The notes under the pieces: model-generated
What the model saw: only the letters and a program-made list of their open reading frames with translations
The model's database searches: none
Told to the model about the DNA's origin: nothing
Shown here: positions 1 through 24,843 of the stretch, piece after piece
Layout: every line of letters starts with the position of its first letter
Position numbering within the stretch: position 1 is the first letter of the stretch
Program-made: the position numbers and the translations under genes
Virus record (IMG/VR): IMGVR_UViG_3300010885_022505
Location: 1-24,843 of that record
Reading direction: 5' to 3' (one strand)
Origin: a virus
DNA: 24,843 nucleotides

Positions 1-722
1 ATCATGTCAAGCATGCGTTCGATTCCAAGGTTTTCTTGTTCAACGATCTTTCCAAGTCGACCTTGTACTCGCTCGCCTGCTTCGTATTCGTCTGTGCGTT
101 CTACGTACATACGACGTGCCTTATATGGCGATTGCAGTGGATCTGGATTTGGAAAAGTTTCCACTGTAATTGCGCCAAGTATGTCATAGAAGTATGGTGC
201 TTGAATTGCAAGCTGACCTTGCAGATACGGACGTGAACGACCGTCTGCTCCAGGACGCGCCATGGCAGTCAATACAACAGCTTCTAATGGTTGTGTAGGG
301 TGCATTGTTAAGTCACGCAGGTCACGCAATAGCGCACCCATGTGACGAAGTAGCTCGCCCCATTGTTGCATCTTCATTTGTTCAGTGCCCGCAATTGAAT
401 CCATGCACTTCACTTGAAGTTCAGAGATGGAATCAATGATTAGTGACTTGAACTGATGTTTTCCAGTTTGTAACCACTGGAATGTCTTGAGAACAACATC
501 ATAGTCGCGAACGTTAACGACTACAGTATCCCAGGTGCCATCGGCAACTGGAGGTTCTTCTCTAATAGGGTCCCAGTACTTAACGGTGATAGGTAGGAAT
601 CTATGCCCACCCTCAACGTCAAGCATGAGACGCGGATATGGTGCGGTTACCGCGAAGGTTGATTTACCAACCTTTGATTCGCCGTAAACCATGATAGTCA
701 ACGAACGTTGTACGTCAGACAT
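1..722 (-). CDS. RecA/Sak4-like P-loop ATPase (3' end beyond window)
   Basis: The frame opens with ATG at 722 behind an AGGA-type ribosome site and stays open to position 1, so 240 codons are visible and the C-terminus is missing. Residues 14-22 form a Walker A loop (GESKVGKST). A later hydrophobic strand, SLIIDSISEL, looks like Walker B. The pattern of an N-terminal P-loop followed by a short DVEGG strand and the IIDSI strand is that of phage AAA_24/Sak4-type RecA-fold ATPases, which assist single-strand annealing or recombination. It follows the Cas4-like nuclease with a 39-base gap, in keeping with a recombination module. A general phage nucleotide-binding protein is the safer name; the recombinase role is inferred from family and neighbours. 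Confidence 0.8.
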   Translation of the reverse strand, partial: MSDVQRSLTIMVYGESKVGKSTFAVTAPYPRLMLDVEGGHRFLPITVKYWDPIREEPPVADGTWDTVVVNVRDYDVVLKTFQWLQTGKHQFKSLIIDSISELQVKCMDSIAGTEQMKMQQWGELLRHMGALLRDLRDLTMHPTQPLEAVVLTAMARPGADGRSRPYLQGQLAIQAPYFYDILGAITVETFPNPDPLQSPYKARRMYVERTDEYEAGERVQGRLGKIVEQENLGIERMLDM

Positions 723-761
723 CACTGTTTCCTTTCATCTCTGTGTTTGTTTGTAACATTA

Positions 762-1691
762 TTAAGCATTGCCCTTCTTCTCTGTTACGCCATAGTAGGC
801 GTATGGATCTGACGGTTGGAACGCATCTTCAAGTGCAGCCTCGGCCGCAGACCCGTCATCAAACATCGGACATATTGAGAAGAATGAGCATTTCCACTTG
901 CAATCGCGTGAAGGACTAGGGTATGCGATAAATCGGTGATCCCCACCTTCATTAAGTGCCTTACGTGCGTCCATCATGTTAGTTAAAACACCGTGGATAC
1001 GTTGCCAAAACGAGCGCAGGGCAAAAACATTGTGACGAACTTCAATTTGCTCGTAGAAAGGCGGCTTAGCGTTTGCAGAGCGCTTTACCTTCTTAAGCAT
1101 TGTAAATATTCCGCCTTCAGAGCGTTCACCTTCCTTGTTCTGCGCAGTTTCAAGCATCATGTATGTAAGAATCTGTTCATTCATGTGCGCCATTGCAGAG
1201 AAGTCGGTAAACGATCCGCCAACTGTCTTAAAGTCTCTAAACATACGCACTCCGTCAGCCTTACGACGTACACGCATGTCAATCTTACCTTGCAGGACAA
1301 CCTCGCCGTTAAGTAACGGCATCTCGATTATCTCTTCAGTAGAAATCATTTCTAGCTCAGCATCAATTCCATTTTCATCAACCCACTGTAGGTAACCTTC
1401 AAGCATGATGCGCCCGAGCTCTGCTTCAGAGTCTAGGTCGTATGTATCTCTAAAAGATTCCTCAAGAATTAGCTTATCTTTTACAACAAGTTCAGAGTGA
1501 GCCTCTAGAAGTGGGATGCCCTTGCCATAGTACATATCAAGAGCTTCGTGAACACGAGAGCCAAGCGCAAGAGCGCCTGTCATCTGTTGAGTTCTAGGTT
1601 GTAGGCGACGGTAGTAGCTAAGCCACCATCGTCTGCGACAATCCTTAAAGGTTTGGATCTCGGAGTTTGATATTCTTATTGGCTCGGTCAT
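762..1691 (-). CDS. PD-(D/E)XK nuclease, Cas4/RecB-like, with Fe-S cysteines
   Basis: The protein has 309 residues. The nuclease core is readable: H48 in GSRVHEAL, D138 in GKIDMR, and D153/K155 in FRDFKT (the D-x-K of the PD-(D/E)XK fold). C18 near the N-terminus and C264, C268 and C274 near the C-terminus match the one-plus-three cysteine layout that binds a [4Fe-4S] cluster in Cas4 and AddB nucleases. Such phage enzymes usually act as 5'-3' exonucleases in recombination or replication. The ATG at 1691 overlaps the TGA of the upstream helicase (ATGA) and has AGGA six bases ahead, so the two are probably translationally coupled. Nothing points to a CRISPR role: no cas1, cas2 or array was seen. 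Confidence 0.88.
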   Translation of the reverse strand: MTEPIRISNSEIQTFKDCRRRWWLSYYRRLQPRTQQMTGALALGSRVHEALDMYYGKGIPLLEAHSELVVKDKLILEESFRDTYDLDSEAELGRIMLEGYLQWVDENGIDAELEMISTEEIIEMPLLNGEVVLQGKIDMRVRRKADGVRMFRDFKTVGGSFTDFSAMAHMNEQILTYMMLETAQNKEGERSEGGIFTMLKKVKRSANAKPPFYEQIEVRHNVFALRSFWQRIHGVLTNMMDARKALNEGGDHRFIAYPSPSRDCKWKCSFFSICPMFDDGSAAEAALEDAFQPSDPYAYYGVTEKKGNA

Positions 1692-3490
1692 AGTTTTCCT
1701 GCCTTATCGTCCTTGAGTAGTGAGAGAAGCTTGTCCTTGTCCTTTACGATCTGTTCAAAGTTATCAGCCTTAGTTGACAAGACCTGGATAACTCTTTCCT
1801 CGATAGAACCATCGGTAACATAATCTGTGACAATAATTGAGTCATGTATTTCAGATCCAATGCGGTGCACGCGGTCAAGCGCCTGCTTGTGATCTACAAG
1901 TGACCACGGACGTTGCAACATTACTAAACGACGAGCCGCGGTAAGTGTAATTCCAACACCGCCAGCCTGTGCTGTAAAAAGTATCCACTTGATCTTGCCG
2001 GATTGGAAATCGTCAACCGCTTGTTGACGCTCATCTTCATCCTGAGCACCAGTGATGAGACCATGTGGAATCTTAGCCTTAGTCATTTCTGCACTAAGTA
2101 AATCTATAAGTTGTCGTGATACCGCACATACTGCAACTGAATCATCACCAAAGTCTCCGTTTGAGATGTCATCCATAAGCGAGTCAACCTTGCAGGAAGG
2201 CTCAGCAAGAATCGCACGCATCTCGCCAGTTTCTTCGTTTACATACATCTCTGCGTATGAGCTTGCAAACTGTAATAAGCGAATTGTCTGTGTTAGTGCT
2301 GAAGGTGCGGTAATTGCCTCGCCGTCCTCTAGCTCTGCAATCATCGTGTCACGCATCTGGTCATAAGCTTTCTTTTGCTTTGTAGACATCTCAATATCAC
2401 GACGTTCAAACATCATTTCGGGTAGCCAAGGCAACACCTTAGCCTTAAGCATGCGTCGCATGCGTGGATTTACAGTCGCGTAAAATTCTTCCTCCATGTG
2501 AGGCTTTACACCTAGAACCATCATGCCGCCAAAGGCATTCAACATTACGTTAACCATGCGGTCAACCCAACGGGTCTTGCTTGGCCACTCTTCAGGCGAT
2601 AGCCAGTGAAGGATTGACCATAGATCTAAGACGTTGTTGGCAATAGGTGTCCCTGTTAGAGCAAAGCGAATATCTGCGTTTCCTGTTGCGGCCCATAGGG
2701 CACGAGACTGCTTAGATTTTGGCTCCTTAGAGCGATGGATCTCGTCTGCAACTACAGCCTTAAAATCAATTGCATTAAGTTCTCGCCTGTGAACCTCACA
2801 GCGATTTATGGTAACCTTCTCGTCATGCCCGCCGCATTCCTGACACCGCGCAAGGGCGATGGAGCCATAGGAAGCAAGTCGAGAATGCGAGCGCAAGGAC
2901 TCCCAGTTAATAACATATACATCAGCCTCTTCCTCAAACACCTTACGTCGTTGAGTTGCTGATCCCTTAATAACTTCTACGTCAACTCCAGGCCACCACA
3001 TATCAAACTCGCGCTTCCAGTTTTTCTTTAATGTGTTGGGGCAGACGATAAGAGCAGGAAATACATCTTCCCCGTCATCTTGAAGCTTCTTTAGTGCTCT
3101 AATTGCCTGGGCTGTCTTGCCAAGACCAGGTTCATCCGCGAGCAATGCTCTACGGGCTACTGATAAAAATTTAACGCCTGCTCGCTGGTGTGGGAACAGG
3201 TCCTCGTTGCCCTCTTCCAGGGTTTCTAGGTCACGAAGTTCGTTCGCCGGGGTAATACGTGTTGTAACTTCGTTGGTTGCCCAAGCGGTTAATCTAGGTC
3301 CAATATTAAGGTCAGTCTTGAAGGTACTGCGCAGTGCTAGGCACGTTGCCCAACTTGTAGGCACGTTCCAAACCTGAGTTTTTGCATCCCACTTTGCACC
3401 TGGGATACTTTTACAAAGCTCCTTAAGACGCCACTCAGTATTGATAATTACGTGCTTGCCTGATTCGTCAAGCTCTACTTCAACTGGCAC
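1688..3490 (-). CDS. SNF2/DEAD-like superfamily 2 helicase
   Basis: A 600-residue SF2 helicase of the SNF2 branch. Motifs run in order: LFPHQRAGVKFL (98-109), Walker A DEPGLGKT (119-126), DEIH box (249-252), TGTPIAN (279-285), motif V around TAQAGGVGITLTAA (506-519) and motif VI QALDRVHRIG (536-545). The first ~60 residues resemble a HARP-like N-terminal extension, a weak impression. An unusual insert between motifs Ia and II carries C216, C219, C231 and H234, a likely zinc knuckle. It probably remodels or unwinds DNA during phage replication. The start is GTG at 3490 behind GGGAG nine bases upstream. An 87-base gap separates it from the resolvase upstream; I saw no convincing promoter there. 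Confidence 0.92.
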   Translation of the reverse strand: MPVEVELDESGKHVIINTEWRLKELCKSIPGAKWDAKTQVWNVPTSWATCLALRSTFKTDLNIGPRLTAWATNEVTTRITPANELRDLETLEEGNEDLFPHQRAGVKFLSVARRALLADEPGLGKTAQAIRALKKLQDDGEDVFPALIVCPNTLKKNWKREFDMWWPGVDVEVIKGSATQRRKVFEEEADVYVINWESLRSHSRLASYGSIALARCQECGGHDEKVTINRCEVHRRELNAIDFKAVVADEIHRSKEPKSKQSRALWAATGNADIRFALTGTPIANNVLDLWSILHWLSPEEWPSKTRWVDRMVNVMLNAFGGMMVLGVKPHMEEEFYATVNPRMRRMLKAKVLPWLPEMMFERRDIEMSTKQKKAYDQMRDTMIAELEDGEAITAPSALTQTIRLLQFASSYAEMYVNEETGEMRAILAEPSCKVDSLMDDISNGDFGDDSVAVCAVSRQLIDLLSAEMTKAKIPHGLITGAQDEDERQQAVDDFQSGKIKWILFTAQAGGVGITLTAARRLVMLQRPWSLVDHKQALDRVHRIGSEIHDSIIVTDYVTDGSIEERVIQVLSTKADNFEQIVKDKDKLLSLLKDDKAGKL

Positions 3491-3577
3491 TGTTTGTCAC
3501 TCCCTTCGTCATTATTTTGCTATACTAACAGGATTCTACAGAAAATGTTTATCATTTCTGCTTAGTATCTACTTATT

Positions 3578-4030
3578 TTATTGTAGGAGTCTTCTAGGGA
3601 TCCATCCTAGCTTTACGCACTGTAATAAGGCATGTCGTATCGCGTCAAGTGCGTGTCCTTCACCGCCCTTATGCCAATATTCCAGCTTCTTAAGTTTAGG
3701 ATTATCAAACATTGCCTTTGCGTCAGCAGGTGATTGAAAGTAGATGTCATCTGCACTTCTTCCTGCGTCCATAAGACATTGTTTTAGAATACCAATTTGC
3801 TCGAGGCTATATGGAGCCTGCGTCTTTTTAGCAGTCTGAGCGTTAATGATAAAGCGCTCGCAGACGATAACTACGTCAGGATACTCGACAAGAGTTTCTC
3901 GAATAGGCTTAGCGTATTCCTCCTGTTGATATTCTCCAGCCCAGACTAAGACAGGTTCCTGTCCTCTTTCAAACGAGAACAAAGTCATGCCTGTTGCCTT
4001 GCCTGGGTCTACCGATAAGATCATCTTCAC
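3578..4030 (-). CDS. RuvC-like Holliday junction resolvase
   Basis: This 150-residue protein has the RNase H-like fold signature of phage RuvC-type resolvases: SVDPGKATG with D8 on strand 1, VCERF with E58, and GEGHALDAIRH with H126/D129 near the end. These acidic residues would bind the two metal ions that cut branched DNA. Length is typical of phage RuvC homologues. The start is GTG at 4030, sharing one base with the TAG of the DNA polymerase gene (TAGTG). An internal ATG at 4024 is a possible alternative. Its place between polymerase and helicase fits resolution of replication or recombination intermediates before packaging. Confidence 0.87.
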   Translation of the reverse strand: MKMILSVDPGKATGMTLFSFERGQEPVLVWAGEYQQEEYAKPIRETLVEYPDVVIVCERFIINAQTAKKTQAPYSLEQIGILKQCLMDAGRSADDIYFQSPADAKAMFDNPKLKKLEYWHKGGEGHALDAIRHALLQCVKLGWIPRRLLQ

Positions 4031-5853
4031 TAGTATTTCTCTCCCCAGTTTTCCATAGGACCGTCAACACCGGCTGTAAGCGGAACTGCCCAACCTTCAG
4101 TGGTAGTCATGCATTCCTTAACTATGCGCTTGATTTCTTCAACGTTATTACGCGGCGCGTTGAGAACAATTTCATCGTGCACAGGGACAATTAGCAATTC
4201 GGTAAGATCTGCTTGATCTAGCTTTACAAGGTTCTGCTTAAATATCTCAGCAGCTCCTCCTTGAGCTAAGTAGTTAAGTAATGTGTAAACTCGATCTTCA
4301 TCACAAGGAAGTCTACGACCTGTCCATGTATGAACATACCCTTGGCCTTCTGCCTTGAGACGACGCATTCCTACATCTTCAATTTTTTGCTGAAATCCGG
4401 TCATGCCTGGGAAGCGTGTGTCAAACTGGCTGACTACAGTCTTCATTATGTTCTCTGGTACACCTGCGGTAAGTGCCTGCTTTGCAACACCTGCTCCGTA
4501 GAGACGACCATAGATCATTCCTTTGATGAGACCTCGTCGCTTGTCTGAACGCTGAAAGTTTGGATCACTGTATACTTCTTTTCCAATTTCAGTAAACGGG
4601 TCTGATCCAGTGAGGTCTGCCTGATGAAACATGCCGATAAGGTTTGGGTCTTCTGTGAGAGAGGCAACCATTCTAAACTCAACCTGGTCAAGGTCTGACG
4701 TAACAATTACATGATCTTCGTCCTTTGGGATAAACGCACGACGAACAACGTCATCACCCTTAGGTAAAGTCTGCAGCGCCGGGTTTTGAATTGACATACG
4801 TGAGGTGCGAGCGCCAAGTGTTTTAACAGATGGGTGCACAAAGCCGTTGACGTTATCGTTAAGAAAGTTGGCAAAGTAGGTATTAGCAAGCTTATCTGCC
4901 TTACGCTGCTTTAGCACGATTTCAGCCAAAGCCTTTACCTCATCATTGCCCTCAATGGTAAGTAGCTTGAGTTGATCCTTTGAAGCTGATTTTTGTCCCG
5001 AAGGTGTAAACTCGTTTATCTCTGCGCCAAGTGATTCTAGCAAGCGCACTAGTTGAATGTTGCTGCCAATAGAAACTCCGTTGTATTTTTCCTTAGCCCA
5101 TGTCTTAACTGATCCCGCGTATTCTGTCAACTCATCAAACTTCTTCCTTGAGTAGTCAAGGTCGATACGTGCGCCGTTAATTTCCATGCGAGTAACAATG
5201 CGACGTGTTGCCATCTCTAGCTCGTATGCTCTGTTGTATGGACCGTCAGGGCCACACTTTTCATAAAACTTTTCCCACAGGCGCATAGTTAAGATGCAGT
5301 CTAACGCACCGTATGCCCAATAAGGCTGAAAATTAGTAGGAACAGTTCCCCATGTCCAACCGTTAGTTGCTAACTCTGTGTCTAAGGTATCCTGCAAGGC
5401 AACCGCACGGCCGTCAATATACAAAGCTGCAAGACGCTTTAACGCACCAACACCAAGCGGATCAATAATGTGCGCCATAATCATTGTGTCGTGCGCGCGA
5501 TGCCAAGGCAGCTTCCAGCGCGATTGAATATCAAACCATCGAGCTTCAAACGCGATGTTGTGGCAAACAATTTGTCCATCAAACTTATCCATAGCTTGAT
5601 AGAACGCACCTGCCCACTCTTCCCATGACATTGCCCACGCTTGTTGACCATCGCCAACCTGCACTAGACGCAGGCGTCCGTGCCAAGGCGACAGTGCGTC
5701 CTTACGTTCACGCCCTGGATACTCTCCAGTTTCAGTGTCAATCGCAATTGCGTTGTGAGGACGACGCTCGCCAAGCCAGGTTAAGAACTCACCTGCTTTT
5801 TCAACGCTATCAACAAGGTGAAGTTTTACATCACCTAATCCTTCAATTGTCAT
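4030..5853 (-). CDS. DNA polymerase I (family A) with 3'-5' exonuclease
   Basis: A 607-residue phage replicative polymerase without a 5' nuclease domain. Exonuclease motifs are intact: AIDTETG (D39, E41), CHNIAFEARWF (98-107) and YGALDC (D185). Polymerase motif A is TSDLDQVEFR (D387), motif B is RRGLIKGMIYGRLYG (K444, Y448) and motif C is VPVHDEIV (HDE 559-561). The residue equivalent to E. coli Pol I F762 is tyrosine (Y448), as in T7 polymerase. Length and layout match the Pol A of many actinobacteriophages. The ATG at 5853 lies inside the last codons of the dCMP deaminase gene (11-base overlap), with GAGG six bases upstream. Confidence 0.96.
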   Translation of the reverse strand: MTIEGLGDVKLHLVDSVEKAGEFLTWLGERRPHNAIAIDTETGEYPGRERKDALSPWHGRLRLVQVGDGQQAWAMSWEEWAGAFYQAMDKFDGQIVCHNIAFEARWFDIQSRWKLPWHRAHDTMIMAHIIDPLGVGALKRLAALYIDGRAVALQDTLDTELATNGWTWGTVPTNFQPYWAYGALDCILTMRLWEKFYEKCGPDGPYNRAYELEMATRRIVTRMEINGARIDLDYSRKKFDELTEYAGSVKTWAKEKYNGVSIGSNIQLVRLLESLGAEINEFTPSGQKSASKDQLKLLTIEGNDEVKALAEIVLKQRKADKLANTYFANFLNDNVNGFVHPSVKTLGARTSRMSIQNPALQTLPKGDDVVRRAFIPKDEDHVIVTSDLDQVEFRMVASLTEDPNLIGMFHQADLTGSDPFTEIGKEVYSDPNFQRSDKRRGLIKGMIYGRLYGAGVAKQALTAGVPENIMKTVVSQFDTRFPGMTGFQQKIEDVGMRRLKAEGQGYVHTWTGRRLPCDEDRVYTLLNYLAQGGAAEIFKQNLVKLDQADLTELLIVPVHDEIVLNAPRNNVEEIKRIVKECMTTTEGWAVPLTAGVDGPMENWGEKY

Positions 5854-6322
5854 CTACGTCCTCTGTTATTACTACCTCAATGTTACATTTCTTAAAATAG
5901 TCTACTGTTGCATCCGGCAAACGATGAGCCGCCCGCGTTCCAATTCTCATGACAACGCGCGTAATACCAGAGTTAGAAATTAACTTTGCGCACTGATAGC
6001 ATGCTGCGTCTGTTATGTAGATGGTACCACCTTCTACGCGAGAACGATCAACGTATAGCAACGCATTTGACTCGGCGTGAATCGACGGGCATGAATCATA
6101 CGTGTTATCAAGTGCAGTTACTCCCTGCGCGCGCGGGCACCAGTCGATACAGTCTCCTTCAACTGGGAACAAGGCGGCAGGACCGTTGTAACCCGTCGAG
6201 CTTATGCGTTGATCCTTAGACACAACAACAGCTCCGATGTGAGCGCGACTACAGCGAGATCTCTGCGAGATTGTATCTGCAACTTGCATCCAGACATCGT
6301 CCCAGGAAGGACGACTATTCAT
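5843..6322 (-). CDS. Deoxycytidylate (dCMP) deaminase
   Basis: A zinc-dependent cytidine deaminase fold of the ComEB/dCMP deaminase type, converting dCMP to dUMP. The active-site HAE is in SIHAESNAL (about residue 82). The second zinc motif, usually PCxxC, reads ACYQC here (C108, C111). The extra pair in DCIDWCPR fits the structural zinc of dCMP deaminases. I chose ATG at 6322, which overlaps the stop of the small upstream gene (ATGAATAG) and has GTGGGA ahead. An in-frame GTG at 6331 would add three residues but lacks a ribosome site. In T4-like nucleotide pathways this enzyme coexists with dCMP hydroxymethylase, the combination found here. Confidence 0.92.
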   Translation of the reverse strand: MNSRPSWDDVWMQVADTISQRSRCSRAHIGAVVVSKDQRISSTGYNGPAALFPVEGDCIDWCPRAQGVTALDNTYDSCPSIHAESNALLYVDRSRVEGGTIYITDAACYQCAKLISNSGITRVVMRIGTRAAHRLPDATVDYFKKCNIEVVITEDVDDN

Positions 6323-6482
6323 CTGTCCCACTAAAAAGTGATGTTGTAAGAATTTTTGACACTAAATTTAGCGCGTCCTTCTTGCTAAAGCCCGCGGCTC
6401 TAAGCTCAACATACATCTCATGGAGTTGCACAGTTGCCTCACGCAGGGGACTTTCATTGAACCCCTCTAATTCATTACTCAC
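6315..6482 (-). CDS. Small helical protein of unknown function
   Basis: A 55-residue protein not matched to a family. I place the start at GTG 6482 because AAAGGAG lies seven bases upstream; a longer reading from 6554 would sit almost wholly inside the glycosyltransferase gene without such a site. The start codon lies in the last codons of the glycosyltransferase gene (GTGAGTAA), and its stop overlaps the dCMP deaminase start, so it bridges the two genes by coupling. The body (LREATVQLHEMYVELRAAG, then FSKKDALNLVSKILT) predicts two amphipathic helices and no membrane segment. Proteins of this helical type are common in phage replication operons, with no known job that I can assign. Confidence 0.7.
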   Translation of the reverse strand: MSNELEGFNESPLREATVQLHEMYVELRAAGFSKKDALNLVSKILTTSLFSGTDE

Positions 6483-7518
6483 TACGTTCTCCTTTCTGGT
6501 TTGCCCATAGTTGATCACATCTTCTAATGTACTTATTCGTGACGCCAACTGCAAACTCTATTGCCTCAGATGATACTTTGTACATCACATTATGCTGCCC
6601 TGGGGCAAGTATTTTTCCCCAGTAGGGAGCTAGTTTCTTAGCGAGAGGAGAAAAGCTGTCGGAAAAAGAGTGGTCGCTAACAAGAAGAGGATTATTATCT
6701 TCAGGGTGCATCTGAAGTCTATCCCACATCTGCGCAATATCTTCATCTGGCGTTATAGTCTTTGCAAAAACCTTGTTTGCAAAGTTATTGTTGACACGTT
6801 CGTGCACGTCCTTGCGCGCCTTAAATCTCTTTAAGCTTGTATAAGGTAGATGACATATTAGCCAATCTTCCTTACTAGACGCAGCAACTGTTGTATCCCA
6901 TAGTTCCCAGAACTTGCCGTCGCCATACTTAAGTTGATGCTGCCCGGCGTCAACAAAGTCGCCGGAGTTGTTTTTTACTAATATCTTTGACGGAACCCTA
7001 AACTCATGTAGAAGCTTCTCGTTTCGTTTAACCTGCTCGTGAAACTCGTCGCGGTCTACCACGTGGTTAATAGACGTGACGTAGTGATTGACAAGTTGAT
7101 AATCATCTAGTCTAGTATCGATAAACCCAGACGGCACTATGTAGTTTTCCAGCTGCATTGCTATGGCATTCCACCTAGCGTCTAGACTTGACAGATGATC
7201 CCTTATGCTTTTTCTAGTAGGGCTAACCAAAAATTCATCAGCGTCAAAGATAAAATTCCAATCAGGATTTTCCTTGTTACTAATGTCAAGAAGAATGTTA
7301 GTTAATGCTTCCTGGTCAAACAGCGTGTCCTCGTAGCGAAATACCTCTATTTGATCTGGCCATACCTTTTGCAACTCAACAAGACCGTTTTTAGTGTCGT
7401 CTGTGCTCGAGTGGTCAATGACAAATACCTTGTCAACATGGTAAAAAAGTGCATGCGAAATAGATATACCTAGTAAAGGCCACTCATTTCTCGCAATGAC
7501 AACTCCGTGAATTTTCAT
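6475..7518 (-). CDS. Glycosyltransferase, GT2 / GT-A fold
   Basis: A 347-residue protein whose first 100 residues are a GT-A sugar-nucleotide domain: IHGVVIARNEWPLLG, then VFVIDHSSTDDT (33-42), and the metal-binding DxD in FIFDADEFLV (residues 92-94). This is closest to the family-2-type 'Glyco_tranf_2_4' enzymes. The C-terminal 200 residues are not assigned. The ATG at 7518 overlaps the TGA of the hydroxymethylase-like gene (ATGA). Family members most often glycosylate polysaccharide or protein. Here, coupling to a dCMP-hydroxymethylase-like gene raises the possibility that the acceptor is 5-hydroxymethylcytosine in DNA, as with T4 glucosyltransferases, although those are a different family. 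The acceptor is an inference. Confidence 0.83.
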   Translation of the reverse strand: MKIHGVVIARNEWPLLGISISHALFYHVDKVFVIDHSSTDDTKNGLVELQKVWPDQIEVFRYEDTLFDQEALTNILLDISNKENPDWNFIFDADEFLVSPTRKSIRDHLSSLDARWNAIAMQLENYIVPSGFIDTRLDDYQLVNHYVTSINHVVDRDEFHEQVKRNEKLLHEFRVPSKILVKNNSGDFVDAGQHQLKYGDGKFWELWDTTVAASSKEDWLICHLPYTSLKRFKARKDVHERVNNNFANKVFAKTITPDEDIAQMWDRLQMHPEDNNPLLVSDHSFSDSFSPLAKKLAPYWGKILAPGQHNVMYKVSSEAIEFAVGVTNKYIRRCDQLWANQKGERSE

Positions 7519-8366
7519 CGGCTCTTGATAGCCTTAATCATCGCGTTGGCATACCATGCCTCAAAAGGATGTAGTGCACTAAGAAGCATAGGGTCTTCTC
7601 TGTGCGTTGCAGCTGTTAATGCAGACATCGCGCGATCTCGTACCTGTTGCCAGTTTGCGCCCGTGATGGCAGGTATATTTTCATAACGCTCAGTTGTGTG
7701 CTTTAGATTTTCTGCGGTCTCGTAGTGTTGCTCGTAGATATGAAGAGATCCAACGTGATGCGCATACGTGCCAGGTGCAATATCTAAGACTGACGCCATG
7801 GCAATTTGCACACGTGTAAACTGGAAGAAGTCATACGCGGCGCCTAGCCATACGTCGTTTGAGCGCATGTAAACGCTCATGTTAAGTTTGTTATCACGGA
7901 TTCTAAATTGGTGCAGGATTGTGCATGGGTAATCACGCTTCTCCGGGAGTAGATCTAGCTCAGGGTTCCAGATTGTAACCACTGCCTGTCGTGAATCAGG
8001 ATCCTTCTTAAGACGCTCGATAACTGGTTCATACTGGTTCTCTGTGCGTGCGCCGTATGCTCCATGAAATATGCCGTTGTCCTCGGCGTAGTTCTTAAAC
8101 ATCGGACCTACCTCGATAACAAGCTTAGGAGTTGCGGTGCCTGCTAGAAGCTGGCAGGCTTCAACCGCACCAATTCCCGCGACAGTTCCACGACCTACAC
8201 CTAGCGGAAGCGTGTTGCGCACGTCATCAATACGAATTATTGCGTCCTCAATCTCGCGGGTCTTCATTCCGCGGGGAGCTGCCTCCTTGCCGTATTTAAG
8301 AACGTGCTGAACGAGATCAACGTATCCGTTAACTCCGTCAGGTATGTTGATTATCGCAGTATCCAT
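7515..8366 (-). CDS. Thymidylate-synthase-family enzyme, likely dCMP hydroxymethylase
   Basis: A 283-residue ThyA-fold protein. Family landmarks are DPDSR (122-126), catalytic C148 in DYPCTILHQF, and MRSNDVWLGAAYDFFQF (167-183). In thymidylate synthases the last block has Asn (LGLPFNI in E. coli), which reads the uracil ring. Here it is D179, the residue used by T4 gp42 dCMP hydroxymethylase at the same site. The RSND string and VGSLHIY (205-211) are also closer to T4 gp42 (RSND, VGSLHVY, from memory) than to ThyA (RSCD, GGDTHLY). The expected product is therefore 5-hydroxymethyl-dCMP rather than dTMP. ATG at 8366 has AGGG seven bases ahead and overlaps the kinase gene by 16 bases. Confidence 0.85.
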   Translation of the reverse strand: MDTAIINIPDGVNGYVDLVQHVLKYGKEAAPRGMKTREIEDAIIRIDDVRNTLPLGVGRGTVAGIGAVEACQLLAGTATPKLVIEVGPMFKNYAEDNGIFHGAYGARTENQYEPVIERLKKDPDSRQAVVTIWNPELDLLPEKRDYPCTILHQFRIRDNKLNMSVYMRSNDVWLGAAYDFFQFTRVQIAMASVLDIAPGTYAHHVGSLHIYEQHYETAENLKHTTERYENIPAITGANWQQVRDRAMSALTAATHREDPMLLSALHPFEAWYANAMIKAIKSR

Positions 8367-9367
8367 TGATCATCCCTATCTCTCTTGTTAGATAAACGTG
8401 TAATAGCCTGGCCGTATTCTTCTTTTCTTGAGTTAAAAAATCGTCTTACGTATTGCGGGTGAGAAGTTACAGAGTAAAGATAGCTAGGTATGTTTGCATA
8501 CATAAGTCCTTTTTCCGCAAGACGCCCTAATGCAACTATAGGTGGACGACGTAGTGTAGCCCAGAGATCATCAAAGCGCTCTGGAGACATGTCGTTGATG
8601 TTAACTATTCCCATCGTCTTCCACTCCTCAGACTCCAAGGCCGTAAGTAAAAACTCGCCGGAGTTTCCGTCAACCGGCATAAATGGAAGCCTAGTCTCCT
8701 CGCCATATCTTTTACTGATGTTTCTGGTGTCACCTACAAGAAGCACCCTTGGAAACCTTTGCCCGATGTACTCTGGAAACCTTACAAGATCCTTCACGTC
8801 ATCCTGAAGCGTCTCTGCACGGCTGATAACCTGTGACGCAAGTCTTGGTATCTCGTCAAATGAGTCAGGAGGGGGAGTTAGTTTCCCGGCAAGTCCCGCG
8901 GAGTTTGCGGCTGCTACCGCGTATAGATCTAGGATCTGTTCAAGTTCATGTGCCTGTATGTAATCGTCACCGCGAGCATTAAGACGACGAGTAATAACGT
9001 CAAGAGGTTGATACAGCCAAAATTGAGATACACCGCGAGATTTAAGAAAGAGCTCTGTCCAACGCCACCCTGCAACACCAAGGAGACCATATCCATCACC
9101 AGAACCAGTCTCAGGGCGTTTAACCGCGGCGTATGTTACCTCGCCCCAATGCCACCGGTCTGCAACCGCAAGGCGCCTTGACCAGTCAACTTTTTCGATA
9201 GACGTAACGTAATCCTGTAGAACCCAACGACGCGTCATCTCTTCAGGCTTAGACTTATGGTAGAACTCAATTTCCTGTTTAGGAAACTTCTCGGCAAGTT
9301 GCCTTTGTATCTCAGACACAAGGGTAGATTTACCTGAGGCGTCCGTGCCTTCAACTACTATAAACAT
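8351..9367 (-). CDS. Thymidylate/dNMP kinase-like P-loop domain fused to UDG-like domain
   Basis: A 338-residue two-domain protein. Residues 1-185 are a thymidylate-kinase-like NMP kinase: Walker A GTDASGKST (7-15), ADRWHW (69-74) in the usual DR-x region, and RRLNARGDD (127-135) as a lid-like arginine segment. Residues 205-325 look like the uracil-DNA glycosylase superfamily (family 4/5 layout): VLLVGDTRN at motif I, PF...GNSGEFLLTAL (228-243), PPIVALGRLA (275-284) and SHPQYVRRF (302-310) at motif II. Motif I (GDTRN) departs from the usual GEAPG, so activity is uncertain and base binding is possible. This is the first gene after the 9399 promoter; AGGA lies eight bases before the ATG. A role phosphorylating hydroxymethyl-dCMP is inferred from context. 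Confidence 0.78.
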   Translation of the reverse strand: MFIVVEGTDASGKSTLVSEIQRQLAEKFPKQEIEFYHKSKPEEMTRRWVLQDYVTSIEKVDWSRRLAVADRWHWGEVTYAAVKRPETGSGDGYGLLGVAGWRWTELFLKSRGVSQFWLYQPLDVITRRLNARGDDYIQAHELEQILDLYAVAAANSAGLAGKLTPPPDSFDEIPRLASQVISRAETLQDDVKDLVRFPEYIGQRFPRVLLVGDTRNISKRYGEETRLPFMPVDGNSGEFLLTALESEEWKTMGIVNINDMSPERFDDLWATLRRPPIVALGRLAEKGLMYANIPSYLYSVTSHPQYVRRFFNSRKEEYGQAITRLSNKRDRDDQWILR

Positions 9368-9393
9368 TCACTACGTCCTTTGTCTCTAAGAAA

Positions 9394-9402
9394 ATTATAA
9401 CA
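9394..9402 (-). promoter_or_regulatory. Extended -10 promoter before the nucleotide-metabolism block
   Basis: On the minus strand a perfect TGT-TATAAT (extended -10, TGnTATAAT) sits in the 47-base gap between the gene ending at 9415 and the kinase ATG at 9367. No good -35 is present, which extended -10 promoters can tolerate. The start site would fall near 9387, giving a leader of about 20 bases that holds the AAAGGA ribosome site. It probably drives the kinase, hydroxymethylase and glycosyltransferase genes and those downstream. Confidence 0.6.
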
Positions 9403-9414
9403 CTAAATTGCTGT

Positions 9415-9885
9415 CTAAGGGATAAGCTCTATCCTATACACCGACTCGATTCCACGGTCAACATCAGAGGCGTCCTCTAGGAGTCTCTGGGCCACGTTGG
9501 TGAGGTATCGTGCGCCGCCTTGGTCGTATTTATACAACGCATCTAGGACAGGAGTTGGCTCCTCGGATACCTGTGCCCAGTGGCGATGTTTCTCAGGGAA
9601 GATAATTGCAACGCTGCGGGTAGGGTTACATTCCTCGCAGGGTAGCGAGTCATCCACTAACGTAGATATAGGCATCTCTACAAGACTATATCTTTTTACT
9701 AGAGGACACGCCGCGCCATGGAAGATTAAGGACACGCCGATACGAGAAAGAATGTAAGAACCGTTGTCTGTCTTATAAAGCTTAAACTCGATCCAGCGTG
9801 TTGATCCACGGCGCCAGGAAGATGACTCACTTAGAAGACGGCCGCTAAACTGTAAAGTTCTAGCGCTGTCTTTAACCTCAAACAC
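9415..9885 (-). CDS. Hypothetical protein with conserved-looking cysteines
   Basis: A 156-residue protein I cannot assign. The N-terminal half alternates hydrophobic and charged residues, suggesting strands (LQFSGRLLSESSSW, RWIEFKLYKTDNGSYILSR). C60, C83 and C86 with H56 or H100 could form a zinc site. The C-terminus (YDQGGARYLTNVAQRLLED) is helical. The start is GTG at 9885, sharing one base with the TAG of the small gene upstream (TAGTG), so it is probably coupled to it. It lies between the small helical genes and the promoter of the nucleotide block, so it closes the preceding transcription unit. Confidence 0.72.
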   Translation of the reverse strand: MFEVKDSARTLQFSGRLLSESSSWRRGSTRWIEFKLYKTDNGSYILSRIGVSLIFHGAACPLVKRYSLVEMPISTLVDDSLPCEECNPTRSVAIIFPEKHRHWAQVSEEPTPVLDALYKYDQGGARYLTNVAQRLLEDASDVDRGIESVYRIELIP

Positions 9886-10046
9886 TAATTTGTCTCTCCC
9901 TGTCGTTTGTCCTGGGTTACTATATCATTTTTTTCCATCAATTGAGTTAAATCTGCACGTAAAGAAGCAATAGTTATCTCGTACTGCATAACAAGATCTC
10001 CGATGCGCTGTTGAAGAGCGGTGATAATTAGTTCTGCTTTTTCCAT
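9885..10046 (-). CDS. Small coiled-coil protein (53 aa)
   Basis: A short frame beginning ATG at 10046 with AGGAG seven bases upstream and ending TAG at 9885, where the next gene starts (TAGTG). The product begins MEKAELIITALQQRIGDLV and continues with heptad-like spacing of hydrophobic residues through about residue 40, so a short coiled coil is likely. There is no membrane segment or signal peptide. The ribosome site, the stop/start overlap and the position in a tight row of minus-strand genes support it as real. The function is unknown. Two other small helical proteins lie just upstream. Confidence 0.65.
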   Translation of the reverse strand: MEKAELIITALQQRIGDLVMQYEITIASLRADLTQLMEKNDIVTQDKRQGETN

Positions 10047-10075
10047 TTAGTGCTCCTGTCTGTCTATTACGTCTA

Positions 10076-10294
10076 TTATGCCTGTAGTGCTAGTAGTTCT
10101 GTTGCAAGTAAAGTTTCTTGTCTTACAGCGTCCTGAAGCTGTGTGTCCAAGTTTTCAAGAAACGCAGCATTAGGGTTAGCCTTAGCGTTTTCCTGTCTAA
10201 TATCTAGTTCAATACCGTATTTAGAATACGCTACAGATTTTTGGTGTGACACAACGATAGAGATTTTTTCTTCGTTACTTATTTCAATAGTCAT
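10076..10294 (-). CDS. Small helical protein (72 aa)
   Basis: The start ATG at 10294 has a strong GGAGGAGGT ribosome site upstream, which supports it as a real gene. The sequence opens with a short strand (MTIEISNEEKISIVVS), then turns helical: ENLDTQLQDAVRQETLLATE. It has no cysteines or membrane segment and does not match a family I know. It sits between two other small helical proteins, downstream of the fibronectin tail protein and of a candidate promoter at 10321-10350. Confidence 0.72.
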   Translation of the reverse strand: MTIEISNEEKISIVVSHQKSVAYSKYGIELDIRQENAKANPNAAFLENLDTQLQDAVRQETLLATELLALQA

Positions 10295-10320
10295 CTTATA
10301 CCTCCTCCCGTGTGATTGTT

Positions 10321-10350
10321 ATTGTATCATTGATATTGCTATTCATTCAA
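10321..10350 (-). promoter_or_regulatory. Candidate promoter upstream of the small-gene cluster
   Basis: On the minus strand TTGAAT (10350-10345) is followed after 18 bases by TACAAT (10326-10321), which is preceded by TGA, making an extended -10 (TGATACAAT). It overlaps the last codons of the gene ending at 10339 and lies about 30 bases before the ATG at 10294. It would let the small genes be expressed apart from the virion block. Confidence 0.42.
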
Positions 10351-10542
10351 GTCAAATCTTGCCTGTTCAAGCACTTGAATTTTCAAGGGTAGTTCAGAAA
10401 GTCTAGTTAAAGATACCTCTATTTTTTCTGATAAGCCTTCTCTTGTGTAGAACTCTATTTCTTTTTGTATTATACCTTTTTCTGCATCGAGAACAAGTAG
10501 TCTAGTATTGATTACATTTATTTTTTCCTGATTTGTCAACAT
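10339..10542 (-). CDS. Small coiled-coil protein (67 aa)
   Basis: ATG at 10542 lies four bases after the stop codon of the fibronectin gene begins to be read (TAATATG), with AGGA provided by the end of that gene. The protein is almost entirely helical and charged: NQEKINVINTRLLVLDAEK, then a break near YTREGLSEK, then SLTRLSELPLKIQVLEQAR. It could form a helical hairpin or coiled coil. Immediate linkage to the tail protein gene suggests it belongs to the virion transcript, perhaps as a small assembly factor, but no family match was recognised. Confidence 0.72.
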   Translation of the reverse strand: MLTNQEKINVINTRLLVLDAEKGIIQKEIEFYTREGLSEKIEVSLTRLSELPLKIQVLEQARFDLNE

Positions 10543-10543
10543 A

Positions 10544-12418
10544 TTATCCTACCGCACTTACCCACGCTGAGTACCCAGCTGAATTTCCAGCCCTAACAAA
10601 CATTCTAACCCAAGTATACGTATTTGATGTTGATGTAACTCTTCCTTCAAATATACTAGTCCCGTAGACTGTTGCGGCAGATGCTACTGTATAGGCGTTT
10701 GTCGCTGTTGTAAGCGGAGTCCCCGCCGACAGAGCGGCAGCTGAAGCATAGTACTTAAAGTTGCTGTTTACAGCAAACCAGGGTCCAGAGCTAGAAGTGG
10801 ATGCCTCAACATACACCTGGTAGTAAGCTGCAGCGCTATGGCTTGCATCAACTGATGGCGCACTCCATGACGAACTGTTAAATACAAGGTTAGGAGCTGT
10901 TCCGCTTGACGGTGTAGACAGTCCAGTAGGTGCATTTGGTATAGTGGTGACAGCAGCAGTGGTAGTAAAGGTAGCAGTATCTGGGCTTGCGTATGCAAAA
11001 GGGCCAGTCTGATCTGTTTTTGTGTACGCTAAAATTTGATAGGTGTACGCTGTGCCAGCCGTAAGCCCAGTTAAAGCCTGGCTTGATACGTTGCTTGCCA
11101 AGTCAAATGGTGAACTAGTAATGTTTGTTCCTGCCTGTCTTACGTACAACTTGTAACTTCCAGCGCCTGTTGCGCCCGACCAGCTTATCGTTGCCGTAGT
11201 TTGAGTGATAGAACCAGCGCTTTGAGTAGGAGTTGCCGGCGAGGTGTATATGGTTGCGCTCCCAGGCATTCCAACTGTGTTAGAATTTGCAGCTCTAATA
11301 TAGAGAGTATTAGTGCTTCCAGTTCCTAATCCGGTAAATGTATACGATGTTACGTTTCCTATGGAGGTGTAGGTTGATCCGTCGGTGCTAGATTGGTATG
11401 AAGTTGCCCCAGTTATGGCAGACCACGTAACTTCCGCTGATGTTGAGGTGTACGTAGCGCCTTGATTTAAGGAAGGAGCTTGTAGTTTAGTGTATATAGT
11501 ATTCGTGTCTGGAGAAGCATATGTAAATGACCCGGTCTGACCTGCCCCGGAATAGGCTAATATTTGGTAATAATACGGAGTATTACGTGAAAGACCTGAA
11601 GAGATGGTTAAACTTGTAGTTGCCGTGGTGTATGAGTATGGAGAAGACGCAACATTTGTCAACGGAGATAGCGATGACCAAACATATAACTTCCAGCTGC
11701 CGGTTGTTCCTGTTCCGGCTGCCCAGCTTATAGTAATTGAGGTGTCCGTTGACGTAGCGCTTTGCGTAGGTGTTCCCGGCGCCGCGGTTGGAGTTCCGGA
11801 CACGGTTCCCGCCGTGCCGTATAGCGCAGTTGATGAGTTATATGCCTTCACATAGAAAGTATACGCAGTTCCTGTTGTTAGTCCGGTAAATGTATAAGAT
11901 GTCACATTTCCTACGGAGGTGTAGGTTGATCCATTTGTGCTAACGTAGTATGCAGTAGCTCCGCTTATCGCAGACCAGCTGACAGTTACAGACGTAGCGG
12001 CTGTCGCAGAAACGCTTAACGAGGGAGTCGCGGGCGTAGTGTAAAAGGTAGCGGTAGCAGTTGTTGTAAATCCACTAGGAAATGAAGTCCAGCCCTGAAC
12101 TGTTGCCGTGTAACTAGTATTTGCACTTAAGGCTGCTGTAGTATAAGTAGTAGTAGCTCCAAGGTCTTGTTGAGAAAAAGCGGCAGGAGAAATGCTTAAT
12201 CTAAAATAGGCGTATCCAACCGACGATATGGTAAAGGTAGCGTTAGTAGCAGTGACATTTGATACCGCTAGGGAAAGAGCGGATGAAGTAAAGAATGTTT
12301 TCCAAGCTCCTGCAACTTTTACATATCCGTCAGATACAGTCTTCCAGGCTCCACCTACCTTTACATAGTAGCTTGTAGCAGTCTTCCAGGAACTTGAGAC
12401 CTTAGCGTAGCTAGCCAT
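10544..12418 (-). CDS. Fibronectin type III tail/appendage protein
   Basis: A 624-residue, Ser/Thr/Ala-rich protein. Residues 4-43 hold three short repeats of the form YVKVGGAWKT, seen at the start of many phage tail-tip proteins. About five fibronectin-III-like domains follow at 46-128, 129-211, 213-311, 312-394 and 395-487, and a divergent beta domain fills 494-624. Typical strand patterns are SVTVSWSAISGATAYYV and TSYTFTGLTTGTAYTFYV. Domains 2-3 and 4-5 are a tandem duplication visible in the DNA. Such proteins usually decorate the tail tip or fibre and bind cell-surface sugars. The ATG at 12418 overlaps the TAA of the fibre gene (TAATG). It may be the receptor-binding protein; that is an inference. 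Confidence 0.82.
   Translation of the reverse strand: MASYAKVSSSWKTATSYYVKVGGAWKTVSDGYVKVAGAWKTFFTSSALSLAVSNVTATNATFTISSVGYAYFRLSISPAAFSQQDLGATTTYTTAALSANTSYTATVQGWTSFPSGFTTTATATFYTTPATPSLSVSATAATSVTVSWSAISGATAYYVSTNGSTYTSVGNVTSYTFTGLTTGTAYTFYVKAYNSSTALYGTAGTVSGTPTAAPGTPTQSATSTDTSITISWAAGTGTTGSWKLYVWSSLSPLTNVASSPYSYTTATTSLTISSGLSRNTPYYYQILAYSGAGQTGSFTYASPDTNTIYTKLQAPSLNQGATYTSTSAEVTWSAITGATSYQSSTDGSTYTSIGNVTSYTFTGLGTGSTNTLYIRAANSNTVGMPGSATIYTSPATPTQSAGSITQTTATISWSGATGAGSYKLYVRQAGTNITSSPFDLASNVSSQALTGLTAGTAYTYQILAYTKTDQTGPFAYASPDTATFTTTAAVTTIPNAPTGLSTPSSGTAPNLVFNSSSWSAPSVDASHSAAAYYQVYVEASTSSSGPWFAVNSNFKYYASAAALSAGTPLTTATNAYTVASAATVYGTSIFEGRVTSTSNTYTWVRMFVRAGNSAGYSAWVSAVG
10958..12034 (-). repeat. 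Tandem duplication of a two-domain FN3 unit
   Basis: The unit coded at 11486-12034 (domains 2+3) recurs at 10958-11485 (domains 4+5). Long stretches match at the DNA level, for example around 11331-11410 and 11882-11960 (shared core GGAGGTGTAGGTTGATCC). The protein phrases YTS-GNVTSYTFTGL and QTG-F-YASPDT recur. Retained DNA similarity suggests a recent duplication or recombination between copies. Confidence 0.8.
12290..12409 (-). repeat. Three YVKVGGAWKT repeats
   Basis: Residues 4-43 of the FN3 protein contain YAKVSSSWKT, YVKVGGAWKT and YVKVAGAWKT, spaced 14-15 residues apart. The shared K-V-x-x-x-W-K-T pattern suggests a small beta-repeat attachment segment at the N-terminus. Confidence 0.75.
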
Positions 12419-14391
12419 TATGCAGTGTACACCAATACAACGTCGCCGTCAGTTCCAGTGGTATCTGATCCCGCAGTAAAAGAAGTAACACACTTAATAT
12501 TTCTTAAGGCATACCGGCTGTAAAGTGAACCAGTACTTAATTCTGCATAAGTATTTGTAATTAAAATGTTGTTGTTGTTACTGCCGCCTACAACTCCTAT
12601 TATTGCGTATCCTGAAGTTCCAGTTCCTGCAGAGTTTAAGACTATAGCGCCACGGCCAGTTCCTGATCCAAAACTTTGCCCGTATATACTTAGATTACTG
12701 CTAGTGCCTGACAGGTTAGCAGCAATGCTTAAACCTCCAGGTGCGCTGCCAGCTCCTGAGTCCATCGCGATCCCAACTCCTGAAGATTCCCAACTAAGAA
12801 CTGTTGGAGCAAGAGTCACACGCGGAGCGCCCGAACTTACAGAGGAAAACGATGTGACTGAGTTGGTGCTGATAACGCCAGATGTCAAAGTAGGAGACGT
12901 CATAGTGATAGCAGCAGCGATAGTTCCGGCGTTAATTTGAGTTGTGTTAATAGTTCCTGTGTAGATAACATTAACGTCAAGTGATCCGGCATTTATCTTA
13001 TTTGCGTTAATAGTCCCCGAGTATATAACGCCTGCCGCAAGTGTACCTGCGTTGATCTGGCTAGCATTTACAGTTCCGGCATAGACGATGTTTGACGCAA
13101 TCGTGCCGGTGCTAATCTGGTTGGCGTTAAGACTTCCAGCATACACAACACCAGCCGCTAGAGTTCCGGTAGAAATTTGCGTTGCCGATATACTTGTTAT
13201 CGCACTGCTACCAAGAAGAATTGATTTCCAACCGGCGCTATTGGTAATTGTGCCTGACGCCGCGGCTGATGTGACGTTTGTAGCTGTCTTAGCATAGGTA
13301 AGTGTCGTAGTTGTAGGCACTGCAATAACTGTGTATGTACCGTTAAATGTTGCGTCTACGGATGTAACTACGATGGACTCGCCGGGAGTGAAGCTGTGCG
13401 CGGCCGAGGTTGTCAATGTCGCAACGTTAGATGTAAGAGCCTTGTTAGATACCGTAGAAGATGTTGAAAGAGAGTACCTGTAGATGGCGTTATCACCGTC
13501 GGTGTCAAACCAGGTGTCTCCTGCAACGTATGTTCCGCCTGTCGGCACGGTTGTTTGACGATATATCTTGTTTTTTCCGTCCGCCGTGCTTTGCGCTGCT
13601 AGAGCCGCAGCTTCACCTGCTGCTGCTGCCGCTGCCGCTGCTGCTGCCGCTGCCGCTGCTGCTGCGATTGCAGTATCTTGAGAAGATACCCATCCAGCAG
13701 CGCTGATAGCCGAACCTGAAGATGCCACTGACACAACGTTAGATGCTGTTTTAGCATAGGTAAACGTAGAAGTTGTAGGAGTAGAGGCTACTGTGTATGT
13801 GCCGTTGAATGTGGCATCTACCGCCGATACAGTAATGCTTTGACCAATTGCTAGTTCATGAGCCCCGCTAGTTGTTAAGGTTGCAACGTTGGACGTAAGA
13901 GCCTTGTTAGATACCGTAGAAGTTGTACCAAGTACGTATCTATAAAGTTTATTTCCATCATCGCTGTCATACCATAGATCATTTTCCTTATACGTTCCAC
14001 CAGTTGGTGCAGATGTTTGAACATAGATGGTGTTTTTTCCATCAGCGGTTTGCTGAGCGTTTGCATCTGTGACAGGGACAAACTCATCAAGATCTGTGCT
14101 GTAGAGTTGGTACTCGCCGGTGTCTGGGTTAAACCAGCCGGTGCCTGGCTTTAAGTATTCTGTTGGCTCGGTGTCGCTAACAACGGTAGTTCCGAAGGAT
14201 GCCTCGTTAGGTGTTACCGCGTCTTCTTGAATTACCTTTGTTGTTACCGCACGGTACCCAAGCTTCTCAGTTGTTACAACGTTAGCCTTGAGACGTTTTG
14301 CAGCAGGCCGCTTCTCAACACGGCGAACGCGTTTCTCAACGTCAACGATAACCTTGCCGATACTCTTACGGCGTCTACGTCTACTGGCCAA
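12418..14391 (-). CDS. Repeat-rich minor tail / tail fibre protein
   Basis: About 657 residues. A basic N-terminus (MASRRRRRKSIGK) is followed by a helix, then two ~120-residue units (TADGKN to AAGW/SAGW), each ending in an E1_FCCH-like beta module. A run of 16 alanines separates the units. Five 20-residue repeats of the type AGTLAAGVIYSGTINANKIN follow, which should form a trimeric beta-helical stalk, then a Gly/Ser-rich C-terminal head. This layout is that of a trimeric fibre. The start is likely TTG at 14391, nine bases after GGAGG; TTG at 14400 directly abuts the same GGAGG and is less likely. The frame overlaps the minor tail gene upstream. Numbering in the repeat entries counts from 14400. 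Confidence 0.83.
   Translation of the reverse strand: MASRRRRRKSIGKVIVDVEKRVRRVEKRPAAKRLKANVVTTEKLGYRAVTTKVIQEDAVTPNEASFGTTVVSDTEPTEYLKPGTGWFNPDTGEYQLYSTDLDEFVPVTDANAQQTADGKNTIYVQTSAPTGGTYKENDLWYDSDDGNKLYRYVLGTTSTVSNKALTSNVATLTTSGAHELAIGQSITVSAVDATFNGTYTVASTPTTSTFTYAKTASNVVSVASSGSAISAAGWVSSQDTAIAAAAAAAAAAAAAAAAGEAAALAAQSTADGKNKIYRQTTVPTGGTYVAGDTWFDTDGDNAIYRYSLSTSSTVSNKALTSNVATLTTSAAHSFTPGESIVVTSVDATFNGTYTVIAVPTTTTLTYAKTATNVTSAAASGTITNSAGWKSILLGSSAITSISATQISTGTLAAGVVYAGSLNANQISTGTIASNIVYAGTVNASQINAGTLAAGVIYSGTINANKINAGSLDVNVIYTGTINTTQINAGTIAAAITMTSPTLTSGVISTNSVTSFSSVSSGAPRVTLAPTVLSWESSGVGIAMDSGAGSAPGGLSIAANLSGTSSNLSIYGQSFGSGTGRGAIVLNSAGTGTSGYAIIGVVGGSNNNNILITNTYAELSTGSLYSRYALRNIKCVTSFTAGSDTTGTDGDVVLVYTA
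12910..13188 (-). repeat. Five 20-residue stalk repeats in the fibre
   Basis: Residues 405-497 consist of five copies of a 20-residue unit with consensus INAGTLAAGVIYAGTINANQ. The period is exact (60 bases each) and hydrophobic positions are kept, as in triple beta-helix fibre shafts. It is coding and has no spacers, so it is not a CRISPR array. Confidence 0.85.
13228..14049 (-). repeat. Duplicated 120-residue unit with E1_FCCH-like module and poly-Ala linker
   Basis: Unit 1 (13690-14049) and unit 2 (13228-13587) share TADGKN, PTGGTY, a DxWxD segment, then an E1_FCCH-like module (13708-13914 and 13243-13452). The modules share STVSNKALTSNVATLTTS exactly, and the DNA around 13430-13460 and 13885-13920 is nearly identical. 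Between them, 13618-13665 codes 16 alanines in mixed GCN codons. Confidence 0.82.
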
Positions 14392-16348
14392 TCTTGTCAA
14401 CCTCCGGCTCTGTAACTAGCAGCAGCTCAGTTTCCTCCGGGAAACTTGGTGTGTCTGGGACTGAAACCTTAAATCCTTCAATCTTGCGAACGATTACTGT
14501 ATCGCGAACCTCGAGATCACTTGCAAGACGCATTCTTACAAATTCGTCTTCAACGATAATTGAGCACCAGTCTCCCGGCACAAACTCGCCGATCTTCGGA
14601 GATAGAGATCCGTTAACCTTTACCTTGATGTCTGAGACAGGAGGACGTGACTCTGCGAGGTATCGTTGAGCGTGACCGTATAGCGCGAGCTCGTCTGATT
14701 CCTCGCTGCGAGTCTCCTCTCCATCGAGTAGCGGCCAGCCTGCGGCTAACAGATCGGTAGCGGACGCGACAGCGTAAGGCTGGCTGATGTCATCGCCAAG
14801 ATCTGGGATGTTTCCAACAACAAAGAAGCGTGTTGCCGCGTCCTCGGCAGATTCTTCCATGGTTACGTCGATGATGCTTCCGGGATACTCAAACACAAGT
14901 TGATCAGCGCCGTAGCGACTTGGCGGAGAGACCTGTCCCTCCGCGGGAGGATTTGGATAGTCAATAGGTATAAGAACAAATGTGCGTGTAAACGTAGGGA
15001 TGTCGCCGATGTAGACAAGTTCGCAGTCAATACGATATTCAAAACCATCTACCGTGTCGGAGTACTCGTCTAGTTCCTCGCCGACGGACTTTAGTTCATA
15101 TCCGCGATATGGATTATTTGGCACGTTCTTACCGCTATACGCATCTGTAGAATATGAGATATCAATGTCAGAGTTGCCAGGAAACGGCCCGTATGTTCCA
15201 ATGTCCACAGTTGATTGAACAACCGCAGTTCCACCGGTTACCGCTGTCGCAACCATGTCGCTGTCCGCGACATAAACCCTAAACGTCGTGGCGGTTGGCA
15301 CGTCTACAATCTGATACTCGCCGTCAAATACTATGGTAAGAGAAGTAGGGTCATCTACGCCTGTAAGCACAACGGTGTCGTATTGTGCAAAGCCGTGGGC
15401 ATTGCTTGTGGTAATCGTTGCGGTAAAGTCGGCAACTGACTTAAGTGTTACTGTTTTAGTTATGTTCTTTACCGAGGACGTTAACGATGATGCAATGGTA
15501 AACGTAGTAGCGCTTGGTGTTGCGACTACATCCCACAAACCGTCAAGACCAGCCGACACGTTATAGATTTCTAATGACTGCGTAGGTATCAGGTTGTGAG
15601 CAGACACGGTGGTTACGGTAGTTACGCTTGACGGCGCGGTAATAGATGTGATTCGCAGACTAGTAGTAAGAGCAGGCTCTATGTCCGTGTTAGGAAATGA
15701 GATGTCGCTAAAGTCCACAAGAATCTCGTCAAGCAGCTGGCGCACGTAGTCGTAGGTGTCAACACGCGCGTAGACTGTTACACCTACGTATGTCCCGTTG
15801 GGAACGGACGTGCCGGTAATTGTAAACGTAGCATTTGTAGGAGAGGATGCTATCGTGTAGTATGCGTTATAGATAAAGTCAGAAACCTCTGGAAATATAA
15901 GACGCACCGACGATCCTACGGGAAAGTCATACTCCAAGGATTCTAGGGTTCCAGTTAGTGTTCCGCCAGACGCGACGATGGTTGCGCCAAAATCGTGAGT
16001 ATATGTCTTCCAGATGTTACGGTGGAAGAAGTAGCTGGTAAACTCTGACGCGCTAACACTTAGGTCTCGATCAACAACGTTGTAGTTGCGGTTCCAGATA
16101 ATTCCACCCCAGACGCACTCGCTATCGCGAACAACGTAGAGTCCAGTTTTTCCCGGCATCGTGCTTTCATATAGGTTCATTGACGCTGTCTCCGGGATAA
16201 CCGGTATGCTGCCGCCAAAGCTTCCCGCGGCCTTGATGGATCTTTCAAAGGAAACTCCCTTAAAAGGAATCTCCGCAAGTACTTCGTTAGTTAAAAGATC
16301 GGTGGTAAAATATCGGTATATGGCCGCGTCTGATTGGTACAGTACCAT
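14381..16348 (-). CDS. Minor tail protein with inserted beta modules
   Basis: A 655-residue protein. The N-terminus (FKGVSFERSIKAAGSFGGSIP, then GKTGLYVVRDSECVWGGIIW at 67-85) and the C-terminus (PGDWCSIIVEDEFVRMRL, RKIEGFKVSVP) match the actinophage minor tail protein found right after the Dit-like gene, comparable to Gp37-type (ReqiPepy6) siphovirus proteins. It would sit at the tail tip. The part between about 121 and 378 is mostly extra beta modules: a clear one at 297-378, a weaker one at 232-287 and a marginal one at 121-192. ATG at 16348 has GAGGT upstream. The end overlaps the start of the fibre gene. Confidence 0.83.
   Translation of the reverse strand: MVLYQSDAAIYRYFTTDLLTNEVLAEIPFKGVSFERSIKAAGSFGGSIPVIPETASMNLYESTMPGKTGLYVVRDSECVWGGIIWNRNYNVVDRDLSVSASEFTSYFFHRNIWKTYTHDFGATIVASGGTLTGTLESLEYDFPVGSSVRLIFPEVSDFIYNAYYTIASSPTNATFTITGTSVPNGTYVGVTVYARVDTYDYVRQLLDEILVDFSDISFPNTDIEPALTTSLRITSITAPSSVTTVTTVSAHNLIPTQSLEIYNVSAGLDGLWDVVATPSATTFTIASSLTSSVKNITKTVTLKSVADFTATITTSNAHGFAQYDTVVLTGVDDPTSLTIVFDGEYQIVDVPTATTFRVYVADSDMVATAVTGGTAVVQSTVDIGTYGPFPGNSDIDISYSTDAYSGKNVPNNPYRGYELKSVGEELDEYSDTVDGFEYRIDCELVYIGDIPTFTRTFVLIPIDYPNPPAEGQVSPPSRYGADQLVFEYPGSIIDVTMEESAEDAATRFFVVGNIPDLGDDISQPYAVASATDLLAAGWPLLDGEETRSEESDELALYGHAQRYLAESRPPVSDIKVKVNGSLSPKIGEFVPGDWCSIIVEDEFVRMRLASDLEVRDTVIVRKIEGFKVSVPDTPSFPEETELLLVTEPEVDKIGQ
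15215..15460 (-). repeat. E1_FCCH-like beta module in minor tail protein
   Basis: Residues 297-378 include TATITTSNAHGFAQYDTVVL and VFDGEYQIVDVPTATTF, the pattern shared with the other copies (TTxxAHGF, then G-x-Y-x-I, then V-P-T-x-T-T-F). A weaker copy precedes it at 15488-15655 (TTVSAHNLIPTQSLEIYNVS, then VVATPSATTFTIASS). A marginal one at 15773-15988 keeps only the YTIASSPTNATFTI ending. Confidence 0.65.
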
Positions 16349-16393
16349 TTGTTATACCTCACTAAGTAGATTCGTCGTTGAGTACATTGTATA

Positions 16394-18031
16394 CTATCCA
16401 AGCCATGCAGAGCGGTAATATATGGTCAAGGACGCAGAGCTTGTCAGATCTCCGTCATCGTAGAAACTAAACACGTTTGCGCCTGGAGCTAGAAGTGTCC
16501 ACTCCGCAAGAACGTCAATAAGACTGCGCTTGCCGACTGCATCACCGTTAAGCGCAACCTCGTGATCTTTTGTGTCAACCTCAAGAATATCCGCGGTAGA
16601 TGTAATTGTCCCAGAGCTAGCAACAGATACTACGTTGGTCGCAGTTTTAGCGTAGGTAAGCGTTGTGGTTGTTGGGACAGTTAATATCGTAAAGGTACCG
16701 TTGAATGTTGCGTGAACACCGGATACAACTACCACATCACCTGCAAGTAGTCCGTGCGCCGCCGTTGTGGTTAGCGTCGCGATGTTACTCGTTAAGGCCC
16801 TGTTAGAAACTGTAGGTGTTAGGACTCCGCGCAACGCGCCGATGATGGTGATAGCCTCGTTGGTTGTCTCGTTAAGAATAGTTGCAGGGCCAACGATGGG
16901 ACCGGTAACCTCAAACACGACAGGTGAGTATGCGTTTCCTGTGTTTGTAACCGTGCCTGTTCCAGATCCGACAGTTCCTGAATCTTCTCCTGCAATCGTC
17001 ACCGCGCGATAGCCTAGCTCGTTTCCTTCATACCACTCGTACTTAAGAGGATCTGGAGCACGAAGACCGATTGAAAATTCAGTGCGTCCACGCGCGTTTA
17101 CAGTTTGAATGTCTGGCCGTCCAGACAGGCGAACAAACGAAGCCTTGGTAGGATTTTCATTTGTCCTTAGCCATCCGCCTACATACACAAGATCTGTCTC
17201 CTGAATAAGCTTGTCTCTCGACACTGGAATCAACGACGGATCCGGGGTAAGAAAGACTCCGGTAAGGGTAATTTGACGAGCTTGGTAGCGTCCGCGCACG
17301 TCGTAGGAGCCATCGCCCCAACCGCGAGGAATATCGTTTACCTCCGGCTCGGGGTGAACCCACCAGCCCTCAATGTCTGTGCACACCCAGACGACACCGT
17401 TTTCGTCTATCGTGTTAAGAACAAGACTACCGATGGAAACATCGGCGTTAAGCTGCATTCCCGTGATCTTAGGAATAGGTAAAGGCGTAAGCCCTAGGTT
17501 GACGTACTTGTTTTCAGTTGCCTGCGTTACGTCGTCAAAATACTCACCGACGTAGGACGCGGCCTCAAACATAAATGCGTCCGCATAGAATTTCTTGCTA
17601 ACCGTGCCAGCCAACGGCTGAACAACCGAGATTGACGCTCCAAGGGCTAATGAAGGCGCTGTCATTACACCCATTAGTCTTATCCAGTCATCACCTGGGG
17701 TGTTCTCTAAACCGATTGTGGACGTTGTAGAGATAAGGCTACCGCCTGTTAGGGCGGTGTACCAGCCGACGTTGATTTGGAAGGTCCCGGTCTCTTGTCC
17801 TGCAGGTACCTTTACATATCCGGCAACCGCGTATGAGGTAGCGGCGGAGACTGAGATGCGAGATGCAATCACCGCACCTGAGTTTACAGCCGCGGCCTTT
17901 GTAATCTCAAGACACGAGGAACCAAAGAAGGCGTCGGTTGTAATACGTGTAATTGTAGAAGACCCCGTGGCAGACCAGCCTGTTGTGTTTGTCTTAAAGG
18001 AAGGGTTGACGACTAGGTTATTTCTCGCCAT
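16394..18031 (-). CDS. Distal tail (Dit-like) protein with N-terminal carbohydrate-binding-like domain
   Basis: A 545-residue protein. Residues 1-165 (NLVVNPSFKTNTTGWSATGS and FYADAFMFEAASYVGEYFDD) have the start and end signature of a CBM4/9-type jelly-roll. Residues 180-400 are the actinophage Dit/sipho-tail domain (VSIGSLVLNTIDENGVVW, GRYQARQITLTGVFLTPD, IGLRAPDPLKYEW). An E1_FCCH-like module (407-479) is inserted between GALRG and DILEVDTKDHEVALNG, two segments normally adjacent in Dit. Residues 480-545 complete the domain. The gene follows the tape measure directly (TAA, then ATG at 18031, with GGAGG from the TMP end), the standard Dit position. Dit forms the hub below the tail tube. Confidence 0.85.
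   Translation of the reverse strand: MARNNLVVNPSFKTNTTGWSATGSSTITRITTDAFFGSSCLEITKAAAVNSGAVIASRISVSAATSYAVAGYVKVPAGQETGTFQINVGWYTALTGGSLISTTSTIGLENTPGDDWIRLMGVMTAPSLALGASISVVQPLAGTVSKKFYADAFMFEAASYVGEYFDDVTQATENKYVNLGLTPLPIPKITGMQLNADVSIGSLVLNTIDENGVVWVCTDIEGWWVHPEPEVNDIPRGWGDGSYDVRGRYQARQITLTGVFLTPDPSLIPVSRDKLIQETDLVYVGGWLRTNENPTKASFVRLSGRPDIQTVNARGRTEFSIGLRAPDPLKYEWYEGNELGYRAVTIAGEDSGTVGSGTGTVTNTGNAYSPVVFEVTGPIVGPATILNETTNEAITIIGALRGVLTPTVSNRALTSNIATLTTTAAHGLLAGDVVVVSGVHATFNGTFTILTVPTTTTLTYAKTATNVVSVASSGTITSTADILEVDTKDHEVALNGDAVGKRSLIDVLAEWTLLAPGANVFSFYDDGDLTSSASLTIYYRSAWLG
16595..16813 (-). repeat. E1_FCCH-like module inserted in Dit domain
   Basis: Residues 407-479 of the Dit-like protein read TVSNRALTSNIATLTTTAAH, then GDVVVVSGVHATFNGTFTI and VPTTTTLTYAKTATNVVSVA. 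The segment is close to the two fibre copies at 13243 and 13708, including parts of the DNA, suggesting copying between genes. Confidence 0.8.
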
Positions 18032-18032
18032 G

Positions 18033-21000
18033 TTATGCTCCTCCGCGACGAAGTTGGAATGCGATTTGACGTGAAACTATAGACGCGAGCTCTGATTCGT
18101 TCATTCCTGGTGAAGGGTAGACGTTGATAGTCATCCCCGCGCCTTGTCCTCCAGAAAGCATCTGAATCATTGCCTTATCACGCTTTGATAGTCCGTCTGG
18201 GTCAAGAGGCTCTACACGCTCTGGCCGTCCTGCTTCTGCTATCTGAGCCATAGTTCCACCTGGCGAAGGCATAACAACTCCGCCTTTTGCCAAGCTAGGA
18301 AACCCTAGAGTAAAGCTTGGGAGAGTTTTTCCAAGGATGGTTGCCCCTCCAATTTTTAGCTGCTTGCTTGCAACATTTGCGTTCCACCAAGCTTTTGCAT
18401 TAGCCCATGCGTTCTTTAGTCCACTTGTTAAACCTTCCCAAATGTTGCCAAGGCCATTTCCAATTTTTCCAGGTATTGACTTAACAAAATCAACGATTTG
18501 ACCAAATCTTGTCTGTATCTCTGTCCACGCGGCGGATAGATTTTTTCCTAGCCATGACCATATAGCAGAACCAACTTCAGCTAGTTTTCCAGGTATTCCC
18601 TTAACAAAGGCTACTATATTGTCCCAATTTTTAACTATGGCAAGAACTGCCAAACCAAGCGGACCAGTTAATATTGCAAGCACTAAAGGCCAGTTTGTCT
18701 TTAGCCAGTCAATAACATTTCCAATAACATTTTTTATGCCTTCAAAAAGTTTATCTACGGCGTTTCTAAATGTCTCGCTTTTGTTGTACAACAGCGCAAA
18801 ACCGGCGATAAGAAGACCGATAGCAAGGAGAATAGCACCAACCGGGTTAGCGGCTAAGGCAAGACCAAAAACTCTTAAAGCAGCGCCTGCGCCTTTCAGT
18901 GCGGTAACAAACGCGCCGCCAAGCGCCATCGCGAGAGCGCCTAAACCTTTTGCTGCGCCTCTTACTGCCGTGACTCCCAGCGTGGAAAGTTTTGCCGTGA
19001 ACTTAGACGTAGTTAGCGTAGCTAGTGATTCCTTGCCTATGAGAAGTCCAACTCCACGTACCATGAACAATATGTTGCCTGCTACAACCTTAAACCCGAA
19101 GGCGGCAGCTCCGAACGCAAGACCAAGTGCGCTAATTGCTCCAAAAATCTTAGATAAGAAGTCAAATGCTGTTCTAACCGCCGGTATCGCTAAGAAGGTA
19201 TTTAACGAGCTTAATAGTTTATCAAGGGTGTTAAAGAACGCGGTGATACCGCCAGAAGAAGCCGTAAGCTCTGCAAAACGCACAAGCGACGTTATAAACT
19301 TTGCTAGCGAAGGTCCTCCCTTGTTAAGTTCTGTGAGAAGCTTTCCAAAGGAAGGTGCAGCTGTGCCCAAGGTGTCCCAAAACTTCTTAATATTAGGGTC
19401 CGCACCAGCCTTAAGAATTTCCTTAATAAACTTACCTATGCTGCTAAGAACTGCCTTAGAGTTTTCAGCCGTGCCCTTGAAGTAATCAGATAAAGCGGTT
19501 TGGCCCTCAACGCTGCCGGAGAACGCCTCGAACTTTCCTGTCACCTCCTTGAAGTAATCAAGAAGTATGTATCCGCCGCCGCCAGGAGTGAAGTTTGCCT
19601 TAACAATGTTAGTTATGCCGCTTATCGCATTACCAAAGATTGTGCCAATCTTAGCCGCGATGTCGCCAGCCTTATCAAACATCTTTTGAAGTTCACCGGT
19701 TGCCTGCTTAGTATCAAGGTACTTAGCCCAGCCGGCTGTCTTACCTTCTAAGAACTTATTAAACTTTGCTGCTAGAGGCTGAGCTGAGATAAGAACAGAA
19801 AGGAACGAGTCGTATAGGTTGCCCGCAGTTCTTGCGTAGCTTTGTATATTAACACCGGCATTTTTAATAACCTGTTTTAGATCACCGATATTCTCAATAT
19901 CAGTAATTGCCTTGGTGATACTTCCAAAGGCCTTGCCTATGCTGTTTCCAAGATCTACAAGAACTGGTTTTAGCTCTGGGAATAATTTAGTTCGAAGTCT
20001 TTCTAGTCCGGATTCAAGCTGACCAAATAGCTTACTGCCTAGCGCATCGCGCAGATCTTTAAGTGAAGGCATAAACGTGTTAACCATGTAGTTAACAAAT
20101 CCTTGCGCCTCCTTAGAGAGACCGGCCATTGAATCAGCAAATGCTGTATCTGCAGATCCACCTTTTTTAGCCTTCTCGAGAGCATCCTGCGCATCTTTCT
20201 GCTCACGTATAGCTTCAATTTGTCTTTTCTCAGCTTCAAGATAGGTTTCTGTTTGCTCGTACTTCTTAGTACCTGCAGCCTCGGCCGCGTCTCCTAGGCG
20301 TTTTTGCTCTGCGGTAAGATCTGAGTTACGGTCCTTAGCCTTGCGAAGATTAAGGTCAGCTTCTGCAAACGCAAGTTTTGCCTCGCGGCGTGCGCGAGAG
20401 TTAGGAGGCAGATCTGCCACACGTGCTAATGTTTCACGAGCTTTCTCGAGCTCGATGGCAGCTTTACTTTCACTGATAGCTGCGTCCTCAACGTCAAAGT
20501 CAAGTTGCTGGACTTCTTCTGCCGCAGCTGCAGTTGCCTTTGCAAAATCATATTGAGCTTCTACAACTCGCTCTGTTGTGAGAGCAAGACGTTTTAATGC
20601 TGCGTCCTCAGCGGTAGTGTCTTTTACTGATCCTTTACGCGCTTTACTTCCTGCGGAAATTGCCGCGCCTACTCCCTTAAGAGCGGCCATTAGACCTATT
20701 CCAGCTATGCCAATAGAAGTGAGTGCGGTGGCAAGCACGACAGCGGAGGGAGCAGCGGCAAGGAAGGCAGCGCCCAGGGAGACAACTCCGCCTACAAGAG
20801 ATCCTATGCTAGAAAGTAGCGTCGAGATTAAAGGGCCAAGCGTGTAACCTGTGCGAACAAGAGACTGGAATTGTTTTCTTGCCGCGAAGGCTTGCTTGTC
20901 AAAGTTGCTTAACCCGCGACTCATAGCGCTTCCGGCACCTCGCCCAAATCCGCGGGAGAATGTCTCTCCTACAGACTTGCCGTCTTTATTAAGATCAATT

Positions 21001-21083
21001 CCACTTGCTGCCTTGCGAACATCATTTTCAAAGCCAGTAGTTATAGCCTTAACAACTATATAGGCGTCTCCGACTATTGCCAC
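18033..21083 (-). CDS. Tail tape measure protein
   Basis: At 1016 residues this is the longest gene. Hydrophobic segments lie at about 80-145 (LGPLISTLLSSIGSLVGGV onward), and a later one contains NPVGAILLAIGLLIAGFALL. A long Ala/Lys/Glu-rich coiled coil spans about 160-310. The C-terminus (AEAGRPERVEPLDPDGLSKR, then a short tail ending AFQLRRGGA) is typical of actinophage tape measures. By the usual ~1.5 Å per residue it implies a tail near 150 nm. The start is GTG at 21083 behind a near-perfect AAGGAGGT seven bases away. Its position after the chaperone frames and before Dit is the standard order. No lysozyme or peptidase domain was seen. Confidence 0.95.
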   Translation of the reverse strand: MAIVGDAYIVVKAITTGFENDVRKAASGIDLNKDGKSVGETFSRGFGRGAGSAMSRGLSNFDKQAFAARKQFQSLVRTGYTLGPLISTLLSSIGSLVGGVVSLGAAFLAAAPSAVVLATALTSIGIAGIGLMAALKGVGAAISAGSKARKGSVKDTTAEDAALKRLALTTERVVEAQYDFAKATAAAAEEVQQLDFDVEDAAISESKAAIELEKARETLARVADLPPNSRARREAKLAFAEADLNLRKAKDRNSDLTAEQKRLGDAAEAAGTKKYEQTETYLEAEKRQIEAIREQKDAQDALEKAKKGGSADTAFADSMAGLSKEAQGFVNYMVNTFMPSLKDLRDALGSKLFGQLESGLERLRTKLFPELKPVLVDLGNSIGKAFGSITKAITDIENIGDLKQVIKNAGVNIQSYARTAGNLYDSFLSVLISAQPLAAKFNKFLEGKTAGWAKYLDTKQATGELQKMFDKAGDIAAKIGTIFGNAISGITNIVKANFTPGGGGYILLDYFKEVTGKFEAFSGSVEGQTALSDYFKGTAENSKAVLSSIGKFIKEILKAGADPNIKKFWDTLGTAAPSFGKLLTELNKGGPSLAKFITSLVRFAELTASSGGITAFFNTLDKLLSSLNTFLAIPAVRTAFDFLSKIFGAISALGLAFGAAAFGFKVVAGNILFMVRGVGLLIGKESLATLTTSKFTAKLSTLGVTAVRGAAKGLGALAMALGGAFVTALKGAGAALRVFGLALAANPVGAILLAIGLLIAGFALLYNKSETFRNAVDKLFEGIKNVIGNVIDWLKTNWPLVLAILTGPLGLAVLAIVKNWDNIVAFVKGIPGKLAEVGSAIWSWLGKNLSAAWTEIQTRFGQIVDFVKSIPGKIGNGLGNIWEGLTSGLKNAWANAKAWWNANVASKQLKIGGATILGKTLPSFTLGFPSLAKGGVVMPSPGGTMAQIAEAGRPERVEPLDPDGLSKRDKAMIQMLSGGQGAGMTINVYPSPGMNESELASIVSRQIAFQLRRGGA

Positions 21084-21114
21084 TTACTCACCTCCTTTCT
21101 TTTGATAGCATCTG

Positions 21115-21468
21115 TTACTTAGATAATGGTTCGTCTAGGGCTTCGCCAAATGGTTTTGTCATCGAGGCGTTTACCGGAGTTGCCGGGACAAACGACTTTG
21201 TCGGTCCTTTTAACGGATCAAACGGAACTACAGTTTTATTCTCAGGCTCGTCAATAGAGTAGTCTCCCTGAGCAGATCCACTAGATGTAGTTCCTGAGGT
21301 GCTATACTTGTATGGATGCCCATAGAAGTCTTGGTAGATAATCTCTCGTGCGCTACTGCGAGCATCGGCTTCTTCCTTAGAGGCATGATGGTTATCTTCT
21401 TCAAGAAAGAAGTGAATAACATCTAACATGTCAGATGCCTCCATTTCTTTTAGATTAAGTCCGTTCAC
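21115..21468 (-). CDS. Tail assembly chaperone, downstream (T) frame
   Basis: The frame is 117 codons from GTG 21468, but it is probably translated by -1 frameshifting from the chaperone upstream. Before the GTG the same frame stays open through WGIDLWPYVNGKALVNG, sense that would be pointless without read-through and that resembles the junction in other actinophage G-T products. The GTG has only a weak ribosome site. The body (MEASDMLDVIHFFLEEDNHH) is followed by a low-complexity tail ending FGEALDEPLSK. The expected fusion is about 245 residues (21851 to 21115). G and GT proteins hold the tape measure while tail tube subunits assemble; the tape measure gene follows at once. Confidence 0.78.
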   Translation of the reverse strand: MNGLNLKEMEASDMLDVIHFFLEEDNHHASKEEADARSSAREIIYQDFYGHPYKYSTSGTTSSGSAQGDYSIDEPENKTVVPFDPLKGPTKSFVPATPVNASMTKPFGEALDEPLSK

Positions 21469-21512
21469 GAGTGCTTTTCCATTTACATATGGCCAGAGGT
21501 CAATCCCCCAAG

Positions 21513-21851
21513 TTAGGAGACTTCTGGCTCCCCTTCCGGGCGACCTGCGTACACCTCAACAAGCCAGCCAGAGATCTCGCCAAGTGTTTCTACTGTAACG
21601 ATCTTATCTGGGTGGTTAAGAAGAGTGTCAAATCGTTTGTAGCTTTCCTCTAGAAGAACTTGTTCAAAGAACATTGTAATTGTTCTTGCAGATTCTGCTG
21701 GATCTTCGCTGCTTGCGCGAGAAACAAGATCAAGAAGAGCCTTTCCTTGAAGTTGCTCACGACAAGAAAATTCTTCATCGTGTAGCTTAAAGGTTACCGG
21801 CTCTTTTTCTCCAGCACTTTTACCAGAGCCAAAGTCTTTATACTTAGTCAT
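21513..21851 (-). CDS. Tail assembly chaperone, upstream (G) frame
   Basis: A 112-residue acidic protein (FKLHDEEFSCREQLQGKALL, then ARTITMFFEQVLLEESYKRF) ending GRPEGEPEVS. The patterns LHDEEF, a helix with F-E-Q-V-L, and a late GWLVEVYAG are those of the short product of the two-frame chaperone gene before the tape measure in actinophages. ATG at 21851 follows GGAGG eight bases upstream. The stop is TAA at 21513. A minority of ribosomes should shift -1 shortly before it to make the longer GT form. Confidence 0.83.
   Translation of the reverse strand: MTKYKDFGSGKSAGEKEPVTFKLHDEEFSCREQLQGKALLDLVSRASSEDPAESARTITMFFEQVLLEESYKRFDTLLNHPDKIVTVETLGEISGWLVEVYAGRPEGEPEVS
21528..21540 (-). promoter_or_regulatory. 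Probable -1 ribosomal frameshift region (chaperone G to GT)
   Basis: The shift must occur between a TGA in the -1 frame at 21558-21556 and the zero-frame TAA at 21515-21513. In that stretch the best candidate is C-CCG-GAA (21540-21534), next to A-GGG-GAG (21534-21528). Neither is a perfect X-XXY-YYZ heptamer; CCG can re-pair on CCC in the P site but GAA on GGA is poor. The event is well supported by the open frame; the exact slip site is not. Confidence 0.5.
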
Positions 21852-21911
21852 TTTTTCTTCCTCCGTTTTGCGTTTGTGTCTTTATCAAGGCGTTCGTGCC
21901 TTAATTCTAGG

Positions 21912-22430
21912 TTATCTTATCAAATAAAGGTTATCGGCGAGGAACTTATTAGGCTTAGTTCCAGGATGTCTTACAGAGCGTGCGTACACTATGCGACCTC
22001 TAGAACTAAATCGAAGAACCTGCGCTCTGTTAGGAGTAATAATATGAGGTCTAGTTCCTTCGTGGTGCATTAGGGCGTATCTAAGTGGCGACCCGATAGT
22101 CATACTTTGTCCATACCCTGCACGTGACTGCGACATACTTATAGAGTTTTTTAACCGACCGGTGTCAACGCCAACCTGAGCTTTTGCAGCGGCAACAATG
22201 GCGCGGCCTCTAACATACATGTGACGTCCAACTGGACCGTATGGGTCGTTAAGAGTAAAGTCTAAAGTAACCTTACGAAAAACTATGTTCACATTACTAA
22301 AGCTTATGCCTACACTTCTACCTGGTGATACGCTAGCTCTTCCTACGCTACCCATCCGACCGACACGTCGCGCGGCACGCTGACCTGCAGCGATTAGCGG
22401 GCTGTCGCGTATTATTCCAAAAAGTGGCAT
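21912..22430 (-). CDS. HK97 gp10-like neck / tail completion protein
   Basis: A 172-residue protein with the signature of the HK97 gp10 family: QVGVDTGRLKNSISM (DTGxL-x-S), then a beta segment YALMHHEGTRPHIITPN, and a C-terminal HPGTKPNKFL. The family forms part of the connector between head and tail or caps the tube. The N-terminal ~70 residues (Arg-rich, RRVGRMGSVGRASV) look flexible. ATG at 22430 shares a base with the TAA of the gene before it (TAATG). A 60-base gap follows before the chaperone start; it contains only a weak 5-bp hairpin. Confidence 0.85.
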   Translation of the reverse strand: MPLFGIIRDSPLIAAGQRAARRVGRMGSVGRASVSPGRSVGISFSNVNIVFRKVTLDFTLNDPYGPVGRHMYVRGRAIVAAAKAQVGVDTGRLKNSISMSQSRAGYGQSMTIGSPLRYALMHHEGTRPHIITPNRAQVLRFSSRGRIVYARSVRHPGTKPNKFLADNLYLIR

Positions 22431-22933
22431 TATGGAACAGCCATGGTTAACTGCATAGCGGTTGTCTGAAAACCACCGTCAAATCCTGAGCTATCTGCCG
22501 TGGCAATTACACCTAGGCCAAACTCATCTGGCTCCCACTGATCTAGTCTATTTAGTAGACGCATAAATAACCACGCGTCTACGACAGCCGCCTCGGAGCC
22601 TTCTTGAATTTTATCTCCAGAAGGAGCTTTTCCGTTCTGCCCGACGACAGGAATTTCACGCGATATAGAAATAGTAAGAACAGCGCTTCTCGGCATGGTG
22701 GAGCGTTGAGGTGTGCCTGCCTGGTCGCCGGGAGTACCTAGGTACATTTGCATGAAGGAAACAACTAGCTGCTCGCAGTCAATCGCAGGCTCGCCCACGG
22801 TCCAAAACCTACGAGAAGGTAGTGGAACATTATTTTCTTCAAATACTTCAACTGTCTTCTCAAGTACTCTATCAAGAAAGACCTTGAGGCTTAGGGCATC
22901 TTCGGAAACCATGGAGACGTCTGTTATTGGCAT
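22430..22933 (-). CDS. Tail terminator-like protein
   Basis: A 167-residue protein. It starts with a helix (ALSLKVFLDRVLEKTVEVFE), then VGEPAIDCEQLVVSFMQMYL, a strand with Arg-rich turns (RSAVLTISISREIPVVG), an acidic helix (EAAVVDAWLFMRLLNRLDQW) and a final strand pair (GGFQTTAMQLTMAVP). This order resembles the actinophage tail terminator / neck protein family. ATG at 22933 follows AGGAG. It lies ten bases after the adaptor gene and overlaps the gp10-like gene by one base. A separate head-tail stopper was not found, so it might take that role instead. Confidence 0.68.
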   Translation of the reverse strand: MPITDVSMVSEDALSLKVFLDRVLEKTVEVFEENNVPLPSRRFWTVGEPAIDCEQLVVSFMQMYLGTPGDQAGTPQRSTMPRSAVLTISISREIPVVGQNGKAPSGDKIQEGSEAAVVDAWLFMRLLNRLDQWEPDEFGLGVIATADSSGFDGGFQTTAMQLTMAVP

Positions 22934-22943
22934 ATTAGTCTCC

Positions 22944-24311
22944 TTAGTTGTCTAGTGTATACGTAGGTGTTGTAGAGGTACCAAGTCTAAGTGAAAGATT
23001 ACCAGACGCAATATATACAGTTTCTGTTCCTCTTACTGCATAGAGATCCCAAGTTCCTGGATCAACAAATCCTGTGTAGGCATACGCATCTGCGTAGGCA
23101 ACTGATAAGGTTAGTGTGTCGCGAGACTCGTTTGTAACAAGCGCGGTTCCCGTGTCTGCACCGTATGCAACATCGTCCGCAACCTTGGCATACATAAACT
23201 TAGTAGTTGTAGGAACATCGCTGATGTAGTAAGAGCCGTTAAAGGTTGCATTGATACCTGAGATTGTCACGTAGTCACCCACTGAGAACCCGTGCGCAGT
23301 TGACGTGGTGATAATTGCCATGTCATCGGCAAGCTGCTTGTGAGAGACTGACTTAGAGATATCAGTGGTGATGGTGTTTATAGACACTGCACCTGAGCCT
23401 AGGTCACTTGTCTTAGTTCCACTATAGTTCGCAATCTTAAGGGTAGGCACCCATGTGTCATCTGTTACTAGGAACGCGGCATTTATGTAGTCAATGTTTA
23501 CATCAAGTGTTCCGCCGTTATTTCCTGTGATGACCATATCAAGAACACTTGGAGCAAGTGAAAGAGGCTTAGGAACGTGACGACGAGCACGAGGAAGATC
23601 TGGAGTAAATATGCGTGCCTTTGCGCGTGCCTTATCTGGGTTGGTAGACTTTAAGAATAGATCTACAACGTATAGGCCGGTGCGAAGCTCGTCAATAAAG
23701 TCCTGGTTATCAAGAACTGTATACGACACGCCTTGGCGAGAGATAGAGGTAACACGCTGTGGTAGTGCACAGTCATCATCTCCTGACCAGAGCTTAATAA
23801 ACTCTGTGGCAAGAACACGGGCTGCCGCTACACCGGAGGCAGGAGGCGGAGCGCCATATGTATATGTAACCTCGATGTTGCAAGGTGCCCAGGAAGTGCC
23901 GGCACGCGCCTGAAGTGTAGAGTGATCTACTAGATAGTAGTTAGAAGGATCAACTATTGTTCCGGTGCGGTCACGGACAGCGTCAATCTTTACAACAGGA
24001 CGCCCACGCAGGCGTAGACGGGTTGATGGTGACATGCCGTCTGTAGTTAGCTCGGCGTAGTCGTCAAATTCATCAAAAGGAAGGTTATACATGTCACCAG
24101 CAACGAGCTCTGGCGTGTAGTTGCGAGAAGATGCGCCTAGGCGATACGCGCGAGACGCGCATACATATTTTTCAGTAACTGTTGTGATTCCACCATACTT
24201 GCGACCGGACATAGACCATAGAAGTTGAGATGCAGTTTTGACAGCTTCATACGCGTATTCATGATCTGCGTAGGAATCAAGTTCTTCAACGTTAACCCAA
24301 AGGTTTGACAC
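22944..24311 (-). CDS. Head-to-tail adaptor with extra C-terminal beta domains
   Basis: Residues 1-250 are an actinophage head-to-tail adaptor: YEAVKTASQLLWSMSGRKYG, GRPVVKIDAVRD, AARVLATEFIKLWSGDDDC, TSISRQGVSYTVLDNQDFID, TGLYVVDLFLKSTNPDKARA and a basic end. Adaptors of this kind normally stop near here. The extra ~200 residues hold a beta segment (250-317), an E1_FCCH-like module (318-392) and a last strand-rich domain with VAYADAYAYTGFVDPGTWDL. The addition should face outward at the neck. GTG at 24311 has only a weak ribosome site (ACGGGAT). It is the first gene after the hairpin at 24356. Confidence 0.85.
   Translation of the reverse strand: MSNLWVNVEELDSYADHEYAYEAVKTASQLLWSMSGRKYGGITTVTEKYVCASRAYRLGASSRNYTPELVAGDMYNLPFDEFDDYAELTTDGMSPSTRLRLRGRPVVKIDAVRDRTGTIVDPSNYYLVDHSTLQARAGTSWAPCNIEVTYTYGAPPPASGVAAARVLATEFIKLWSGDDDCALPQRVTSISRQGVSYTVLDNQDFIDELRTGLYVVDLFLKSTNPDKARAKARIFTPDLPRARRHVPKPLSLAPSVLDMVITGNNGGTLDVNIDYINAAFLVTDDTWVPTLKIANYSGTKTSDLGSGAVSINTITTDISKSVSHKQLADDMAIITTSTAHGFSVGDYVTISGINATFNGSYYISDVPTTTKFMYAKVADDVAYGADTGTALVTNESRDTLTLSVAYADAYAYTGFVDPGTWDLYAVRGTETVYIASGNLSLRLGTSTTPTYTLDN
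23136..23360 (-). repeat. E1_FCCH-like module in the adaptor
   Basis: Residues 318-392 contain AIITTSTAHGFSVGDYVTIS, then GINATFNGSYYISDVPTTTK and FMYAKVADDVAYG. The order of motifs is the same as in the fibre and Dit copies, with more divergence in DNA. Confidence 0.78.
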
Positions 24312-24355
24312 TTATCTATCCCGTCTAATCGTCGTTAGTGTATATCTTAATAGAG

Positions 24356-24399
24356 GAGCGGCATGCCTGTGTTGGTGGTAACACATCGGCATGCCGCTC
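24356..24399 (-). terminator. Long perfect hairpin after the major virion gene
   Basis: Arms GAGCGGCATGCC (24356-24367) and GGCATGCCGCTC (24388-24399) pair perfectly over 12 bp. Inside, TGTGTT/AACACA adds six more pairs around a GGTGGT loop, with a 2-base bulge. It fills the 99-base gap between the gene ending at 24411 and the adaptor at 24311. No strong U-run follows on the transcribed strand, so it may be a partial terminator, an RNA-end stabiliser or a processing site that sets high expression of the gene before it. Confidence 0.7.
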
Positions 24400-24410
24400 A
24401 CATTCTATTA

Positions 24411-24843
24411 TTAAGAGGTTGGATCCTCGGTAGACGCGAGGATAAAGTCTACAGCGTTATCAGCGTTATAGTCTTCGTTTCCAGGAACGTTATAAGCTGT
24501 TGTTGAACCTTGTGAGGTAAAGTCTGTAACCTCACGTGAGTTAGTGGCAACAACTGCTGTGCCTGAAGCTGCAGCTGAAGCAATAGTTCCAGATGCTGAA
24601 GTTGTGTACGTAAACGTTGTGGTTGTCGGAACAGTCAAGATTGTGTATGTTCCATTTAGCGATACGTTTGCAGATAGAAGACCTGCAACTACTACAGAGT
24701 CGCCAACTTCAAAGGTGTGCGCTGCCGATGTAGTTACTGTAGCTGTAGTTCCTGTACGCGCGACGTTTGAAACAGTTTTTGAGATCTCTGGGTGCCATCT
24801 GTAGAATCCCTTGCGACCTGTTGGAGCCCAGCCAGCACGAGCA
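24411..24843 (-). CDS. Major capsid or major tail protein, C-terminal part (5' end beyond window)
   Basis: The frame is open from the window edge (first full codon at 24842) to TAA at 24411, 143 residues. It begins ARAGWAPTGRKGFYRWHPEI, then an E1_FCCH-like module (about 24549-24782), and ends AVDFILASTEDPTS. A TTG at 24638 is internal, not a start. Position just before the head-to-tail adaptor, and the hairpin after it, favour the major capsid protein with an added surface domain. However, no major tail protein was found in its usual place further down, so this could be that gene. The fragment does not settle it. Confidence 0.7.
   Translation of the reverse strand, partial: ARAGWAPTGRKGFYRWHPEISKTVSNVARTGTTATVTTSAAHTFEVGDSVVVAGLLSANVSLNGTYTILTVPTTTTFTYTTSASGTIASAAASGTAVVATNSREVTDFTSQGSTTAYNVPGNEDYNADNAVDFILASTEDPTS
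24549..24782 (-). repeat. E1_FCCH-like module in the major virion protein
   Basis: The module runs from SKTVSNVARTGTTATVTTSA through HTFEVGDSVVVAG to VSLNGTYTILTVPTTTTFTY and a Ser/Ala-rich end. It shares the T-T-S-A-A-H, G-D-x-V-V-V, N-G-T-Y-T-I and V-P-T-T-T-T string with the other copies. Confidence 0.78.

Follow-up and report, generated by a model that had tools for sequence, protein, structure and literature searches.

Does a phage that encodes an overlapping kinase, ThyA-family enzyme and glycosyltransferase replace the cytosine of its DNA in the manner of T4? The question is raised by a 24.8-kb fragment of a lake virus (the whole stretch of DNA analysed, here called the window), whose host is probably an actinobacterium. 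The initial annotation had read a cassette of this fragment as an NMP kinase, an enzyme with dCMP-hydroxymethylase residues and a GT-A glycosyltransferase acting on DNA, the same three activities by which T4 makes glucosylated hydroxymethylcytosine (hmC). On the evidence of gene content and residues, cytosine is very probably modified in the phage DNA, and the modified base is likely to be glycosylated. A T4-like hmC pathway with glycosylation is likewise a likely property of this freshwater actinophage lineage, leaving aside the step assigned to the window's own glycosyltransferase. Modified cytosine, as first proposed, is well supported. The residue tests favour it, relatives were found to have no second thymidylate synthase and to carry a conserved dCTPase-like gene, and Stenotrophomonas phage AXL3, with the same kinase-hydroxymethylase cassette, has a published restriction phenotype in keeping with it.

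The three genes lie on the minus strand exactly where they had been placed (Table 1), with overlaps of 16 bp (8351-8366) between the kinase and ThyA-family genes and 4 bp (7515-7518) between the ThyA-family and glycosyltransferase (GT) genes. The 16-bp overlap is kept by 72 of 82 relatives; every one of the nine GT-bearing loci has the 4-bp overlap. The extended -10 promoter also stands: among 50 distinct upstream regions from relatives, 31 contain TGnTATAAT, mostly 26 nt ahead of the start codon, whereas 1000 shuffles gave a mean of 0.16 and a maximum of 4. A simple sigma-70 scan did not list this element, because the scan demands a -35 box. A dCMP deaminase gene is indeed encoded downstream, but not directly after the GT gene; a short conserved gene intervenes, recognised by similarity in most relatives between the hydroxymethylase (HMase) or GT gene and the deaminase gene. 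The family A polymerase gene is syntenic in relatives. Activity names, in the table and below, are predictions.

Table 1. Features of the cassette and its surroundings in the window
Feature	Position	Strand	Evidence or remark
Extended -10 element TGTTATAAT, without -35	9394..9402	-	26 nt upstream of kinase start
Two-domain kinase, 338 aa	8351..9367	-	AF2 model; YorR/TMK fold matches; phage G gp315 homologue
dCMP-type pyrimidine (deoxycytidylate) hydroxymethylase, ThyA superfamily, 283 aa	7515..8366	-	PF00303 6.7e-30; diagnostic residues
GT2-family (GT-A) glycosyltransferase, 347 aa, clade-specific accessory gene	6475..7518	-	PF13704 1.5e-12
Short conserved gene, GTG start, 55 aa	about 6315..6482	-	similarity in relatives; start read from sequence
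dCMP deaminase	5843..6331	-	PF00383 1.1e-17; phrog_174 3.3e-46
Family A DNA polymerase with 3'-5' exonuclease domain, same operon	4030..5853	-	PF00476 5.3e-52
RecA-like gene, low end of window	3..725	-	

The ThyA-family enzyme was evaluated by published diagnostic residues for pyrimidine hydroxymethylases (PMC8670742, PMC6400193). The catalytic Cys, Arg166, Tyr94, Glu58 and His207/Tyr209 of the ThyA domain are all conserved among 62 sequences. At the position of E. coli thymidylate synthase (TS) Asn177 all 62 relatives have Asp, as do T4 gp42 and MilA, whereas TS and the SPO1 dUMP-hydroxymethylase have Asn. Thr at TS position 147 is invariant in the 62, and all of them also have Asp at the position of T4 Asp145, three residues ahead of the catalytic Cys, where TS has Leu; this Asp is a proposed hydroxymethylation signature (PMC6400193). 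Both the His147 of TS and the Trp of its 'IW' motif are lost in the window protein. Arg and Ser (62/62 each) occupy the positions of MilA Lys133 and Ala176, which by the criterion of PMC6400193 indicates a preference for deoxy- rather than ribonucleotides. Every tested dCMP-type or hydroxymethylation residue is present, with the sole exception of a serine specific to T4: the T4 Ser94 position (Ser/Thr two residues before Tyr96) is Gly in 62/62, as also in phage G and AXL3, and we therefore do not file the window HMase in the T4 gp42 subfamily.

Two other readings of this enzyme have to be weighed. In work cited in PMC8670742, a single Asn-to-Asp change suffices to make thymidylate synthase a dCMP methylase, so that the DNA might carry 5-methylcytosine, as in Xp12, with the GTs acting elsewhere. 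That is improbable, given the invariant signature Asp before the Cys, the loss of His147 and of the 'IW' Trp, and the best solved relative of the enzyme, which is itself a hydroxymethylase (MilA CMP 5-hydroxymethylase, 2.6e-24); moreover, enzymes like the T4 beta-glucosyltransferase (BGT) would have no substrate on a 5-methyl group. The cassette could instead serve ordinary thymidylate supply through dCMP deaminase, thymidylate synthase and thymidylate kinase. Database annotation says so for the cassette genes of DSL-LC01 and Gordonia phages (thymidylate synthase/kinase), and the AXL3 authors proposed dTMP synthesis (PMC7504290). Yet Asp stands in every relative where dUMP enzymes have Asn, the scores fall far under the NCBIfam thymidylate synthase cut-offs, a dCTPase-like gene accompanies the cassette in 10/10 relatives, and AXL3 has a separate ThyX-type protein (PMC7504290). 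Plain thymidylate synthesis, which is, if anything, slightly the less probable of these two, was rejected as at odds with the tests of residues and of genome content. The ten long relative genomes each encode one PF00303 protein, and no ThyX was found in them.

The kinase of the preferred hydroxymethylase pathway is, as annotated, a predicted P-loop NMP kinase, with a second, C-terminal domain that had been overlooked. Residues ~1-190 are of the thymidylate-kinase (TMK)/YorR type; the AF2 model (pLDDT 93.8) matched YorR (Z 18.2) and TMK (Z 15.7) over residues 1-204. Residues ~195-338 form a domain like those of the uracil-DNA glycosylase (UDG) superfamily. Its homologue in phage G, gp315, matches PF03167 at 1.5e-12, and the kinases of four close relatives give sub-threshold matches (0.0016-0.19); the window's own domain gives none to PF03167. 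The columns of the UDG motif skeleton (PF, N, LG, HP) are conserved, and both sequence relation and motif support a place for the domain in the superfamily. A profile search of the PDB with this domain returned nothing. Among the fold matches listed for the kinase model there is no solved UDG and no T4 gp1; the kinase domain filled these lists. The two-domain kinase is common to the window lineage, phage G and AXL3. The equation with T4's three activities holds only by analogy, the kinase resembling TMK/YorR with no relation to gp1 seen.

The window GT belongs to the PF13704/PF00535 GT2 family, a GT-A class by family match (48.3 bits with PF13704 against a curated cut-off of 27.5), with a DxD motif, FDADE, at residues 91-95. 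The T4 DNA glycosyltransferases (a-gt and b-gt) are of the GT-B fold class, which the window GT does not share. Its carriers are monophyletic on the PolA tree, a single clade, and close relatives keep the other cassette genes without it; on this distribution it is a clade-specific insertion into the operon. Its lower G+C content (42%) suggests acquisition. A profile search of the PDB gave nothing useful, and no relatives were found in 84,980 bacterial and archaeal genomes (alignment A1) by a weak search using two short patterns only. The claim that this GT acts on DNA fares less well than the others: the enzyme is GT-A and occurs in one clade, and the BGT-like GT-B protein of ten relatives is the better candidate, so that action on DNA is the somewhat doubtful option. 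It may attach a second sugar, or its role may lie elsewhere. The chance is a little short of even that the cassette makes hmC while this GT glycosylates virion proteins, such as collagen-like tail fibres, or the host surface. Besides the GT2 family, narrow distribution and apparent acquisition, this reading is favoured by the other GT2-like genes of these phages, which are found at different places and adjoin collagen-like genes (DSL-LC01) or lie near them (G005, G008). Its overlap with the HMase gene in every copy, strong purifying selection (dN/dS 0.07) and a place in a nucleotide-metabolism operon, outside the fibre region, argue against a role on such targets.

The better candidate, the GT-B family phrog_14998, is encoded in 10/10 relatives and 0/14 cellular controls, near the dCTPase-like gene. 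The window ends before this module, whose presence in the virus is predicted from synteny: in mapped relatives it lies just past the position of the RecA-like gene. The top match of the GT-B AF2 model is T4 BGT (Z 18.1, 304 residues), with other GT-Bs nearly as good (SenB, Z 17.1); a profile search of the PDB gave nothing useful. Homologues in T4-like phages adjoin arabinose-phosphate or UDP-galactopyranose-mutase (UGM) genes. The homologue of Morganella phage Rgz1 lies between an arabinose-5-P isomerase gene and an NDP-sugar gene, and those of Erwinia phage FBB1 and DSL-LC01 adjoin UGM. Against the pathway stands cyanophage C48C1, which carries the GT-B without a ThyA-family protein. From the model and the gene neighbourhoods we favour phrog_14998 as the DNA glycosyltransferase, with reasonable though not high confidence. 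That hmC stays free or bears a non-sugar cap, such as the carbamoyl group of MetaGPA phages, is unlikely; such caps are known beside similar HMase and dCMP deaminase neighbourhoods (PMC8670742), but the carbamoyltransferase profile PF02543 found nothing in ten relatives, all of which have the BGT-like protein.

The dCTPase-like protein matches PF08761 in all ten long relatives, located outside the window; we take T4 gp56 to belong to this family. MazG (PF03819) is absent from the relatives, and the MazG-like annotation of a DSL-LC01 protein was rejected, since that protein matches PF08761.

In the pathway that we propose, the phage dCTPase-like enzyme would lower dCTP and yield dCMP, which the ThyA-family enzyme would convert to 5-hydroxymethyl-dCMP. 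The overlapping kinase would phosphorylate this product, its fused UDG-like domain probably recognising the base, and the phage polymerase would build hmC into DNA instead of C. The conserved GT-B would then glycosylate hmC in DNA, and in the window's own clade the inserted GT2 enzyme could add a further or alternative sugar. Leftover dCMP would pass toward dTMP via dCMP deaminase. A fuller version, with a new hypermodified cytosine in freshwater actinophages, is speculative: the GT-B family adds possibly a furanose (because UGM genes adjoin its homologues), GT2 adds a second sugar in one clade, and the UDG-like domain reads the base and channels modified rather than plain dCMP to the triphosphate.

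T4-like cytosine hypermodification would thereby extend to a widespread freshwater phage lineage, so far metagenomic, with genes that carry thymidylate-synthesis annotations. Genes for a dCMP-type hydroxymethylase connect the window lineage with AXL3, phage G and the Gordonia phages; the kinase-UDG fusion is a further link among three of the four. The candidate DNA glycosyltransferase family phrog_14998 may stand in for the missing transferase of some T4-like phages. Since the Gordonia phages, among them Sixama, Phendrix, GodonK and GMA2, which share the core genes, are cultured, the base chemistry is directly testable.

Compared with the T4 glucosyl-hmC pathway (gp42, gp1, gp56, cd, a-gt/b-gt), the window lineage shares a dCMP-type hydroxymethylase, an NMP kinase and a dCMP deaminase, and its relatives encode the dCTPase-like protein and a putative BGT-like GT-B. 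It differs in its TMK/YorR-like kinase with UDG-like domain, its HMase without T4 Ser94, its extra GT2 and its virus, a probable actinophage with a family A polymerase; the GT-B had no sequence match to the T4 BGT Pfam model (PF09198), in a search without a positive control in which the controls gave none either. The MilA enzyme, closest in sequence among solved structures, has Asp at the base-recognition site as the window HMase does, but Lys133/Ala176 and ribonucleotide preference. Among RB69-type arabinosyl-hmC relatives, Rgz1 carries a relative of the lineage's GT-B; the proposed transferase of RB69 is ORF003c (PMC6024577). No coliphage is among the matches listed for the Rgz1 GT-B protein, and no arabinose-phosphate gene turned up in the window or in the regions of relatives that were read.

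Bacillus phage G (gp313-gp319) has the kinase-UDG fusion, a dCMP deaminase and an Asp-type ThyA homologue, with an alpha-glucosyltransferase (known by annotation only) nearby; unlike in the window, its genes are non-overlapping and in another order, and it has a second, canonical-scoring PF00303 protein. In AXL3 (gp27-gp30) a two-domain kinase gene overlaps that of an Asp-type HMase, with dCMP deaminase close by. AXL3 differs as a proteobacterial phage with ThyX, with a PRA-PH NTP-PPase in place of PF08761 and with no GT seen at the gp27-gp30 locus. In published digests, 35 of 37 restriction enzymes failed on AXL3 DNA, those with G/C in their sites included, and cleavage was confined to A/T-only sites (PMC7504290), a pattern that may fit modification of either C or G.

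In this 24.8-kb virus fragment, the gene coordinates confirm the three overlapping minus-strand genes described in the initial annotation, the kinase and ThyA-family genes sharing 16 bases and the ThyA-family and glycosyltransferase (GT) genes 4. The dCMP deaminase, which had been placed just downstream, does follow the GT in the same direction, with a short conserved gene in between and a family A DNA polymerase after it. Relatives of the window are IMG/VR contigs, the longest of 110-136 kb, and DSL-LC01, a freshwater metagenome-assembled phage and predicted actinophage. Wherever the contigs of these freshwater relatives reach, the kinase, ThyA-family enzyme, deaminase and polymerase are all kept, and the short gene is usually present too. 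Of 82 cases, 72 repeat the 16-base kinase overlap. The Gordonia phages Sixama, Phendrix and GMA2, distant relatives that are in culture, also have kinase, ThyA-family, dCMP deaminase and PolA in this order. The extended -10 promoter proposed ahead of the kinase, TGTTATAAT, is missed by a promoter scan that demands a -35 box; we nevertheless judge it real from its conservation, since, of 50 distinct upstream regions taken from relatives, 31 carry TGnTATAAT, in most of them placed 26 nt ahead of the start codon, while shuffles give a mean of 0.16. Several different structural proteins encoded elsewhere (12418-18031 and 22944-24842) share a repeated module rich in Ala, Thr and Val (like 'VSNKALTSNVATLTTSAAHSF..GDSVVVSGVDATFNGTYTVLAVPTTTTFTYAKTATNV').

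Features of the operon in the window
Feature	Position	Strand	Remarks
Extended -10 element TGTTATAAT	9394-9402	minus	precedes kinase
Kinase	8351-9367	minus	
UDG-superfamily-like domain fused to TMK-like kinase	8351-8785	minus	also phage G gp315, AXL3 gp29
ThyA-family enzyme	7515-8366	minus	
Glycosyltransferase (GT)	6475-7518	minus	
Short conserved gene	about 6315-6482	minus	
dCMP deaminase	5843-6331	minus	
Family A DNA polymerase	4030-5853	minus	

Two sources supplied the residue criteria for the ThyA-family enzyme: the structure of T4 dCMP hydroxymethylase (PMC6400193) and the MetaGPA study, in which Asp177 is the mark of ThyA proteins encoded on contigs that carry modified cytosine (PMC8670742). 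Among solved proteins the window enzyme is closest to MilA, a CMP 5-hydroxymethylase, and not to a thymidylate synthase. At the position of E. coli Asn177, which decides between dUMP and dCMP, the window enzyme shares Asp with T4 gp42 and MilA; the SPO1 dUMP-hydroxymethylase and thymidylate synthase have Asn. Position 147 is Thr, like T4, and three residues ahead of the catalytic Cys stands the Asp that activates water in T4 gp42 (PMC6400193), while Lys133 and Ala176, which confer ribonucleotide preference on MilA (PMC6400193), are replaced by Arg and Ser. Asp177, Thr147, the pre-Cys Asp, Arg and Ser are all invariant across 62 distinct relatives, which bears out the dCMP-hydroxymethylase residues noted in the initial annotation. 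One T4 feature is lacking: Gly stands in place of T4 Ser94, and likewise in phage G and AXL3. We therefore call the protein a predicted dCMP-type hydroxymethylase that would work like gp42, and do not place it in the gp42 subfamily.

Thymidylate supply is the alternative reading of such genes. Across ten long relatives, namely DSL-LC01 plus nine contigs, the window-type enzyme is the only PF00303 protein, ThyX is absent, and each has a protein of PF08761, the family of T4's dCTPase gp56. On these grounds, together with the residue test, thymidylate supply was rejected; judged by gene content, the relatives appear fitted to cytosine replacement. In Stenotrophomonas phage AXL3 the kinase overlaps an Asp-type ThyA protein, as in the window, with a dCMP deaminase nearby. 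On AXL3 DNA 35 of 37 restriction enzymes fail, and the two that cut have sites of A and T alone (PMC7504290), a pattern that fits C or G modification alike and does not separate them. The AXL3 authors read the kinase and ThyA genes as dTMP synthesis (PMC7504290); the residue test suggests dCMP hydroxymethylation instead.

The label of NMP kinase holds for residues 1 to about 190, which in an AlphaFold2 model (pLDDT 93.8) are thymidylate-kinase-like and nearest to Bacillus YorR (Z 18.2), but it missed a second domain at residues about 195-338, of which the 198-aa Sixama kinase stops short. An alignment with phage G gp315 spans 93% of the window kinase, and gp315 matches the UDG superfamily at 1.5e-12 and also solved UDGs. 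The columns PF, N, LG and HP(Q) are common to the window lineage, DSL-LC01 and AXL3, and N, LG and HP are kept in the phage G homologue; no match to a solved structure was obtained for the second domain alone. Modified cytosine is readable by UDG-superfamily proteins such as the defence protein Brig1, which excises alpha-glucosyl-hmC (PMC11078745), and by analogy we infer that the fused domain may read the base.

The window GT belongs to GT2/PF13704 and has an FDADE motif, and its family places it in GT-A, as assigned earlier. Only a small clade carries it, which the polymerase tree recovers as monophyletic (support 0.915) and the shorter hydroxymethylase tree does not resolve, and every copy overlaps the hydroxymethylase gene by 4 bases. 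Because it is missing from close relatives with 82-86% identical hydroxymethylase, has a G+C of 42% versus 47-49% in its neighbours and is strongly conserved within that small clade (dN/dS 0.07), the gene appears to have been acquired and to be functional yet dispensable.

A better candidate for a DNA glycosyltransferase is the GT-B protein of phrog_14998 (about 350-405 aa), encoded in relatives beyond the window end and matched in 10 of 10 relatives and 0 of 14 cellular control genomes. Its AF2 model has a GT-B fold (pLDDT 82) with T4 beta-glucosyltransferase as best PDB match (Foldseek rank 1; Z 18.1, 304 residues) and other GT-Bs close behind, e.g. SenB (Z 17.1). The order in mapped relatives is polymerase operon, RecA, phrog_14998, paralogue, PF08761 gene, methyltransferase, the module being read in part only where the fetched stretch was short. 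At L164 the conserved module also includes a DNA methyltransferase-like gene (L164:11459-12721) and a gene related to the one annotated as pyrimidine dimer DNA glycosylase in DSL-LC01 (L164:10593-11120), after which WhiB follows. DSL-LC01 has a TauD/TfdA dioxygenase (PF02668; L156:5802-6620).

Homologues of phrog_14998 are present in T4-like phages, among them Erwinia phage FBB1 and Morganella phage Rgz1. A UDP-galactopyranose mutase gene adjoins the GT-B gene in DSL-LC01 (L152:28945-30042), where it lies between that gene and the paralogue, and in Erwinia phage FBB1 (L317:4937-6001), where the two overlap, which may point to a furanose donor. A gp42-type hydroxymethylase with 60% identity to T4 gp42 is encoded by FBB1 as well. 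In Morganella phage Rgz1 the hypothetical protein RGZ1_40 (L319:3977-5044) is a relative; its gene lies near DNA polymerase, with an arabinose-5-phosphate isomerase on one side and a putative nucleotide-sugar gene on the other. According to a comparative study, related phages carry UDP-arabinose genes but no known transferase (PMC8056088). RGZ1_40 is a candidate for the sugar transferase that Morganella/Providencia T4-like phages seem to lack. Cyanophage C48C1 carries phrog_14998 and has no ThyA protein, so the association with hydroxymethylase is strong, not absolute. No tie of this GT-B to a DNA-glycosyltransferase role was found in the literature examined.

All chemistry of the pathway is inferred. 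On that footing, bases derived from 5-hydroxymethylcytosine are very probable in this phage, and a sugar on them is likely; that the window GT adds a second sugar is a tentative proposal, and it may act elsewhere. The lineage would thus vary the T4 scheme, by a kinase-UDG fusion and by this GT-B family.

Follow-up and report, generated by a model that had tools for sequence, protein, structure and literature searches.

Phages are known to place modified cytosine in their own DNA. In T4 gp42, a member of the thymidylate synthase (TS) superfamily, Asp179 has been described as the determinant of dCMP over dUMP, and an Asp or Glu three residues ahead of the catalytic Cys (Asp145 in T4) as the signature of hydroxymethylation; the D145N and D179N exchanges abolish formation of 5-hydroxymethyl-dCMP (5hm-dCMP), and S94A retains about 25% of the activity (PMC6400193). 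MilA, the CMP 5-hydroxymethylase of Streptomyces rimofaciens, belongs to antibiotic biosynthesis, and two of its residues, Ala176 and Lys133, have been reported to set the choice of CMP over dCMP (PMC5175136). A Mosigvirus enzyme forming 5-hydroxy-dCMP is homologous to, yet distinct from, the hydroxymethylase (PMC13390438); RB69 is a Mosigvirus, and its ORF048c is nearly identical to a solved enzyme of this kind, 9iqc. Phage dCMP hydroxymethylases are a known kind of enzyme, and Asp177-type enzymes of environmental phages have already been published: in viromes, an Asp at the site equivalent to T4 residue 179 accompanies modified-cytosine contigs, and the position that follows the catalytic Cys (E. 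coli residue 147) is a second discriminating one (PMC8670742).

We analyzed a virus record of 24,843 bases (IMGVR_UViG_3300010885_022505; this whole stretch is called the window below), which carries replication and tail genes. On its minus strand, positions 7515..8366 encode a TS-superfamily protein of 283 residues (PF00303, E 6.7e-30), which we predict to be a deoxycytidylate 5-hydroxymethylase on the basis of its active-site residues and of MilA as its best solved relative. Its best names in PHROG and NCBIfam are thymidylate synthase, with every NCBIfam match lying under its cut-off. The homologue in the record of DSL-LC01, which was assembled from a lake and has a predicted Actinomycetia host, carries the same name, as do most of the relatives from Gordonia phages; the word "thymidylate" is absent from the main text of the DSL-LC01 paper (PMC10611076). 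Even T4 gp42 is labeled thymidylate synthase in NC_000866, accompanied by a correct note.

The original prediction, which concerned positions 7785-7875, held that an Asp in place of the ThyA Asn marks the enzyme as dCMP-specific and that neighboring motifs match gp42 better than ThyA. Alignment with fetched sequences of T4 gp42 (NC_000866) and E. coli ThyA (NC_000913) bears out the replacement: the base-specificity residue D179 (codon GAC, 7830..7832, minus strand) aligns with gp42 Asp179 and with E. coli ThyA Asn177. This codon and the motif R168-S169-N170-D171 (RSND; 7854..7865, minus strand) lie within 7785-7875, and the VGSLHIY motif (about 7734-7754, minus strand) lies outside it. Both motifs are indeed nearer to gp42 (MRSND, VGSLHVY) than to E. 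coli ThyA (QRSCD, GGDTHLY). The likeness to gp42 does not, however, extend to the whole protein, which is 23.3% identical to gp42 and 24.0% identical to E. coli ThyA.

We compared active-site residues in four sets, comprising the window together with 80 viral-contig relatives (window clade, n=81), ThyA (n=81), T4-type (n=81) and RB69-type (n=17) proteins; one of 199 loci (L119) lacked a profile match and was dropped. Residue 179 is Asp in every member of the window clade, in 81/81 T4-type and in 17/17 RB69-type proteins. The 80 relatives were found with six peptides, one of which includes D179, and the peptides for the T4-type set likewise include one with this residue, so its conservation is slightly biased in both sets; 15 further diagnostic residues are as invariant as D179 in the 80 relatives. 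D145, C148, T149, S169, D171 and Y211 are likewise present in 81/81 proteins of the window clade. All 81 ThyA proteins, by comparison, have Leu at 145, His at 149 (H147) and Asn at 179 (N177).

These residues bear on the annotated function, that of an ordinary thymidylate synthase with dUMP as its substrate. Such an enzyme would fit the PF00303 match and the best PHROG and NCBIfam names, and the enzyme gene is the sole PF00303 gene, with no ThyX, in each of 11 long related records. N177 and H147 are nevertheless invariant in ThyA where the window clade invariably has Asp and Thr, the NCBIfam matches all fall short of their cut-offs, and nesting of the clade within ThyA was rejected (see below). 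On the residues and the nested-tree test we discarded this function, which we regard as extremely improbable.

The claim that the Asp marks a dCMP-specific enzyme stands in part. There is good support for cytosine over uracil as the base of the substrate, but the Asp alone is insufficient: MilA, the RB69-type proteins and phage DLP4 have Asp at this position too, and therefore further residues are needed to reach a dCMP 5-hydroxymethylase. In the window protein, the sequence D145-Y-P-C148 (7923..7934, minus strand) places an Asp three residues ahead of the catalytic Cys in the alignment, as in the published hydroxymethylation signature (PMC6400193). S169 and R126, the counterparts of T4 Ser169 and Arg123, form a deoxyribose-type pair found in 81/81 members of the window clade. 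D171, the folate-side Asp according to the papers, is retained together with Y211 throughout the window clade and also in T4-type and ThyA proteins. As judged from sequence, D145 points to hydroxymethylation, D171 and Y211 to folate chemistry, and S169 and R126 to a deoxyribose substrate, and all five agree with a dCMP 5-hydroxymethylase.

One signature residue deviates. The Ser/Thr two residues before Tyr96 in T4 (Ser94), which is Ser in 80/81 T4-type proteins, is Gly102 in 81/81 proteins of the window clade. SPO1 gp29, whose annotation is dUMP hydroxymethylase, has Ala at this position in the alignment, so Ser94 is not universal among hydroxymethylases; in view of this and of the residual activity of T4 S94A, we do not consider the deviation fatal to the hydroxymethylase reading. 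The second phosphate Arg is replaced by Gln127 in 81/81 members of the clade, and gp29 has the same Gln. SPO1 gp29 also resembles the window protein in its D145 equivalent and in RSND; it differs in having Asn at position 179 and Cys-Asn instead of Cys-Thr. A dUMP hydroxymethylase of the SPO1 type, with Asn at the base site, was set aside on the Asp found in the window protein.

Residue 145 also bears on a dCMP 5-methylase of the type of the 5-methylcytosine phage Xp12, which would yield 5-methyl-dCMP. Precedent exists, in that a single Asn-to-Asp exchange converts a true thymidylate synthase to a dCMP methylase (PMC8670742), and relatives of the window also carry a C5-methyltransferase (see below). 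Yet in the Xp12 relative DLP4, the Asp at 179 goes together with Asn145 and Pro149, whereas D145 of the window protein is the Asp of hydroxymethylases. DLP4 moreover has a dihydrofolate reductase (DHFR) gene next but one to the enzyme gene, with a dCMP deaminase gene near (L306:14817-16707), and DHFR genes were found in 0/11 long related records. DLP4 stands in for Xp12 by kinship, the features expected of a methylase (a non-acidic residue 145 and a DHFR gene) are deduced from DLP4, and the window is a fragment; with these provisos, the DLP4 residues and the absence of DHFR led us to reject an Xp12-type methylase, which we consider very unlikely. As an observation in its own right, the DLP4 combination of Asp179, Asn145 and Pro149 may be a residue signature of dCMP methylases.

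A structure model of the enzyme, based on 31 sequences (pLDDT 88.8), was used for a fold search. MilA gave the best match (5jnh_B, Z 25.9, 2.6 Å, 273 residues aligned), followed by 9iqc (Z 21.0) and then by thymidylate synthases at Z values of about 19. The PF00303 match, the model and the fold search, together with C148, place the window protein in the TS fold with a catalytic Cys; a fold match does not show function. MilA is the closest solved structure by sequence as well (E 2.6e-24; 34.5% identity over the 206 columns of the aligned part), and it shares Cys-Thr and the equivalents of Asp145 and Asp179 with the window protein. Although MilA is thus the best PDB match by both measures, a ribonucleotide hydroxymethylase acting on CMP is highly improbable: MilA has Ala176 and Lys133 for ribose where the window protein has the dCMP-type S169 and R126, the two residues on which we rejected this specificity, and the window gene sits in a DNA replication operon.

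The structure search also raised a flavin-dependent 5-hydroxy-dCMP synthase, as represented by RB69 ORF048c and AfhB of phage HY126, which adds OH directly to C5, where a sugar is then attached. The best matches of the model after MilA, 9iqc and 9iqu (Z 19.9), are dCMP complexes of such an enzyme, and RB69-type proteins share with the window protein the superfamily, Asp at 179 and the dCMP substrate; a sister placement with them was not rejected in the tree (p-AU 0.22). In 17/17 RB69-type proteins, however, position 145 is Glu, 171 is Asn and 211 is Phe, as against D145, D171 and Y211 in the window protein. Identity to this type is only 20.1%, and the RB69 protein stops soon past its HVF motif, where the window protein extends by about 70 further residues. 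We rejected such a hydroxylase on residues 145, 171 and 211 and consider it very unlikely.

We next placed the window protein in a tree of 75 rows, from which the diagnostic columns 145, 149 and 179 had been removed. The rows comprised the window and 12/80 viral relatives, 16 named-record proteins including T4 gp42 and E. coli ThyA, part of MilA, 19/22 genome-contig hits, 5/17 RB69-type proteins, 9/80 T4-type loci and 12/80 phage ThyA loci; L116 (lacking the Cys), L118 (odd) and L119 were omitted. In this quick tree with long branches, in which the placement of SPO1 gp29, MilA, Montesquieu, L089, L110 and L112 is unsure, the window falls in a clade of 14 rows with DSL-LC01 (SH-aLRT 98), to which four Gordonia phages and an Acidimicrobiales MAG contig attach (99). 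ThyA, T4-type and RB69-type proteins each form a separate group (100). The DSL-LC01 protein is 63% and the Gordonia phage proteins about 37-41% identical to the window protein in the matched regions; in the comparison that gave the gp42 and ThyA identities above, DSL-LC01 stands at 61.7%. The "thymidylate synthases" of DSL-LC01 and of the Gordonia phages Sixama, Phendrix, Forza and GMA2 have the same diagnostic residues as the window protein.

Constrained trees, with groups chosen after the tree had been seen, rejected nesting of the window clade in ThyA (p-AU 6.7e-07); firm placement inside ThyA, which the original prediction had named as the outcome that would speak against it, thus did not occur. 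A sister placement to ThyA was not rejected (p-AU 0.24), and holding the clade with the T4-type proteins was weakly rejected (p-AU 0.028). On this tree the diagnostic Asp/Asn state requires at least three changes. T4 gp42 shares with the window protein the equivalents of C148, D145, D179, S169, R126 and Tyr96 and the MRSND and VGSLH motifs, but it differs in the low identity given above, in Ser94 versus Gly and in belonging to another clade. A simple gp42 relative was therefore rejected as a matter of kinship, on tree and identity, and gp42 was kept as an analogy. Taking the residues together with published work on homologues and the absence of DHFR genes from the long related records, we consider it likely that the gene encodes a folate-dependent dCMP 5-hydroxymethylase of the TS superfamily.

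The gene lies in a minus-strand operon. Upstream, 8351..9367 (minus strand) encode a P-loop nucleotide (dNMP-type) kinase of 338 residues, assigned by phrog_761 and a structure model. On the other side follow, all on the minus strand, a family 2-like glycosyltransferase gene (6475..7518, 347 residues; PF13704, E 1.5e-12), a dCMP deaminase gene (5843..6331; PF00383, E 1.1e-17; phrog_174, E 3.3e-46), a family A DNA polymerase gene (PolA, 4030..5853; PF00476, E 5.3e-52), a gene for a protein of phrog_1981 (3578-4030; the equivalent in DSL-LC01 is named RuvC-like), and genes for an SNF2 helicase (1688-3490) and a Cas4-like exonuclease (762-1691); a Sak4-like ATPase gene belongs to the same operon. 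We examined the neighborhood in 84 loci, namely the window, 80 viral contigs and three named phages; many contigs are truncated. The kinase-hydroxymethylase-deaminase-PolA operon is conserved among them: the hydroxymethylase family is present in 84, the kinase in 82, PolA in 81, the deaminase in 79, the RuvC-like protein and the helicase in 73 each, the exonuclease in 69 and the Sak4-like ATPase in 65. DSL-LC01 has the same order of kinase, enzyme, deaminase and PolA, and Phendrix and Sixama have it with small genes between. The family-2 glycosyltransferase occurs in 10/84 loci (the window and 9/83 others), and DSL-LC01 lacks it at the window's spot. A family of 65-residue proteins (c10) is present at 54/84 loci and lies, in many relatives, between the hydroxymethylase and deaminase genes; the window copy was not called, and a small ORF at 6315..6554 (minus strand; 79 residues from the first start) resembles this family by eye.

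In the relatives, the region downstream of the point where the window stops holds two ORFs of phrog_14998 and an enzyme of the dUTPase_2 family. The latter was found in 10/11 long records, with one stop within the matched stretch of the copy in G010; the record lacking it, G009, is one whose second phrog_14998 ORF abuts the contig end. The T4 dCTPase gp56 matches the same Pfam family (E 2e-05; DSL-LC01 enzyme, 1.1e-12). The joint presence of hydroxymethylase, kinase, deaminase, dUTPase_2 enzyme and possible sugar transfer therefore amounts to a T4-like gene set, dCTP removal included.

Our best reading is a T4-like pathway to 5-hydroxymethylcytosine (5hmC) DNA in actinophages, in which we infer the flow of intermediates, incorporation into DNA and glycosylation from the gene set. 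Cys148 would attack C6 of dCMP, Asp179 would hold the cytosine and protonate its N3, and methylene-tetrahydrofolate would donate the carbon; a water positioned by Asp145 would then end the reaction, giving 5hm-dCMP instead of a methyl group. The adjoining kinase would raise 5hm-dCMP toward the triphosphate, which the PolA of the operon would incorporate into phage DNA instead of cytosine. The dCTPase/dUTPase-family enzyme of the relatives would deplete the dCTP pool, and the hydroxymethyl group may be glycosylated by sugar transferases. With its dUMP, the deaminase would feed thymidylate synthesis by the host. Given an active site built for dCMP, the virus probably makes modified cytosine for its own DNA. 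One finding counts against this pathway: a C5-cytosine DNA methyltransferase (PF00145) is encoded in 8/11 long relatives (for example L121:2459-3721, minus strand, and L081:26996-28240 in DSL-LC01), which would be odd if every cytosine already bore a C5 group.

The tandem phrog_14998 ORFs, located ahead of the dUTPase_2 gene (L121:5184-7444, minus strand), are candidate DNA sugar transferases. The families of the first ORF (weak in G010) and of the second are each present in 11/11 long records. As glycosyltransferases they gave no useful Pfam, NCBIfam or PDB-profile match and no profile match to the T4 beta-glucosyltransferase or to the ATCCB one; one of them is called a glycosyltransferase in the DSL-LC01 record only. 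A UDP-galactopyranose mutase, considered as a possible common component of the pathway, was found in 1/11 long relatives, DSL-LC01.

The kinase model (pLDDT 92.1) matches YorR (2axp_A, Z 18.1) over residues 1-204, about the part covered by the fold comparison. Residues 200-338 (8354-8770, minus strand) form a C-terminal domain that is present in most of the clade; the kinases of Sixama and Phendrix lack it, as they are short (198 and 260 residues). In 12/24 relatives this domain has a weak, below-cut-off match to the Pfam UDG family (best E 0.0019), which the window copy lacks; profile search yielded no solved structure for it, and the literature searched contained nothing specific on a kinase/UDG fusion. 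Such a fusion of a nucleotide kinase with a glycosylase-like domain, encoded beside a cytosine-modifying enzyme, is unusual. We further considered whether actinophages of the DSL-LC01 type make a hypermodified cytosine by an undescribed route, in which 5hmC from the hydroxymethylase would be decorated by the tandem phrog_14998 sugar transferases, which differ from known 5hmC transferases, with the family-2 transferase assisting in the window subgroup, and the kinase/UDG-like fusion would take part in the chemistry by acting on 5hmC in nucleotides or DNA. We regard such a route as unlikely; if real, it would parallel, on cytosine, the thymine hypermodification that is already known.

Some observations concern other loci or other parts of the window. 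In L100:5932-8633 (Catellatospora) and L101:5950-8582 (Salinispora), an Asp-bearing hydroxymethylase-like gene (clade L099-L105) directly precedes a gene with both carbamoyltransferase domains. A pairing of hydroxymethylase and carbamoyltransferase has been reported for phage 5-carbamoyloxymethylcytosine (PMC8670742); the bacterial gene pair is possibly a nucleoside biosynthesis cluster. L098, a contig in an Acidimicrobiales MAG, shows by eye the window's order of kinase, hydroxymethylase, PolA, RuvC, helicase, exonuclease and Sak4, and because of this shared order it is probably a phage of Acidimicrobiales. In the window, at 12418-18031 and 22944-24842 (minus strand), several predicted tail proteins contain, by eye, a repeat of about 50 residues (like VSNKALTSNVATLTTSAAHSF...ATFNGTYTV...TYAKTATNV).

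In the open-licence literature, searched with incomplete coverage, we came across no paper that identifies the enzymes of this actinophage clade as hydroxymethylases, and cytosine modification seems not to have been described before in this lineage. Among the proteins examined, residues 145, 149, 169, 171, 179 and 211 separate ThyA, dCMP hydroxymethylase, 5-hydroxy-dCMP synthase and CMP hydroxymethylase and therefore offer a means of correcting other records labeled "thymidylate synthase". The cultured Gordonia phages of the window clade make the presence of modified cytosine directly testable by mass spectrometry. If our reading is true, widespread uncultured actinophages whose enzyme is annotated as a plain thymidylate synthase make modified-cytosine DNA, and such DNA would be expected to evade host restriction, some CRISPR systems and some sequencing methods.

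Follow-up and report, generated by a model that had tools for sequence, protein, structure and literature searches.

Within a 24,843-nt stretch of viral DNA (IMG/VR record IMGVR_UViG_3300010885_022505, hereafter the window) lies a gene that joins a P-loop kinase to a domain of the uracil-DNA-glycosylase (UDG) type (Table 1). The kinase fold, the UDG fold, the fusion of the two, its conservation, and its linkage to a dCMP-type thymidylate synthase (TS) homologue and a dCMP deaminase were all established by computation.

Table 1. Genes, domains, and motifs at the kinase-UDG locus (positions in the window)
Feature	Position	Strand	Remarks
Family A DNA polymerase	4030..5853	(-)	PF00476 E 5.3e-52
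dCMP deaminase	5843..6331	(-)	PF00383 E 1.1e-17; phrog_174 E 3.3e-46
GT2 glycosyltransferase	6475..7518	(-)	PF13704 E 1.5e-12
dCMP-type TS homologue (PCT..., YDFFQFT)	7515..8366	(-)	16-nt overlap with kinase-UDG gene
Kinase-UDG fused gene	8351..9367	(-)	338 aa, single open frame
P-loop dNMP kinase domain, residues 1-185	8813..9367	(-)	GTDASGKS; DRWHWGE; RRLNARGDD
UDG-fold domain, residues 196-338	8354..8782	(-)	Structure match and hhalign
Motif A position GDTRN (212-216)	8720..8734	(-)	D213 aligns with UdgX E52
PFMPVDGNSGEFL (228-240), PFVGxxGxLL counterpart	8648..8686	(-)	F229 and N235 invariant in 33/33
N256	8600..8602	(-)	Aligned with TN-motif Asn (UdgX N91); invariant in 33/33
Motif B HPQYVRRF (303-310)	8438..8461	(-)	H303 = UdgX H178, R309 = UdgX R184

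The preliminary description of this DNA had marked positions 8351-8775 as the UDG-like part, which corresponds to residues 198-338 and the stop codon of the open reading frame (ORF) at 8351-9367(-). Is the gene real, or did a sequencing frameshift merge two genes, as that description allowed? The frameshift can be rejected with near certainty. Nothing was found in its support, and independent relatives carry the same fused ORF: 126 of the 128 IMG/VR loci tested (two scans plus phage G; some loci come from shared contigs, and there are 59 distinct C-terminal tails), phage DSL-LC01, and Bacillus phage G (gp315). The 63 loci of the first scan encode 41 distinct full-length proteins, with no internal stops. 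The two exceptions among the 128 are L130, where the contig starts within the gene, and L131, which is phage G; its UDG part was not reached by the window-type profile at the threshold used. The AlphaFold model of the full-length protein has a pLDDT of 91.9 and a pTM of 0.92. When bacterial copies were sought in genome contigs, 81 pattern matches were obtained, none of which is a relative.

Elsewhere in the window, the ORF at 9415-9885(-), upstream of the kinase-UDG gene and 156 aa long, has no match in Pfam or PHROG, and several tail-region ORFs within 12418-24311(-) repeat the pattern SNKALTSN.ATLTT.AAH...ATFNGTYTV...TTTTFTYAK.

A kinase domain joined to a UDG fold

The N-terminal half of the protein (residues 1-185) is a P-loop kinase like YorR and the dTMP kinases, with a substrate specificity that is a prediction. 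It matches PHROG 761, thymidylate kinase, with an E value of 9.6e-12 and YorR (2axp) by sequence with an E value of 3e-5, and structure comparison gave a Z score of 18.4 for YorR and about 15 for TMPKs. Every Pfam match to this half, TMPK included, is below threshold. The P-loop fold carries the Walker A, DR, and LID arginine features of thymidylate/dNMP kinases, and G7, G12, K13, D70, R71, R128, and R132 are invariant among the 33 relatives in alignment A1.

The C-terminal domain is predicted to adopt a UDG fold; uracil excision itself is putative. A model of residues 186-338 alone, made with 22 sequences, has a pLDDT of 81.0; its loops around residues 216-235 and at the C terminus are weak. 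Foldseek of this model against the PDB gave 29 matches with E values of 0.001 or below, all listed as UDG or UdgX, among them UdgX 6iod (8e-5) and Thermotoga maritima UDG 1l9g (2.2e-4). VIA-align placed T. maritima UDG 1vk2 at Z 12.1 (rmsd 3.4, 137 aligned) and UdgX 6ajo at Z 11.7, with SMUG1 at about 8-9 and TDG at about 8. The UDG alpha/beta fold seen in the model places the domain in the UDG superfamily at the level of fold and supports the earlier reading of a UDG fold attached to a kinase.

By sequence, hhalign of the domain gave a probability of 94% (E 1.3e-7) when phage-G-type domains were part of the UDG profile, but only 48% (E 1.8e-4) when the profile consisted of bona fide UDG and UdgX, with phage G omitted. 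Pfam PF03167 has no match in the window protein's own C-terminal domain, 8 of the 33 family members show sub-threshold Pfam UDG matches (best E 0.0068), and a direct hmmsearch of the domain profile against PDB sequences gave no matches. Phage G gp315, annotated as a thymidylate kinase, has the same two-domain architecture over its full length (E 6e-13), and its gene neighborhood likewise includes a dCMP deaminase and a TS homologue with D177. It is only 22-23% identical to the window protein, its own motif A (AQNPG) is closer to the GINPG of Mug/TDG, and, unlike that of the window, its C-terminal domain passes Pfam UDG (48.2 bits, cut-off 24.3). Because it aligns over both domains and passes Pfam UDG, gp315 forms a sequence bridge to UDG.

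Which features of a UDG pocket are kept? The landmarks quoted in the preliminary description are all in place: VLLVGDTRN (208-216), PF..SGEFLL (228-241), IVALGRLA (277-284), and HPQYVRR (303-309). In alignment A1, G212, D213, R215, F229, N235, N256, G281, H303, P304, and R309 are invariant, and N216 and S236 are kept in 32 of 33. This landmark conservation exceeds chance; a hypergeometric p of 5e-6 is a descriptive value, as the positions were picked after alignment and the sequences are related. In UdgX, according to PMC10359453, H178 and N91 form hydrogen bonds with uracil, R184 touches the backbone of the DNA, and the task of E52 is to activate the nucleophile and, in the manner of family 4, water. 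The aligned equivalents in the window are H303, N256, R309, and D213, respectively; that of N256 is based on hhalign (GIVNI against WFTNL) and strand position.

Motif A had been described as GDTRN in place of the family 4 form. GD and RN are indeed kept, but the third residue varies (T/K/E/Q/N/R), and the conserved form is GDxRN, in which G, D, and R never vary, against GE(A/G)PG in family 4. R215 and N216 stand in place of P and G. The reported loss of GExPG thus holds, but an acid, now D instead of E, still occupies the aligned position, and a loss of catalysis need not follow. Motif B reads HPQ(Y/H)V(R/K)R against HPS(S/A)(L/V)(L/V)R in family 4, keeping H, P, and R and changing S to Q. The RPPxNR and ITxxRG segments are missing from the window-type domain, and the phage G type also is without ITxxRG. 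Family 4 UDGs have Fe-S cysteines; no invariant or near-invariant Cys was found in alignment A2, and no R-loop of the UdgX kind (KRRIH with H109) occurs in alignment A1. In sum, the domain shares with family 4 UDG and UdgX the fold (Z 11-12), the pocket Asn, His, and Arg, and the motif A acid, whereas it has GDxRN for GEAPG/GEQPG and a kinase as fusion partner. Since the P and G of motif A, the two segments, the cysteines, and the R-loop are lost, it is assigned to no numbered UDG family.

Neighboring genes and distribution of the fusion

The synthase homologue lies directly downstream of the kinase-UDG gene in lake-phage relatives as well as in the window. Its top PDB match is the CMP 5-hydroxymethylase MilA (E 2.6e-24), which outranks every thymidylate synthase, and it has D177 and an altered position 147 (T147), the pattern of dCMP hydroxymethylases, whereas phage G gp124 and SPO1 gp29 have N at position 177. 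According to PMC8670742, the substitution N177D redirects the enzyme toward dCMP, and positions 147 and 177 are the ones that best tell contigs with modified cytosine apart from unmodified ones. A nearest structure of MilA does not fix the chemistry: hydroxymethyl transfer is putative, and D177 TS-like enzymes could make 5mdCMP instead.

How constant is this pairing? The D-type TS motif was found in 123 of 133 locus files, always with D (the count includes the window as L064 and phage G twice), by a search that demanded R-S/A/C-N/G-D, is blind to canonical RSAD/RSSD, and tests the neighbor gene rather than the whole locus. Five of the remaining ten (L056, L057, L107, L108, and L111) have the D in a slightly altered motif, four are cut by the contig end, and the last (L132) has a D-type synthase about 10 kb off. 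The five form a sub-clade in which the synthase homologue reads PCTVLHQYRIRNNKLNLSVYMRSND, with Y replacing F. Conversely, among 568 synthase-like stretches, the best 80 include 76 with the kinase-UDG fusion on the locus and 4 that are cut by the contig end. A second, better-scoring TS lies elsewhere in phage G, where it has N177, and in the 504-kb phage G002.

A dCMP deaminase was found in all 10 records tested. The same 10 records contain no PF00692 dUTPase, no ThyX, no PF02543 carbamoyltransferase, and no PF01503 PRA-PH over the cut-off. In a 504-kb phage (L133:6693-7649), the deaminase ORF is split by a long intein-like insertion (LCLTGDNY... IVHN). The GT2 glycosyltransferase of the window sits between the synthase homologue and the deaminase and could decorate a hydroxymethylated base; phage G has two alpha-glucosyltransferases near gp315. 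DSL-LC01 (L148, L147) is annotated with a TauD/TfdA dioxygenase, an Fpg/Nei glycosylase, a MazG-like enzyme, and several glycosyltransferases, a gene set consistent with base modification. The pathway set of T4 comprises a dCMP hydroxymethylase, a dNMP kinase, and a dCMP deaminase. The same kinds of enzyme are predicted together in the window, where, unlike in T4, the kinase is of the YorR/TMPK type with a UDG domain and the synthase is nearest to MilA among solved structures.

Is the UDG domain maintained, or is it a decaying relic that became joined to the kinase by chance? Among 15 genes of equal length, 66 of 73 pairs were usable and gave a median dN/dS of 0.075 for the UDG part and 0.111 for the kinase part, ratios that are rough since dS, at 0.8-1.2, is near saturation. 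The domain is under purifying selection in the window's clade, and this, together with the invariant pocket residues, argues that it is not a relic. The preliminary description had also considered a salvaged catalytic domain, which, if taken to mean a leftover, has become less likely. The UDG part of the 504-kb phage contig L133 is reduced to a remnant, as a relic might be, but selection in the window's clade and the retention of the fused ORF in nearly every locus tested make decay very improbable.

In four Gordonia phages (GodonK, Forza, GMA2, and Sixama), the kinase occurs together with a D177 synthase, and no UDG domain was found (by profile test for GodonK and Forza only). A dCMP deaminase is present in three of them within the stretch shown, with none seen there in Forza. 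Scanning with the Gordonia-type TS gave just 2 loci. Because these phages do without the UDG domain and L133 has a remnant, the domain is optional and nonessential to the pathway. In the kinase tree, the UDG label needs two changes: a single clade of UDG-bearing kinases is not supported, and phage G stands beside the UDG-less YorR/E3 kinases (85/71, long branches). Two fusions, or a single fusion with losses, would both fit this tree.

Possible roles of the UDG fold

What might such a fusion do? Most likely, the cluster is a supply pathway for 5-hydroxymethyl-dCMP (5hmdCMP) in which the UDG fold would recognize or remove uracil-type nucleotides. The synthase homologue would convert dCMP to 5hmdCMP by hydroxymethylation, and the kinase domain would phosphorylate 5hmdCMP and probably other dNMPs too. 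In hmC phages, dCMP deaminases can also take 5hmdCMP as a substrate. The deaminase could raise dUMP or 5hmdUMP, the latter by deamination. The UDG-fold domain, with its uracil-type Asn pocket, may bind, and perhaps hydrolyze, dUMP or 5hmdUMP. Its targets would be uracil-type deoxynucleotides of the pool or of newly made DNA, which would be kept from following 5hmdC into the genome.

For base discrimination within a modified-cytosine supply pathway as the task of the UDG fold, the chances appear about even. The preliminary description had proposed the discrimination of modified pyrimidine nucleotides, which fits the dCMP-hydroxymethylase-type neighbor, the function itself being putative. In its favor are the fold matches, the homology with phage G gp315, the purifying selection, and the constant pairing with the synthase homologue. 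By its title, 6ajp is a solved complex of UdgX with dUMP, so a UDG fold can hold a mononucleotide; all 33 aligned relatives keep D213, N256, H303, and R309; the D177 TS adjoins; and the 10 records have a dCMP deaminase but no PF00692 dUTPase. Weighing on the other side are the lost GExPG, the window domain's want of a Pfam match, the 48% from hhalign without phage G, the kinase and D177-TS pair of the Gordonia phages with no UDG domain, and the remnant in L133. Moreover, UDGs normally act on DNA rather than mononucleotides, and dUTPase may be supplied by the host.

In a "phosphorylate or destroy" version, the kinase would activate 5hmdCMP while the UDG fold would cleave free dUMP and 5hmdUMP. 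This putative activity is unlikely; if real, it would be that of a UDG-fold N-glycosidase acting on the nucleotide pool and would amount to nucleotide-level proofreading for modified phage DNA. DNPH1, an hmdUMP N-hydrolase, resembles the domain in the proposed task of clearing hmdUMP from the pool, as a functional analogy only; its fold is considered unrelated to the UDG fold.

UDG folds also occur on replication proteins. The N-terminal UDG domain of the gp31 polymerase of SPO1, a base-modified (hmU) phage, matches PF03167 (E 2.9e-23) and family 4 UDG 1ui0 (E 4.3e-28), and the depositors of a UdgX PDB entry named it "Phage SPO1 DNA polymerase-related protein." The polymerase of phiLo (9qhs, a structure "with modified template") matches the C-terminal domain model at Z 9.7, and BFVD holds UDG-like folds on further phage polymerases, including that of SP-15, with phage G gp315 at rank 4. 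In the family A polymerases SPO1 gp31 and phiLo, as in the window, the UDG fold is attached to a phage replication protein, but its partner there is a polymerase, not a kinase. The window's own family A polymerase has no UDG match. On the Aeromonas veronii plasmid pVA7-1 (L138:5800-6480), a DnaE-like DNA polymerase bears at its C terminus a UDG-like domain (PF03167 E 1.4e-9), in which motif B reads PNPQM.

Could the UDG fold, then, anchor the kinase to the replication fork, or read DNA bases as a template reader, leaving nucleotides untouched? Its recurrence on SPO1 gp31, the Aeromonas plasmid DnaE, phiLo, and SP-15 would suit such a tether, since the domains on phage polymerases may work likewise, and R309 aligns with a DNA-backbone Arg. 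However, the partner is a nucleotide kinase, and DNA binding should be weaker with canonical RPPxNR and ITxxRG absent, which leaves the tether an improbable explanation. A catalytically dead domain that stabilizes or regulates the kinase, for example as an allosteric nucleotide sensor, has a similarly low probability: the change of motif A to GDxRN and the fixed domain arrangement implied by the full-length pTM speak for it, but the invariant pocket residues exceed the needs of a pure scaffold. When the domain's activity is considered by itself, (i) uracil-type binding with catalysis is possible though doubtful, (ii) uracil-type binding without catalysis is unlikely, (iii) a DNA tether is equally so, and (iv) a scaffold or other role is as possible, and as doubtful, as the first.

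The author of the preliminary description knew of no kinase-UDG fusion, and no description of one was found in open PMC papers either, among which the hyphenation of enzyme names may have hidden some. The words glycosylase, UDG, and kinase are absent from the main text of PMC8670742, and the accessible part of the DSL-LC01 paper (PMC10611076) leaves kinase, thymidylate, and glycosylase unmentioned. UDG domains on phage polymerases are already known; the kinase as partner is apparently new, at least to us.

Phages that replace a base must exclude the wrong pyrimidines from their own DNA. Many lake phages, and phage G as well, join a base-recognition fold to a kinase that commits nucleotides to DNA synthesis, beside a dCMP-type modification enzyme, and the fusion suggests a built-in check on the building blocks entering phage DNA. 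Taken with the SPO1, SP-15, and phiLo polymerases, it suggests that phages with modified DNA reuse UDG folds as base readers or editors.
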